Positions 1 to 64,000 are shown, counted from the first letter of the stretch. The stretch is DNA of 64,000 nt from an uncultured Granulosicoccus sp. (GCA_937991945.1 CALKLO010000011.1:24344-88343), one strand, 5' to 3'. Made by a program: numbers and translations. Notes: generated by a model not told the origin, from the letters alone.

Positions 1-1
1 G

Positions 2-385
2 CCTGCAGGAATTGCTGTGCTGCCAGAAATAGATGTCATGGAATACTTGGGACATGAAAAAAATACGTATCACACAACGCTGCATACCAACCAAACAGGC
101 AAACTGACATCGCATCCGTACGATCATCAAAATGCCACCGATCTATCAAAAGATTTTCATGACTACAGTGTGGTCTGGACGCCCCGCTCCGTCAGCTGGT
201 ACTTGGACGGAAAGTTTAAGGTTAGCCATCCCACACCCGCAGACTTTACTCGCCCTGTGCACTTCCTATTGAATCTTGCGGTAGGTGGAAACTGGCCAGG
301 TTCCCCAGATGGAACGACGGAATTTCCTGCTCAGTATCAGATAGATTATGTCAGGGCATGGACTGATAAAGGCAACTGCTCTTAA
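2..385 (+). CDS. Glycoside hydrolase family 16 (beta-glucanase/laminarinase-like), C-terminal part, truncated by window start
   Basis: Frame open from base 2; EIDVMEYLG matches the GH16 catalytic ExDxxE motif; W-Y-LDG and NLAVGGNWPG...YQIDYVRAW are typical GH16 C-terminal segments. Confidence 0.88.
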   Translation, partial: PAGIAVLPEIDVMEYLGHEKNTYHTTLHTNQTGKLTSHPYDHQNATDLSKDFHDYSVVWTPRSVSWYLDGKFKVSHPTPADFTRPVHFLLNLAVGGNWPGSPDGTTEFPAQYQIDYVRAWTDKGNCS

Positions 386-394
386 GTTGCCTTT
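368..394. terminator. Hairpin between convergent genes (possible bidirectional terminator)
   Basis: AAAGGCAAC / GTTGCCTTT perfect 9-bp stem with a 9-nt loop, overlapping the GH16 stop codon. Confidence 0.5.
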
Positions 395-411
395 CACTGT
401 CGTACCGTTTT

Positions 412-1134
412 TTACTCTGCTCGATTAAAGAACGGAGACGCCGCCGAATACAGCATTTTGTACGGTGTGTTTAGTGCTAAGTCGTTGACCATTGTGTCGC
501 GACTGATCAGAGAGTCTGCAGGTGACAACGCTCTTTGCGTAAGATCAAATGTCGAGTAAATTGCCATGACGCAAAGCAATCCACCGAGAAGACACATTAA
601 GATTCCAGTAGGCGCAAACACTCTGAATCGTAGGAATCTGTTTAGCTCCAAACGCAATATAAAGGCAATTAAGATTAAAAACGATACGACGAGCCCGATA
701 ACCAATGGCACTGTGTGCTCTTTAAAAACCGTCGTAATAATGTGCAACGGTTTATCGACGTCAGCCAATAGGCTTAAATCGGGTCGTACGCCAGCCGAAT
801 GAATGAACCAAGGGGTCATCAATTCGAGCACCAGGATCATGAGTAGCCCAAGCGTCAGGAATAATAAAACCACAAACTTTGCCAATCCACGCGTGTATTT
901 TGTCACTGACAAAAGTGAGCCCAATACGACAGGTACGAACAAAACCATACCAATTAGCGCGATATCAAAGCGTAACCCTTGAAGAAATAAGGGTAGGACC
1001 GCATTGGCCTCGAGAACGCTTGGAAACTGCCATAACGCATAAGCCGTTCTCATCACTGTTAGTAAGAACAGCGCTGTGAGGATGAATAAAACAAAATGGC
1101 CCAGTAAATGGCGTGCTGGAATAATAGACTTCAT
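412..1134 (-). CDS. Membrane protein resembling the N-terminal TM domain of LTA synthase/phosphoglycerol transferase (sulfatase) family, without the sulfatase domain
   Basis: 240 aa, about 5 TM segments; LELMTPWFIHSAGVRPDL and ..DTMVNDLALNTPYKMLYSA resemble the region preceding the sulfatase domain in gammaproteobacterial LTA-synthase-like proteins; stop codon follows. Confidence 0.6.
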   Translation of the reverse strand: MKSIIPARHLLGHFVLFILTALFLLTVMRTAYALWQFPSVLEANAVLPLFLQGLRFDIALIGMVLFVPVVLGSLLSVTKYTRGLAKFVVLLFLTLGLLMILVLELMTPWFIHSAGVRPDLSLLADVDKPLHIITTVFKEHTVPLVIGLVVSFLILIAFILRLELNRFLRFRVFAPTGILMCLLGGLLCVMAIYSTFDLTQRALSPADSLISRDTMVNDLALNTPYKMLYSAASPFFNRAE

Positions 1135-1182
1135 AGTATTGGACTAAAACATCTGACGATTTTACTAGTATACCTCAGGTCA

Positions 1183-3303
1183 TCATTCAACCAATTTCAA
1201 CACTTGAAGGGATTTCCACTGACACAGTTGTTCACCGGCTAGAACAGGTTTAGTGTGAACTGGGTCGGCCGAATGAACAAGAAGTTGCCATTTTGAGCCA
1301 GCAAGCATCTTAGCTTTTAGTGAAAACACGACATCCTCATCACCGCCATTAATCAGAATTAATAACGTATCAGATGGTTGAACGCTCTGGTTCTCTGGTA
1401 TCGCGTCACCCATCATTTGTAGCGCCACAAAACCGCTGTCGGGTTTGTGCCAGTCTTCCTCAAGCATCAAAGCTGCCTCGCTATTTAGCCAGCTTACGTC
1501 AGGCAGACCTGTGCTCAGAGATTGATGATGGCCGTGCAAATACCACTGGCGGCGTAAAACGGGCTGCGCCTTACGCAGCGTTATTAAAGACTGGGTGAAC
1601 TCGGCGAGCGAGTCCGATTGTTCTGTACTTTGCCAGTCAATCCACGCTATGTCGTTGTCTTGGCAGTAGGCGTTGTTATTACCTTGCTGAGTGCGATCTC
1701 TTTCGTCACCCGCTAACAGCATGGGTGTTCCTTGCGACAAAAAAAGCGTACATAGAAAGTTGCGTTGTTGGCGCAAACGTAATTCGTTGATCGCTAGGTC
1801 GTCGGTCGGCCCTTCGACACCATGGTTAGACGAATGATTGCCATCATGACCATCTCGATTATCTTCGCCATTTTGCAGATTGTGCTTGGACTGATAGCTA
1901 ACCAGATCACTCAAGGTGAACCCATCATGAGCAGTAATGAAATTCACACTCGCAGATGGCTCTCGCCCCTGCCATTCAAACAAAGAACTACTACCCAGAA
2001 GTTTGTCCGAAAATTCAGGTAATAAAGCAGCGTTTGAGTTCCAAAATTTACGCGCTGTATCTCTGAACTGATCGTTCCACTCAGACCATCTGGCAGGATA
2101 TTGTCCCAGTTGATAGCCACCAGGGCCTAAATCCCAAGGCTCGGCAATCATGCGTGCATCACTTAGGTTTGGATCCTGAGCGATAGCATCAAAAAAGCCT
2201 GCTCCCCGATCAAACCCATAGCTCTCGCGCCCCAAGATACTCGCTAAATCAAATCGGTAGCCGTCAACCTGCATCTCGTTAGTCCAAAATCGCAGACTAT
2301 CCATAACCATTTGCAAGACTCTCGGGTGTTCTAATGCTAGCGTATTACCCGTACCGCTATCGTTAACATAAAATCGCTTATCTGATTCCAATCGATAGTA
2401 TGAGAAATTGTCCAAACCTCTGTAACACAAGGTTGGCCCCATCTCGTTGCCTTCTGCTGTGTGGTTGTATACAACATCTAACAGCACTTCTATATCGGCT
2501 TCATGCAGAGCTTTCACCGTGTCTTTGAACTCTTCTTGTGGATTCGAAGAGGCCGCGTAACGTGCAGCTGGAGCGAAAAAACACAGTGATTGATAACCCC
2601 AATAGTTTTTCAATCCGCGCTCGCATAAAAAATCGTCGTCACAGAATTCGTGCACCGGTAGTAATTCTAAGGCTGTAATACCTAGACGCTTTAAATACTC
2701 GATCATGCTAGTTGATGATAGCGCCTCATAACTTCCTCGTAACGCTTCAGGAATTGCGTCTTGCAGTGCCGTGAGCCCTTTCACATGTCCTTCAAATATG
2801 ACTTTTTCGCTTAATGGGGCTCGCTCGCGTGGAGGCTGATACTGTCGGTGAGGTGCATGAGAAATAGTCGGCGTTAGGGTACGCTCAGTCACAACGCTCT
2901 TCGGCACGTAAGGCGAGCTATCACGAGTATCGAACGACAAATCTTTATCCGCATGACCTCTGATGTGACCATAATTTGCGTCATTCCACACCAACGTGCC
3001 TTGCAGCTGCCTGGTGTAAGGATCAATGAGTAGCTTATGGGCGTTGAAACGATGCCCTTCTGATGGCAGGTAGGGCCCATGCACACGATACCCATATACC
3101 AAGCCCACTTTTGCGTCAGGTAAGTATCCATGCCAAACACTGTCTGTTTGTTTGGGCAGCGACAAACGCTGCAATTCCTTAAAACCTTGCGCATCGAATA
3201 CGCAGAGCTCCACAGCTGTTGCATGCGCCGAAAATACCGCGAAATTGATACCACGCTCATCTGGGCTAGCGCCCAACGGCCAGCTTCGACCTTCATGTAG
3301 CAT
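1183..3303 (-). CDS. glgX: Glycogen debranching enzyme GlgX
   Basis: 706 aa; GH13 motifs DVVYNHTAEG, DGYRFDLAS, AEPWD, FITAHDGFTLSDLVSY. Confidence 0.96.
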   Translation of the reverse strand: MLHEGRSWPLGASPDERGINFAVFSAHATAVELCVFDAQGFKELQRLSLPKQTDSVWHGYLPDAKVGLVYGYRVHGPYLPSEGHRFNAHKLLIDPYTRQLQGTLVWNDANYGHIRGHADKDLSFDTRDSSPYVPKSVVTERTLTPTISHAPHRQYQPPRERAPLSEKVIFEGHVKGLTALQDAIPEALRGSYEALSSTSMIEYLKRLGITALELLPVHEFCDDDFLCERGLKNYWGYQSLCFFAPAARYAASSNPQEEFKDTVKALHEADIEVLLDVVYNHTAEGNEMGPTLCYRGLDNFSYYRLESDKRFYVNDSGTGNTLALEHPRVLQMVMDSLRFWTNEMQVDGYRFDLASILGRESYGFDRGAGFFDAIAQDPNLSDARMIAEPWDLGPGGYQLGQYPARWSEWNDQFRDTARKFWNSNAALLPEFSDKLLGSSSLFEWQGREPSASVNFITAHDGFTLSDLVSYQSKHNLQNGEDNRDGHDGNHSSNHGVEGPTDDLAINELRLRQQRNFLCTLFLSQGTPMLLAGDERDRTQQGNNNAYCQDNDIAWIDWQSTEQSDSLAEFTQSLITLRKAQPVLRRQWYLHGHHQSLSTGLPDVSWLNSEAALMLEEDWHKPDSGFVALQMMGDAIPENQSVQPSDTLLILINGGDEDVVFSLKAKMLAGSKWQLLVHSADPVHTKPVLAGEQLCQWKSLQVLKLVE

Positions 3304-3311
3304 GCCGCTAT

Positions 3312-5855
3312 TTACCCTGTTGTGATTTGTGACGTTGGAACAATGGGTTCAAGCTTCCAAATATCTCGGTTATAGTCACGCATGGTTCTGTCAGTGGAAA
3401 AACGCGCACTACTTGCTGTATTCAAAATACTGATCTGAGTCCATAGCGCTTCATCAGACCATGCGCCTTCAACGTCTAATTGAGCATCTAGGTAGGCGGC
3501 AAGGTCGGCAATCGTTAACCACGGATCATCTGAACTACGTGCAGCATCGATGACGCTACGAATGACTTCTGCTTCCCCGCCATCAAACAACCCTGAGTCG
3601 AAGGCATCAAAGATATTTTGCAATCGGCTGTCGGCTGCGATGAAAGAGGATGGTGCATAGCCGTGCCGGACTGAATCTACTTCGTCAACGTTAAGACCAA
3701 ACAAGAAAAAGTTTTCATCGCCCACGGCTTCTAGAATTTCAACGTTAGCGCCATCAAGCGTGCCGATAGTAACAGCGCCATTCATCATGAATTTCATGTT
3801 GCCGGTTCCTGATGCTTCTTTACCTGCTGTCGAAATTTGTTCGGACAAATCAGCCGCTGGACATATTACTTCCATTGCCGATACGTTGTAATCGGGTAAG
3901 AACACAAGGCGTAATTTCCCTTGGGTCCTAACGTCGTTATTGATCACGTGTGCAACGTTGTTGATCAGCTTGATGATAGCTTTTGCCATGTGATAGCCGG
4001 GTGCTGCTTTGCCAGCAATCAGCACCATACGCGCTGGATGTGACTTACCATCCAGTAGCTCTAGATAGATATGAACAGCATGCAGTACGCACAGCAGTTG
4101 TCTTTTATATTCATGCATACGCTTAACTTGCACGTCAAACAGCATATTAGCGTCTACCTCAATACCGGTTCTATCGAAAATTAGATCCGCTAAACGTAGC
4201 TTGTTTTCATGCTTGATATCACGCCAGCGTGCCTGTAGCTCGGAATCTTCTGCCAATGGTGCTAATTGCTCAAGCAAGTCGATGTCAGACACCCAATTGC
4301 TGCCCAATTTTTCGTCCAGTAATTCACGCAAAGGTAAATTACAGTTAGCAAGCCAACGTCGTTGAGTGACGCCATTCGTTTTGTTATTGAATCTGTCAGG
4401 CCACAATGAATAGAAGTTTTTGAACAATCCCGCTTTCAACAATTGCGAATGCAAAGCAGCCACCCCATTAACGGAGAAACTCCCCACGATAGCTAAGTGA
4501 GCCATGCGAACCACAGGCACAGAGTCGAAAGAAATGATGGACATCTGGGCTTGTGTTTCAACTTGACCAGGCAAACTTTTAGCGACCTGCTCCATAAAAC
4601 GGCGATTAATCTCTTGGATTATTTCGGTAGGGCGCGGCAGAAGTGCACCAATCATATTCAAAGACCAGCACTCGAGCGCTTCTGGCAGTAATGTGTGGTT
4701 GGTATACGCCATAACGGAACTCGTAATGGCCCAAGCATCGTCCCACGCTAGCTTGTGTTCATCTATGAGCAAGCGCATCAGTTCTGGCACCGCTAAGCTG
4801 GGGTGCGTATCGTTTAGCTGAAAACAATGCGCTGCAGCAAAACCTGAGAAATCATCATTTTTAGTCAGCCAAATCCTGATGGCATCCTGCAAGCTAGCGG
4901 ATACTAAAAAGTACTGTTGCCGTAAACGCAGAACCTTGCCATTTTCACTGCTGTCGTTTGGATAGAGAACCATAGTGATGTTCTCTGCTGCATTTTTAGC
5001 AGACACAGCTTCGGTATAACCGCCAGCGTTAAATTCATTAAGATTAAATTCATCGGTTGCCGTGGATCGCCACAACCTCAGCGTATTAACAACACCATTG
5101 CCAGAACCAGGAATGGGCACATCACACGGCACAGCAAGTACATCATCCGTATTCACCCAACGATGAGACACCTCGCCTCGTAAGTCAGGGATAAGCTCTA
5201 CATTACCGCCAAAGCGAACTCGGCAGGCTATTTCTGGCCGCTCAAGTTCCCACACATGGCCTTCGCTCAACCAGTTATCTGGGCTCTCTACCTGCCAACC
5301 ATTTTCAATGGACTGACGGAACATTCCATATCTGTAGTGCAGGCCATAGCCTGTTACCGGTAGTGCCAGCGATGCGCAACTATCAAGAAAACACGCTGCC
5401 AGTCGACCTAATCCTCCGTTACCTAATCCTGCATCGTGCTCAAGCTCTTGGATGTCCTCCATCGCAACGCCCAACTCGTTAAGCGCTTGACTCAACTCTG
5501 TTGATAGTTCGAGATTGTGTACCGCATTGCCAAATGCCCTTCCCATGAGAAACTCCATAGATAAGTAGCATGTGCGGCGTACATCAGATTCCTCGCTAGC
5601 CTGTCTAGTCGCTCGCCAGTTATCCATCAGTCGATCGCGGACACTCAGCGCTACCGCCTTATAAAGATAATGGGCCGGCGCTGCATTGATATCTCGACCG
5701 TAGGTTTGAGCGTAGTGCTGGGCAATAGATTGCTTGAGCGCTTGGCTGTCATTTTGCAATGCAGGCATTGCTTCTGACCACGCCTGCGTGCTGTTTACCA
5801 GTGCATTCGACGCACTGTTTTGGGCATCTTGACGGATTGAATTTGATGTTGTCAT
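3312..5855 (-). CDS. glgP: Glycogen/starch/alpha-glucan phosphorylase
   Basis: 847 aa; GLGNGGLGRLAACFLDS, NGVTQRRWL, EASGTGNMKFMMNGAVTIGTLDGANVEI. Confidence 0.97.
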   Translation of the reverse strand: MTTSNSIRQDAQNSASNALVNSTQAWSEAMPALQNDSQALKQSIAQHYAQTYGRDINAAPAHYLYKAVALSVRDRLMDNWRATRQASEESDVRRTCYLSMEFLMGRAFGNAVHNLELSTELSQALNELGVAMEDIQELEHDAGLGNGGLGRLAACFLDSCASLALPVTGYGLHYRYGMFRQSIENGWQVESPDNWLSEGHVWELERPEIACRVRFGGNVELIPDLRGEVSHRWVNTDDVLAVPCDVPIPGSGNGVVNTLRLWRSTATDEFNLNEFNAGGYTEAVSAKNAAENITMVLYPNDSSENGKVLRLRQQYFLVSASLQDAIRIWLTKNDDFSGFAAAHCFQLNDTHPSLAVPELMRLLIDEHKLAWDDAWAITSSVMAYTNHTLLPEALECWSLNMIGALLPRPTEIIQEINRRFMEQVAKSLPGQVETQAQMSIISFDSVPVVRMAHLAIVGSFSVNGVAALHSQLLKAGLFKNFYSLWPDRFNNKTNGVTQRRWLANCNLPLRELLDEKLGSNWVSDIDLLEQLAPLAEDSELQARWRDIKHENKLRLADLIFDRTGIEVDANMLFDVQVKRMHEYKRQLLCVLHAVHIYLELLDGKSHPARMVLIAGKAAPGYHMAKAIIKLINNVAHVINNDVRTQGKLRLVFLPDYNVSAMEVICPAADLSEQISTAGKEASGTGNMKFMMNGAVTIGTLDGANVEILEAVGDENFFLFGLNVDEVDSVRHGYAPSSFIAADSRLQNIFDAFDSGLFDGGEAEVIRSVIDAARSSDDPWLTIADLAAYLDAQLDVEGAWSDEALWTQISILNTASSARFSTDRTMRDYNRDIWKLEPIVPTSQITTG

Positions 5856-6023
5856 GATCGGGTTTTACGAGAATCGAAAGTAAGTAGAGTTGTCGCGCGA
5901 ATAACATGACGCAAGGAACATGCAAGGCCGTCTCAATTCGCAAGCCTAGATTCACAAGTCTTTTGCCTTATCACCCCAAAGGGCGGTAAGCTAAGCCCAC
6001 AATGTAAATAATAAGGTGGCCAC

Positions 6024-7295
6024 ATGAGCATCATAGACGAAAGACATATCTCACGACTAACACGTGACACGCTCGCACTGATACTCGCTGGCGGACAAGG
6101 TAGCCGCTTACATGAACTAACCCATTGGCGAGCAAAGCCAGCAGTGCCTTTTGGTGGGAAGTTCAGGATCATCGATTTCGTCCTATCCAATTGCATCAAT
6201 TCTGGCATTAGACGAGTTGGAGTCGCCACACAATACAAGGCGCACTCACTCGTGCGTCACATTAGCCGAGGGTGGTCTGGCTTCAAGGCCGAGTTTGGCG
6301 AATTTGTTGAAATCCTTCCAGCCTCCAAGCGTGTTGATGAAGGTTGGTACAAAGGCACCGCAGATGCAGTATTTCAAAACCTAGATATTATCCGTACCCA
6401 CAAACCCAAGTTTGTTTTGGTACTGGGTGGCGACCATATTTACAAAATGGACTACGGCCCACTTGTGGCAGCACATGATCAACGTAAGGCAGACATGACC
6501 CTATGTTGCGTTGAGGTCTCGGTGGAAGAAGCCGCCGGTTCCTTTGGCGTGGTCAAGGTAGACGCCGATGGACGCGTACTTGAATTTCAAGAAAAACCTG
6601 CTGTGCCTGCTGAAATACCAGGCAAGCCTGGCCGCGTGCTCGCCTCCATGGGCAACTATGTATTCAATACAGAATTTTTGTACGACGAGCTCATTCACGA
6701 TGCGGACGCTGAAGGTAGCTCCCACGATTTTGGCAAAGACATTTTGCCGCGCATTGTTGAGTCCGGCACTGTCTACGCATTTCGTTTAGGCGACGACCAA
6801 CCCGACGGTCGTTCGTACTGGCGTGATGTCGGCACCCTAGACGCATTCTGGGAAGCCAACATGGAAATGGTCGGCCCTGAACCCGAACTCAACTTATACG
6901 ATCAAGAATGGCCGATTTACACCTATCAAATGCAGTTACCTTCAGCAAAATTCGTCCACGATGTGGGTGATCGACGCGGTATGGCTCTCAACTGCATCGT
7001 CTCTGGAGGTTGCATCGTGTCAGGTGGCACCGTTAGCCGATCACTGCTGTTTAGCAATGTGAGAGTCCGCTCTTACAGTAAAATTGAAGACTCTGTGATA
7101 TTACCTGACGTCGATATCGGGAGGAACTGCAGAATACGTAAGGCCATAGTCGATTCAGGTACCATTCTTGAAGAAGGTACTGAGATTGGCATTGATCCGG
7201 TCGCTGATCGAGAACGCGGATTCCGAGTAACGGAGAGTGGCATAACGCTTGTGACACCTAGCGATTTCGGCCAAATGTTACACCGTGTACGATAA
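6024..7295 (+). CDS. glgC: Glucose-1-phosphate adenylyltransferase
   Basis: 423 aa; [42 protein letters not shown], left-handed beta-helix C-terminus. Confidence 0.97.
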
Positions 7296-7430
7296 CTCGA
7301 TCAATAACATGCTCGATTGGCAGTCCTTCAAACGCACAGGGTAAAACCGTAAGTCTGCGTTTCGGGCTGCACAATCGACGAAGTTCTGCATTTTTCAGCC
7401 ACTTAAAGTCACCGCTTAACGCTTATCACT

Positions 7431-9005
7431 ATGCCCTCGCCCATTCACGTTTGTATGCTCGCCTCCGAGAACGATGTCATCCCCGGTGGCAAAGTAGGCG
7501 GTATCGGCGATGTTGTTCGCGATATTCCAAAGGCGCTAGCTAAGCAAGGCGCTAGGGTATCTGTCGTAATACCCGCGTACGGTGCATTCCACCTGTTACC
7601 CGAATCAAGCCTTGTCGGTGCTTTTACAGCAGAATTTCGAGGGCGGCCAGAGCGCATTGAACTCTATGAGCTTTTTGCCGGGCGTGATGAAGGGGTTCGT
7701 TATCTTGTTTTGCATCATCCATTGTTCGCAGCCGGTGGACCTGGTGCTGTGTACTGCGACGATGACGCAAGTCAACCGTTCGCCACTGATGCCAATAAAT
7801 TCGCTTTATTTTGTTTAGCAAGCCTGCGCGCTATCAAAGTGGGCCTTCTAGATCACATTGATGTTTTGCATCTACACGATTGGCACAGCGCGCTAGCAAC
7901 GGTACTCATCCAATTTGATCCTGAATTCCAATCGCTGCAGTCACTGCATTGCGTATTTAGTATTCATAATTTGGCACTACAAGGTATTCGACCTTTTGCT
8001 CAAAGTGCTTCGTCATTAGAGGGTTGGTTTCCGCACTTGCATTATGATCGCTCTCAGCTTTCTGATCCACGATGGCCACACTGCATCAACCCCATTGCAG
8101 CCGCTATTCGTTATGCCGACAGAGTCCACACCGTGTCACCCACTTACGCGCAAGAAATAATTCAAGCTAACGATCCTAGCCGCGGCTTTCATGGTGGCGA
8201 AGGACTTGAAAAAGACTTAAGCGACTGCGCTAGAGATCATCGACTTGTCGGTATTATCAACGGCATTGATTATCCAGACGAAGACATCAGCACACGCCGA
8301 GATGCCATCAGTTGGGCTAATTTTATGTTTGATGTTAGCGATGAAATGCTTCGTATGATGGGCACGCAAAGCACCATAAAAACGGCTGACTATCTTGCGC
8401 ATCAGCGACTACTAAGATGGCAATCAAAGCCGATGCCCAACCATATAGTGACAAGTGTTGGCAGGCTCACGGATCAAAAAATGGCGCTGTTGCTGCACCC
8501 GCTTGCCGATGGCCGAACACCGTTAGAGGCTTTATTGGAAACCTTGCACAATCGGGGACTACTAATGATGCTAGGCACCGGCGACAAAGAGTTAGAACAA
8601 GCTTGCCAACGTCTTGCAGCAAAACACCCGAATTTCTTGTTTTTCAAACAGTACTCGCAACGACTGTCAGATCTGCTTTTTAGCAACGGCGATATTTTTC
8701 TCATGCCTAGTTCTTTCGAACCTTGCGGCATCAGCCAAATGTTATCGATGCGACAAGCACAACCGTGTTTAGCTCATGCAGTGGGTGGATTAAAAGACAC
8801 CATTAAAGATGGTCAAACAGGCTATCTATTTTCCGGTAACTCCATGACCGAGCAAGCTACTGCACTACTCGAGCGCTTCGACGACATTTTGCTGCAGCGT
8901 GAAACGCAGCCAGCAAAGTTTGCAAAAATTTCAACAGCCGCCAAACAAGAACGCTTTATGTGGCACGACAGCGCCAAGCGCTACCTATCAGAGTTATATA
9001 CATGA
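7431..9005 (+). CDS. glgA: Glycogen synthase (GT5)
   Basis: 524 aa; GGKVGGIGDVVRDIPKAL, HLHDWHSAL, MPSSFEPCGISQMLSMRQ. Confidence 0.95.
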   Translation: MPSPIHVCMLASENDVIPGGKVGGIGDVVRDIPKALAKQGARVSVVIPAYGAFHLLPESSLVGAFTAEFRGRPERIELYELFAGRDEGVRYLVLHHPLFAAGGPGAVYCDDDASQPFATDANKFALFCLASLRAIKVGLLDHIDVLHLHDWHSALATVLIQFDPEFQSLQSLHCVFSIHNLALQGIRPFAQSASSLEGWFPHLHYDRSQLSDPRWPHCINPIAAAIRYADRVHTVSPTYAQEIIQANDPSRGFHGGEGLEKDLSDCARDHRLVGIINGIDYPDEDISTRRDAISWANFMFDVSDEMLRMMGTQSTIKTADYLAHQRLLRWQSKPMPNHIVTSVGRLTDQKMALLLHPLADGRTPLEALLETLHNRGLLMMLGTGDKELEQACQRLAAKHPNFLFFKQYSQRLSDLLFSNGDIFLMPSSFEPCGISQMLSMRQAQPCLAHAVGGLKDTIKDGQTGYLFSGNSMTEQATALLERFDDILLQRETQPAKFAKISTAAKQERFMWHDSAKRYLSELYT

Positions 9006-11224
9006 AACCCACACTCGACAGTGCAACCGCCGATGCCATCGTAGAGGGTCATCATACTGATGTGTTTTCCGTGTTGGGCCAACACGATATAGCGGTTCCA
9101 ACTTCCGATTCGCAAACAGTGATCAGAAGCTTTCAGCCCCACGCTGACTCGGTAGCCTTGATTGATGAAAACGGTGTAAAAACCCCACTCATAAAAACAC
9201 ACGCCAAAGGTTTGTTCGAAGTGGTCTTAGCAGAGAAGCTAGGTACCTATCGATTGGAGCTAAGTCGGGACGAGCATCAGTGGGAAATTGTTGATGCATA
9301 CACTATCGACTCCCCCATTGGCGAGATGGACAGGCATTTATTCAACGAAGGCACACACGAGTGGCTGTACCAAACCTTAGGCTCACACCTTATGGAATGG
9401 GCTGGCGTTCGTGGTACACACTTCGCCGTCTGGGCACCTAATGCCTCACGTGTCAGCGTCGTCGGTGATTTCAATGAATGGGATGGACGTCGTCACGTTA
9501 TGCGCGCTCACCCAGGCAGCGGCGTGTGGGATATTTTCATACCTGGTGTAGATAACGGTGCGCTGTATAAATTTGAGATAAGCGACAGCCACGGTACGCT
9601 TTTACCGCTTAAGCACGACCCCTACGCCCCCTATTTTGAACAACCCCCAGGTAATGCTTCAATTGTTTTTGAAAGTAAATTTATCTGGAGCGATGATGAG
9701 TATCGCAATCGTAAAAAAGGCCTGGACATGCGTAGCCAGCCCATATCTGTTTATGAAGTACATGCCGGATCATGGCAACTCAATTTACACGGCGATTCAC
9801 TCAGCTATGTAGAACTTGCGAAAACGCTGATCCCATACGTATTAGAAAACAGATTTACGCACATAGAACTCATGCCCATCACAGAGCATCCTTTCGAGGG
9901 CTCATGGGGCTATCAACCTATCGGCTTATTTGCACCTACCTCACGCTTTGGTAGCCCGGACGATTTTCGACACTTTGTGGATGCCTGCCATGCGGCGGAT
10001 ATCGGCGTCATCATGGACTGGGTGCCCGCGCATTTCCCAACCGATGAACACGGTTTAGGACAATTTGACGGAACTCACCTGTATGAGCATGCAGACCCTC
10101 GCCAAGGTATGCACCAGGATTGGCAAACACTGATCTACAACTTTGGTCGTCGCGAGGTATCCAACTACCTCTTGAGCAATGCCCTGTACTGGATTAGAGA
10201 ATTCCACCTCGATGGTCTTCGAGTAGATGCTGTCGCTTCAATGCTGTATCTGGACTACTCGCGTGAGCAGGGACAGTGGATTCCAAACAGACACGGTGGT
10301 CGCGAAAATCTGGAAGCTATCGAATTTCTGAAACGCATGAATATCTTGGTGCATGCTGAAGGCGGCATCACCATGGCAGAAGAATCCACGTCTTTTCCAG
10401 GCGTCAGCCATCCCACTTACAACAACGGACTGGGCTTTACGTTCAAGTGGAACATGGGCTGGATGCATGACACGCTGGACTACATGAGTAAGGATTCCGC
10501 TTACCGCAAATACCATCACAACAACCTGACCTTCGGCATGATTTACGCTTTTAGCGAAAATTTTGCACTGCCGTTTTCACACGACGAAGTTGTGCATGGC
10601 AAAGGCTCCATGATTAACAAGATGCCGGGCGATGACTGGCAGAAATTCGCTAATCTTCGGGCTCTCTACGCCATGATGTTTGGCTACCCTGGCAAGAAAT
10701 TGAATTTCATGGGTGGTGAAATTGGCCAATACAGAGAATGGCAACACGACGGTAGTATTCAATGGCACCTGCTGGAACAAGACAAACATCAGGGTGTGCA
10801 GCTGATTGTTCGTGACTTAAACAAGCTCTACACCGACCACCCAGCGCTACACGAAACTGATTGCGAGGCGGCCGGCTTCGAGTGGATCGATTGTGACGAT
10901 GTAGACCAGAGCGTCATTTCGTTTTATCGCTACTCAGCAGACAGATCACGTCACTGTATTGTCGTGTGTAATTTCACACCAATGATCCGCAATGGCTACA
11001 ACATTGGCGTAAACGAGCTTGGGACCTACCGTGAACTACTCAATTCCGATGACGAGCGGTACGGCGGCAGCGGTCAAGGAAATCATCCTGAAGGGCAAGT
11101 AAATAGCGTGAATCTTGAAGCTAAGCCTATCGCAGCCCACTCTCGCCCGGCTTCGCTGGCGCTAACTTTGCCACCTTTAGGCGTATTGATTCTCGAGCGG
11201 ACTGGCAACACGACCAAAGGCTGA
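9002..11224 (+). CDS. glgB: 1,4-alpha-glucan branching enzyme
   Basis: Start taken at ATG 9002 (ATGA overlap with glgA stop) rather than the track start 8960; FAVWAPNASRVSVVGDFNEWDGRRH, DGLRVDAVASMLYLDYSRE, SHDEVVHGKGS. Confidence 0.96.
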   Translation: MKPTLDSATADAIVEGHHTDVFSVLGQHDIAVPTSDSQTVIRSFQPHADSVALIDENGVKTPLIKTHAKGLFEVVLAEKLGTYRLELSRDEHQWEIVDAYTIDSPIGEMDRHLFNEGTHEWLYQTLGSHLMEWAGVRGTHFAVWAPNASRVSVVGDFNEWDGRRHVMRAHPGSGVWDIFIPGVDNGALYKFEISDSHGTLLPLKHDPYAPYFEQPPGNASIVFESKFIWSDDEYRNRKKGLDMRSQPISVYEVHAGSWQLNLHGDSLSYVELAKTLIPYVLENRFTHIELMPITEHPFEGSWGYQPIGLFAPTSRFGSPDDFRHFVDACHAADIGVIMDWVPAHFPTDEHGLGQFDGTHLYEHADPRQGMHQDWQTLIYNFGRREVSNYLLSNALYWIREFHLDGLRVDAVASMLYLDYSREQGQWIPNRHGGRENLEAIEFLKRMNILVHAEGGITMAEESTSFPGVSHPTYNNGLGFTFKWNMGWMHDTLDYMSKDSAYRKYHHNNLTFGMIYAFSENFALPFSHDEVVHGKGSMINKMPGDDWQKFANLRALYAMMFGYPGKKLNFMGGEIGQYREWQHDGSIQWHLLEQDKHQGVQLIVRDLNKLYTDHPALHETDCEAAGFEWIDCDDVDQSVISFYRYSADRSRHCIVVCNFTPMIRNGYNIGVNELGTYRELLNSDDERYGGSGQGNHPEGQVNSVNLEAKPIAAHSRPASLALTLPPLGVLILERTGNTTKG

Positions 11225-11251
11225 GATACACTTCCGCCCATCTTATAAAAC

Positions 11252-11273
11252 AAGCCGGTTTTTAATCCGGCTT
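11252..11273 (+). terminator. Hairpin downstream of glgB
   Basis: AAGCCGG / CCGGCTT 7-bp stem, loop TTTTTAAT; no T-tract after it. Confidence 0.5.
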
Positions 11274-11277
11274 AATA

Positions 11278-11301
11278 GTGCGTACCGCAATCGGTGCGCA
11301 C
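11278..11301 (+). other. Second hairpin in the glgB / OmpA-like intergenic region
   Basis: GTGCGTACCG-CAAT-CGGTGCGCAC, 10-bp stem with one G.T pair and a 4-nt loop. Confidence 0.55.
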
Positions 11302-11334
11302 GTGCACAATGGTAGAGATGGGTCCAACAACACT

Positions 11335-12954
11335 ATGAAAAACCTCTTATTGACCGCTGTCGTCGCATTAGGACTTGGCGGTGGTGCTTGGAAATATCAA
11401 AATCCAGAAGGTACTCTGGATGATTTGCGCCAACAAGCCACAAACGGCGTTGATCGCCTCAAAATGGGATTCGACACGGTTAGAGCGTCCAATCCGGCAT
11501 TAGTCCAAAAAAATACAACACAGCAAGTGGTCGCAGAAAACCGCCAATCAGAGATCTCTGATGCGCTCGACAACCGCTTGGCCACATTAGAAGCGCTTGT
11601 ATTGTCACCCAACGATGATGATCCAAGCACCGATATCGTTGCTCTGAATTCAGGATCAGGCGCCTCAGACACCAAGCTAGACACTGTACTGTCCTCTATT
11701 GACGCGATGTCAGTAAGCAACGAAGCTTCCCTGGCTCGAATTGATGCCATCGATAACCGACTAGACCTCATGATGCGTCGGCTTGATGAGCAAACCTATG
11801 CGACTGATATTTCGGGCATTCAAGAAGGGCTACAGACACTGGGTGCTGATGTTCTAGAACTACAGAGCAGTGTCAAAGAGCAACAGGCTGGACTGGCTAG
11901 CGACATTGCAAACGTGAGCGAGCGCAGCAACTCTCTTAATAGCCGCTTAGACACACTGGCAGCCCTAGCGCCTAATGAAGGTAGCTCTGAGAACTCTAGC
12001 GATTCAGCGGCCTCTGGAACGGCTCTGGCATCGTTGAGCGCAGGCATTGATGAACGTTTTAGTGCGCTGGAAAAGCGACTACAAACCGTTAACGCGGATT
12101 CTCGTCGCATTGGTACGTTGAACGAACAGCTAACGAGCTTGAACGACGAAGTCGCCGCCATCAAAACGCAAAACGATAACAACGATCTCGCATTGAGTGG
12201 ATTTAGCTCCGATATCGAAAAACTCAAGACAACCAGTGAGTCGTTATCCATCGAAACGGTGCAAGCAGAAATTCGTGATCAGCTTGCAAGCGTTCAGACA
12301 CAACTGGAGAACTCGCGTGAAACTGATAATTCAGCTGATCTAGAGGCGTTGATTGACACTTCTAGAAATCGTATTCGTACACTTGAGCAACGCGTTCAAG
12401 AGCTACCAGCCTCCTCCTCTGAAGCTGACAACGCATTGAAAATTCAAAGCGCCTTAGAATCTCAGATTAGCGCTTTAGAGCGTCGACTTGAGACGATAAA
12501 CCAAAGAGATCCAGACTTGGCGAGCACACTGTCTACCGTTCAGGAGAAAGTTGAGCAGCTGGCATCACAAAGCTTTGTAACGAAGGAAGACCTTCGCGCT
12601 CAAAACGAAGGTGGAAAAAAGGTTGAATACAAAATCTATTTTGACACTAACAGCTCAAAGATCACGAGCGGTGCGGCAAACGTACTGAATTCGTTTATTG
12701 CTCAGGAAAAAAACCGTACTGTCGGTGTGTCCATTTTTGGCTTCACCGATCGTAGTGGCTCTGCGTTTTACAACCAGAAGCTTGCAGAGCAACGCGCGAC
12801 TAACGTTCGTTCGTTTCTGATTCAAAACGGTATGGATTACACGAAAATCAAAGCACTGACGGGACTTGGTGAAGATGCAGCAGCAGCTGTTCTGCCAGAC
12901 AACGCTGAAGATTCACAACAGCGAGTTGTCGTACTCTATTCAGAGCAGCCTTAA
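11335..12954 (+). CDS. OmpA-family protein with N-terminal membrane anchor and long coiled-coil region
   Basis: ATG 11335 gives a hydrophobic N-terminus (MKNLLLTAVVALGLGGG); coiled-coil-like middle; C-terminal YKIYFDTNSSKIT...IFGFTDRSGSAFYNQKLAEQRA. Confidence 0.85.
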   Translation: MKNLLLTAVVALGLGGGAWKYQNPEGTLDDLRQQATNGVDRLKMGFDTVRASNPALVQKNTTQQVVAENRQSEISDALDNRLATLEALVLSPNDDDPSTDIVALNSGSGASDTKLDTVLSSIDAMSVSNEASLARIDAIDNRLDLMMRRLDEQTYATDISGIQEGLQTLGADVLELQSSVKEQQAGLASDIANVSERSNSLNSRLDTLAALAPNEGSSENSSDSAASGTALASLSAGIDERFSALEKRLQTVNADSRRIGTLNEQLTSLNDEVAAIKTQNDNNDLALSGFSSDIEKLKTTSESLSIETVQAEIRDQLASVQTQLENSRETDNSADLEALIDTSRNRIRTLEQRVQELPASSSEADNALKIQSALESQISALERRLETINQRDPDLASTLSTVQEKVEQLASQSFVTKEDLRAQNEGGKKVEYKIYFDTNSSKITSGAANVLNSFIAQEKNRTVGVSIFGFTDRSGSAFYNQKLAEQRATNVRSFLIQNGMDYTKIKALTGLGEDAAAAVLPDNAEDSQQRVVVLYSEQP

Positions 12955-12978
12955 CTTTCGCCACTTGCGGACACCCTC

Positions 12979-13596
12979 ATGACCTTGCCAGATATAAAAG
13001 ACACTGATTGCTTACTCATCATCGATGTGCAAAAAGACTTCTGTACTGGCGGGTCGTTAGCGGTTCCTGATGCCGAGGCGATATTGCCTTGGATCAACAC
13101 CAACGGTGAGCACTTCAACAACATCGTGCTCACTCAAGACTGGCATCCAGCAGGACATTCCAGCTTTGCCAGTGTCCACGACAAACAGGCACCCTTTGAC
13201 ACCATCACTATGCCCTACGGTGACCAAATGCTGTGGCCGGACCACTGCGTTCAAGGAACTGATGGTGCTCACTTTCACGATGAGCTAAAAACAACAGCAG
13301 CCCAACTGGTCATTCGCAAAGGATTCAGAACCGATATAGATTCGTATTCTGCTTTTTATGAAAATGATCACGTAACAACCACAGGGCTTAGCGGCTATCT
13401 AAAAGAACGGGGTGTGCAACGCGTGTTCTGTGTGGGCCTAGCGCTGGACTACTGTGTACGATTCTCAGCGCTAGATGCACGGCGTGAAGGCTTTGAGACC
13501 GTGGTTGTAGAAGCTGGCTGCCGAGGCATAAACGCCAACGGCTCAAACGACGACGCCCGCGAAGCCATGCAATCGGCGGGCGTACAACTACTTTAG
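12979..13596 (+). CDS. pncA: Nicotinamidase (isochorismatase family)
   Basis: DCLLIIDVQKDFCTGGSLAVPDA, TQDWHPAGHSSFAS, VFCVGLALDYCVRFSALDA. Confidence 0.93.
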   Translation: MTLPDIKDTDCLLIIDVQKDFCTGGSLAVPDAEAILPWINTNGEHFNNIVLTQDWHPAGHSSFASVHDKQAPFDTITMPYGDQMLWPDHCVQGTDGAHFHDELKTTAAQLVIRKGFRTDIDSYSAFYENDHVTTTGLSGYLKERGVQRVFCVGLALDYCVRFSALDARREGFETVVVEAGCRGINANGSNDDAREAMQSAGVQLL

Positions 13597-13616
13597 TTAA
13601 AGCGATATTTCACAGC

Positions 13617-14567
13617 TTAGGAGCCTTTCCACGCCTCAATGTCTGCCAAGGTGGGCAGATCAGCACCTGAGCGTGTGCACGTAATAGCCGCCGCTAGCGT
13701 GGCAAAATCGACCCACTCTTGGATATTGGCGTCAGCCATCGATAGCTTGCCGTTGCTGATGCAGCCGTTTGCGAACAACCAGTGAAGGCTGGCCGCTTGA
13801 AATGTATCGCCTGCACCGACTGTGTCAGAAACCTTAATAGACGGCGGTGTTGATCTGGCTTTTCTGCCATCAGCAACGTAAACCGTTGCGCCATTGCCGC
13901 CTTCTGTAACAGCAACCGCTTGCGCGCCCAAAGCCAGCGTGTCAGCAGCAAAAGACTCAAACGATTTATCAGCACCAAATAACGTCTTAATATCTTCATC
14001 GCTGGCTTTGACAAAGTCTGCCACGGCTGCAATTTTTTCAAACGACTCTCGCCAAACTGCTAGATCAGGTTGCACGCCAGCCCGGATGTTGGGATCGTAG
14101 GAGATAACCCTGGCGCCTGTTTCACGTTCAGCCAATGCCCGTAATGCAGAGCATGTAGGCTCCACAGCCGTTGAGTAAGAGCCAAAATGCAAAACTGCGA
14201 GCTCATCGGGGAATTGTTTGGGTAGCTCAGCAGCTGTTAGCGATGTGTCTGCAGTGTTGTCCGTATAGAAGGCATAGTTAGCAGAACCGTCATCGTTCTT
14301 TCTAATCATGGCCAAGGTGCTGTTCAATTCAGACGGTATGACCCAATCGCTGAGAATGCCATTAGCCTCAATGTATTTGCTGATTCCCTGACCAATGTCA
14401 TCGGTTGAGTTTTTGCACAGGTAGCCGGCTTTGTTACCAAGACGGGACAGCCCAACAGCCACATTCAGAGGAGAACCACCAACATGGCCCTGCAGGCCAA
14501 CTTCTCCGATCGCCGCAGTTGGCGCATGAAACAAATCGACAAGTATGTCGCCACAGCTAATAAACAC
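13617..14567 (-). CDS. PfkB-family carbohydrate kinase (fructokinase-like)
   Basis: GGSPLNVAVGLSRLG; DTVGAGDTFQAASL. Confidence 0.9.
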   Translation of the reverse strand: MFISCGDILVDLFHAPTAAIGEVGLQGHVGGSPLNVAVGLSRLGNKAGYLCKNSTDDIGQGISKYIEANGILSDWVIPSELNSTLAMIRKNDDGSANYAFYTDNTADTSLTAAELPKQFPDELAVLHFGSYSTAVEPTCSALRALAERETGARVISYDPNIRAGVQPDLAVWRESFEKIAAVADFVKASDEDIKTLFGADKSFESFAADTLALGAQAVAVTEGGNGATVYVADGRKARSTPPSIKVSDTVGAGDTFQAASLHWLFANGCISNGKLSMADANIQEWVDFATLAAAITCTRSGADLPTLADIEAWKGS

Positions 14568-14659
14568 AGGCTAATTAATCTCCGAATTAATGCTCAAACT
14601 GAGCGTCTTTGGGGCAAAGTATATCAAGCGTGCCAGCGCACAACCTGTACTCATGCTGC

Positions 14660-15544
14660 CTAGTCCTGTATCAGCTCGAACTGAATAAGTTCGTTTTGCG
14701 AAGCCTCTGGACTAACACCCAAACTAATGACTCCCTGCCCGTCGAGCACAATGGAATCTCGACGTACAAAAAATGCCTGCAAGCCTCGTTTTTTTACGTA
14801 TGTGCCGTTGGTACTTAAATCGTGAAGGACAAACTGACCATGCCGATATAAAATTTGCGCATGCTTGCGACTCGCTTCATCGTTTAGCACAGCAATCTGG
14901 TTGTCTTCCGCTCGTCCCATACAGACATCAGCACACTCAATGCCCGCGAATAACTGGGTTGAGCCGTATTCAATTTTTAACCGGTAATTAGACGATACCG
15001 CGGCAAGAAAGTCTTCCCGCGAGGAGAGTCTAGTTGCCGCACTTTCATCACGCCACAGCATGCGATGAATGGCGACAGGCTCTGGCACCCCTTTTACATC
15101 TATGGAGTAGACGCTAGAGACCAATATACGGTTGGCTCTTGATAGCTGGCTAACAGAATCAGCCGTTGCAACAATTTCGTCCTCTCTGGCAAACTCTGCA
15201 ACCCGCGCAGCCAAATTAACTGCATGACCATATATATCGCCACCATCGGGTATAACTTGGCCTGTATGGAACCCGACCCTTACCGATAACGCAATATCGA
15301 CGTGACTCTGCTGAATCGCTTTAGCGCCTAAAAATGCCTCATCGCTACTGTTAAAGCTTGCCAGCACCGAATCCCCAACCGTTCTGAGTACTTTACCGCC
15401 ATTGTTGGCTACAGCCCATTTCATTCGCGCAAGGCTGTCTGCCACCAACCGATGTGCCTGCTCATCGCCCACAGTGTCATACAAAGCAGAACTGCTGCCG
15501 ATGTCGGCAAACAAGATAGTCAACGATTGCGAGGTTTCGCTCAT
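14660..15544 (-). CDS. Class III adenylate/guanylate cyclase domain with C-terminal FHA domain
   Basis: ILFADIGSSSALY, GGKVLRTVGDSVLASF, GFHTGQVI; FHA: VCMGRAEDNQIAVLNDEASRKHAQILYRHGQFVLHDLSTNGTYV. Confidence 0.88.
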   Translation of the reverse strand: MSETSQSLTILFADIGSSSALYDTVGDEQAHRLVADSLARMKWAVANNGGKVLRTVGDSVLASFNSSDEAFLGAKAIQQSHVDIALSVRVGFHTGQVIPDGGDIYGHAVNLAARVAEFAREDEIVATADSVSQLSRANRILVSSVYSIDVKGVPEPVAIHRMLWRDESAATRLSSREDFLAAVSSNYRLKIEYGSTQLFAGIECADVCMGRAEDNQIAVLNDEASRKHAQILYRHGQFVLHDLSTNGTYVKKRGLQAFFVRRDSIVLDGQGVISLGVSPEASQNELIQFELIQD

Positions 15545-15621
15545 GGGACAATGGTAGCGCAGCTGAGCCGTCTAGGCTGGTATCATCGATAATCCGCAGT
15601 ACATCAGATACGGTTATTCCA

Positions 15622-16473
15622 ATGACTGAACTTGTTGCAGTAGACTTTACCGCTCCCGATGCAGAAGAAAAATTTGTTCAATCCTTACGTGCTACAGGCT
15701 TTGGTGTCTTAAAAAACCACCCTATTGCTGAATCCAGCGTAAGCAGCATTTATGAAAATTGGTCAGGCTTTTTCAACGGTACGGACAAAGACAACTTTCT
15801 TTTCGATCCAGAAAAGTATGACGGCTTTTTTCCTCGGGCCTTAGCGGAAACGGCCAAAGGAAATACTGTGCGCGACATTAAGGAATATTTCCACTTCTAC
15901 CCATGGGGTCGATGTCCTGAAGCGCTAAAAGCTGAACTTGACGACTACTATGCGTCGACTATTGATTTCGCATCCACCTTGCTAGCGTGGGTCGAACGAC
16001 AAACACCCAAAGATGTTGCCAATGGTTTCCACGAACCTCTGTCCAACATGATTAACGGCAGCACCCAATCGCTACTGCGTGTATTACATTACCCACCCAT
16101 AGAAAACGACGAAGAACCCGATGCTATTCGAGCAGGTGCGCACGAAGACATCAATCTACTCACACTACTTCCTGCTGCCAACGAGCCGGGTCTACAGGTT
16201 AAATCCAAAGATGGAAGCTGGCTAGATGTTCCTTGTGATTTTGGAAATCTAATTATTAACATTGGTGACATGCTTCAGGAGGCATCAGGTGGTTATTTTC
16301 CATCCACCACTCACCGTGTTATCAACCCCGAAGGCCATGACTCGCGACGTGCGCGTATCAGCCTGCCTTTGTTTCTTCATCCCCGCCCCGATGTGGTTCT
16401 ATCTGAGCGACATACCGCCGGCTCCTACCTTCAGGAAAGACTGGCAGAACTGAGAAGTTCAGATAAAAAATAG
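15622..16473 (+). CDS. 2OG-Fe(II) oxygenase, isopenicillin-N-synthase-like family
   Basis: HED metal motif (AGAHEDINLLTLLP), distal His (STTHRVINP) and RARISLPLF. Confidence 0.88.
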   Translation: MTELVAVDFTAPDAEEKFVQSLRATGFGVLKNHPIAESSVSSIYENWSGFFNGTDKDNFLFDPEKYDGFFPRALAETAKGNTVRDIKEYFHFYPWGRCPEALKAELDDYYASTIDFASTLLAWVERQTPKDVANGFHEPLSNMINGSTQSLLRVLHYPPIENDEEPDAIRAGAHEDINLLTLLPAANEPGLQVKSKDGSWLDVPCDFGNLIINIGDMLQEASGGYFPSTTHRVINPEGHDSRRARISLPLFLHPRPDVVLSERHTAGSYLQERLAELRSSDKK

Positions 16474-16521
16474 AGCTACCCCTTTTTTAGATTTCACATA
16501 ACTTAAGGATATTCAAACGCT

Positions 16522-17268
16522 ATGACACAGATCGCTCTCGTTACAGGCGCAGGCTCAGGAATAGGTCAACAAACAGCACTAGCCTTGGCCAAAGCCGGAT
16601 TTCATGTCGTACTTACAGGCAGAAGAGAATCAGCGCTTAACGAGACAATCGCTTTGGCAGACAATGCAGCATCGATGACTGCTATCAGCTGCGACGTGAC
16701 TCAAAGCGATTCTGTCGATGCACTCTATGCGAGCATCGAAAAGCAGCATGGCAGATTGGACGTTTTGTTTAACAACGCAGGCACTAACGTCCCTGCTATG
16801 ACTATCGATAAACTGACCGTTGATCAATGGCGTCAAGTTATCGATGTTAACCTAACGGGTGCATTTTTAAGTGCACGAGGCGCGTTTGCACTGATGCGTA
16901 AGCAAAGCCCTCAAGGCGGACGTATCATCAACAACGGTTCTATTTCAGCGTATGTTCCAAGACCGGGTTCGGTACCCTACACAGTTTCAAAACATGCCAT
17001 AACAGGACTCACGCGCACCTTATCTCTAGATGGGCGTGCTTTTAACATTGCATGTGGCCAGATAGATATCGGCAACACCGCTTCTGACATGACTGAACAA
17101 ATGAATTCAGGCGTGCCACAGGCCGATGGTTCCATCAAGCCTGAACCCACAATGGACACGAGTCACGTAGCCGATGCTGTGGTTAACATGGCGCAGCTTC
17201 CATTAAACGCCAACGTACAGTTCATGACAATCATGGCCTCAGCCATGCCGTTCATCGGACGCGGCTAA
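16522..17268 (+). CDS. Short-chain dehydrogenase/reductase
   Basis: [25 protein letters not shown]. Confidence 0.93.
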
Positions 17269-17271
17269 CAA

Positions 17272-17296
17272 ACAACGCTTATTTATTAAGCGTTGT
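17272..17296. terminator. Hairpin between convergent SDR and antiporter genes
   Basis: ACAACGCTTA-TTTAT-TAAGCGTTGT perfect 10-bp stem. Confidence 0.6.
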
Positions 17297-18856
17297 CGTT
17301 ATTTCATTCAGCGTATGGGTCGCGAAATCGCGGCCCACATCGCGATATAAGTAGAACGCAATACATCCCATCGCTTCAAGTTCAGCGGCTTCATCGGGAA
17401 ACCTTGCAGACACTGCCAGAGTGTTTTTGAAGTTAAGCTCACGCGCCAATCTAGCTACGTGCATATTCTCAGAGTGGTTACTCAAACACACCATAATGAG
17501 TTCGCAATTAACCAGGTTCGTATGGTCCCAAAAGTCTCTATCTGATGCATCGCCGTGGATGCATTGCCAACCGTTTTCGGTTCGCTCTAGGGCGACTTTA
17601 TACTTTTCTTCAATACCGACAATACGATTATGACCTGCATCGCGCAGTTCATCATAAGCACCTCGACCGACTCGCCCCATTCCCATAATGGCTATGGAGG
17701 CGTCGCCTAGCGAACCGATAACCTCTTCAGGTAAACGCGTGTCACGCTCATGCACACGCAATCTATCACTGCACTTTATGTACAACTCGTGCGCACGGCG
17801 GTTGATCGGTGTCGCCAAAACGTAGGAGATAGCCATGGCCAGCGCAACTGTGGTCAGCCATTGATCGCCAAGAATACCGGCCTCTTGTGCGATAACCGTG
17901 ACAATTAGACCGAACTCACTGTAGGAAAATAAACTCAAACCAGACAGCCAACCGGTTCTGGCACGAAGCCCAAACGCGGTTAATAAACCAAAGTAGATGA
18001 TGGGTCGCAAAACAATTAATGCTCCCAATACAATAGCGACATACAACAGTTCTAAACTCGGTATGCCGTAGTATCCGATTTGTAAAAAGAAGCCTATGAG
18101 CAGCAGATTCTTAAGTCCTGACAATCGATCATAAATCTCTTTTGCCCGAGCTTTGTCAGCACGTTCTAACAGCATGCCCATGATTAAGGCGCCTAATCCA
18201 GCCTTTAGATCAACAAACTCAAAGAGCTCTCCTGCACCAAACGCAAACACAATGCCCGACAATAAGAGCAATTCACCATGACCGATAATGGGCAATAGTT
18301 TACGTATTAACGGAATGCACAAAGGCAGACCTAATAAAAGAAGTGCCCAAGGCGTTGGCAGGTAGTCTGCGGTAACGACAAGATAGATCACAGCAAATAC
18401 ATCTTGAACAACCAAAATACCGATGGCTATAGAGGCATAAAAAGAGGTTGTTTCGCCCCGCTCCTCAAATAATTTAACGGCCAGTACCGTGCTCGAAAAT
18501 GACAAGGCAAAAGCCAGAGTCCAAGGAGCCGCAGCATGTTCAAACGACAAGGGCTCGTACATCATGCCCACAATGTATATAACAGCCGTGGTAAGCGGTA
18601 TTGCGATGACCATATGCAATATCGCTGAGCCCCAGACATAACGCGGCTTTAAATCACGAGGATTAAGTTTGAGCCCAATAGTAAATAGCAGTAAAAGAAT
18701 ACCTGCATCTGCCAACGGTGCTAATGCTTCCGACGAACCAACGCCTAAGGCATTAGCGCAGAATCCTGCTAATAAGTATCCGAGTAACGGAGGGTACCCG
18801 AAACGGTTAAATAGTAAACCCGCAGCAAATGCTGCGGCAACGACGATGGGCTCCAT
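17279..18856 (-). CDS. CPA2-family monovalent cation:proton antiporter with TrkA-N domain (Kef-like)
   Basis: About 12 TM segments; ALSFSSTVLAVKLFEERGE; C-terminal Rossmann SIAIMGMGRVGRGAYDEL. Confidence 0.9.
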   Translation of the reverse strand: MEPIVVAAAFAAGLLFNRFGYPPLLGYLLAGFCANALGVGSSEALAPLADAGILLLLFTIGLKLNPRDLKPRYVWGSAILHMVIAIPLTTAVIYIVGMMYEPLSFEHAAAPWTLAFALSFSSTVLAVKLFEERGETTSFYASIAIGILVVQDVFAVIYLVVTADYLPTPWALLLLGLPLCIPLIRKLLPIIGHGELLLLSGIVFAFGAGELFEFVDLKAGLGALIMGMLLERADKARAKEIYDRLSGLKNLLLIGFFLQIGYYGIPSLELLYVAIVLGALIVLRPIIYFGLLTAFGLRARTGWLSGLSLFSYSEFGLIVTVIAQEAGILGDQWLTTVALAMAISYVLATPINRRAHELYIKCSDRLRVHERDTRLPEEVIGSLGDASIAIMGMGRVGRGAYDELRDAGHNRIVGIEEKYKVALERTENGWQCIHGDASDRDFWDHTNLVNCELIMVCLSNHSENMHVARLARELNFKNTLAVSARFPDEAAELEAMGCIAFYLYRDVGRDFATHTLNEITTTLNK

Positions 18857-18874
18857 AGCGGACGCTCAGCAGTG

Positions 18875-20050
18875 TTAGCGATTTAATGGCATTGAGGCGT
18901 CGACAAGATTCACCCAATATTGGCAACCATAACGAATCGCGTCGTCATTGAAGTCATATTCAGGATGATGCAAATTGGCTGAATCACCATTGCCAATAAA
19001 AATGAAAGCACCTGGTCGCTCGTTCAACATGTACGAAAAATCCTCGGCACCCATCATAGGGTCTCGATTGTCATCCACTTTCTCGTGCCCCACTACCTGC
19101 CTGGCAACGGTTACTGCAAACTCAGTTTGTGCTTCATGATTAACCGTCGGCGGGTAGCCGTCCCGGTAATCTACATCAGCCGTAGCATTGAATACAGTGG
19201 CTGTTTGCTGAGCAATTTCTATAACTCGTTTCTTCGCTTCGAGCCGAACGTTTTCATCGAATGCGCGTAACGTTCCCCGCATGCGCACCGACTGAGGAAT
19301 AACGTTATAGGCTTCGCCTTCAACTTCCATCGTGGTCACCGAGATGACCAACGGGTCTATCGGCCGAACACCACGTGAGGTAATACTTTGCAACGCCAGC
19401 ACTGTGTGCGACGCTATAACAACTGGGTCAATACACACGTGTGGCATAGCGGCATGCCCACCTTGGCCTTTGATGATGATGTCAAACTCATCGGCTGCAG
19501 CCATAAGAGGCCCAGGCCGTATAGCAAATTCACCCAACGGCAAATTCGGCATATTGTGCATGCCATACACTTCATCAATGTCAAAGCGTTCCATCATGCC
19601 GTCTTGCACCATGGCCAGACCGCCAGCACCGCCTTCTTCTGCGGGTTGAAATATAACGACAACCGAGCCATCGAAGTCTCGCGAATCAGCCAAAGCACGT
19701 GCAGCACCCAGTAGCATCGCTGTGTGGCCATCATGCCCGCAGGCATGCATTTTTCCAGGTGTTTGCGACGCCCACTGTGCATCGGTTGCTTCAATAATTG
19801 GCAGCGCGTCCATATCGGCGCGCAGCCCTATGGTTTTTCCGGAAAGTTGTGCGCGCCCTTTGATCACGCCCACAACACCGGTCTTACCAATTCCCTCAAC
19901 GACTTCGTCTACGCCAAACTCGCGCAACTTATCTGCAACGAACTTCGCCGTGCGATGTACGTCATAACCAAGCTCCGGATTCTTGTGAATATCACGTCGC
20001 CAAGCGGTGATCTCTGGCAACATATTATCGAGCCGATCTGGAGTGGTCAT
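18875..20050 (-). CDS. M20-family amidohydrolase (hippurate hydrolase-like)
   Basis: WRRDIHKNPELGYDVHRTA, GLRADMDALPI, HACGHDGHTAMLLGAA, FQPAEEGGAGG, GAEDFSYML. Confidence 0.93.
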   Translation of the reverse strand: MTTPDRLDNMLPEITAWRRDIHKNPELGYDVHRTAKFVADKLREFGVDEVVEGIGKTGVVGVIKGRAQLSGKTIGLRADMDALPIIEATDAQWASQTPGKMHACGHDGHTAMLLGAARALADSRDFDGSVVVIFQPAEEGGAGGLAMVQDGMMERFDIDEVYGMHNMPNLPLGEFAIRPGPLMAAADEFDIIIKGQGGHAAMPHVCIDPVVIASHTVLALQSITSRGVRPIDPLVISVTTMEVEGEAYNVIPQSVRMRGTLRAFDENVRLEAKKRVIEIAQQTATVFNATADVDYRDGYPPTVNHEAQTEFAVTVARQVVGHEKVDDNRDPMMGAEDFSYMLNERPGAFIFIGNGDSANLHHPEYDFNDDAIRYGCQYWVNLVDASMPLNR

Positions 20051-20054
20051 GGTG

Positions 20055-20750
20055 TTATGCCTTTGGTTTGTAGTCGCCGCCGTGCTCAGCAGACCAAGTC
20101 AATGGATCGCGTAAAAAGGCTTCTACTTGCACGTGAGCTTCTTCAGGAAAGTGTCCTGCGGCTCTTGAAGCTGCTAAGACATCCCACCACGTAGCCAAAT
20201 AATGCAAGTTCAATCCAGCCTTATCAAGATTTTCTGGGGTCTGCTTAAAAATATCGTAGTAGAAAACAACCAACGTGTGTTCAACAATACCACCCGCCTC
20301 ACGGATAGCTTCGGCAAAACTCAGTTTAGATCCACCGTCGGTGGTTAGATCTTCAACCAGCAATACACGCTGCCCTTCACTGATATCGCCTTCGATACGC
20401 GCATCACGACCAAAACCCTTAGGCTTCTTACGTACGTACTGCATCGGCAGTTGCATGCGATCACTGATCCAAGCTGCAAATGGTATGCCCGCGGTTTCAC
20501 CACCCGCAATGGCGTCAAATGCCTCATAGCCGGTATTGCGTACCAATGTAGAGACTGCGAAATCCATTAATGTAGAGCGGATGCGCGGATAAGAAATCAG
20601 CTTACGACAGTCGATGTATACAGGACTTGCCAGACCTGATGTGAAAATGTATGGATCCTCAGGGCGGAAATGTACGGCCTTGATCTCCAGCAGCATTCTG
20701 GCGGTAATAGCCGCCATTTCTTCGCTAGAAGCGTAGGAAGTGTTAAACAT
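20055..20750 (-). CDS. pyrE: Orotate phosphoribosyltransferase
   Basis: [26 protein letters not shown] loop [15 protein letters not shown]. Confidence 0.93.
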
Positions 20751-20752
20751 TT

Positions 20753-21796
20753 TTATAATACCTGCCAGTAAATGTCGCGAGCCGGATCGAACGGCACTAC
20801 CCAGTCATCTGCCACTGGAATACGTTCGGGGATTGGAGTTTTAGTTGTTGTCTTTTTCAGCGTCATGGTCGCGCTGTTTGGCTCAAGTCCATACCACTTA
20901 GGGCCATTTAATGAAGCAAAAGCTTCTAGTTTGTCCAAGGCGTTCGCCTCTTCGAAGACGCTCGCTAAGCACACCATTGTATTGGCAGCATTAAATACGC
21001 CAGCACACCCACAGTCACTCTCCTTAGTGGTGCGCGTATGAGGTGCACTGTCTGTACCTAGAAAATACCGAGCATCACCACTACACGCGGCAAGAACCAA
21101 TGCCTGTCGGTGCTCTTCTCGCTTGGCGATAGGCAGACAATAATAATGAGGTCGTATGCCACCCACGAGTAGGTGATTGCGATTAATCATTAAGTGATGA
21201 GTGGTAAGCGTTGCGGCCAAATTCTTTTCAGCACTAGCGACATAATCTACACCGTCTTTCGTGGTCACATGTTCCATGACAATACGCAACTCAGGCAATG
21301 CAGTTCGCAGCGGCTCGAGTACCGTCTCAATGAAACGTGCCTCTCGATCAAATATATCAATATCGCTATCGGTGACTTCACCGTGCACACACAGCACAAC
21401 GCCATGCTCAGCCATAGCCGTTAAAACCGGCATAACTTTATCGATGTTTGTCACACCGGAAGATGAATTGGTCGTCGCACCAGCCGGATACAGCTTTACC
21501 GCAACAATAATGCCTTCTTTTGCGGCCTTTACAACATCGTCGGCTTGTGTGGTTTCTGTTAAATACAACGTCATCAAAGGTTTAAATGCTGTGTTAGAGC
21601 CAGTATCGATGAGTGCCTTCTCGATGCGCGCTTTGTAGTCGCGTGCATCGTCGCCGGTAACAACCGGCGGCACTAAATTAGGCATGATCAAGGCACGGCC
21701 AAAGTGTGCTGCAGTACTACCGACCACCGCTGATAGCATATCGCCATCGCGCAGGTGAAGGTGCCAGTCATCAGGCTGGGTTAGCGTGATTTGCAT
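20753..21796 (-). CDS. pyrC: Dihydroorotase
   Basis: [40 protein letters not shown]. Confidence 0.97.
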
Positions 21797-21826
21797 GAAT
21801 TGTCTTCGTATGTCAGTTGTGAAAAA

Positions 21827-22279
21827 TTAGCGCGCGTTAATTATGCGCCTAAAAGCATCCAGAGTTTCCTCGGATACATGGTGTTCTAGTCCTTCGGAAT
21901 CTATTTTTGCCGTCGTGTCGCTCACACCAATTTTAAGTAAAAATTGATAAACCACATCGTGACGCTCTCGACTCGCGTCTGCCAATTTTTTGCCTTTCTC
22001 CGTCAGAAAGATGGACCTATAAGGCTCGCTGGTGACGTAACCCTCACGTTGCAAACGTGCGACCGTTTTCCCCGCACTGGGCTGAGAAATACCTAAGCGT
22101 TCTGCCACCTCTACCAGCCTCGCCTCACCCTGCGAGGTAATCAGATCATCAATAAGCTCAACATAGTCCTCAGTCGTCTCCATTTGATGGGCCTGGCGGA
22201 CTACAGCAAACGCTTCTGCCTGAGCATCCGGCTCTTGAAGAGGCCTTTCGGCGGTGCGTTTTGCAGGATCAACACTCAT
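21827..22279 (-). CDS. mntR: Manganese-responsive transcriptional regulator MntR
   Basis: ENYVELI-like TEDYVELIDDLI, wHTH, SRERHDVV, EGLEHHVSEETLDAFRRI; divergent from a metal ABC operon. Confidence 0.92.
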   Translation of the reverse strand: MSVDPAKRTAERPLQEPDAQAEAFAVVRQAHQMETTEDYVELIDDLITSQGEARLVEVAERLGISQPSAGKTVARLQREGYVTSEPYRSIFLTEKGKKLADASRERHDVVYQFLLKIGVSDTTAKIDSEGLEHHVSEETLDAFRRIINAR

Positions 22280-22312
22280 GTGCGGGCTTTTCTCTCACGG
22301 ATGTCTGGAAAC

Positions 22313-22343
22313 AAAAAACAATTATGCCATGATCTTGTTTTTT
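22313..22343. promoter_or_regulatory. Inverted repeat in the mntR / metal ABC intergenic region, candidate MntR operator
   Basis: AAAAAACAA-N13-TTGTTTTTT perfect 9-bp inverted repeat; TATAAA -10-like hexamer at 22355-22360. Confidence 0.5.
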
Positions 22344-22397
22344 TATTACAGCTGTATAAACTAAGCCATGGCTAAATTTAAGACATGGGTGAAAACT

Positions 22398-23321
22398 ATG
22401 AACGTCAGAGGCGCGGCTACAGCACTAATGACGGGCATCACGATGGCTATCGCCTTGACAGTACCAAACCTGGTTGGTGCCTCAGAAAAATTAGTAGTCG
22501 CCACCACATTTACTATTTTGGCTGATATGACCCGCAATGTTGGAGGCAATACCGTCACTGTTGTATCGGTCACGAAGCCCGGCGCTGAAATACACAACTA
22601 CAAACCCACGCCCAAAGACATTGGACGCACTCGTAGCGCAGATCTTGTATTGTGGAATGGCTTGAACTTGGAGCTCTGGTTCGAAAAATTCCTCAGTCGG
22701 CTAAACGGCGTCCCGCATGTCATCCTGAGTGATGGCGTTAGCCCAATGAGTATTAACAACGGCCCATACGATGGTAAACCCAACCCTCATGTTTGGATGA
22801 GCCCAACAGATGCACTCACTTACGTCGATAATATTGAAAAAGCCCTGAGCTTGGCTGACCCCGACAACGCCAATTTATACGCAAGCAACGCAGCTGCCTA
22901 TAAAGACGACATCGTTGCGATTGTAGAGCCACTGCGAAAACGTTTGGCTGACATTCCAAAAGACAAAAGGTGGTTAGTGTCTAGTGAAGGCGCATTTAGC
23001 TACCTAGCCCGCGACTTTGATCTTAACGAGTTATATTTATGGCCTATTAATGCCGACTCGCAAGGCACACCTAAACAAGTCAAGAACGTCATAGACACCA
23101 TGCGATCTGAAAACATCCCCGTAATTTTCAGCGAGAGCACGGTGTCACCCAAGCCTGCGCAACAAGTTGCAAGAGAGACTGGCGCTCACTATGGCGGCGT
23201 TTTATACGTCGACTCTCTGAGCAAAGAAGACGGCCCGGTTCCTACCTACCTCGATCTATTGAAGGTGACAATAGAGACCCTAATTAAAGGTATAGAAACC
23301 GGCATGGAGTTGCAGCGTTGA
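22398..23321 (+). CDS. Metal (Mn/Zn/Fe) ABC transporter substrate-binding protein (ZnuA/SitA-like)
   Basis: Start 22398 gives a signal peptide ([28 protein letters not shown]); track start is 22368; [23 protein letters not shown]-like [23 protein letters not shown]. Confidence 0.92.
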
Positions 23322-24253
23322 GCACTTCAAAGCATCGCGTAGACAGCGAAGCGCTGTTTGCAGAACGCAAGCAACTGCGGGAAAAGCAAGCCCTAGAACC
23401 CTCTGGCAGTGGAATCAAGGCCGAAGGACTTAGTGTGGTTTATCGAAACGGCAACGTTGCCTTGTCCGATGCCACGTTTTCGATTCCCACCTCGACAATC
23501 TGTGCCTTAGTCGGCATCAACGGATCAGGCAAATCAACGCTATTTAAAGCGATCATGGGCTTAGTGCCTTTAGCCCGTGGCAGCGTCAACATTCTTGGTC
23601 AACCTGCTGGTCGCACCCTTGATCGAAACACCGTGGCTTATGTGCCACAAAACGAAGAAGTAGACTGGAATTTTCCAGTGCTCGTGGAAGACGTTGTCAT
23701 GATGGGACGTTACGGACACATGGGTTTTCTCAGGCGCCCTTCTGATATCGATAAGCGCAAAGTTGATGACGCGCTCGATAGAGTCAACATGCAAGAGTTT
23801 CGGCACAGGCAAATAGGTGAGCTGTCTGGTGGTCAGAAAAAACGTGTGTTTTTAGCCCGCGCCCTCGCCCAAGAAGGTCAGGTCATTTTGTTAGATGAGC
23901 CCTTCACAGGTGTTGATGTCACCACCGAAGATGCCATCATTGAACTGCTTAAAAATCTGCGCGATGAAGGTAGAGTCATGCTCGTCTCGACTCATAATCT
24001 TGGCAGTGTCCCGCAGTTTTGCGACCAAGTGGTTCTGGTTAATCGCCGCGTACTGGATGCTGGGCCAACAGAGAGCGTTTTTACACAGAAAAATTTAGAA
24101 CAAGCGTTTGGCGGCACACTTCGATTTCACGTTCTTGGAGGCAACGAGCTGCATGATGATGACGATCAACGCCAAGTGACTGTCATCTCTGACGATGAAC
24201 GTCCTTTCGTTTTGTATGGCGATGGTGAGTCAGAATCAAAAACCCATGATTGA
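23318..24253 (+). CDS. Metal ABC transporter ATP-binding protein (SitB/MntB-like)
   Basis: TTG start overlapping preceding stop; Walker [10 protein letters not shown], signature LSGGQKKRV, Walker [13 protein letters not shown]. Confidence 0.93.
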
Positions 24254-25124
24254 TTACCTGCTAGAACCTTTTGCCTACAGCTACATGGTTAACGCCATAT
24301 GGTGCAGCGCTTTAGTGGGTATTATCTGCGCCTTTATGAGCAGCTACCTCATGTTAAAAGGCTGGTCACTGATTGGCGATGCACTGTCACACTCTGTTGT
24401 GCCAGGCGTTGCAGGTGCCTACATGCTAGGGCTGCCCTATTCTTTGGGCGCATTCATCTCAGGTGGACTAGCAGCGGCTGCCATGCTGTTTATCACTCAA
24501 CGCTCATCGTTGCGAACAGATGCTGTCATTGGCCTTATATTTACCGGCTTTTTTGGCCTTGGTTTGTTTATGGCCTCGCTCTCACCCACGTCAGTCAAAA
24601 TCGATACGATTGTGTTTGGCAACATACTGGCCATCACACCGTTCGATGCCATTCAGTTAGCCATCATTGGACTCGTAACCTTGGCGTGTCTTCTGGTTTT
24701 TTGGAAGGATTTTATGGTGGTGTTTTTCGATGAGACCCATGCTCACTCCATTGGCTTGAAAGTCAAAACGCTAAAAGTGCTATTTTTCACATTACTCAGC
24801 GCCTCCACCGTGGCAGCACTTCAAACTGTTGGCGCGTTTCTGGTTATCGCTATGGTCGTAACACCAGGCGCCACAGCGTATCTATTAACCGACAGGTTCA
24901 GCCGACTTATTGCCATTAGCGTGTCGGTGGGGTTTTTGACCAGTGCTATCGGTGCTTACATCAGCTATTTCTTAGATGGTGCGACAGGCGCCGTTATTGT
25001 TTTACTACAGACATTCGTGTTTCTGATTGCCTTTGTAGCGGGTCCTAAGCATGGCTTACTGGCCAATAAACGCCGAGCAGTCGAACGATTGAACGACCAA
25101 GACAAGTATGAGCCTAACTCATGA
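24246..25124 (+). CDS. Metal ABC transporter permease (SitC/MntC-like)
   Basis: ATG 24246 overlaps the ATPase stop; ABC-3 membrane family: [24 protein letters not shown]. Confidence 0.92.
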
Positions 25125-25981
25125 GTTGGTTGTATACCTTTTTCGAACCTTACGCGTTCGACTTCATGCAGCAAGCGCTCATAATATCTTTACTGGTGGC
25201 TGTATCTGCATCCGTACTGAGTTGCTTTTTAGTGCTCAAAGGATGGTCGTTGATGGGCGACGCTATCTCTCATGCGGTACTTCCCGGCATTGTCATTGCC
25301 TACATTCTAAACATACCCGTTATTATCGGCGCTTTCGTGACCGGTATGATCTGCGCTATATCCACAGGGTATTTCACCAATAACAGTCGACTCAAGGAAG
25401 ACACCGTTATGGGTGTTGTGTTTAGCGGATTGTTCGCACTCGGTGTTTTTTTATTCACTAAAATTCATACCGACCTGCATCTTGATCACGTTTTATTCGG
25501 AGACTTACTTGGCGTACGTTGGAGCGACATACTGTTAACAGCCAGCCTTACCGTACCGGCTTTTTTAATCATTGTTGTTAAACGTCGCGATCTTCTAGTG
25601 TTTGCATTTGACCCCCAACACGCAAAAGTTATTGGTCTCAACACCACGGTGCTGCACTACGGCTTGCTGAGTATATTGTCCTTGGTCATTGTCGCATCCA
25701 TAAAAGCGGTGGGCATCATTTTAGTCATCTCGGTACTCATAGCCCCAGGCGCTATCAGCTATTTATTAACCAATCGTTTCGAACACATGATGTGGTGGTC
25801 CATCGGTATTTCTGTCGTCGCCACGTTCTTTGGAATCACCCTGAGTTACCACATTGACAGCGCTCCAGCCCCGACCATTGTTGTCCTGCTTAGCATTATT
25901 TTCATTTTTGTATTCTTATTTGCCCCCAACCGAGGGCTCCTAAGACGGCGTGTTTACAGGGATCCTGAAATATCCGAGTAA
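25121..25981 (+). CDS. Metal ABC transporter permease (SitD/MntD-like)
   Basis: ABC-3 family: CFLVLKGWSLMGDAISHAVLPGIV; ATGA overlap with previous gene. Confidence 0.92.
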   Translation: MSWLYTFFEPYAFDFMQQALIISLLVAVSASVLSCFLVLKGWSLMGDAISHAVLPGIVIAYILNIPVIIGAFVTGMICAISTGYFTNNSRLKEDTVMGVVFSGLFALGVFLFTKIHTDLHLDHVLFGDLLGVRWSDILLTASLTVPAFLIIVVKRRDLLVFAFDPQHAKVIGLNTTVLHYGLLSILSLVIVASIKAVGIILVISVLIAPGAISYLLTNRFEHMMWWSIGISVVATFFGITLSYHIDSAPAPTIVVLLSIIFIFVFLFAPNRGLLRRRVYRDPEISE

Positions 25982-26015
25982 TTTAGTCGGGTATATCCTT
26001 AGAGTTTGCATGGTT

Positions 26016-26038
26016 GATAATGAGAATGATTCGTATTA
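26016..26038 (+). promoter_or_regulatory. Candidate Fur box upstream of ferric-iron binding protein gene
   Basis: GATAATGAGAATGATTCGTATTA; first 19 nt match GATAATGATAATCATTATC at 14/19 positions by eye. Confidence 0.65.
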
Positions 26039-26082
26039 GTCTCTGCATTAAGAATTCACATACCCCTTCAGGACCCTCCACA

Positions 26083-27117
26083 ATGCAGAACCCGAAAAAC
26101 TTTGTTGTCAAAACAGCCCTTCTCTTAGCGCTTCCTCTTATGGGCTTAGCCACGCCGATGCTAGCTGCTGCCGATGAGGTCAACGTCTACTCCTACCGAC
26201 AGCAATTTCTTACCGATCCTATATTTGATGCTTTCACGGCTGAAACCGGTATTAAGGTCAACACGGTATTCGCTAAAAAAGGCCTTATTGAGCGACTTGA
26301 AAACGAAGGCATGAACAGCCCAGCCGATTTAGTGTTGGTTACCAATGTCGGAAACCTGGCCGCAGCCGTTGATGCAGGTGTAACGCAGAGCTTAAAAAAT
26401 GATGTTCTGGAAGCCAACATTCCGCTCAGCTTTCGTGACACTGATGGCCATTGGTTTGGACTAACCTCACGAGGTCGCATCATTGTGACCTCTAAAGATC
26501 GCGTAGCGGACGGCATTATCAGCAGCTATGCAGACCTTGCTAAGCCTGAGTTAGAAGGCCGTATATGCACACGCAGCGGCAAGCACTCCTACATGGTTGA
26601 ACTTATTGCATCCGTCGTAGCTCATGAAGGTGAAGCCGCGGCCTCTGATTGGCTAACCGCTGTTAAAGGTAACTTGGCGCGAAAACCCCAAGGCAATGAC
26701 AGAGCTCAAGTAAAAGCTATTTCTGAGGGTGAGTGCGATGTTGCTATAATCAACACCTACTACATGGGTGCGATGATGACAAACCCTGACCAACAAGCAT
26801 GGGCTGATTCCGTTAATGTCATTTTTCCTAATCAATCAGATCGCGGTACCCACATGAACATCAGCGGTGTTGTCCTAACCAAAGCCTCACCTAACCGTGA
26901 CAGTGCGATAAAATTGCTCGAGTACTTGGCCAGTGATAGCGCACAGTCTATGTACGCGACCAACAACCATGAATACCCAATCAAGGCAGACGTTGCGCCT
27001 TCTGATTTGGTAAGTAGCTGGGGTGAGTTCAAGAAAGACACGCTGTCTTTGAATGAGATTGCTGCTCACCGTGCACAGGCCAGTCGTCTCGTCGACACCG
27101 TAGATTATGACGGCTGA
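26083..27117 (+). CDS. Fe(3+) ABC transporter substrate-binding protein (FutA/FbpA-like)
   Basis: ATG 26083 (track start TTG 26014 lies in the Fur box); signal peptide; EVNVYSYRQQFLTDPIFDAFTAETGIKVN, NTYYMGAM, ISGVVLTKASPNRDSAIKLLEYL. Confidence 0.92.
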   Translation: MQNPKNFVVKTALLLALPLMGLATPMLAAADEVNVYSYRQQFLTDPIFDAFTAETGIKVNTVFAKKGLIERLENEGMNSPADLVLVTNVGNLAAAVDAGVTQSLKNDVLEANIPLSFRDTDGHWFGLTSRGRIIVTSKDRVADGIISSYADLAKPELEGRICTRSGKHSYMVELIASVVAHEGEAAASDWLTAVKGNLARKPQGNDRAQVKAISEGECDVAIINTYYMGAMMTNPDQQAWADSVNVIFPNQSDRGTHMNISGVVLTKASPNRDSAIKLLEYLASDSAQSMYATNNHEYPIKADVAPSDLVSSWGEFKKDTLSLNEIAAHRAQASRLVDTVDYDG

Positions 27118-29152
27118 TAAGCCTAGCGCACCTCCCAAACCGCAGCTACCCACGTTGGGTGGTGCGGTTACGGGTAGAGTTAAAGCTACTTGGGGCTCTT
27201 CTACGAGCTACCAATCCGCTACCCCCTCCGCCGTCATATGGCCTGGGGGTAGTTTTCGTTTTAGCGCCAGTAGAATAGCCAGTACGCGCCAGCTCAGAAA
27301 TACCGCGGTACACCCTACTCTAAATTCAATACCGTTTCCTGAAGTCCAGTATCGTAAGCATGTACCAGGCGCGCCACGCCGCAGCCGTCACAGCGTACTG
27401 ACGGATTCACCGGCACGACAAACCTACAAGGAACAACAGCGTCACCGACACCTGTCTCTGTCCAACGGTATCTGGGCGTCAATACGAGGCTGGCCACTCG
27501 TCGCCTTAATCGTCGCGTTCATTGTTTGTTTACCTATCTTTTCAGTGTTGTACTTAGCACTGAATCCTGAAGAAAATATCTGGCCACATCTGTGGGACAC
27601 AGTGCTCCTGCGCTATATATCAAACACCCTCATGCTGATGACAGGCGTGGCTGTTGGCACATTGTGTATAGGCGTTAGCACGGCATGGCTGGTCACACGC
27701 TATGAGTTTCCGGGTCGCTCTATTTTTAACTGGGCACTACTACTCCCGTTTGCCGTACCTGCATACGTCATCGCCTACATCTATACAGACCTACTCGAAT
27801 TTGCAGGCCCCGTGCAAAGCGCATTAAGAGCAACATTTGGCTGGAAACTGGCCAATGAATATTGGTTTCCTAGCATTCGCTCCTTACCCGGAGCCATAAC
27901 CATGATGGTTCTGGTTTTGTACCCTTATGTGTATCTCTTAGCCAGAGCAGCCTTTCTAGAACAGTCTGCCTCCGTGTTAGAAGCTGCGAAAATACTGGGT
28001 GGCTCCTCGCGTAGCCGTTTTTTTCGCATAGCGTTACCCATGGCTCGTCCAGCCATCGTCGTCGGTCTTGCTATGGCCTTGATGGAAACATTAAACGACT
28101 TTGGAACTGTGGATTACTTTGCGGTACGCACACTGACATCGGGGTTGTACGACGTCTGGTTAGGAATGAACAACCTAGGCGGTGGTGCACAAATAGCGTC
28201 ATTATTATTGCTGTTTGTAATGGTGCTTGTGGGCTTAGAAAAAGTCAGCCGACGCCACCGAGAACACTACCAACCCACCGCATCACGATTTCGTAAATTG
28301 AATCGTCGAAAGCTTGTGGGAAAATCAGCGGCCTTTGCCACGATAAGTTGCTTCTTACCGGTACTACTTGGGTTTCTGTTGCCAGCATGGGTGCTGCTCA
28401 ATTACTCCATACGCTACTTCGAACAATCCTATACCGAAGACTTTCGGCAAATAGCCTTAAACTCTGTTGGGCTATCCGCCACTGCGGCAGTTGCAGCCGT
28501 TAGCGTCGGCATACTACTCAGCTACAGCCAACGCCTCAGGCCCACTCGGTTACTGAAAACCAGTGTGAATATTTCCAGCCTGGGTTACGCCGTACCGGGT
28601 GCTGTTCTAGCGATTGGCGTCATCATCCCATTTGCGGCAATCGACAATGGCATTGATGCCTTCATGCGAAGCCAATTCGATATATCCACAGGTCTATTGC
28701 TCAGCGGCACTGTCTTCGCTTTAGTGTTTGCCTATACGGTACGTTTTCTAGCCGTGGCCTACGGTTCCGTGGATGCCAGCATGAAAAAAATCAGCCCTCA
28801 TATGGATGATGCAGCACGATCTCTAGGGCACTCTTCTTTAACCATATTGTCGCGTATTCATTTGCCATTAATGAAAAGTGGCATCTTAACCGCTGCTCTG
28901 GTTGTGTTCGTAGACTGCATGAAAGAGCTGCCCGCAACGTTAGTACTTAGGCCATTCAATTTCGATACGCTGGCCACGCATGTCTATCAATTTGCATCCG
29001 ATGAGCTTATTGGAGAGGCTGCACTAGGCTCGTTGTTGATCGTTCTTGTCGGTTTGGTGCCTGTGGTCTTACTCACGGTCAGTATCGATCGCTCACAAGA
29101 ATTAAAAGCTGCAGGTATTTCAACGGTTGGTACATCTAGCCACGCGACGTAG
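27107..29152 (+). CDS. Fe(3+) ABC transporter permease (FbpB/SfuB-like) with about 120-aa hydrophilic N-terminal extension
   Basis: Two binding-protein-dependent permease halves (AAKILGGSSRSRFFRIALPMARPAI; DAARSLGHSSLTILSRIHLPLM); start ATG 27107 overlaps preceding stop. Confidence 0.9.
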   Translation: MTADKPSAPPKPQLPTLGGAVTGRVKATWGSSTSYQSATPSAVIWPGGSFRFSASRIASTRQLRNTAVHPTLNSIPFPEVQYRKHVPGAPRRSRHSVLTDSPARQTYKEQQRHRHLSLSNGIWASIRGWPLVALIVAFIVCLPIFSVLYLALNPEENIWPHLWDTVLLRYISNTLMLMTGVAVGTLCIGVSTAWLVTRYEFPGRSIFNWALLLPFAVPAYVIAYIYTDLLEFAGPVQSALRATFGWKLANEYWFPSIRSLPGAITMMVLVLYPYVYLLARAAFLEQSASVLEAAKILGGSSRSRFFRIALPMARPAIVVGLAMALMETLNDFGTVDYFAVRTLTSGLYDVWLGMNNLGGGAQIASLLLLFVMVLVGLEKVSRRHREHYQPTASRFRKLNRRKLVGKSAAFATISCFLPVLLGFLLPAWVLLNYSIRYFEQSYTEDFRQIALNSVGLSATAAVAAVSVGILLSYSQRLRPTRLLKTSVNISSLGYAVPGAVLAIGVIIPFAAIDNGIDAFMRSQFDISTGLLLSGTVFALVFAYTVRFLAVAYGSVDASMKKISPHMDDAARSLGHSSLTILSRIHLPLMKSGILTAALVVFVDCMKELPATLVLRPFNFDTLATHVYQFASDELIGEAALGSLLIVLVGLVPVVLLTVSIDRSQELKAAGISTVGTSSHAT

Positions 29153-29172
29153 TATTGCCGTGTGTGGCAATT

Positions 29173-31560
29173 CTAAGCGGCCCTATTGATAGGTTTGTAC
29201 TCATCCGGGGCTGCCGATGAAACTACGTCGATGTTTCGGCTACTGGTACCAGGCACCTTACGAAGACCCTGTTTTACACTCAGTTGGTAATCATATTCAA
29301 GCAAACCAACGGTATCGTTGTTAAAGACGACATCTAGAGCCCAATCGATGACGACTCGTAGCTTCCTCTCCAAGCTTGGCAGCGTACTGATATAACGATG
29401 CCTGTTGAGCAACCAACCTAGTGCACTGGGTAGCGCTACGCCACGCCACGTCGCCACAGAATACCGACCCATATAGCATTCATATAGCGATTTTTTAATC
29501 GTTTTAAGGTTTTTCGTTTTTAGAGATTGTGAGCTTGCCCAGGCATTGAATGCGGCTAAACGTGCTTGCTCCAGTTGCAACGATAATCGTCGTTGTGGGT
29601 TTTTCCTCAGCGTTTCTGAATAAGACGCCAGCCAGACTTTTTCTGACAGTGCGAATGACAAGTTAGAGTTTCGTATTTCATGGGGCATGTTGCTCGCATC
29701 TTTAAACGTCGGAAGCACGTCACGTGTTTGCAAATTGATGACAACATCCATCGCGATAGCTTTACCGTTCAGAAGCCTTAACGAATCTGAGCAGAGAGTG
29801 GCTACACGTTTTGCATCAACCACCTTTATTTTTCGTTTACTAAAATGCTTAGCTCTAAGCCTGAGAATCGTTTCACTCATATTCCGCCGATCTTCTTCAT
29901 GCTCTAAAATCACCACGTTGACACTGGCTGAGCGAGCTATACCACGCTCTGTTTTGAGCATTTCCAACAAAGCATGTACTTCCATGGCTAGCGCTGATCC
30001 ACGCTCTCCACCGCCATATATGGCTACCTTGAATGGCCGAACCGATGTATGCCATTCACCACTTCTACCAATAAGAAAACCTAAGAGTTGCTGTTTCAGC
30101 TGTAGTGCATCAACCACACTCGACAAATGAGCAACACCTTCCGAATCAGTCGCACTTTCACTGGATCGATCGACCTCAGGCTCATTGGCAACAATCAACT
30201 GGTCATATGATAGAGTTCTGGAGGCACCACCCGGACCGCTGAATGATAGGGTTTTATCCATTGTATCGATAGTTTGCGTTTTGCCTAACACTAGGTGTGT
30301 ACGCTCCAGCACCTTCGACAAAGGATTAATTAACGTGGTGGGCTGCACTGCGCCCGACACCACCTCAGGCAACATACTAGTGAACTGTATGTCCGAGCGA
30401 TGACTCAGTACCGATACACGGACGTTACTACTATGCGGCAGTATTTTTTCTAGGTATTGCGCTGCTGCGACACTGCCTATTGAATTACCAACAATCACAA
30501 TATGTGCAGCAGCATCGGTAGCAGATCGTTTACGCCATTGCCCATTTCCGTTGAATAGAAAAGAAATTGCCACGCCGTAGTACAACATATGCGACGTCAA
30601 AGTTTCTGCATCGGATAAACAGATGGCAAAAAATATAAATGCACCAATAAGCACTACTGACAAAAATCTTAACAAAACACCAAAGATGACCAATAAACCA
30701 ATAGAAACCTCAACAGCTGCAATAATCAGCACGAACACATCTGGTCTTAATCCCAATATTGGCAGATCATGCACATCGATTATTGCCAACATCAAGTTAG
30801 GCTGCATGACTTTAAAATATATCGCCAGGAATAAAAAATTACACCCTGCAAGCACCCTTAATAAAAACTGAGCTCGGCTAATCGATGCATTCTCTACGAG
30901 CTTAAGGCAAAATCTGCGTATAAAACTAGGTACAGGCATTGGGACAAAATAGCTTCCACCGCCTGCAAAAAATAAGTAAAGCGCAACACCTGCATACACG
31001 GGAGCGTACGCCACTGCAGCCATACCCGTTAAATAGAGCGCAAAACCCACTAGCATCAAACACGCTATTGCAGCACCACGTACGTATAGCCCTATAATAA
31101 GAGAGATAGCAATGGATACCTCTGCCCAGCGAAGCCACTGCCAACCTAGCGGTAGTTCACTGATGAGAATGTCTGGCGCGAGTAAAGTCGGGTGACTCCA
31201 AACCTCATTACCAAACCGTGGCTCAACAGCCAAGGCAGAGGACATCAATACCCAACTTAAACAGGCTCTAAGCACGACAGCACTGTAAGGCCTCATACCG
31301 CGCATTTTCGCGCGGAACAGTGGGAAAAGTTCGTTAGCACCCCGCTGGTGTAATTTAAACAGAAGCCCGTTAATCAGTAACGCGATAACAATGGTGAGCA
31401 CCGTTGGAAGTGTCAGGCTTGTATATGTCTCAGGAAGTGGCTTGTTACTCCAATCACCCACAACGTCCTTGGTTAGCACCCACATTTCATGAGCCAACAC
31501 ACTCGAAGGTACAAGTGTCAGCAGCACTAAGTAACTGGGTATAGTAAGACGCGATTTCAT
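29173..31560 (-). CDS. Fusion of an N-terminal DoxX-like multi-TM domain with a C-terminal NDH-2-like FAD/NAD(P) oxidoreductase domain
   Basis: Signal-like N-terminus and about 10 TM segments; then HIVIVGNSIGSVAAAQYLEKI, VAIYGGGERGSALAMEV, and NDH-2-like C-terminus ATWRGVALPSALGWLLNRHRYISTLPSLERKLRVVIDWALDVVF; start MKSRL at 31560 preferred over 31590. Confidence 0.7.
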   Translation of the reverse strand: MKSRLTIPSYLVLLTLVPSSVLAHEMWVLTKDVVGDWSNKPLPETYTSLTLPTVLTIVIALLINGLLFKLHQRGANELFPLFRAKMRGMRPYSAVVLRACLSWVLMSSALAVEPRFGNEVWSHPTLLAPDILISELPLGWQWLRWAEVSIAISLIIGLYVRGAAIACLMLVGFALYLTGMAAVAYAPVYAGVALYLFFAGGGSYFVPMPVPSFIRRFCLKLVENASISRAQFLLRVLAGCNFLFLAIYFKVMQPNLMLAIIDVHDLPILGLRPDVFVLIIAAVEVSIGLLVIFGVLLRFLSVVLIGAFIFFAICLSDAETLTSHMLYYGVAISFLFNGNGQWRKRSATDAAAHIVIVGNSIGSVAAAQYLEKILPHSSNVRVSVLSHRSDIQFTSMLPEVVSGAVQPTTLINPLSKVLERTHLVLGKTQTIDTMDKTLSFSGPGGASRTLSYDQLIVANEPEVDRSSESATDSEGVAHLSSVVDALQLKQQLLGFLIGRSGEWHTSVRPFKVAIYGGGERGSALAMEVHALLEMLKTERGIARSASVNVVILEHEEDRRNMSETILRLRAKHFSKRKIKVVDAKRVATLCSDSLRLLNGKAIAMDVVINLQTRDVLPTFKDASNMPHEIRNSNLSFALSEKVWLASYSETLRKNPQRRLSLQLEQARLAAFNAWASSQSLKTKNLKTIKKSLYECYMGRYSVATWRGVALPSALGWLLNRHRYISTLPSLERKLRVVIDWALDVVFNNDTVGLLEYDYQLSVKQGLRKVPGTSSRNIDVVSSAAPDEYKPINRAA

Positions 31561-31753
31561 CAGCAGTTGATCAGATCTATTTCGAAGCACAAGTAGAACA
31601 ATCCTATGCAGCGTTTATCGGAAAAACGATCTGAATCTGTAGTGAGATAACCTGCAGCTAACTCTGCCTCTTATGGCTAATAACCCGCTATAAATATGGC
31701 TATTTTCGTGCCGAGCAGTACACTATACAAAACCGTCTAGCGCTGGACTATCT

Positions 31754-33796
31754 ATGACAGATCAATCGCAAGGTAACACTCAACATCCCAGAGATGTCCA
31801 GATCATAGAGCATCAAATTATTGTGATGCCGGATGGTTGCGAGCTTTCAGCGCGTATTTGGTTACCTGAAGATGCCGCATTGTCACCCGTTCCTGCCATC
31901 GTCGAGCATCTTCCTTACCGTAAACGAGACGGTACGATAGTGCGTGACTGTATGAACCACCCGTGGTTTGCAAGCCATGGCTACGCATGCATCAGAGTCG
32001 ATATGCGAGGTAACGGTGACTCCCAAGGCCTCATGCTCGATGAATACACACAGCAGGAATTACAGGATGCATGCGATGTTATTCAATGGGCCACACAACA
32101 AGAGTGGTGTACTGGCGCTGTCGGCATGATGGGAATTTCGTGGGGAGGCTTCAACGCACTGCAAGTAGCAAGTATGCAACCGCCTGCGTTAAAAGCCATA
32201 GTAACGGTTTGCTCAACCGTCGACCGCTTTGCCGACGACATACACTTTAAAGGCGGATGCTTGCTTGGCGAAAATATAGGCTGGGCAGCTAACATGTTGT
32301 CTTACTCATCGCGCCCGCCAGATCCCATGTTGGTTGGAGACCAATGGCGTACGCTTTGGCTTTCTCGACTCGAGAACATGCCGTTCCTTGCAACCACCTG
32401 GATCGGTAATCAAGCACGCGATGCCTATTGGAAACATGGCTCAGTATGCGAAGACTACTCAGCTATAAAAGCTGCTGTGCTGACAATCGGTGGATGGCAC
32501 GATGGGTATCGCAATACGATCTCACATTTGGTTGAAAATCTAGAGTCACCGGTTAAGGGTATTGTCGGACCTTGGATACACAAATACCCTCACTACGCTG
32601 CCCCAGCCCCTCAAATCGGATTTTTACAAGAATCCCTTCGGTGGTGGGATCACTGGTTGAAAGGTATGGACAATGACGTTAAAACCTTACCAGCCTATCG
32701 TGCCTATCTAATGGACGCACTGCCTCCCGCGCCTTGGTATGACGAACGCCCCGGTCGGTGGATAGCCGAAGACGCTTGGCCCTCTCCTCATAGTGCTAGT
32801 CGACAGTACACCGCACGACACAGTGCCAATGGATTGATGACACTGGCAACTGATGCATTAGGCTCACAGGGCCTGCTTAATATAAAAATAAACAGCCCAG
32901 CACATTGCGGAACACAAACCGGTGAGTACTTCCCCTTTACGTTTGGCCCTGAACTGCCAGATGATCAGCGTAGCGACGATAACCTAAGTTGCTGCTTTGA
33001 TACCACACCCACTGACACTGCCATGAACATTGTCGGTGCACCTAGCGTTAGCTTCCTATGCAGTTCGGATCAACCTTTCGCACAACTTATTGTTCGTCTG
33101 TGCGATGTCATGCCCGATGGCCGTTCATCTCTGATTACTCTGGGTATGCTGAACTTAACCCATGCTGTTTCACATGAGTTTCCAACACAGCTAGGCAACG
33201 GCCAACACATTCACGCTAACATCAACCTTGATCAAATCGCTTATAGACTTCCCGCGGGTCATAAGCTTCGGCTGGCAGTTTCTACTAGCTACTGGCCATT
33301 TGTTTGGCCATCGCCCGAAGCCTCAACCGTTACCCTATTCAACGCAAGTTTGGAGCTACCACTTCGCCCCGATAAAACCCTTGAAGACGAGTGCGCGTTT
33401 GACCCACCAGAGACCGCCGACGGGTGGAAACATGAGGTTATTCGGCCAAGTCACTCAACAAGAGAACGTACGGTAGATTCGAAAACCGGCATACACACCA
33501 CGCTTATTCATAACGATTTTGGCGAAAATAAGGATCTTGATCATCTATTAGTCAGCGGTAGTTCTGTCACTGAGAAATTCGCTATTCATCCAGATACCCC
33601 TCAGTCAGCGACCGCTGACATCACTTGGCAGCAAACGTTAAGCCGTAATGATTGGCATATTAAGACAACGGCGATTATGCACATGCACGCCGATGCTCAA
33701 TGGTTCTACATCACAGGTTCACTGAGTGCTTGGGAAAACAAAGCACTCGTGTTTGAACGTCACTATGATGAAAAAGTGCAACGCCGCTTTGTGTAG
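31754..33796 (+). CDS. CocE/NonD family hydrolase (S15 X-Pro dipeptidyl-peptidase-like)
   Basis: MPDGCELSARIWLPEDA, EHLPYRKRDGT, nucleophile GISWGGFNALQVA, C-terminal jelly-roll DQIAYRLPAGHKLRLAVSTSYWPFVWPSPE. Confidence 0.9.
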   Translation: MTDQSQGNTQHPRDVQIIEHQIIVMPDGCELSARIWLPEDAALSPVPAIVEHLPYRKRDGTIVRDCMNHPWFASHGYACIRVDMRGNGDSQGLMLDEYTQQELQDACDVIQWATQQEWCTGAVGMMGISWGGFNALQVASMQPPALKAIVTVCSTVDRFADDIHFKGGCLLGENIGWAANMLSYSSRPPDPMLVGDQWRTLWLSRLENMPFLATTWIGNQARDAYWKHGSVCEDYSAIKAAVLTIGGWHDGYRNTISHLVENLESPVKGIVGPWIHKYPHYAAPAPQIGFLQESLRWWDHWLKGMDNDVKTLPAYRAYLMDALPPAPWYDERPGRWIAEDAWPSPHSASRQYTARHSANGLMTLATDALGSQGLLNIKINSPAHCGTQTGEYFPFTFGPELPDDQRSDDNLSCCFDTTPTDTAMNIVGAPSVSFLCSSDQPFAQLIVRLCDVMPDGRSSLITLGMLNLTHAVSHEFPTQLGNGQHIHANINLDQIAYRLPAGHKLRLAVSTSYWPFVWPSPEASTVTLFNASLELPLRPDKTLEDECAFDPPETADGWKHEVIRPSHSTRERTVDSKTGIHTTLIHNDFGENKDLDHLLVSGSSVTEKFAIHPDTPQSATADITWQQTLSRNDWHIKTTAIMHMHADAQWFYITGSLSAWENKALVFERHYDEKVQRRFV

Positions 33797-33821
33797 TGCC
33801 AGTATTATCTGTATAGAAAAT

Positions 33822-35429
33822 CTATGCGCGCTCTTTTAAAAGCGTACTAAGCCAATCGGGGTCCATCTCAGGCACCGACGATAACAACAGCTCGGTGTAG
33901 GCTGGATGTGGCGGTGACAGAATGTCGCTTTTCAGCCCCTGCTCAACAACCTCTCCCTGATACATCACAACAATTTCGTCAGAGATCGCTTTGACAGTGG
34001 CTATGTCGTGAGTGATAAACAAATAACTGATTCCGAACTCTTGCTGCAAACGTAATAGCAGCTGGAGTATGCCCTCTTGCACAATTTGATCGAGGGCAGA
34101 AGTCACTTCATCGCAAATAATGACATCAGGCTCTGCCGCTAATGCTCGCGCAATACACACTCGCTGTTTCTGACCTCCAGATAACTCCGACGGATACCGA
34201 TCTAAAAACGATTCATCGAGCTCAATCATTGTCAACAACTCAAGAACCCGTTGTTCACGCGCAGCACCGCTCAAACCTAAGTAGAACTCTAAGGGTCTAC
34301 CAATAATTTCATCGACCGTTTGCCGCGGATTCATGGCGGTATCAGCCATCTGATAAATCATTTGAATGCGCTGAAGCTGACTTTGCGTACGAGACTTAAG
34401 CCCTGACGGGAGTGCCTCACCATTGAACTGCACGGTGCCCGCAGTTGGTGGTAACAATCCAGTTATTACTCTAGCGGCCGTGGACTTTCCTGACCCCGAC
34501 TCCCCAACGACAGCAACCGTTTTACCGCGTGGTAAATTGATAGAGACGTTATGTAAAACTTTGCTTGAACCGTATGCCGCATCTATCCCTTGCATGGATA
34601 ACACAATGTCCTCACCCTTCTCTTCTGTCTTTTCGAGTGCACGCACTGACCACAGGGAACGCGTATAAGCCTCTTTAGGCGACTCAAGCATGACTCGTGT
34701 TTCAGCCTCCTCTACTTCTTCTCCATAGCGCAGCACTTTAATGTCATCGGCCATTTGCGCAACTACGGCAAGGTCATGGGTGATGTAGATCGCCGCAGCC
34801 CCATAGTGCTCCACAATTTTTCGCATAGCTGACAAGACCTCAACCTGAGTGGTCACATCGAGTGCCGTTGTCGGCTCGTCAAAAATAATTAAATCTGGAC
34901 GCGACGACATTGCCATGGCCGTCATGACGCGCTGTAACTGTCCACCTGACACTTGATGTGGGTAGCGCTCACCGATATTAGATGCATCGGGAAGTTGTAG
35001 GGATTCATAAAGGGCAATTGCATCGCTGCGCGATTCGTCACGGCTACTGATACCAGCACGTACTGTTGCCTCACAGGTTTGATCAATAAGCCTGTGCGCA
35101 GGATTAAATGCGGCAGCCGCTGACTGCGCGACATAAGCAATACGAGTCCCCCAAAAAGCGCGCTTTTCAGTTTCTGACAGCGCTATAAGCTCAGTGCCAT
35201 TGAAATGAACAGTGCCTTGGGTAAAACGGCAGCCGGGTCGTACAAATCCCATTGCAGCTAAACCGAGTGTGGATTTTCCTGCACCCGATTCACCTATTAC
35301 GCCCAACACCTGCCCGCGTTTAAGCGTTAGATCCACGCCCTTGATAATGGGGTGCCACTGCTCGTCTGCAAAACCCTCAATATGAACGTTTCGCATTTCC
35401 AGCAACACATCGTTGTGCTCAATGCTCAT
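33822..35429 (-). CDS. Peptide/oligopeptide ABC transporter, fused dual ATP-binding protein (DppD-DppF-like)
   Basis: Two Walker A motifs (GESGAGKST, GESGSGKST) and two signatures (VSGGQLQRV, LSGGQKQRV). Confidence 0.93.
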   Translation of the reverse strand: MSIEHNDVLLEMRNVHIEGFADEQWHPIIKGVDLTLKRGQVLGVIGESGAGKSTLGLAAMGFVRPGCRFTQGTVHFNGTELIALSETEKRAFWGTRIAYVAQSAAAAFNPAHRLIDQTCEATVRAGISSRDESRSDAIALYESLQLPDASNIGERYPHQVSGGQLQRVMTAMAMSSRPDLIIFDEPTTALDVTTQVEVLSAMRKIVEHYGAAAIYITHDLAVVAQMADDIKVLRYGEEVEEAETRVMLESPKEAYTRSLWSVRALEKTEEKGEDIVLSMQGIDAAYGSSKVLHNVSINLPRGKTVAVVGESGSGKSTAARVITGLLPPTAGTVQFNGEALPSGLKSRTQSQLQRIQMIYQMADTAMNPRQTVDEIIGRPLEFYLGLSGAAREQRVLELLTMIELDESFLDRYPSELSGGQKQRVCIARALAAEPDVIICDEVTSALDQIVQEGILQLLLRLQQEFGISYLFITHDIATVKAISDEIVVMYQGEVVEQGLKSDILSPPHPAYTELLLSSVPEMDPDWLSTLLKERA

Positions 35430-36339
35430 CTTTTAAACCGCTTGAGGTGTGCAGGAACCAGTCGACCACAAAATTCACCGCCACCGTTAACAGTGCGATT
35501 GCCGCAGCAGGTAGTAATGGAGTCAGCCCAGCCTTGATATCGTACTGTGCAAATTGAATGAGTGATGCGTTCTCGCGGACCATGGATCCCCAATCAGCCG
35601 TTGGCGGTTGAATACCAACGCCCAAAAAGGATAAGGCGGCGATGGTTAAAAAAACAAACGAAAAGCGCAAACCAAATTCGGCAATAAGTGGCGGCATGAT
35701 GTTGGGCAGTATTTCCCGCCGCATAATCCAGCCGATTTTTTCTCCGCGCAACTTCGCGGCCTCTACGTAATCCATGACCACCACATTGATGGCAACAGCG
35801 CGTGTTAGTCGAAACACACGCGTGGAATCTAGTATCGCGATGATAACGATCAAACTCGTTACCGTAGAACCAAAAATAGACAGCAGCATCAATGCAAAAA
35901 TCAATGAAGGAATGGCCATCAAAACGTCAACCGCACGGCTTAGTATTTGATCCAACCAACTTCGATTAATGGCAGCGACTAGACCTAACCCGCCCCCTAT
36001 AGCAAACGATAACAACGTCGTTACAAAAGCAATACCCATGGTGTTGCGAGCACCGTAAATTAAACGGGTAAATATATCGCGTCCAATTTGATCTGTGCCA
36101 AATCGATGCGCCTCCTCCCAAGGACCAAACGGTGCGGGGAAAATCTCAGCCTCACCATAGGGCGCTAGTAGTGGTGCGAACAGCGCAACAACAATATAGG
36201 CACTGAGAACAATGAGACCGAACCACGCAGACACAGGCGCTTTTTTCAAAGCCAGCCAGATGCGTTCAAGTCGACCTCTACGTTTTCTTACAACGGCAAC
36301 TTCGGCTGCCGCTGCGTACGATTCTGGTGCCTCGTTCAT
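35419..36339 (-). CDS. Peptide ABC transporter permease (DppC-like)
   Basis: FGTDQIGRDIFTRLIYGARNTM; AAKLRGEKIGWIMRREILPNIMPPLI. Confidence 0.93.
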   Translation of the reverse strand: MNEAPESYAAAAEVAVVRKRRGRLERIWLALKKAPVSAWFGLIVLSAYIVVALFAPLLAPYGEAEIFPAPFGPWEEAHRFGTDQIGRDIFTRLIYGARNTMGIAFVTTLLSFAIGGGLGLVAAINRSWLDQILSRAVDVLMAIPSLIFALMLLSIFGSTVTSLIVIIAILDSTRVFRLTRAVAINVVVMDYVEAAKLRGEKIGWIMRREILPNIMPPLIAEFGLRFSFVFLTIAALSFLGVGIQPPTADWGSMVRENASLIQFAQYDIKAGLTPLLPAAAIALLTVAVNFVVDWFLHTSSGLKDEH

Positions 36340-37358
36340 CGTGGATGCAATAGCCTGGGGTTGGTGACTATGCCTATGACATCGGCAATGAGATTAAGCA
36401 CAATGTAGGTACTAGCGAATATCAACGCACAGGCTTGCACCACGGGTGTGTCTCGCGCAGTAACAGAATCGACCATAAGTTGACCTATGCCTGGGTAGAC
36501 AAATACAACCTCCACCACCACCACGCCCACAACCAAATACGCTAAGTTAAAGGCGATGACGGTTGCAATCGGTGCCCATGCGTTGGGAAGCGCATGCTTT
36601 AAAATAACTTCTGATCGAGAGGCACCTTTCAAAAGAGCCATTTCAATATAGGGGCTCGCTAACAAATTGATAATTGCAGCTCGCGTCATTCTCATCATGT
36701 GAGCCACGATAACCAATGTCAGTGTTATCGCTGGCAATGCAATGCGTCGCAGACGTTCGCCAAACTCCGTTGAGGCATCGACGTTGGCTAACGAAGGAAA
36801 AACAGGCCACAACGAGGACAGCAACAAAATCAAAATATAAGCGACGAAAAACTCTGGCATAGAAATGGTCGTTAACGTCAATGCGTTTACGCCTCTATCG
36901 TAGAGCGAGTTTCTATAGAGAGCGGCCGTTAAACCGATAAGCAGTGCTAACGGTACGGCTATGATCGCTGTGACCCCAGCTAGAAAAAGTGTGTTCTTCA
37001 GTCTCGGTGCTATTAACTCCGCCACTGATCGGGACCGATCAACTCCCGAGGCTGCTCGTCCTGAAAACGACGTGCCAAAGTCTCCTTTCAAGACTGAGGA
37101 CACCCAATCTAGGTATCGAACAGGTGCAGGTTTGTCGAGCCCAAGTTCTTTTCGAAACGCCGCGACCGTCTCAGTCGTGGCGGCTTGGCCCAGAACTGCT
37201 TCGCCAAAGTCACCAGGCAACAATGAAATTGAGCTAAAAATAATGGCCGAGACGACGAACAGTGTCGCAACGCCTAGTCCGAGTCGTTTCAATATTGTGG
37301 CAAGTACAGGGTGCAATATAATTCTTTTTCTCCGTAGTCCTTGTCTGAACAGCACCAA
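36336..37358 (-). CDS. Peptide ABC transporter permease (DppB-like)
   Basis: KRLGLGVATLFVVSAIIF, LKGASRSEVILKHALPNAWAPIATV, VVVEVVFVYPGIGQLMVDSV. Confidence 0.93.
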   Translation of the reverse strand: MVLFRQGLRRKRIILHPVLATILKRLGLGVATLFVVSAIIFSSISLLPGDFGEAVLGQAATTETVAAFRKELGLDKPAPVRYLDWVSSVLKGDFGTSFSGRAASGVDRSRSVAELIAPRLKNTLFLAGVTAIIAVPLALLIGLTAALYRNSLYDRGVNALTLTTISMPEFFVAYILILLLSSLWPVFPSLANVDASTEFGERLRRIALPAITLTLVIVAHMMRMTRAAIINLLASPYIEMALLKGASRSEVILKHALPNAWAPIATVIAFNLAYLVVGVVVVEVVFVYPGIGQLMVDSVTARDTPVVQACALIFASTYIVLNLIADVIGIVTNPRLLHPR

Positions 37359-37483
37359 TCTGGTGAAATGACGTCACAAGTATGGCAGTAAACGGATGCA
37401 CTTTTCCATAGTTAGTAAATTTTAGCCATAACAACGGGCGCCGCTTAGCGCCGCATAGCCACCGACTTAGAGGATTTTTCTTT

Positions 37484-39088
37484 ATGAAAAAGCACGTCAT
37501 TATCGATCAGGCCAACCAGCTAACTGCTGGCAGGATAAGCCGCCGACGTTTCATCATGACAGCTCTAGCCGCTGGAGCGAGCTTGCCGTTCGCTATGACA
37601 ATGGCCACAAACGCCATTGCCGCAACACCCAAAAAAGGTGGACGGCTTCGCCAAGGTTTGGGCTACGGCTCAACAACGGACACATTGGATCCAGGCACCT
37701 CTGAGAACGGCTTTACTCAGGCACTGAACTATACCTACGGAAATCAACTCACTGAAGTAGGTAGCGACGGTGCCTTACGCGCTGAATTGTGCGAAAGCTA
37801 TGAGCCTTCTGCAGATGCTAAAACATGGATGTTCAAACTGCGTAATGGCGTTGAATTTCACAATGGCAAGACACTAACCGCTGACGATGTTATTGCCACA
37901 TTCAATTACCATCGTGGTGAAGACTCTAAGTCTGCTGCAAAAGGGTTACTCAGTGCCATCAAAGATATTCGCAAAGACGGCGATGATATGGTTATCTTTG
38001 ACTTGGAAGATGGCAACGCCGATTTCCCGTTTATCGTTAGTGATTATCACCTGATCATTCAGGCTGCTAAAGATGGAAACATTGATGCGCTGTCAGGTAT
38101 CGGCACAGGTGGCTATGTGCTCGATTCATTTGAACCTGGCGTACGTGCTCTATCAACACGCAACCCCAACTACTTTAAAGCTGACAGCGCTCACTTTGAC
38201 GAAATCGAGTTACTTTCGATTCTAGATATTACGGCCCGACAAAATGCCGTCATGAATGGTGATGCAGATGTGGTCGACAACATTGATCCTAAAACTGTGT
38301 CGCTACTCGCTAGAGCACCGAACCTAGAGATTCTAGAAACCACAGGTACTCAGCACTACACATTTCCTATGCGACTAGACGTTGAACCGTTTGGAAACCG
38401 CGACTTACGCATGGCGCTTAAATACGCGATTAAACGTCAAGAACTAGTGGACAAGATACTACTAGGCCACGGTGTTGCTGGTAACGATATTCCTGTATCC
38501 GCCGCTATGCCTTTCCTCAATACAGATATTGAGCAAAGAGAATTTGACCCTGAAAAAGCGGCTGAGTATTACAAGGCATCTGGACACAGCGGCACCATTA
38601 AACTGTCAGCCTCTGATGCAGCCTTCGCAGGTGCAGTAGATGCCGCTCAGTTAATTGCAGCTTCTGCCAAGGAAGCCGGTATTGATATTGAAGTAGTTCG
38701 CGAACCAAAAGACGGCTACTGGTCAAACGTTTGGAATAAGAAAGGCTGGTGTGCCTGCTACTGGGGTGGCCGCCCTACTCAAGATTGGATGTACTCAGCT
38801 GCTTACACCAATGATACAGAGTGGAACGACACGGCTTGGAAAGGCACCGATGATTCCAAGCGCTTCAATGATGTCGTCGTGTCAGCCAGATCAGAAACTG
38901 ACGACGACGCACGCAAGACGCAATATGGCGAAGCACAGCAGCTGCTACATGACGATGGCGGTGCTATTGTCGCTATGTGGGCAAACTACATTCATGCGCA
39001 TTCTAAAGAGATCACCCATGGTGATAATGTGGCAGCGAATTGGGTTAACGACGGTAACAAAGTTGCCGAACGCTGGTGGTTTGCGTAA
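37484..39088 (+). CDS. Peptide ABC transporter substrate-binding protein (SBP_bac_5), Tat-type signal
   Basis: RISRRRFIMTALAAGASLP Tat motif; GVEFHNGKTLTADDVIATFNY. Confidence 0.93.
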   Translation: MKKHVIIDQANQLTAGRISRRRFIMTALAAGASLPFAMTMATNAIAATPKKGGRLRQGLGYGSTTDTLDPGTSENGFTQALNYTYGNQLTEVGSDGALRAELCESYEPSADAKTWMFKLRNGVEFHNGKTLTADDVIATFNYHRGEDSKSAAKGLLSAIKDIRKDGDDMVIFDLEDGNADFPFIVSDYHLIIQAAKDGNIDALSGIGTGGYVLDSFEPGVRALSTRNPNYFKADSAHFDEIELLSILDITARQNAVMNGDADVVDNIDPKTVSLLARAPNLEILETTGTQHYTFPMRLDVEPFGNRDLRMALKYAIKRQELVDKILLGHGVAGNDIPVSAAMPFLNTDIEQREFDPEKAAEYYKASGHSGTIKLSASDAAFAGAVDAAQLIAASAKEAGIDIEVVREPKDGYWSNVWNKKGWCACYWGGRPTQDWMYSAAYTNDTEWNDTAWKGTDDSKRFNDVVVSARSETDDDARKTQYGEAQQLLHDDGGAIVAMWANYIHAHSKEITHGDNVAANWVNDGNKVAERWWFA

Positions 39089-39119
39089 CACCTTATTGGT
39101 TTAATATCGTGTTTATATC

Positions 39120-39156
39120 GCCTGTAACCTATCTCTAGGTTGCAGGCTTTTTTTTT
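39120..39156 (+). terminator. Rho-independent terminator downstream of the peptide-binding protein gene
   Basis: GCCTGTAACCTA-TCTC-TAGGTTGCAGGC 12-bp stem (one G.T pair) followed by T9. Confidence 0.92.
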
Positions 39157-39163
39157 GGAACTT

Positions 39164-39946
39164 ATGATTTCTTTTCAACTGCAAGGTAAGCGAGCACTGG
39201 TCACAGGTGCGGCATCTGGAATTGGCTTAGCAACAGCTGAGCTACTAGCAAGAAGCGGCGCCACAGTTGCATTAAATGATTTGCCAAACAACCCACTATT
39301 AGACGAGCACGTTAACCGTCTGAAGAACCAAGGGTTTAACGTTTTTGCAGCGCCAGGAAATGTTGCTGACCCTGCAAGCGTAAACACACTATTTGAGAGC
39401 GCAATTACAACGTTAGGTGGTCTCGATTATTTAGTCAATAATGCAGGGACACCCGGAACCCGCGAACCCGTAGCGCCTGACAACTTCGGAATACAAGACG
39501 AAGCCTTCTGGCAAAAGCTTCTCAATATTAATCTACAGGGTCCGGCTCGATGCACAGCTGCAGCGGTTAATGCACTACGCCAAAGTGGTGGAGCTATTGT
39601 TAATACAGCATCCACAGCTGGCCTCATAGGCAACGGCTCAAGTGCTGTCTATGCAGCGACAAAAGCTGGGCTTATCGCTTTAACAAAGGAACACGCCAGA
39701 GCTCTAGGGCCTGATATTCGAGTAAACGCCATTGCACCAGGGATTGTGGAATCTGATTGGGAATGTCGTTTCGAACTACCTCAAAGCGCACTCGACACTG
39801 TGCCATTACAACGTAAAGGACAACCAGAAGAATTTGCCGAAGCTATCGTGTACTTGCTGTGCGCCGGTAGCTACATTACAGGCCATGTCTTGGTGCTAGA
39901 TGGCGGACTAATGGCAGGTACCCGAGACACGCAACTTAGCCTCTAA
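39164..39946 (+). CDS. Short-chain dehydrogenase/reductase
   Basis: Start placed at ATG 39164 because track start 39140 lies within the terminator; VTGAASGIGLATAELL, NNAG, YAATKAGL. Confidence 0.93.
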   Translation: MISFQLQGKRALVTGAASGIGLATAELLARSGATVALNDLPNNPLLDEHVNRLKNQGFNVFAAPGNVADPASVNTLFESAITTLGGLDYLVNNAGTPGTREPVAPDNFGIQDEAFWQKLLNINLQGPARCTAAAVNALRQSGGAIVNTASTAGLIGNGSSAVYAATKAGLIALTKEHARALGPDIRVNAIAPGIVESDWECRFELPQSALDTVPLQRKGQPEEFAEAIVYLLCAGSYITGHVLVLDGGLMAGTRDTQLSL

Positions 39947-39974
39947 CAATAGATGCTCACACTTATCGTACGTA

Positions 39975-40007
39975 CTGCTATCGGTGTATTAACAACACCG
40001 ATAGCAG
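39975..40007. terminator. Hairpin between convergent SDR and glyA
   Basis: CTGCTATCGGTGT-ATTAACA-ACACCGATAGCAG, perfect 13-bp stem. Confidence 0.7.
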
Positions 40008-40023
40008 CTACTGCCTTAACGAC

Positions 40024-41301
40024 TTAGCTATAAATAGGAAAACGCTTAGTCAGAGCCATGACATCCGTTGCCACCGCTTTTTCTACTTCTGCATTACCTT
40101 CCTCGCCGTTTTGAGACAAGCCATCAAGAACACGCAAAATAAGCTGCCCAACTAACTTGAACTCTTCCTCACCGAAACCACGAGTTGTCGCAGCGGGTGT
40201 ACCTAAACGAACACCCGATGTAACGAACGGCGATGCAGGATCAAACGGAATGCTGTTTTTGTTGCACGTAATACAAGCACGACCCAAAGCTGCTTCAGCC
40301 GCTTTACCTGTTACGCCTTTAGGGCGTAAATCAACGAGCATGACGTGCGTGTCAGTACCACCAGAGACCATATCTAGTCCGCCCTCTGCCAGTGTTGCAG
40401 CCAACACCTTCGCATTGCTCACAACCGCTTTTTGGTAGGTTTTGAATTCTGGTTGTTGAGCTTCACCGAATGCAACTGCCTTTGCGGCAATGACGTGCAT
40501 TAATGGTCCGCCTTGCAAACCTGGGAATACCGCAGAATTAAACTTCTTACCCAATGCATCGTCACGAGTCAATATCATGCCGCCGCGTGGTCCGCGCAAA
40601 GTCTTGTGAGTGGTTGTCGTCACTACATGAGCATGATCTAGCGGATTAGGATGCTCTCCTGCCGCCACAAGACCTGAGAAATGCGCCATGTCGACCATGA
40701 AATACGCACCGACTTCATCAGCAATGGCTCTGAAACGTGCAAAATCTATAACACGAGGATAAGCTGAACCACCCGCGATGATTAACGCAGGCTTAGACTT
40801 ACGGGCCTGCGCCTCTAAGGCTTCGTAGTCGATTTGATGAGTGACTTCATCAACACCGTAAGTTACCGCATCGAACCATTTACCAGACTGATTGACCGGT
40901 GAACCGTGAGTTAGGTGACCACCCGCGGCTAAATCCATACCCATGAAAGTATCGCCAGGCTTGATTAACGCAAGAAATACAGCCTGGTTGGCCTGCGCGC
41001 CTGAATGCGGCTGCACATTAGCGTAAGAACAGTCGTACAACGCACAAGCTCGCTCGATGGCTAGGGTTTCTGCAGTATCGACGTGCTCGCAACCGCCGTA
41101 GTAACGCTTACCCGGGTAGCCTTCAGCATACTTATTGGTCATGACCGAGCCTTGTGCCTGCATGACAGCAGCTGACACGATGTTCTCGGACGCGATCAGT
41201 TCAATTTCATGTTGCTGACGGCCTAACTCGCTATCGATAGCCGCTTGAATAGCAGGGTCTCGATCAGCAAGATCAGACTTGAAAAAATCGGTAAGGCTCA
41301 T
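40024..41301 (-). CDS. glyA: Serine hydroxymethyltransferase
   Basis: [43 protein letters not shown]. Confidence 0.98.
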
Positions 41302-41412
41302 TTTTTTAAAGCTCCTAAGAATGTACTAAAGCAGAGATACTAGATACCCTCTATTATGCCTACGTGGGCCTCTCTTCGCGAGTGGATGACGTACTAAAGA
41401 GCAACTAATTCA

Positions 41413-43947
41413 ATGCCATTGAATCGCCTAAAAACAGTTAGCGTGACCCAGTACGACGAAACCCTTGCTTTGGATGGCACCGAGCTGCCCAACTGGAAGC
41501 ACGTTACTGGGGAGCTGACGAGCCGGTCTGCTGAGCAAATACAGCAGCAACAAGCCAACATTGCCAGGCTCCTTAGAGCGAACGGTATCGCCTACAGCTC
41601 GTTGTCAGACGCTGAAGAATCCTCTCGGCCGTGGAATTTAGATCTGGCCCCCTTCGTCGTGGAACCCAAGGACTGGAGCTGGCTCAAGTCTGCTCTTGAT
41701 CAGCGGGCACGCCTTAAAGAAGCCATATTTGCTGATATTTACTCGGATCAACAGCTGCTTAAGTCCGGTTTGATACCCCCTGCCATGATCTACGCCCACC
41801 GTGGATATTTGCGCGATGCCGTCAACCCAAACACCACTCAAAAGTTGCCACTGTTTAGTTCAGATTTGGCTCGTACCAAAACAGGCAACTGGTATGTCGT
41901 AGACGACATTTGCCAATACCCAGAGGGCAGCGGCTACGCATTGGAAAACCGCTTAGCAATAACCCAGACCACGCCCAAATTATTTGGCTCCTCCCGTGTT
42001 CTGCGTATTGCCAGTTATTTTAAAAACATTCAACGCTATATCAGCGAATTGTCATCATCCGATGATCGCTGCGTTTTGCTGGCACCCGGCCCCACACACC
42101 CTCACTACTTTGAAATTGCCTACTTGGCAAAATACTTGGGCTACACATTGGTGCATACGGGAGATCTCACCGTTAGAGACAACCGGGTCTTTTTAAAAAC
42201 CGTGTCAGGCCTAGGACGCGTATCTGTCATATTCCGATTCGTTGACGATACCAACATCGACCCTTTGGCTATTGGACAAGCTAGTGCTCGTGGTATCACG
42301 GGGCTGTTTCAAGCGGTACGTGCTGGCGGTGTGAAGGTCATCAACCCACTCGGTGCTGGTGTACTTGAAAACCCTGCGCTCAACACGTGTTTGCCTGAGC
42401 TATGCGAAGAGCTATTAGGGGAATCGCTTAAACTCAATGGAGCTCCTACGTTCTGGTTAGGGGACTCCGAGCACCGAGATCACTTTAACAGTCATCGCCA
42501 AGACCTTCTAGTCACTGACGTCAACAATACAAACCTGTTGTTAGATCCACAGCGAATGAAAGGTGAGGATCTAGAACTACTGCTTAACAATATAGATCGA
42601 ACCCCCGAACGCTATGTGGCATTTGAGCGCATAGATAGATCAGTTGCGCCAAGTTTTCGCGGAACTGAACTAGTACCGCGAAAAATCACTATTCGTATGT
42701 ACGTGGTTAAACATGAGCAGTCCTATGAAGCACTACCCGGTGGGCTTTGTCTTCTTGACAGTGATGAGATAGGGCGCCGACCCACGTTTGAAACTGGCAT
42801 TGGTAGCAAAGACACGTGGGTTATTGCAGATGGCCCTATTAAACCGATCAGCCTACTCAATAACTCGGTTAATGCTAGTGATTTTTCTGTAGTCGACGGT
42901 GAATTACCCAGTCGTGTTGCAGAAAATTTGTTTTGGATGGGACGCAATGCAGAGCGCTGCGAAAAAACGCTTCGCCTCCTACGCGCGGTTCTTCAAACGC
43001 TGCGAACTAACACTCATCATTCAGCGAAGGAATTCCAAAACCCAACACTGGAAGCACTTCTGCGTGCAACGACACAAACAACTGGCACCGTACCCGGATT
43101 TATCGGGCGTGGTGCGAACAAACGATTGCAGTCACCTCAAAAAGAGCTGCTGTCGTTGCTCACCGATGTCAACCGAGCTGGCACTCTGCCCTACTCTCTG
43201 AAATCATTGTCACGCAGTGCTTCGGCCGTTAGAGATAGAGTGTCTACCGAGCTGTTACACGTATTAAATAAACTAGAAGACACCCGTTTATTTTTAACGC
43301 ACAAAATAAAAGCATCACCACTGCAAGAAGAAACAGGGGAGTTGGATTTAATATCAGGGCATCTGGATGACTCACTCATGACGTTGTCGGCATTTACTGG
43401 GCTAGCGCATGAAAATTTCTCCCACGGTGATGGGTGGCGTTTTATGATGTTAGGGCGACGACTAGAGCGTATTACCCACACGTCGTCCATCATCAACACG
43501 ATGCTATCCAGGCAACACGAAGACATAGAAATACTAGAAGCGTTATTAAAATTGTTCGACAGCAGCATGACCTACCGTAGTCGCTACCGTAGTCAATTTG
43601 ATGGGTACAATGTGCTTCGCTTGCTGCTGCTAGATGAGGACAACCCTCGCTCTCTAGCATTTCAATTTCGAGAAGTTGAAAAAGAGATCGCTCTGCTACC
43701 CGGGCGCCGCCGCATTCAACCCGGTGACCCGTTAGCGCGGCTAGCTTTTTCAGGGTTGAGCCGTATTCGGCTTGCAGACACGTACGCATTGATCAATGCC
43801 AAACGCGATGCCAGGCAAAGCTTACCTAAATTTTTAACCGTATTGGAAGGTCTGCCCAACAGCATGGCTGAAGTACTTAGTGCCACTTACTTCACACACG
43901 TGGAGTCCAGCCAGCAGTTGTCTGACATCCACCCAACAAAGCACTGA
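41413..43947 (+). CDS. Circularly permuted ATP-grasp (type 2) domain fused to C-terminal alpha-E domain
   Basis: 844 aa; N-terminal region collinear with the 44858-46345 ATP-grasp protein (RLKEAIFADIYSDQQLLKSGLIP, YVVDDICQYPEGSGYALENR, GIGSKDTWV); C-terminal ELPSRVAENLFWMGRNAERCEKTLRLLRAV. Confidence 0.88.
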   Translation: MPLNRLKTVSVTQYDETLALDGTELPNWKHVTGELTSRSAEQIQQQQANIARLLRANGIAYSSLSDAEESSRPWNLDLAPFVVEPKDWSWLKSALDQRARLKEAIFADIYSDQQLLKSGLIPPAMIYAHRGYLRDAVNPNTTQKLPLFSSDLARTKTGNWYVVDDICQYPEGSGYALENRLAITQTTPKLFGSSRVLRIASYFKNIQRYISELSSSDDRCVLLAPGPTHPHYFEIAYLAKYLGYTLVHTGDLTVRDNRVFLKTVSGLGRVSVIFRFVDDTNIDPLAIGQASARGITGLFQAVRAGGVKVINPLGAGVLENPALNTCLPELCEELLGESLKLNGAPTFWLGDSEHRDHFNSHRQDLLVTDVNNTNLLLDPQRMKGEDLELLLNNIDRTPERYVAFERIDRSVAPSFRGTELVPRKITIRMYVVKHEQSYEALPGGLCLLDSDEIGRRPTFETGIGSKDTWVIADGPIKPISLLNNSVNASDFSVVDGELPSRVAENLFWMGRNAERCEKTLRLLRAVLQTLRTNTHHSAKEFQNPTLEALLRATTQTTGTVPGFIGRGANKRLQSPQKELLSLLTDVNRAGTLPYSLKSLSRSASAVRDRVSTELLHVLNKLEDTRLFLTHKIKASPLQEETGELDLISGHLDDSLMTLSAFTGLAHENFSHGDGWRFMMLGRRLERITHTSSIINTMLSRQHEDIEILEALLKLFDSSMTYRSRYRSQFDGYNVLRLLLLDEDNPRSLAFQFREVEKEIALLPGRRRIQPGDPLARLAFSGLSRIRLADTYALINAKRDARQSLPKFLTVLEGLPNSMAEVLSATYFTHVESSQQLSDIHPTKH

Positions 43948-43959
43948 GGTGTCACGATC

Positions 43960-44889
43960 ATGAAACTACAGGTAAGACACCGCACCCATTATGACTACGC
44001 AAGCCCAGCCAGCTTATCCAACAATCATATTTGCCTGCAGCCGCGAGACACGCCAAACCAACAATGTTTGAACAGCCGTGTTGATGTTAATCCAGAACCT
44101 AAATCTATTGACTACCAACAAGATGTCTTCGGTAACAATGTCCTGCAGTTTAATTTAAGCCGACACCACAATCAGTGCGAAATTATTGTCACCTCGTTGG
44201 TAGAAACGGCAGACATCGTGTCAACGCTTCCCGAGTCACTGAAACAAGCTGACAATATCGCTCGTATAAAGCAACTAAAAAACAACGATGCCCTGATGGC
44301 TGTCGAGTGTTTGCTGCCATCGCCCTACATTCAGCCAACTCAAACTCAAGATCACTATATAAAAGAGATACCGCTCACCACACAAACCGTGATTGAGTAC
44401 TCAAACGAACTCATGTCTCATATATTCAACACGTTTGAATACCAATCAGGCTTCTCCACACTGATAACGCCATTGAGTGAAATTTATGCGGCGCGCAAAG
44501 GCGTTTGTCAAGATTTTGCGCACTTGGCAATCAGTGTTCTTAGACGTCAAGGCATACCTGCGCGCTATGTAAGCGGTTACTTAGAAACATTGCCACCACC
44601 CGGTCAAACAAAGCTACAAGGCGCTGACGCATCACATGCATGGTTCTCAGTATTTGACGCAGATAACGGCTGGTTTGACTTCGATCCAACTAACAATAAA
44701 CGCCCTGATAAGCAATATATTACGACGGCTTGGGGACGTGATTACGGAGATGTCGCACCAGTGAAAGGAGTCGTGTATGGTGGTGGAAAGCACTCACTTA
44801 CAGTAGAGGTTGATGTCAATCGAACAGGCAATACAACCCTAAGTCAAACGGAGCCAAATGTTTATGCCAGGTCGGTGGACAAACTATAA
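43960..44889 (+). CDS. Transglutaminase-family protein (Bact_transglu_N plus transglutaminase core)
   Basis: MKLQVRHRTHYDYASPASLSNNHICLQPR; catalytic GVCQDFAHL, ASHAWFSVF, FDFDPTNN. Confidence 0.92.
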   Translation: MKLQVRHRTHYDYASPASLSNNHICLQPRDTPNQQCLNSRVDVNPEPKSIDYQQDVFGNNVLQFNLSRHHNQCEIIVTSLVETADIVSTLPESLKQADNIARIKQLKNNDALMAVECLLPSPYIQPTQTQDHYIKEIPLTTQTVIEYSNELMSHIFNTFEYQSGFSTLITPLSEIYAARKGVCQDFAHLAISVLRRQGIPARYVSGYLETLPPPGQTKLQGADASHAWFSVFDADNGWFDFDPTNNKRPDKQYITTAWGRDYGDVAPVKGVVYGGGKHSLTVEVDVNRTGNTTLSQTEPNVYARSVDKL

Positions 44890-46345
44890 AAGCGCTAGTT
44901 TTGATGAGCTCATTGACAACAACGGTACCCCCAGACCTGCAGCTGAAAAGTTAGCCCGTTGGTTCGACACGCTAAGCACCGAAGACTTAGAACTTCGCGA
45001 AACAGCCGCCAAGCTTGCTATACAACAGATGGGCATCACGTTCACTGTTTACTCTGACAAAGGCAACATCGATCGAGAATGGCCCCTCGATATCATCCCA
45101 AGAATTATAGATGCACAAGAATGGAGCGGTGTTGAGAACGGCCTCAAGCAGAGACTAAAAGCTCTCAACTTATTCATTGATGATATCTACAACGATCAAC
45201 GCATCCTTAACGAGAATATTGTTCCTAGAGCACTAATCGAATCATCTGCCAATTTTCGAAGTGAATGTAAAGGCATCAAACCAGCACACAATGTGTGGGC
45301 TAATATCTGCGGCACCGATTTAGTACGAAGTGAAGACGGCACGCTCTACGTATTGGAGGACAACCTACGGGTACCCTCGGGCGTCTCCTACATGATCGAA
45401 AACCGCGAGGTTATGAAACGCGTCATGCCAGAGGTATTCCGCGAATGCCACATTCAACCGGTCGACAACTACACCAGTGATCTGCACCAGATGCTGTGCT
45501 CTTTAACAGAGCAACCCGACCCAACACTGTGCGTACTAACCCCGGGTGTATTCAACTCTGCTTATTTTGAACACTGCTTTTTGGCTCAAGAAATTGGTGC
45601 TGAATTGGTTGAGGGCCGTGATCTTTTCGTCGCTGATGACGGTTACGTGTACATGAGAAATGTCGGTGATAAACAACGAGTCGATGTCATCTATCGCCGC
45701 GTAGACGACGAATTCTTAGATCCCGATTGTTTCAACCCAGCCTCCACGTTGGGTGTACGTGGGCTTATCAAGGCCTGGAAATCAGGCAAGGTCGCTATAG
45801 CCAATGCACCGGGTGCAGGCGTTGCTGACGACAAAGTCATTTATTCCTACGTGCCCGACATCATTCGCTACTACCTCAATGAAGAACCCCTCATTGCGAA
45901 TGTCCCCACATATCGTTGTGAGAACATTGAAGAACGCAACTATGTCCTAGACAACCTGCCCTCATTGGTTGTTAAACCAGCCAATGAATCGGGTGGATAC
46001 GGCATGCTTATCGGGCCTCAAAGCACACCCGAGGAGCAAGCTGACATGGCTGAGAATATAAAAAACAACCCGAGAAACTATATAGGCCAGCCCACCTTGA
46101 GTTTGTCTACCGTTCCGACTCTAAGCGATTCTGACATAGAAGCGAGGCACATTGATCTTCGACCTTTCGTGCTTCAAGGTTCCGATATTTCTGTCACTAC
46201 CGGAGGGCTCACTCGGGTGGCGCTTGTGAAAGGCTCGCTGGTTGTTAACTCATCGCAAGGCGGTGGCAGTAAAGACACATGGGTGGTTCATTGCGATGAT
46301 GCGCCAAAGAGCTCCAGCTCGCAGCAATCACAGCAGCAATCCTGA
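44858..46345 (+). CDS. Circularly permuted type 2 ATP-grasp protein
   Basis: NLFIDDIYNDQRIL, LYVLEDNLRVPSGVSYMIENR, LVVKPANESGGYGMLIGP, RHIDLRPFVL, GGLTRVALVKGSLVVNSSQGGGSKDTWV. Confidence 0.94.
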   Translation: MFMPGRWTNYKSASFDELIDNNGTPRPAAEKLARWFDTLSTEDLELRETAAKLAIQQMGITFTVYSDKGNIDREWPLDIIPRIIDAQEWSGVENGLKQRLKALNLFIDDIYNDQRILNENIVPRALIESSANFRSECKGIKPAHNVWANICGTDLVRSEDGTLYVLEDNLRVPSGVSYMIENREVMKRVMPEVFRECHIQPVDNYTSDLHQMLCSLTEQPDPTLCVLTPGVFNSAYFEHCFLAQEIGAELVEGRDLFVADDGYVYMRNVGDKQRVDVIYRRVDDEFLDPDCFNPASTLGVRGLIKAWKSGKVAIANAPGAGVADDKVIYSYVPDIIRYYLNEEPLIANVPTYRCENIEERNYVLDNLPSLVVKPANESGGYGMLIGPQSTPEEQADMAENIKNNPRNYIGQPTLSLSTVPTLSDSDIEARHIDLRPFVLQGSDISVTTGGLTRVALVKGSLVVNSSQGGGSKDTWVVHCDDAPKSSSSQQSQQQS

Positions 46346-46357
46346 GGAACGTTATTT

Positions 46358-47314
46358 ATGCTAGCTCGTGTTGCCGAAAATATTTACTGGCTGAGTCGCT
46401 ATTTTGAACGTGCGGAAAACAACGTACGTTTAATCAATGCACACAGTAATTTACTCATGGACTTACCGTTGGTAGACGACCACGACGGTTGGATGCCACT
46501 CATCTCAATTAATGGACAAGATGACGAATTCTCTGAAAAGTATCTCAGTGCAAATGAGCAAAACGTCGTCCATTTTTTACTCGCTGACAAATCGAACTCA
46601 AGCTCATTAATTAATGCCTTCTTTGCCATCAAAGGTAACTTACGTTCTTGCCGAGATGTAGTCCCTAAAAACGTCTTCGAAGACATCAATAGCCTATGTC
46701 GCATGGTCATAGAGAATATCGATAGCTCATTGTCTTCACCTTCGCAAAGACAGGCTTTTCTTCGCACCATTGAAAGCAGACTGCAGGCCATAGCCAGTGG
46801 CTTGAATTGTAATATGTGCCACGATTTAGGCTATTTGTTAATGCGCATGGGTTGTTACCTAGAACGCGCTGACATGACATCACGCATTATCGATGTGCAA
46901 TCAACACGATTATCTGCGGTTAACACAGCCCCTGAAATAATGGCCATACAAGCGCAACGCTGGGTATCTGTATTGCGTTCATTGGCTGCTAACCAAATGT
47001 TTCGACAACACGTTCGGCGCCCAGTGAATGGCCCTGATACCTTGACGTTTTTATTGCTCAATACACGGCTGCCTCGTTCCTACTCATTTTGCCTAGATCA
47101 TCTTGAGCAATGCGTAAAAGCGCTGAAAAACCCTGAGCATGTCATAGCGGCTATTGGGACATTACAAGACAAATTAAAGTCGGCTAACTTTACAACGCTT
47201 GCTCGCGACCCAGTGGGGCTTCATGATTTTCTGGACGAGCTACAACTTGGCATGCTGAACGTTAGCGCCGCAATCTCCACCACCTATTTCCCGCCCCTAC
47301 AGGATTCGGAATGA
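46358..47314 (+). CDS. Alpha-E domain protein
   Basis: MLARVAENIYWLSRYFERAENNVRLINAHSNLLMDL; Y-LERADMTSRIID. Confidence 0.93.
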   Translation: MLARVAENIYWLSRYFERAENNVRLINAHSNLLMDLPLVDDHDGWMPLISINGQDDEFSEKYLSANEQNVVHFLLADKSNSSSLINAFFAIKGNLRSCRDVVPKNVFEDINSLCRMVIENIDSSLSSPSQRQAFLRTIESRLQAIASGLNCNMCHDLGYLLMRMGCYLERADMTSRIIDVQSTRLSAVNTAPEIMAIQAQRWVSVLRSLAANQMFRQHVRRPVNGPDTLTFLLLNTRLPRSYSFCLDHLEQCVKALKNPEHVIAAIGTLQDKLKSANFTTLARDPVGLHDFLDELQLGMLNVSAAISTTYFPPLQDSE

Positions 47315-50300
47315 GCATTCGCATTGCGATAGACCACACCACCGTCTATACGTATGACAAACCCGTCAGCCTGGACCCGCATATCATTCGCCTCAGGCCG
47401 GCGCCGCACTGTAGAACACCCATTTTAAGCTACAGTCTGAAAGTTGAACCTTCTACTCACTTTCTTAACTGGCAACAGGACCCGTTCGGCAATTACCTTG
47501 CGCGACTGGTTTTCCCTGAGAAATGCAAACAACTGTCGGTAACCGTCGATCTGGTGGCAGAGCTCACCGTCATTAACCCATTTGATTTCTTCGTTGAAGA
47601 ATCAGCCGAAACCTTCCCGTTTGAATATAGCGCCGTGAATAGGCAAGAGCTGTCGCCATACCTTGAGGTTGGTGATGCCTCACCCATATTAGCCGCGTGG
47701 CTTACACACAATACGCCTGAAAAAATACGCTGCATCGATGCGTTGGTGGCCATCAACCAAGCGGTTCATCGCGATGTGGCTTATCAGCTTCGCATGGAAC
47801 CCGGCGTACAAAGCAGTGAAGATACGCTAACGCTGGCAAAAGGCTCCTGTCGCGATAGTGGCTGGTTGCTAGTAGAAGTATTAAGGCACATGGGGCTTGC
47901 CGCCCGATTTGTCTCTGGATATCTCGTACAGCTAACACCGGATGTAAAGTCCATTGATGGCCCTGTCGGCGCCGAAGCTGACTTTACCGATCTTCACGCA
48001 TGGGCAGAAGTCTATCTACCTGGCGCTGGCTGGGTAGGCCTTGATCCAACCTCAGGACTTTTCGCAGGTGAAGGGCACATACCCCTAGCTTGCACACCTC
48101 AACCGGTCAGTGCCGCTCCCATCAGTGGCAGTGCTAGTGGTGTAGCCGACGATTTCTATTTCCATAATCGTGTGAGTCGCTTTGACGAACGCCCGAGAGT
48201 CACACTGCCCTACGATGAGAAACAATGGGGACGCATCCTGACACTGGGTGAACAGGTTGATACTAAACTTGAGCAGCAAGATGTTCGTTTAACCATGGGT
48301 GGGGAACCCACGTTTGTATCCGTTGATGATGTGGAAAGCCCCGAATGGAACACCGCCGCATTAGGTGAGCAAAAACTAGAGCGTGCAGGCGTCTTGTTGC
48401 ACAAACTCCGCGATGCGTTCGCACCCAACGGCGTTGTTGCCTACGCACAAGGCAAATGGTATCCAGGTGAACCCACACCAAGATGGGCGTTAATTTGTCA
48501 TTGGCGCACTGATAATAAACCTATCTGGAAAGACCCCAGCCGTCTGAGTACGCCAGGCATAGACAAAGCCGACAAAAGTGATGCACTCAATTTTATGCGT
48601 CATTTGTGTGCTGAATTGCAGCTGGATAGCTCCTACATTAAAGCCTTGCATGAAGACCCGCTTCACCATCTTCATCTTGAATCCATGCTGCCTGATGCTA
48701 CATCCCTTGATTCTCTCAACTTAAAAGACAGCAGTGCTCGGCGTCACTTAGTGAATCAGTTATCTGAAGGCATAGACGAACCTGTCGGGTACATGTTGCC
48801 GCTAACCCATATAGCAATGAAAGATGCCTACTGGAAAAGTAGTGAATGGCCTTTGCGCCGCGAAGAAGTCTTTCTCATGCCTGGTGATTCACCTGCAGGT
48901 TTAAGACTGCCATTAGCATCGCTACCTGACAGCGACAGTGTCGACGATGAAGCGAATAGCGTGCTTGCCGATATCTTTGACCCAGCAAGCCCCTTACCCA
49001 CTCCCGGTGAATCAAGATCACACAAAAAAATCGGCGCTCGAGGCTCTGATGACACGGTTGTTCGCACCACATTGTGTGCAGAAATCAGGGACGGCTCTTT
49101 ATATATATTCATGCCGCCACTGCAAAGTGCTGAAAGCTGGGTGCAGCTCATGGCAAGCATTGAATACGCAAGCATTCGCGCCAACGTACAGCCCGTGCTC
49201 GAAGGGTATGAGCCTCCTAGAGACCCTCGTCTTCAATCGTTCAGAATCACCCCTGACCCAGGCGTCATTGAAGTCAACATACATCCTTCGGGAAGCTTTT
49301 CTGATCTGGTCAACCGCACAGAAACCATTTACGAAGCCGCTAGAGAATCTCGTCTCGGCGCTGAAAAATTCATGGTTGACGGAAGACACACGGGCACCGG
49401 TGGCGGCAACCACGTGACACTTGGCGGTTCCACACCTGCCGATAGCCCTTTCTTACGACGCCCTGATTTATTACGCAGCCTGATCACTTTTTGGCAACAC
49501 CACCCTAGCCTGTCCTATTTGTTTTCTGGCATGTTCGTGGGACCAACCAGCCAAGCACCGCGTATCGATGAAGCACGTAATGAGTCTTTGTACGAGCTAG
49601 AAATGGCTCTATCCAGACTGCCTACTGGCGAAAGCGATAAACCGTGGTTGGTTGATCGCTTGCTGCGCAATCTACTTATCGACTTAACCGGCAACACACA
49701 TCGAACTGAAATTTGTATCGACAAACTCTATTCCCCGGACGGCCCCGCTGGGCGACTAGGTATCGTGGAACTCAGAGCGTTTGAGATGCCGCCACATGCT
49801 CGAATGAGTGTTGTACAGGCGCTATTAATTCGTTGCTTAGTCAGCCGATTTTGGGATAAGCCTTACACCGGCAAATTAGTCCGCTGGGGCACCGAATTGC
49901 ACGATCGATTTATGTTGCCTCATTACTTGTGGCAAGACATTAATGAAGTCATCAATGATCTTAAAGAGCATGGCTTTGACTTTGATCCAAGCTGGCTTGA
50001 TGCATTTTGGGAGTTTCGTTTCCCTGTTTTTGGTGTGCGTCAAATCGACGGTATCAGCTTGGAAGTTAGAGCAGCCATTGAACCTTGGCATGTACTAGGA
50101 GAAGAAGCAGCCGCAGGCGGTTTAGCACGGTATGTAGATTCTTCGGTTGAACGAGTACAACTTAAGGTCAGTGGCCTGACAGATAATCGTTACAAGGTCA
50201 CTTGCAATGGCTGTGCACTCCCACTGAGAAAAACCGAAACAGCAGGCGAATATATTGTTGGTGTGCGCTATCGCGCTTGGCAGCCCACGTTTGCTCTTCA

Positions 50301-50631
50301 CCCTGACCTACCAGTCGATGCCCCATTAGTGTTCGATGTCATCGATACGTGGACTAATCGAAGCCTAGGCGGCTGCGCTTATCACGTCTCAGACCCTGGT
50401 GGCAGAAGCTATGAGGATGTTCCTGTTAATGCCAATGTGGCTGAATCCAGACGATTAGCTCGGTTTGATGACCACCATACACCGGCAAAAGCTGCAATCA
50501 GAAACCCGGCGAACACGCCAGAAACGACGTTTGTAGCAACACAGGCTTCTGAGAATATTAACGTTAGCGAGGAGCTTCTAGAAAACCCTGAATATCCGTG
50601 TACGGCAGATTTACGTCAACGCTATCGTTAA
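47311..50631 (+). CDS. Transglutaminase-like N-terminal domain fused to DUF2126 (predicted amide-ligase-type domain)
   Basis: IRIAIDHTTVYTYDKPVSLDPHIIRLRPAPHCRTPI; GSCRDSGWLL, DLHAWAEVYLPGAGW; DVRLTMGGEPTFVSVDD, AYAQGKWYPGEPTPRWAL, GRLGIVELRAFEMPPHARMS. Confidence 0.93.
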   Translation: MSIRIAIDHTTVYTYDKPVSLDPHIIRLRPAPHCRTPILSYSLKVEPSTHFLNWQQDPFGNYLARLVFPEKCKQLSVTVDLVAELTVINPFDFFVEESAETFPFEYSAVNRQELSPYLEVGDASPILAAWLTHNTPEKIRCIDALVAINQAVHRDVAYQLRMEPGVQSSEDTLTLAKGSCRDSGWLLVEVLRHMGLAARFVSGYLVQLTPDVKSIDGPVGAEADFTDLHAWAEVYLPGAGWVGLDPTSGLFAGEGHIPLACTPQPVSAAPISGSASGVADDFYFHNRVSRFDERPRVTLPYDEKQWGRILTLGEQVDTKLEQQDVRLTMGGEPTFVSVDDVESPEWNTAALGEQKLERAGVLLHKLRDAFAPNGVVAYAQGKWYPGEPTPRWALICHWRTDNKPIWKDPSRLSTPGIDKADKSDALNFMRHLCAELQLDSSYIKALHEDPLHHLHLESMLPDATSLDSLNLKDSSARRHLVNQLSEGIDEPVGYMLPLTHIAMKDAYWKSSEWPLRREEVFLMPGDSPAGLRLPLASLPDSDSVDDEANSVLADIFDPASPLPTPGESRSHKKIGARGSDDTVVRTTLCAEIRDGSLYIFMPPLQSAESWVQLMASIEYASIRANVQPVLEGYEPPRDPRLQSFRITPDPGVIEVNIHPSGSFSDLVNRTETIYEAARESRLGAEKFMVDGRHTGTGGGNHVTLGGSTPADSPFLRRPDLLRSLITFWQHHPSLSYLFSGMFVGPTSQAPRIDEARNESLYELEMALSRLPTGESDKPWLVDRLLRNLLIDLTGNTHRTEICIDKLYSPDGPAGRLGIVELRAFEMPPHARMSVVQALLIRCLVSRFWDKPYTGKLVRWGTELHDRFMLPHYLWQDINEVINDLKEHGFDFDPSWLDAFWEFRFPVFGVRQIDGISLEVRAAIEPWHVLGEEAAAGGLARYVDSSVERVQLKVSGLTDNRYKVTCNGCALPLRKTETAGEYIVGVRYRAWQPTFALHPDLPVDAPLVFDVIDTWTNRSLGGCAYHVSDPGGRSYEDVPVNANVAESRRLARFDDHHTPAKAAIRNPANTPETTFVATQASENINVSEELLENPEYPCTADLRQRYR

Positions 50632-50651
50632 GTCGTATCGGTGCGGGCTAC

Positions 50652-51413
50652 CTATTGTTTAAGTTTGTAGCCCGTCTTGAACATAACGCCAACGATGACT
50701 AAGCACAGTGCCAGAAAACCCATGATGGTGATAAAACTGGCCATAACGCTGACATCAGACACCTCAAAAAAGCTCCAACGAAATCCGCTAATTAAATACA
50801 GCACCGGATTCAGCAATGTCACTTTTTGCCAAAACTCGGGCAGCATGCTAACTGAGTAAAAACTGCCGCCCAAGAACACCAAAGGGGTTATGACCAGCAA
50901 GGGAATCAATTGAAGTTTTTCGAAATTATCGGCCCACAGACCAATAATAAAACCGAACAAACTAAACGAGATGCACGTGAGTATCAGAAACGTCATCATC
51001 CAAAAAGGATGAGCAATACGTAGCTCTACAAAAAACGAGGCTGTAAGTAAAATGATGACGCCAATGATTAAAGACTTAGTTGCGGCAGCACCCACAAAAC
51101 CAATAAGGATCTCAAAAAAGGAAATAGGCGCCGACATTATCTCGTAAATAGTGCCCGTAAATTTGGGAAAGAAAATACCAAAAGATGCATTCGAAATGCT
51201 CTGAGTCAGCAGTGACAGCATGATCAGTCCCGGCACAATAAAGGAGCCGTAATCAACGCCCTCTACTGATTGGATGCGCGAACCAATGGCCGATCCAAAC
51301 ACAACAAAATACAACACAGTAGAAATAACGGGTGAGGCAATACTTTGCATGAGCGTTTTGCGTGTTCGACGCATCTCATTAAAGTAGATCGCTTTGACAG
51401 CTTCAGTGTTCAT
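50652..51413 (-). CDS. ABC-2 type transporter permease
   Basis: Six-TM ABC-2 family; [42 protein letters not shown]. Confidence 0.9.
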
Positions 51414-52348
51414 TGTTCTTTGTGCACCAAATTAACGAATATGTCTTCTAGAGAACTCTGCGAAGTGTTTAGATCTTTCAGGCCTAAACCAGCCTCACTG
51501 ACTGCTTGCAGCAATGCTGTTATGCCTGTTTGCTCGCCTTGCGTATCAAACGTATAGGTCAAACGGTGTCCATCCATGGAAAGTACTAAATCAAACTCGC
51601 TTAACTGTGACGGTAGCTGTGTAATGGGTGTGCGTAGGTCCACCATGAGTTGCTTTTTACCCAAGGTATCCATCAAATTGGATTTTTCATCAATGACCAA
51701 CAGTTTGCCGTCGCTTATAACGCCAACGCGATCGGCTATTTCCTCTGCCTCTTCAATGTAGTGTGTTGTCAGAATAATAGTCACACCGCTCTGACGCAGT
51801 TTCTCCACTAGCTTCCACATGTCTTTACGCAGTTCAACGTCGACACCGGCTGTGGGCTCGTCTAAGAACAGAACGCGAGGCTCATGAGCAAGAGCCTTGG
51901 CAATGAGAACCCGTCGCTTCATACCGCCTGAGAGTCGATTGACCATGGCATCCTTCTTATCCATAAGGGACAAATCAGTCAGGATTTCATCTATCTTTTC
52001 TTCATTAGGAGGCAAGCCGAAAAGACCTCGACTGAAGCGTACTGTATCGGCCACCAGATCAAAGGCACCCAGGGTTAATTCCTGAGGCACCAAACCAATC
52101 AGATGACGGGTTTTGCGATAATCAGTAACGATGTCATAGCCACCCACAGTCACAGAGCCTGTCGACGGCTTAACCAGACCACAGATTGTTGAAATAAGCG
52201 TGGTTTTCCCTGCCCCGTTGGGGCCTAAGAGCGCCAGAATTTCTCCCTGCTGTATGTCCAGGTCAATACCCTTGAGCGCTTGGTGCCCGCCTTTGTAGGT
52301 CTTCGTCAATCCACGAATGGATATGATCGGATTTGCTTGTTCTGCCAT
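51410..52348 (-). CDS. ABC transporter ATP-binding protein (ABC-2 exporter type)
   Basis: [46 protein letters not shown]. Confidence 0.93.
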
Positions 52349-52388
52349 TGTTGTATTGTGTCACGTCCAGCACCGAGCAAGCACCTGT

Positions 52389-54608
52389 TTAGCCGATTGG
52401 CAGCGACAAACCCACATGAACCCAGCTTTTTTGATCGTGCGTGAGTTGGTTGCGGGCAAATACAGCACCCTCGTGCGCCTCAGCGATCATTTTCACAATG
52501 TAGAGGCCAAGGCCCAGATGCAATTCGCTGCCTTGATCTTGCCGCTCTGAGAACATCGGAGCAAACCACAGTTCGGTATCACCGACCGCTTCCACATCGG
52601 CTTGATTGGCAACTCCGAGCAAGACATGAGGAATAGCCGATTTATCGTCAGTGCTCAGGTGTAGCACGATGGGACCGGCACTTGCGAATCCCACCGCGTT
52701 GTCCACTAGCTTATCAAACGCCTGCTGTAACAACTCAGGTGAGGCCGTCACGGCAACCGGTGCCGCAGGTAGCGTACTTAAGCGAAATTCATGCGTTGGA
52801 TAGACTTGCCGGTAGCGCTGTAATGAGCCAGATATCCAATCGGTTAAATCAATAGATTGTTTGTCCGCTAACTGAACGCTTTGCTCTAAACGCGTTGATT
52901 CAACCAACGCCTTAATAATGGAACCCAAATGATTAGCACCGTCACTTGCACGATCTACAAGCTGTAGTGATTGCTCATCGAGTGCATCGCGGTCCAGGTT
53001 CTCAAGCGATGTACGAACCACGGATAGCGGTGTGCGAAGCTCATGTGAAAGACGGCTCGACAGTGCTTCTAAATACTGCGTGTAGGCTGCAGAGCGTGAA
53101 AGCAATGATGATAACTTTCGCGACAAATCTCCAATTTCATCTTGAGCGTCGCTTTCAGTTAAACCTGTAACTCGACCATTGTCGGCAATCGCATGTTGAG
53201 CTTCTTGAGACAAACGCCTTATGCGCGATGAGAGTACGAAAGCAAAAATCAGTAGTCCACTACCCGCAAGTAAGCTGACCATTAACAGCAGACTAAACAA
53301 GCGAGCCATCTCACTCCCGGCATAGGCTGATGCGTGTTCTTCATTGGCCTCAAACAGCAGATACCCTCGGCGTGGCAACGAGCCAATCGGTGCGAGTGTT
53401 CCTAAGACCCGATCATTTTCGTCGGTCACATAACGCGATGTCATCGGTTCATCAGCAACCACGGTATCGCGACGCTCTGCACTTAACTTTAAATCGACCG
53501 GCGTGCTTCTCGTTTCAGGTAGCAACGGCAAGTCGCCAGCAACAAAAAATGCGAACAGTCTTAATAGGATGGCATCCCAGAGCCCTGAACTGTTTTCGGC
53601 CTGAGCGGTGGCTTCATCAGAGGCATCGTATTTGACGTAAAGATTGTCGACGTCAGCCATTAAACGCCCATGTACATCAAACAAGCGTGCTCTGACTCCA
53701 GGGCTAGTCCAACGCTGAAGATACGCTTGCGCCGAGGCACTATTATAAAAAAGCAGGCCACCTTGACTAGAAAGGTCGTCTTCCTGAATCGCCCTCATGG
53801 TGCTCGGCGACACAGTTCCTGCCCAGGAAACTCGACGCTCCCCTGGGGCATCAACATCGATAACCGCAATATCAATCGGTGCGCCACTAGAGGGCAACGG
53901 CAATTTAACCTCGAGATAATATCCGTTGGTATCAGTCACCCATGCGCCATGCCAGCCCGGTATTGCCACACCCGCAGAATCTACATAGCGGCGACCCGCA
54001 TTCCTTTGTATGGCTTGCAGGCCAGTTAAAGGGCCAGGAGCTATAGGACGAAACAATACATGCCGCCAATCTCCAGCCGGGGTTTGCGTCAGTATTTCTA
54101 TGGAGTCACCATTGACTAATAATGATTCTGGATCTGGTCGTTCATTTTCACCGGCATCAGGTCTTAGCGCCAGTGGTGTGTGATAAACAACTTGATCATC
54201 TTTAACGTGTATAAACAAATACAAGTTATTGGATTTCTTTGCCACGCGCACCGACACAGTTAAATCATCTGTAACCGTCAGTGACTCAACACTATCGGGC
54301 AGTACGTATTGAAATGTCTCTTCGTTAAGCTCTTGCCAATCATCAGCATAGCCATCAACAAACATAGGGTACTTCGATGCTTGAGCGTACCAATCGTTTT
54401 TACCGGCGGTGCTCAACCCAGTAATCAAGGCTGCATTCACATTGTCTGCATCGGCAAGAGCCAATCGCATATTGGCAACTTTCAGCGTCTGTTCGTCAAT
54501 ACGTGTTTTCTGTAAGGCGCTATAAACCTGTTTGACACTTTGCAAACCCACAACAGGTACAGCCAGCGTCAAAGCGCCAGCTAGTAACATTTGGGAACGC
54601 AGTTTCAT
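52389..54608 (-). CDS. pdsS: Proteobacterial dedicated sortase system histidine kinase
   Basis: Large extracytoplasmic region; H-box SRLSHELRTPLSVVRTSLENL, N-box QAFDKLVDNAVGFA, LGLGLYIVKMIAEAHEG; adjacent to RR, VIT/VWA target and sortase. Confidence 0.85.
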   Translation of the reverse strand: MKLRSQMLLAGALTLAVPVVGLQSVKQVYSALQKTRIDEQTLKVANMRLALADADNVNAALITGLSTAGKNDWYAQASKYPMFVDGYADDWQELNEETFQYVLPDSVESLTVTDDLTVSVRVAKKSNNLYLFIHVKDDQVVYHTPLALRPDAGENERPDPESLLVNGDSIEILTQTPAGDWRHVLFRPIAPGPLTGLQAIQRNAGRRYVDSAGVAIPGWHGAWVTDTNGYYLEVKLPLPSSGAPIDIAVIDVDAPGERRVSWAGTVSPSTMRAIQEDDLSSQGGLLFYNSASAQAYLQRWTSPGVRARLFDVHGRLMADVDNLYVKYDASDEATAQAENSSGLWDAILLRLFAFFVAGDLPLLPETRSTPVDLKLSAERRDTVVADEPMTSRYVTDENDRVLGTLAPIGSLPRRGYLLFEANEEHASAYAGSEMARLFSLLLMVSLLAGSGLLIFAFVLSSRIRRLSQEAQHAIADNGRVTGLTESDAQDEIGDLSRKLSSLLSRSAAYTQYLEALSSRLSHELRTPLSVVRTSLENLDRDALDEQSLQLVDRASDGANHLGSIIKALVESTRLEQSVQLADKQSIDLTDWISGSLQRYRQVYPTHEFRLSTLPAAPVAVTASPELLQQAFDKLVDNAVGFASAGPIVLHLSTDDKSAIPHVLLGVANQADVEAVGDTELWFAPMFSERQDQGSELHLGLGLYIVKMIAEAHEGAVFARNQLTHDQKSWVHVGLSLPIG

Positions 54609-54666
54609 CCGTTTAAACGAGTCGTTTGTGTAGGCAATTTGATAGAACTAAGTGCACAGTGTGTGT

Positions 54667-55383
54667 CTAGTACAACAGTTCATCCATCCAGCGGTATCCC
54701 AGACCATACACCGTCTGAATACCACTGAAGGCATTATCCATTATTAAGAATTTTGCGCGTATGCGCTTGATATGCGCCGTAATGGTTTGATCGTCCAATA
54801 CAAGGTTTGCTGCATCCATAAGTTGTTGCCGGCTTCTCACTTGACCCGGGTTACGAGCAAGGCTTTCTACTAAGGCATACTCCGTAACGGTTAAATCAAC
54901 AACTTCATTACGCCATTTAGCCACTAAGCGTTGTTGGTTGAGTTCAAGCTGTCCAACGTTTCGAATTGTTTCAGCCACATCCGGTTGGCTAAACGCTTCG
55001 ACACGCCGCAGTACCGTATTTACTCTAGCGACTAACTGAACCAAACTGATGTCTTTCGTCAAGTAATCGTCAGCACCAAGCCGCAAACCCGATATGACGT
55101 CTAGTTCGCTATCTCGAGCGGTTAAAAATAAGATGGGCAACCTGGCTGATATCTCTCGAAGTGCGCGGCATAAATCAAAGCCTGCCTCACTATCGCGGCC
55201 TAAACCAATATCAATGATGGCGACATCAGGAAGCCTTTGCTTAACAGCTACCAATGCTGACGAAGCATCCGGATAACCGTGTACATCAAAGCCTGCACGG
55301 CTCAACGCCAACGTGTAGTTATCACGCAATGCTGGTTCGTCCTCAACTAGCACGATGCGTCTAAGTGGGTTCTGCTCCGTCAT
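54667..55383 (-). CDS. pdsR: Proteobacterial dedicated sortase system response regulator (OmpR-like)
   Basis: RIVLVEDEPALRDNY, VAIIDIGLG, LTARDSELDVISGLRLGADDYLTKDIS, C-terminal winged helix; next to kinase and sortase genes. Confidence 0.88.
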   Translation of the reverse strand: MTEQNPLRRIVLVEDEPALRDNYTLALSRAGFDVHGYPDASSALVAVKQRLPDVAIIDIGLGRDSEAGFDLCRALREISARLPILFLTARDSELDVISGLRLGADDYLTKDISLVQLVARVNTVLRRVEAFSQPDVAETIRNVGQLELNQQRLVAKWRNEVVDLTVTEYALVESLARNPGQVRSRQQLMDAANLVLDDQTITAHIKRIRAKFLIMDNAFSGIQTVYGLGYRWMDELLY

Positions 55384-55486
55384 ATTTCGTCACAATTCAT
55401 CCGAGTTTAACCACACTTTATCGCCGTAATGTCCTAAGCGAGGCGCCTACTGTGGCCAACCTTACCGCAACTCTTACGCCACGACT

Positions 55487-57610
55487 ATGCATGATACTCA
55501 CAGCACGCCCTGTTCGCACAAACAACCTCTTATCTTGTTTGTATACGTAGTCGTCAAACATTGGACACTGGTCAGTGTGTTAGTCCTGAGCCTGCACTTG
55601 AGTTCCAGCTTAGCTAATGCCTCAGAGACTGACGACCACCCTACAGCCGGATCACTAAAGCTTCACCATCCAGATGGTGATATCGAGGCCATACAGCTCG
55701 ACGCCGACATGAATCTACATGTCACAGGCCTACTGGCAGAGTTAACCCTTAGCCAGACATTCCAAAACACGACTAATGAATGGGTCGAGGCCAGTTATTT
55801 GTTTCCATTGCATGAGGAGTCTGCCGTACAGGGCCTGAACATGCTCATAGGAGAACGCAAAATTGTCGCGCAAATTATGCCCACCGCTGAGGCCAACGCG
55901 ACCTACGAAAAAGCAAAGCGTGCAGGTCAGATAGCCAGCCTTGTCGAGCAACACCGGCCCAATTTATTCACGATGAAAGCGACGTCCATCGCCCCAAACG
56001 ATATCGTAAAAGTACAGCTGAGTATTATCCTACCGGTACAGGTGGTCGATAAAAAAATGCAGATGCGACTGCCCACCACACTAACACCACGTTATTCCAA
56101 TGCAAACACACCAAACCCGGCAACCATAGATTCAACGTTTACTCAGCAATCTGTGAGTAGAGGGCCACAAATTAGCATAAGCGCTACCTTTGAAACACGT
56201 GAAAACCGTAGCGCCGTCAGCAGCCAAACTCACGAACTACAACACACTGAACAGGGTTTTACGATACGTTCAGTTCCGATGGATCGTGATCTTGTTTTCG
56301 AATGGCCAATGGCCACGACAGATTTTACTACCAGTCAGGCTTACGTATCGACTCACAACGGTGATCGCTACGCACAAATCATAGTGACGCCTCCAGCACG
56401 TACAAACTCGATAGAAAATACCGCTCGAGAATTGTTGTTGGTTATTGATAAATCGGGCTCTATGGCAGGTGTCTCTATGGATGCAGCGAGGCAAGCTTTG
56501 CATTTTGCCATTGATGGATTGAAGCATCACGATAGGTTCAATATCGTCGCCTTCGATGATGAGTACTACCCGCTTTTCGACCGATCAAAAAAGGTATCTG
56601 ATCGCACGACTCAACAAGCCCGACGCTTTATCGATTCGCTAGTCGCTGACGGCGGTACAGAGATGCAGTCAGCCCTTGAATTTGCGCTGAATACAGAGAG
56701 CGATAATCGAATGGACATTGCTGACACTGCAAATGTACCAACGCTTCGACAAGTCGTTTTTCTAACCGACGGCAGTGTGGGTTACGAAGAGTCACTACTG
56801 AACACGATCCAACAACAATTGGGTAGGAGTCGTCTATTTACTATCGGCATTGGCCCTGCTCCCAATTCCTGGTTTATTAAAAAGGCTGCGCAGATTGGTC
56901 GTGGCACATCGCTTGAGATACAAAATTCATACGATGTAGCAGAGGCTGTCAACCAGCTCTTAGGCAAGCTTGAATCACCGGTGCTGACTGATATAACCGT
57001 TCAATACCCCGAAGGTTATGGCGAAATATACCCTAGCCACCTACCCGATTTGTACGCTGACAGACCTGGACTTTGGGTATCGCGTATTAGTGATGACGTT
57101 AACAGCATCATTGTTACAGGCACTCAAAATGGTCAAAGAATTCGTCAAACGCTAGCAATCGTAGACCCGTTAGCCGATGACGTTCAACCAACACAGACTG
57201 ACAGGCACTCACCGGCGGTTGCTATTCACTGGGCACGCAAAAAAATATCTAGCCTGCTGGATGAACAACGGTATTCACACGATACGCAATTGCACAAAGA
57301 CACCGTGACAGCCCTAGCGATGGACATCGGTTTAGTTTCACCCTATACCAGTTTTTTGGCCATCGACACGACGCACAGTAAACCTGCTGCGAGTACTCAG
57401 AACACGCACACCGTGGCAAATCTTATTCCGGCAGGCAACACCATGATGGCAGTTGTATTACCACAAGGTTCGGCAGGTGCTGACTCTTTCATGGTGTTGA
57501 GTTTACTGAGTGCGCTGCTCGGTATTATCTTATTAAAACTCTCTCGCAACACTGCGGGTGCAAAACGTCGCAGCTCACCCCTGCGCAATCACCTGCAGCC
57601 GTTAGCATGA
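55487..57610 (+). CDS. VIT plus VWA domain protein, marine proteobacterial sortase target
   Basis: VIT: ELTLSQTFQNTTNEWVEASYLFPL; VWA MIDAS: LLLVIDKSGSMAG; C-terminal LPQGSAG-hydrophobic helix-KLSRN..KRR; start could be at a later codon. Confidence 0.92.
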   Translation: MHDTHSTPCSHKQPLILFVYVVVKHWTLVSVLVLSLHLSSSLANASETDDHPTAGSLKLHHPDGDIEAIQLDADMNLHVTGLLAELTLSQTFQNTTNEWVEASYLFPLHEESAVQGLNMLIGERKIVAQIMPTAEANATYEKAKRAGQIASLVEQHRPNLFTMKATSIAPNDIVKVQLSIILPVQVVDKKMQMRLPTTLTPRYSNANTPNPATIDSTFTQQSVSRGPQISISATFETRENRSAVSSQTHELQHTEQGFTIRSVPMDRDLVFEWPMATTDFTTSQAYVSTHNGDRYAQIIVTPPARTNSIENTARELLLVIDKSGSMAGVSMDAARQALHFAIDGLKHHDRFNIVAFDDEYYPLFDRSKKVSDRTTQQARRFIDSLVADGGTEMQSALEFALNTESDNRMDIADTANVPTLRQVVFLTDGSVGYEESLLNTIQQQLGRSRLFTIGIGPAPNSWFIKKAAQIGRGTSLEIQNSYDVAEAVNQLLGKLESPVLTDITVQYPEGYGEIYPSHLPDLYADRPGLWVSRISDDVNSIIVTGTQNGQRIRQTLAIVDPLADDVQPTQTDRHSPAVAIHWARKKISSLLDEQRYSHDTQLHKDTVTALAMDIGLVSPYTSFLAIDTTHSKPAASTQNTHTVANLIPAGNTMMAVVLPQGSAGADSFMVLSLLSALLGIILLKLSRNTAGAKRRSSPLRNHLQPLA

Positions 57611-58197
57611 AACTCTCCAGTAGCCATTCTACAAAGCTGTCCGTTGTGGCAGCGCTTGCCCTACTACTATCATTGGGGACAGGGTTTCAGGCCAGTTGGA
57701 TTTACGGCAAAGCTATAGCCGCACAAATTCTTTTACAACACGCGTGGCGACAAAGCCTTGCCAACAAAACGCCTCATAAACCCTGGTCGTGGGCTGACAT
57801 GAGTACCGTGGCCAGAATAGATATCCCCCACATTAAACGCACATTGATCGTACTCAGCGATGCCTCTGGTGAGGCGATGGCTTTTGGCCCTGGGCTTGCC
57901 GCAGGAGATGTCCAACTGCCAGCCCAGAGCACAATAGCGATCGGTGGTCATCGGGACACACACCTTGCCTTTCTAGAACACCTTCCTATTGGCGCTATTA
58001 TAAATTTGGAGAACACCGCCGGCGATTTTATACGCTACGAACTATTAGACAAAACCGTCGTAGACACGCGTACGCAAGAAATGCGAGTGGCCCAAAACCA
58101 ACCGGGTCTGGTGCTCATTACTTGCTATCCGTTTAGTGCTCGTCAAACGGGCGGTCCGCTACGACTAGTTGCCCGTGCCAGAATGCTACCGAGCTAG
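57607..58197 (+). CDS. Class GN sortase
   Basis: AIGGHRDTHLAFLEHL (His), LVLITCYPFSARQTGGPLRLVARA (Cys, Arg); ATGA overlap with target gene. Confidence 0.92.
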   Translation: MKLSSSHSTKLSVVAALALLLSLGTGFQASWIYGKAIAAQILLQHAWRQSLANKTPHKPWSWADMSTVARIDIPHIKRTLIVLSDASGEAMAFGPGLAAGDVQLPAQSTIAIGGHRDTHLAFLEHLPIGAIINLENTAGDFIRYELLDKTVVDTRTQEMRVAQNQPGLVLITCYPFSARQTGGPLRLVARARMLPS

Positions 58198-58253
58198 CCC
58201 AACAAGGGGCTCTTGCCAGCCCGATTTTCAGGGCAAGCAGGTATACTTCGACA

Positions 58254-59453
58254 ATGAAATTTTCATCTTTGACAGACCGCATCGTTAACGACGATTCAGA
58301 TAGCCCCCGCAAAATCGACCCATGGGCTGTGCATAATCTAGCTGTGCAGCGGGCCGCCCAAGGCGACGCTATTACCATGCTCAGCATTGGTCAGGAAAGC
58401 AACGAAACCACCCCTGACATAGTCGTCGAAGCCGCTGTTGATAGCCTTCGTTCTGGACGGCATCATTACGCGGATGTTCGTGGCGACGAGAGACTAAGAG
58501 CCGCTGTATCGTCGTACCACAATCGGCTAACGGGGCAATCCACGGCCGCGGACAACGTCACTATTTATGTCGGGGCTCAAAATGCCCTATTCGCTGTTGC
58601 TCAGGTGCTGTTAGAGAGCACTGATGAAGTCATTCTTGTCGCACCGTTCTACACCACTTATGAAGCGACCTTTGGGGCACCAGGCCCGCAGGTTGTTACC
58701 GTAAAAGTAGAAGCCAGCGACGGCTACCAGCTCAACGAGAAATCCCTTTTAGCGGCAATAAGTTCTAAAACGCGAGCTATCGTTCTAAATGCACCTAACA
58801 ACCCATTAGGCAGTCGATACACCGAAGATCAGCTCACGAAAATTGTTCAAGCCTGTGTCGACAACGATATCTGGCTCATCCTTGACGCTGTCTACATTGA
58901 CACCGTCGATGCAGAGTCGTTGGCGTTGCCCCACCATGTTCCGGGCTCTGAAAACATACTGATCACTGTAGGCAGCTTATCCAAATCACATCGCATGACG
59001 GGGTGGCGAGTCGGATGGGCAATCGGTCCTGACCCATTGGCTGAGCACTTAGGCAACTTGTCTGTGTGTATGCACTACGGCCTTGCGCCTTTCGTCATGG
59101 ACGCCGCAACCGTTGCCCTGGAAAAATCCGCTGAGACACCCGCATTGGTGCGCTCAGTGATGCGAGCTAGACGCGCTCTAGTTCTAGAATCATTGGTCGA
59201 TTTAGAACCCGTTCGTCTACTCGATGCAGGACAAGGTATGTTCGTATTGCTCGATGTCGAGCCACTAGGCACTGATGCCTATACGTTCGCTATGGAACTA
59301 TTGGCAGCACACGATGTGTCAGTCCTTCCATGTGATGGATTCGGGCCTGGCGGTCAATACCTGATACGAATAGGCTTGTGCGTCGATGGTCAACAGCTCA
59401 GCGACGCCTGTGATCGAATAAGGCAGTTTATCGCTGACAAGAAAACCAGCTAA
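58254..59453 (+). CDS. Class I/II PLP-dependent aminotransferase (possible arginine:pyruvate transaminase-like)
   Basis: NAPNNPLGSRYTEDQL, VGSLSKSHRMTGWRVGWAIG. Confidence 0.88.
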   Translation: MKFSSLTDRIVNDDSDSPRKIDPWAVHNLAVQRAAQGDAITMLSIGQESNETTPDIVVEAAVDSLRSGRHHYADVRGDERLRAAVSSYHNRLTGQSTAADNVTIYVGAQNALFAVAQVLLESTDEVILVAPFYTTYEATFGAPGPQVVTVKVEASDGYQLNEKSLLAAISSKTRAIVLNAPNNPLGSRYTEDQLTKIVQACVDNDIWLILDAVYIDTVDAESLALPHHVPGSENILITVGSLSKSHRMTGWRVGWAIGPDPLAEHLGNLSVCMHYGLAPFVMDAATVALEKSAETPALVRSVMRARRALVLESLVDLEPVRLLDAGQGMFVLLDVEPLGTDAYTFAMELLAAHDVSVLPCDGFGPGGQYLIRIGLCVDGQQLSDACDRIRQFIADKKTS

Positions 59454-60139
59454 GCGGGTCTAGGTACTCGGTTCTCAAGCCATCTAAAAAACACAACGAT
59501 AACAGCCGTTAAGCAAATATAAATACCCGCGACAAAGAGCAACGGCTCGTATACACGATACGTTTCTTGCCTGACGATGGAGCCAACGCCGTACACATCA
59601 AAAACAGTGATTGTGGCGGCTAATGGTGTCGACTTGAGTGTTAATACAAACTCTCCCGCCAATGTTGGCAAGACATTCTGTAGGGCTCTGGGTAACCAGA
59701 TTCTTCGTAGTATTTTGAAACGACTCATGCCGAATGCTCGAGCGGCTTCAAGTTCGCCCTTGGGCACCCCCTTAAATGCTCCACGCATGACCTCGCCTTC
59801 GTAGCCTGCCACGCTAAGCGTGAACGCAAGTACCGCGTACGGGAATGCATCACGAAGTATGGGCCATAAGAACGATTCGCGAATCTCTGGCATCAACGGA
59901 AAGAGCGAGCCTAAACCGTAATACAACAACCACAGTTGAATCAGTAATGGCGTGCCGCGTATGACCGTACAAAAGCTACGTGCGATAGCCGCTAGCCATC
60001 TCGGCCCTGTGACTTGTACTAAGCCGATAGGCACAGCCAATATCATTCCGAAGAATATGGACAGGCTCAGTAGCTGCAGTGTGATGATAATGCCATCAAT
60101 AAATTTGGGCACGTACTCTGCCACCCAGTACCACTGCAT
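59450..60139 (-). CDS. Polar amino acid ABC transporter permease (HisM/ArtM-like)
   Basis: FCTVIRGTPLLIQLWLLYYG, GYEGEVMRGAFKGVPKGELEAARAFGMSRFKILRRIWLPRAL. Confidence 0.92.
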   Translation of the reverse strand: MQWYWVAEYVPKFIDGIIITLQLLSLSIFFGMILAVPIGLVQVTGPRWLAAIARSFCTVIRGTPLLIQLWLLYYGLGSLFPLMPEIRESFLWPILRDAFPYAVLAFTLSVAGYEGEVMRGAFKGVPKGELEAARAFGMSRFKILRRIWLPRALQNVLPTLAGEFVLTLKSTPLAATITVFDVYGVGSIVRQETYRVYEPLLFVAGIYICLTAVIVVFFRWLENRVPRPA

Positions 60140-60862
60140 CTATACCAACTCCGGTTGCCCACGACGCGAACGCTTTTCTAAATAGCGAAACAACTGGTTA
60201 GAGATAAGCGTTATGCACAAATACAAGCATGCAGCCGCCAAGAAAAACATGAGATAGGATCGAGTTGATCCTGCAGCCTGTCTAGTAACAAGCGCAAGCT
60301 CAGAGAAGCCAACTACCGCTAACAGTGCGGTGTCCTTGGTAACAATCAGCCATAGGTTGGAAAGCCCAGGCAACGCAAACGGCAACATGGCAGGTATGGT
60401 GATGCGCCGTAAGATTTTCCAGCGAGACATACCAAACGCCTGTGCGGCTTCAATCTGACCAAGGGGTACTGCCAACATAGCGCCACGAATAACTTCTGTT
60501 GCGTAGGCTCCTTGGACAATGCCTAGAACAGCAATACCTGCAACCAAACCACTGATGTCGATGGGTCTGAAACCCATGGACTCAAGCATATGGTTGATGG
60601 CAGCTGTGCCTGCGTAGTAGAGCAACAGAATGAGAACTAACTCGGGAACAGCTCGAATCAGTGTCGTATATATTTCCAACAACCAGCGAGTCGGCGTTGA
60701 GCCATTGAGCTTGCCCAACGCACCAAACAATCCGATAAACATGCCTAATGCATAGGCACCGAGAGCTATCTGTAGCGTACTAGCTAGCCCCCGGAGCAGA
60801 TTCCAGCCCCACCCGCCATCCGAAAATGACAGGTAGTGCAAATTGGCAAAAAGATCGGACAA
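60140..60862 (-). CDS. Polar amino acid ABC transporter permease (HisQ/ArtQ-like)
   Basis: TLIRAVPELVLILLLYYAGT, ATEVIRGAMLAVPLGQIEAAQAFGMSRWKILRRITIPAML. Confidence 0.92.
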   Translation of the reverse strand: MSDLFANLHYLSFSDGGWGWNLLRGLASTLQIALGAYALGMFIGLFGALGKLNGSTPTRWLLEIYTTLIRAVPELVLILLLYYAGTAAINHMLESMGFRPIDISGLVAGIAVLGIVQGAYATEVIRGAMLAVPLGQIEAAQAFGMSRWKILRRITIPAMLPFALPGLSNLWLIVTKDTALLAVVGFSELALVTRQAAGSTRSYLMFFLAAACLYLCITLISNQLFRYLEKRSRRGQPELV

Positions 60863-60868
60863 GTTGTT

Positions 60869-61636
60869 TTATTCGCCGTAGATATCGAAGTCGAAGTACT
60901 TCTTGCTGATAGCGTCGTATGTGCCGTCTGCGCGAATCTGTTGGATAGCTGCATTAAACTTCTCACGCAACTCGTCTTCGCCTTTACGAATACCTGCACC
61001 GACACCGAGACCAAAGATTTCTTCGTTGCTTAAGCTCGCCTTGATTTCAAAGTTAGCGCCCTCGTCGCTTTCTAAGAAGTCTTTGAATGCTAACGAGTCA
61101 CCGACTACTGCATCGATACGGCCTGCGAATAAATCTTGGTTGTGCTCGTTAAAATCTTGGTAAGTTTTAACACTGTCAGCCATAGACTCGTAAGTCGCCT
61201 CTACGTAGTTCTGGTGAGTCGTAGATACCTGCACACCAATGATTTTACCTTTCACACTTTCTGGTGAACCATCGATATCAGAGGACTTAGGGGCAATGAT
61301 CGCAGCCGGCGTGTTGTAGTACTTGTCAGAAAAATCGATAGTCTTCATGCGCTCAGCAGTGATAGACATAGAACCCACAATGGCATCGATTTTCTTGGCG
61401 AGTAGTGCTGGAATAATTCCGTCCCAAGCGACTCCAACCCATACGCATTCTTCATTCATGGCGGCACACAGTGCGTCACCAATTTCAGTTTCCCAACCGA
61501 TGAAATCGCCGTTGGTATCCGCTTCGTAAAACGGAGGATAAGGTGCTGAGTCTAGGCCCAAGCGAACTTCAGCCATGGCAGTTGAGGCTGAAAAGCCTAC
61601 TGCTGCTATAGCGAGTGTTGTTAGAATTTTTTTCAT
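60869..61636 (-). CDS. Basic/polar amino acid ABC transporter substrate-binding protein (ArgT/HisJ-like)
   Basis: Signal peptide MKKILTTLAIAAVGFSASTAMA; GLDSAPYPPFYEADTNGDFIGWETEIGDALC; start ATG 61636 preferred over 61651. Confidence 0.92.
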   Translation of the reverse strand: MKKILTTLAIAAVGFSASTAMAEVRLGLDSAPYPPFYEADTNGDFIGWETEIGDALCAAMNEECVWVGVAWDGIIPALLAKKIDAIVGSMSITAERMKTIDFSDKYYNTPAAIIAPKSSDIDGSPESVKGKIIGVQVSTTHQNYVEATYESMADSVKTYQDFNEHNQDLFAGRIDAVVGDSLAFKDFLESDEGANFEIKASLSNEEIFGLGVGAGIRKGEDELREKFNAAIQQIRADGTYDAISKKYFDFDIYGE

Positions 61637-61659
61637 TTTTACTGTCTCCAAAAAAGTGG

Positions 61660-62463
61660 TTAGTGGATGGAGGATACGAACGATCTGCAGCGATCACTCT
61701 CAGGTTCGTAAAAGACCTGTTGCGGTGTGCCACGCTCCTCCACGCGTCCTTCATGTAGAAAGATCACTTGAGTTGATACATCTCTGGCGAATTTCATCTC
61801 ATGGGTGACAAGAATCATGGTTCTGCCTTCATTTGCAAGGTCTTGTATAACCTTGAGAACCTCACCAACCAACTCCGGGTCTAAGGCCGATGTTGGTTCA
61901 TCAAAAAGCATAACACGAGGCTGAATAGCCAAAGCTCTTGCTATGCCTGCGCGCTGCTGCTGTCCACCCGATAGGTAGGCCGGATAAGCATCTCGCTTTT
62001 CCCACAGACCCACACGGTTTAAATAATGCTCTGCTCGCTCTTGAGCCTCCGCTTTGGACACGCCCAGCACTTGAACAGGGACTTCCATCACATTTTGTAA
62101 GACATTCATGTGCGACCACAAATTGAAGCTTTGGAAAACCATACCCAGCTTACTGCGCAGTCGTTCGACCTGTTTCATGTCAGCTGGGATGCGCTTACCG
62201 CGCTTCACAACGAATTTAATTTGCTCACCGCCGATACGCAGCTCGCCTTCATCAGGCTGCTCTAGTAGGTTGATGCAGCGTAAAAACGTGCTTTTTCCAG
62301 ACCCACTGGCACCGATTATGGAGAGTACATCGCCTTCGTGGGCCTCTAGAGAGACACCCCTGAGTACTTCCGTATCGTCGAACTTTTTGTGGATATTCTC
62401 AACGATCAACGCCTCAGCGGGTGAACGATGTAGTTTGAAATCTGAGGGTGTATCACTTGACAT
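61660..62463 (-). CDS. Polar amino acid ABC transporter ATP-binding protein (HisP-like)
   Basis: GASGSGKSTFLRCINLLE, FQSFNLWSHMNVLQNV, LSGGQQQRAGIARAL. Confidence 0.95.
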   Translation of the reverse strand: MSSDTPSDFKLHRSPAEALIVENIHKKFDDTEVLRGVSLEAHEGDVLSIIGASGSGKSTFLRCINLLEQPDEGELRIGGEQIKFVVKRGKRIPADMKQVERLRSKLGMVFQSFNLWSHMNVLQNVMEVPVQVLGVSKAEAQERAEHYLNRVGLWEKRDAYPAYLSGGQQQRAGIARALAIQPRVMLFDEPTSALDPELVGEVLKVIQDLANEGRTMILVTHEMKFARDVSTQVIFLHEGRVEERGTPQQVFYEPESDRCRSFVSSIH

Positions 62464-62538
62464 GCGCAGAGTGTAATTGAAGGCAACAACACAGTAAACG
62501 TTTGACTTATAAAAGTTCTTGCAGAGTCGACACCCGCT

Positions 62539-63738
62539 TTACACAGGCGTCACTAAATCCCTCAGCCGACTATCTGCGTGCGTTTTCAGAAAGCTGTATT
62601 GAGGGTCTATCCCTAGTCCTGACACCAAAAGATGCCGATAAACGGCACGATAGTCCATGGTGTATTTTAAATCACCGTCAACGAGCTGACTCAAAGACGG
62701 CGCATTGCCAAACAAATCACCATTAACAGCGCCGCCCATTAGCATGTGGGGCGCAGCCGTTCCATGGTCAGTACCTTGCGAATTATTCTCGCCAACACGG
62801 CGCCCAAACTCGGAATAGGTCAAAACAAGGGTGTTGTCCCATTCAGAGAACGATTTCATCGTGGTAGAGAAGTCTGCCAACCCTTCTGAGAGTGTGCGCA
62901 TCAATCGCCCGTGCTGCCCTAGCTGGTACTGATGGGTATCGAACCCATCAAGTCGCACTCTATAAACAGGCGTCTGCACGCCCGCTGCAATTAACTTCGC
63001 CACCTGGCGTAACTGCTCACCAAAGGCCCCTGCCCTGAATGAGTTCACCGTTGCACCGGTGCCAATTTTTTCTGCCAAACCCGATAAGGTCACTTCAAGC
63101 GTATTAAGGCGACTCTGAACCAACGCCAAGGCTGCGTGCTTAATCGTCGTTTGTGTTTTATTGTCGGGCAACAGGCTTGCATCAAGCCGCTCAACCGATT
63201 GAAAGGATAACCACCTGCCCGAATCGCTGGCAAAAATATCCATATCTCCTGCCATGCTAATGCCATGAGGGTCAGTGAAACGATGCGCCAGCTGGTGCTC
63301 AACTGCCTCGGTTATCCACCCATTGCGTCTGCGTTGATTCTCACCATCTCCCGCCGTTTCCCACAAGGCCATTGATGCAAAGTGGCTGCGGTTAGCATTG
63401 GGATAACCCAACCCTTGAATCCACGCCATATCGCCGGACTCCCACAATGGCATTAAAGGCTGGAGTTGCGCATGCAATGCAGTTGCATCTGTGAGCGGAA
63501 GAATGCTCTGAGCCGATAAACCTAAGTTGGGACGAAGTTTGTAATAGAGATCATTTTGATAAGGCACAAGTGTATTCAAACCATCATTGGCACCCGCAAG
63601 TTCAACCAGCACTAGTCGACGATTGTGCGCCACTGAGTTCGCATGTGCCGAGCTCATTAAAGCCTGTAGGTTAAGCACACCCAAAGGTCCTGTTGCGCCC
63701 AACACCATGCGTTGTACAAACTGTCTTCTAGACGTCAT
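62539..63738 (-). CDS. DUF1501 domain protein, Tat-type signal
   Basis: MTSRRQFVQRMVLGATGPLG; LVLVELAGANDGLNTLVPY, TYSEFGRRVGENNSQGTDHGTAAPHMLMGG. Confidence 0.92.
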   Translation of the reverse strand: MTSRRQFVQRMVLGATGPLGVLNLQALMSSAHANSVAHNRRLVLVELAGANDGLNTLVPYQNDLYYKLRPNLGLSAQSILPLTDATALHAQLQPLMPLWESGDMAWIQGLGYPNANRSHFASMALWETAGDGENQRRRNGWITEAVEHQLAHRFTDPHGISMAGDMDIFASDSGRWLSFQSVERLDASLLPDNKTQTTIKHAALALVQSRLNTLEVTLSGLAEKIGTGATVNSFRAGAFGEQLRQVAKLIAAGVQTPVYRVRLDGFDTHQYQLGQHGRLMRTLSEGLADFSTTMKSFSEWDNTLVLTYSEFGRRVGENNSQGTDHGTAAPHMLMGGAVNGDLFGNAPSLSQLVDGDLKYTMDYRAVYRHLLVSGLGIDPQYSFLKTHADSRLRDLVTPV

Positions 63739-63776
63739 GATGATTTTTGCATAATAGGTTGAATGCCAATGCTCAT

Positions 63777-64000
63777 CTATTTAAGCTGAAAGGCAGGGTG
63801 TTTTGTCATTTCCTGCAATGACAATGTATCAATGGCTAGACCTGAAAAGTGCGGGATTAACAACTCATTCACACTCACCGACATCGAAGCTAATGAAGCC
63901 GTGAGTTGTTCTATGTTGTCCACTGTAGGTACCTGAGCAACAAGACGTGCACGCGCAGGTGTTGCAGGCGCGAAGCGCGCATCAATTATAATGTTAGCCG
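63777..64000 (-). CDS. C-terminal fragment of an ORF running off the window, probably DUF1800 family
   Basis: Open frame from window end to stop at 63777-63779, ending ..LSLQEMTKHPAFQLK; position upstream of DUF1501 fits the common DUF1800-DUF1501 pairing. Confidence 0.5.
   Translation of the reverse strand, partial: ANIIIDARFAPATPARARLVAQVPTVDNIEQLTASLASMSVSVNELLIPHFSGLAIDTLSLQEMTKHPAFQLK

Follow-up and report, generated by a model that had tools for sequence, protein, structure and literature searches.

Two widespread modules joined in a five-gene ATP-grasp, Alpha-E, transglutaminase and DUF2126 cluster of an uncultured Granulosicoccus sp.: a predicted amide-ligase system with a putative pseudo-ATP-grasp

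Five consecutive genes at positions 41413-50631 of a 64,000-nucleotide stretch of DNA from an uncultured Granulosicoccus sp. (the window, with positions counted from its first letter) are two widespread modules placed together, rather than an unusual five-gene invention. Module A consists of a transglutaminase (TG)-DUF2126 fusion, a fused pseudo-ATP-grasp-Alpha-E protein and a TG, which travel as a set across taxa. Module B consists of an active ATP-grasp and an Alpha-E protein, often accompanied by a TG and Anbu. In the window, both modules are joined in a single run. The system is of a known kind, represented in the Anbu-operon and amidoligase literature, and it is common. Our preferred reading, to which we assign a probability of roughly 0.4, is that of a cytoplasmic amide-ligase system of two joined modules, in which the first protein would be a non-catalytic partner and the TG domains would reverse the bond.

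The five open reading frames, P1 to P5, are all located on the plus strand, and the P1-P2, P2-P3, P3-P4 and P4-P5 junctions measure about +12, -32, +12 and -4 bases, respectively. Therefore, the short gaps or overlaps and the operon-like layout described in the sequence-only reading, which was made without database searches, are borne out with junctions of -32 to +12 bases. P1 (41413-43947) is a fusion of a pseudo-ATP-grasp (CP_ATPgrasp_2, aa 80-446, 361 bits) and an Alpha-E domain (aa 498-827, 230 bits), as assigned with Pfam, AlphaFold2 and Foldseek. P2 (43960-44889) is a transglutaminase-like thiol enzyme (Bact_transglu_N, 88 bits; Transglut_core, 70 bits), whose Cys-His-Asp triad lies in the conserved motifs GVCQD, HAW and FDPTN. 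P3 (44858-46345) is a standalone CP-ATP-grasp ligase with intact catalytic motifs (CP_ATPgrasp_2, 533 bits; match to PDB 3n6x with E 1.6e-153), the start codon of which is uncertain, and its overlap with P2 is 32 bases. P4 (46358-47314) is a standalone Alpha-E protein (Pfam, 247 bits), and P5 (47311-50631) is a transglutaminase (aa 1-275; Bact_transglu_N, 95 bits; Transglut_core, 62 bits) fused to a DUF2126 carboxylate-amine ligase-like domain (1210 bits), as assigned with Pfam and Foldseek. All these Pfam scores are far over the gathering cut-offs, and the searches support the family names proposed earlier, that is, CP_ATPgrasp_2, Alpha-E, Bact_transglu_N and DUF2126. The NCBIfam search gave no match for any of the five proteins, and the Rfam and tRNA scans returned nothing. 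According to a whole-genome search, the cluster copies of Alpha-E, CP_ATPgrasp and Bact_transglu_N are the only ones in the genome. At least 10 further genomes of the genus share the order P1-P2-P3-P4-P5, as does part of the family.

The ATP-grasp, Alpha-E and TG modules had each been counted twice in the cluster, which holds for Alpha-E and TG but not for the ATP-grasp: the P1 copy has lost its catalytic motifs, so that the cluster holds two unlike ATP-grasp modules. P1 and P3 were aligned with homologues and PDB 3n6x. P3 displays the motifs EDNLR (45356-45370, with the predicted Mg2+ ligands), ADDK (45824-45835), the ATP-binding loop KPANESGGYG (45974-46003, with the K...GGYG pattern) and NSSQGGG. 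By analogy with glutathionylspermidine synthetase, we take EDN to be the metal ligands and the K/GGYG loop to be ATP-binding. At the corresponding places, P1 has DDICQ instead of EDNLR (41902-41916), with loss of the predicted metal ligands, LENP instead of ADDK (42364-42375), and VTDVNNT (42511-42531), where the KPANESGGYG loop is lost with a three-residue deletion; all these motifs are on the plus strand.

The same split is seen family-wide in contexts drawn from 20 related genomes, 40 more across the phylum and 80 named GTDB records. Judged by aligned columns, the key catalytic residues are absent from 103 of 104 fused homologues. In P3 numbering, the fused proteins (n = 103) keep E167 in 2%, N169 in 0%, D324 in 2%, K326 in 1% and G382 in 4% of cases, whereas each of these sites is kept at 99-100% in the standalone homologues (n = 76). 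The scaffold control positions R183 and W475 are conserved at no less than 0.98 in both sets. The former catalytic positions of the fused proteins are non-random, with Gln at the R171 position (93/103) and Glu at the D324 position (91/103). In the phylogenetic tree, fused and standalone ATP-grasps are separated by a single branch with support of 1.0, and the fused homologues without the catalytic residues form one clade. Note that six standalone sequences flagged by regular expressions as loop- or ADDK-negative were set aside as mostly pattern artefacts (e.g. GAGGYG), since the aligned columns show the residues. The single exception among the 104 is a separate fusion of an active-type ATP-grasp to its Alpha-E in locus L051, and it therefore supports the physical pairing of P3 and P4. 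This fusion is located at 7534-10170 on the plus strand of the locus, where the usual dead fusion is present too.

The dN/dS value of the dead ATP-grasp domain within the genus is 0.037-0.045, close to the values of P3 and P5. Such purifying selection argues for a conserved pseudoenzyme, and, as far as sequences can tell, the P1 ATP-grasp looks like one with a remodelled site rather than a product of decay. The residue loss predicts a lack of activity, short of proof. The inactive fused ATP-grasp may already have been noted by Iyer et al. 2009; what is added here is that the two ATP-grasps differ in this way family-wide, and that the sigma-54 signal described below is broad.

The AlphaFold2 model of P1 (pLDDT 84) matched 3n6x best in Foldseek (TM 0.82), followed by homoglutathione synthetase 3kal (TM 0.64), and further matches included eukaryotic and plant glutathione synthetases and glutathionylspermidine synthetase. 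The modelled ATP-grasp fold of P1 is thus that of a eukaryotic-type glutathione synthetase, and the model is silent on the ligand of P1. For Alpha-E, there was no solved homologue of P4 by sequence and no match with a significant Foldseek score in the P1 model. The N-terminal part of the P5 model (pLDDT 74) matched the papain-like 3isr and TgpA. Both P2 and P5 have an intact transglutaminase triad: C180, H229 and D245 of P5 are 100% conserved in 60 sequences, and the GVCQD/HAW/DPTN triad motifs of P2 are conserved in 47 sequences. The DUF2126 domain matched glutamine synthetases with a Foldseek probability of 0.9-0.99 and an E-value of about 0.01, which is a weak match to a model with pLDDT of 74. 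It agrees with a published study in which the Rv2566 family was assigned to the carboxylate-amine ligases (PMC2588565). In DUF2126, GGEPT is invariant among 60 sequences, that is, the first Glu of the GhExE signature (PMC2588565) is kept and the second position is Thr; consequently, the catalytic competence of the domain is unproven. The name DUF2126 itself was not found in papers by the literature search.

In the preferred reading, P3 with its eukaryotic-glutathione-synthetase-like fold would act together with P4, activating a carboxylate with ATP and joining an amine to it. The putatively glutamine-synthetase-like DUF2126 domain of P5 would form a second bond, probably gamma-glutamyl or isopeptide. 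P1, a paralogue of P3+P4 that has putatively lost catalysis, would serve as scaffold, substrate holder or regulator for P5 and P2. In P2 and P5, the transglutaminase-type domains would cleave or exchange the bond made, and the modification would therefore be reversible. The original function may have been one in nitrogen stress. ATP hydrolysis, measured as phosphate release, has been reported for the ATP-grasp of the Yersinia Anbu operon (PMC6376114). In a bolder version, possible but on the unlikely side, the fused protein would be an ancient, family-wide pseudo-ATP-grasp with a remodelled site that a two-ligase route akin to glutathione synthesis needs as a non-catalytic subunit; by this route, a large share of Gram-negative bacteria would make a new nitrogen-stress metabolite or protein mark.

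The nitrogen component of this proposal comes from the relatives. Sigma-54-like sites were found at 31 of 48 heads of standalone ATP-grasp genes and at 20 of 106 DUF2126 heads, compared with 31 of 644 neighbouring control genes (Fisher p 1e-24 and 4e-6, respectively); these p-values are nominal, because the loci are related to one another and the score weights were set by hand after the known consensus. At a fixed threshold, the sites occur at 24/48 ATP-grasp heads on the coding strand versus 3/48 on the reverse strand. NtrC-like palindromes with no more than one mismatch are enriched too (13/47 ATP-grasp heads and 14/105 DUF2126 heads versus 19/635 controls). In P. putida, nitrogen limitation induces the Anbu/TG/Alpha-E/ATP-grasp operon PP_2685-2688 (PMC7801951, PMC3325844, PMC8050072), and in B. 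cenocepacia the genes I35_5080-83, encoding ATP-grasp, Alpha-E, TG and a large TG protein, are NtrC/sigma-54 dependent (PMC5491218). Nitrogen limitation thus probably switches the system on via sigma-54/NtrC in most relatives. At the head of the window's cluster, however, no sigma-54 site was found (score 0.70, shuffle p 0.43), both site types are absent from all cluster heads of its genus (0/12), and the window-wide scan for the sigma-54 consensus gave no signal (45 matches versus 47 expected). Consequently, the nitrogen link may fail in this organism, despite the presence of rpoN, encoding sigma-54, in the genome.

The promoters could also be read in terms of nitrogen scavenging, in which the ligases would attach a gamma-glutamyl group to a nitrogen compound, an amine or an amide, for catabolism and the thiol enzymes would be hydrolases. 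Ligase-initiated amine catabolism has a precedent in PuuA/PuuD. Membership of the NtrC regulon alongside urea and polyamine transport genes (PMC5491218) and, in marine metagenomes, a correlation with domains of urea metabolism (PMC3597751) agree with scavenging as well. We nevertheless regard it as quite unlikely, given the promoters missing from the window's genus and the lack of any consistently linked oxidase, dehydrogenase or transporter among the neighbours surveyed.

The distribution of the two modules bears on whether the five genes make a product of their own. DUF2126 is present in 129 of 397 sampled Pseudomonadota genomes, among which 123 carry at least two CP-ATP-grasps and none (0/129) carries zero copies; among the DUF2126-negative genomes, 94 have one copy, 12 have two and 162 have none (Fisher p 9e-80). 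Judging from these copy numbers, module A behaves like an add-on to module B. The system also occurs in records from Bacteroidota, Nitrospirota and Verrucomicrobiota. A dedicated peptide natural product, ribosomal (RiPP) or non-ribosomal, is therefore highly improbable as the output of the cluster. It is true that ATP-grasp ligases make known peptides, e.g. graspetides (PMC8939145), and that a precursor might sit at a distant site. But no precursor-peptide ORF had been noticed between the genes, and indeed the gaps are too small to hold one, no recurrent precursor-like family is linked among neighbouring ORFs of at least 100 aa, and such a product accords poorly with strong purifying selection and with a system occurring in a third of the sampled Pseudomonadota and in three further phyla. 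Occurrence over many orders and several phyla, strong purifying selection and the nitrogen-control-type promoters of relatives speak for a role in housekeeping or stress physiology and against a bespoke peptide. The general prediction of an amide-forming system made in the sequence-only reading is supported as a prediction.

The neighbours bring in protein tagging, in which the ligases would add a peptide or glutamate tag to proteins, to be removed or broken down by the transglutaminases or, in relatives, by Anbu; such a scheme has been suggested for the Anbu operon. Among the linked families that recur, Anbu is the commonest (19 loci), and 10 loci have a zinc metallopeptidase, Peptidase_Mx, which may replace Anbu there. 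In addition, one study groups DUF2126 with the Pup ligase PafA in a single superfamily (PMC2588565). However, Anbu was not found in the window's genome (97% complete), where the single proteasome-family match is HslV, and Peptidase_Mx had no match there, although the control genomes gave none either. No Pup-like ORF is present in the cluster. Anbu showed neither peptidase activity nor binding of operon partners in vitro, and the Yersinia operon proteins failed to co-purify with it (PMC6376114). Tagging is therefore unlikely in our view, and we retain the reversible amide-ligase system as the preferred reading.

Several further features were observed in these neighbourhoods. Peptidase_Mx with a zinc ribbon adjoins the module in L096, L101, L105, L115, L132, L153, L159, L161, L166 and L187, and in L136 and L154 two Anbu genes lie next to one DUF2126 module. 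In the window, a divergent SHMT gene (40024-41301) lies about 110 bases upstream of the cluster, as it does in most of the genus; SHMT is also located near the Halioglobus loci L126 and L139. SHMT was considered as a functional partner and taken as synteny instead, because the genome has no other SHMT gene and the adjacency is mostly confined to the genus. A convergent ABC transporter is located downstream of the cluster. The region 52389-57610 encodes a histidine kinase, a response regulator and a VIT/VWA protein, a set similar to the proteobacterial dedicated sortase system (TIGR03785 scores 388 bits, under the cut-off of 612), and there may be a sortase gene at about 57611-58254. On the other side of the cluster, at 31754-39088, an X-Pro dipeptidyl-peptidase S15 gene lies by a divergent oligopeptide-type ABC transporter with an SBP_bac_5 binding protein.

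The family is found in about a third of the sampled Pseudomonadota. The residue split could guide assays, with P3 and DUF2126 as enzymes and P1 as partner, and the sigma-54/NtrC signal in relatives suggests looking under nitrogen limitation in tractable hosts such as Pseudomonas putida.

Among known systems, the Rlo operon of P. aeruginosa (RloA/B/C; PMC12239564) is alike in combining an ATP-grasp with an inactive transglutaminase in a stress-related operon, but its RloC is RimK-like, the transglutaminase is the dead partner, and no Alpha-E or DUF2126 has been reported in it. The predicted fold combination resembles that of glutathione or glutathionylspermidine synthesis by a GCS2-type ligase with a eukaryotic-type glutathione synthetase or GspS: a putative GS-like ligase, a permuted ATP-grasp ligase and a thiol amidase-like fold come together in a similar way, whereas sequence identity to those enzymes is about 10-14% and Alpha-E and transglutaminase have no counterpart there. 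CP-ATP-grasp/Alpha-E/transglutaminase amidoligase systems were reportedly described by Iyer et al. 2009, and the window has their traits in the catalytic residues of P3 and the adjacent Alpha-E and transglutaminase genes. The Anbu operon (PMC5666114, PMC6376114) shares the CP-ATP-grasp, Alpha-E and transglutaminase families, with intact motifs as in P3/P4; the window differs in its genome without Anbu, its extra TG-DUF2126 and pseudo-ATP-grasp-Alpha-E genes and its lack of a sigma-54 site. Finally, the module of TG-DUF2126, fused ATP-grasp-Alpha-E and TG in Pseudomonas (L163) and Burkholderia (L186), with its Rv2566-type TG-ligase fusion, contains the same three proteins, and its fused ATP-grasp is motif-free in other bacteria too. 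In the window, P1 and P2 lead the run, followed by the active pair P3-P4 and then by P5, an arrangement that, among the loci examined, belongs to this genus and family only.
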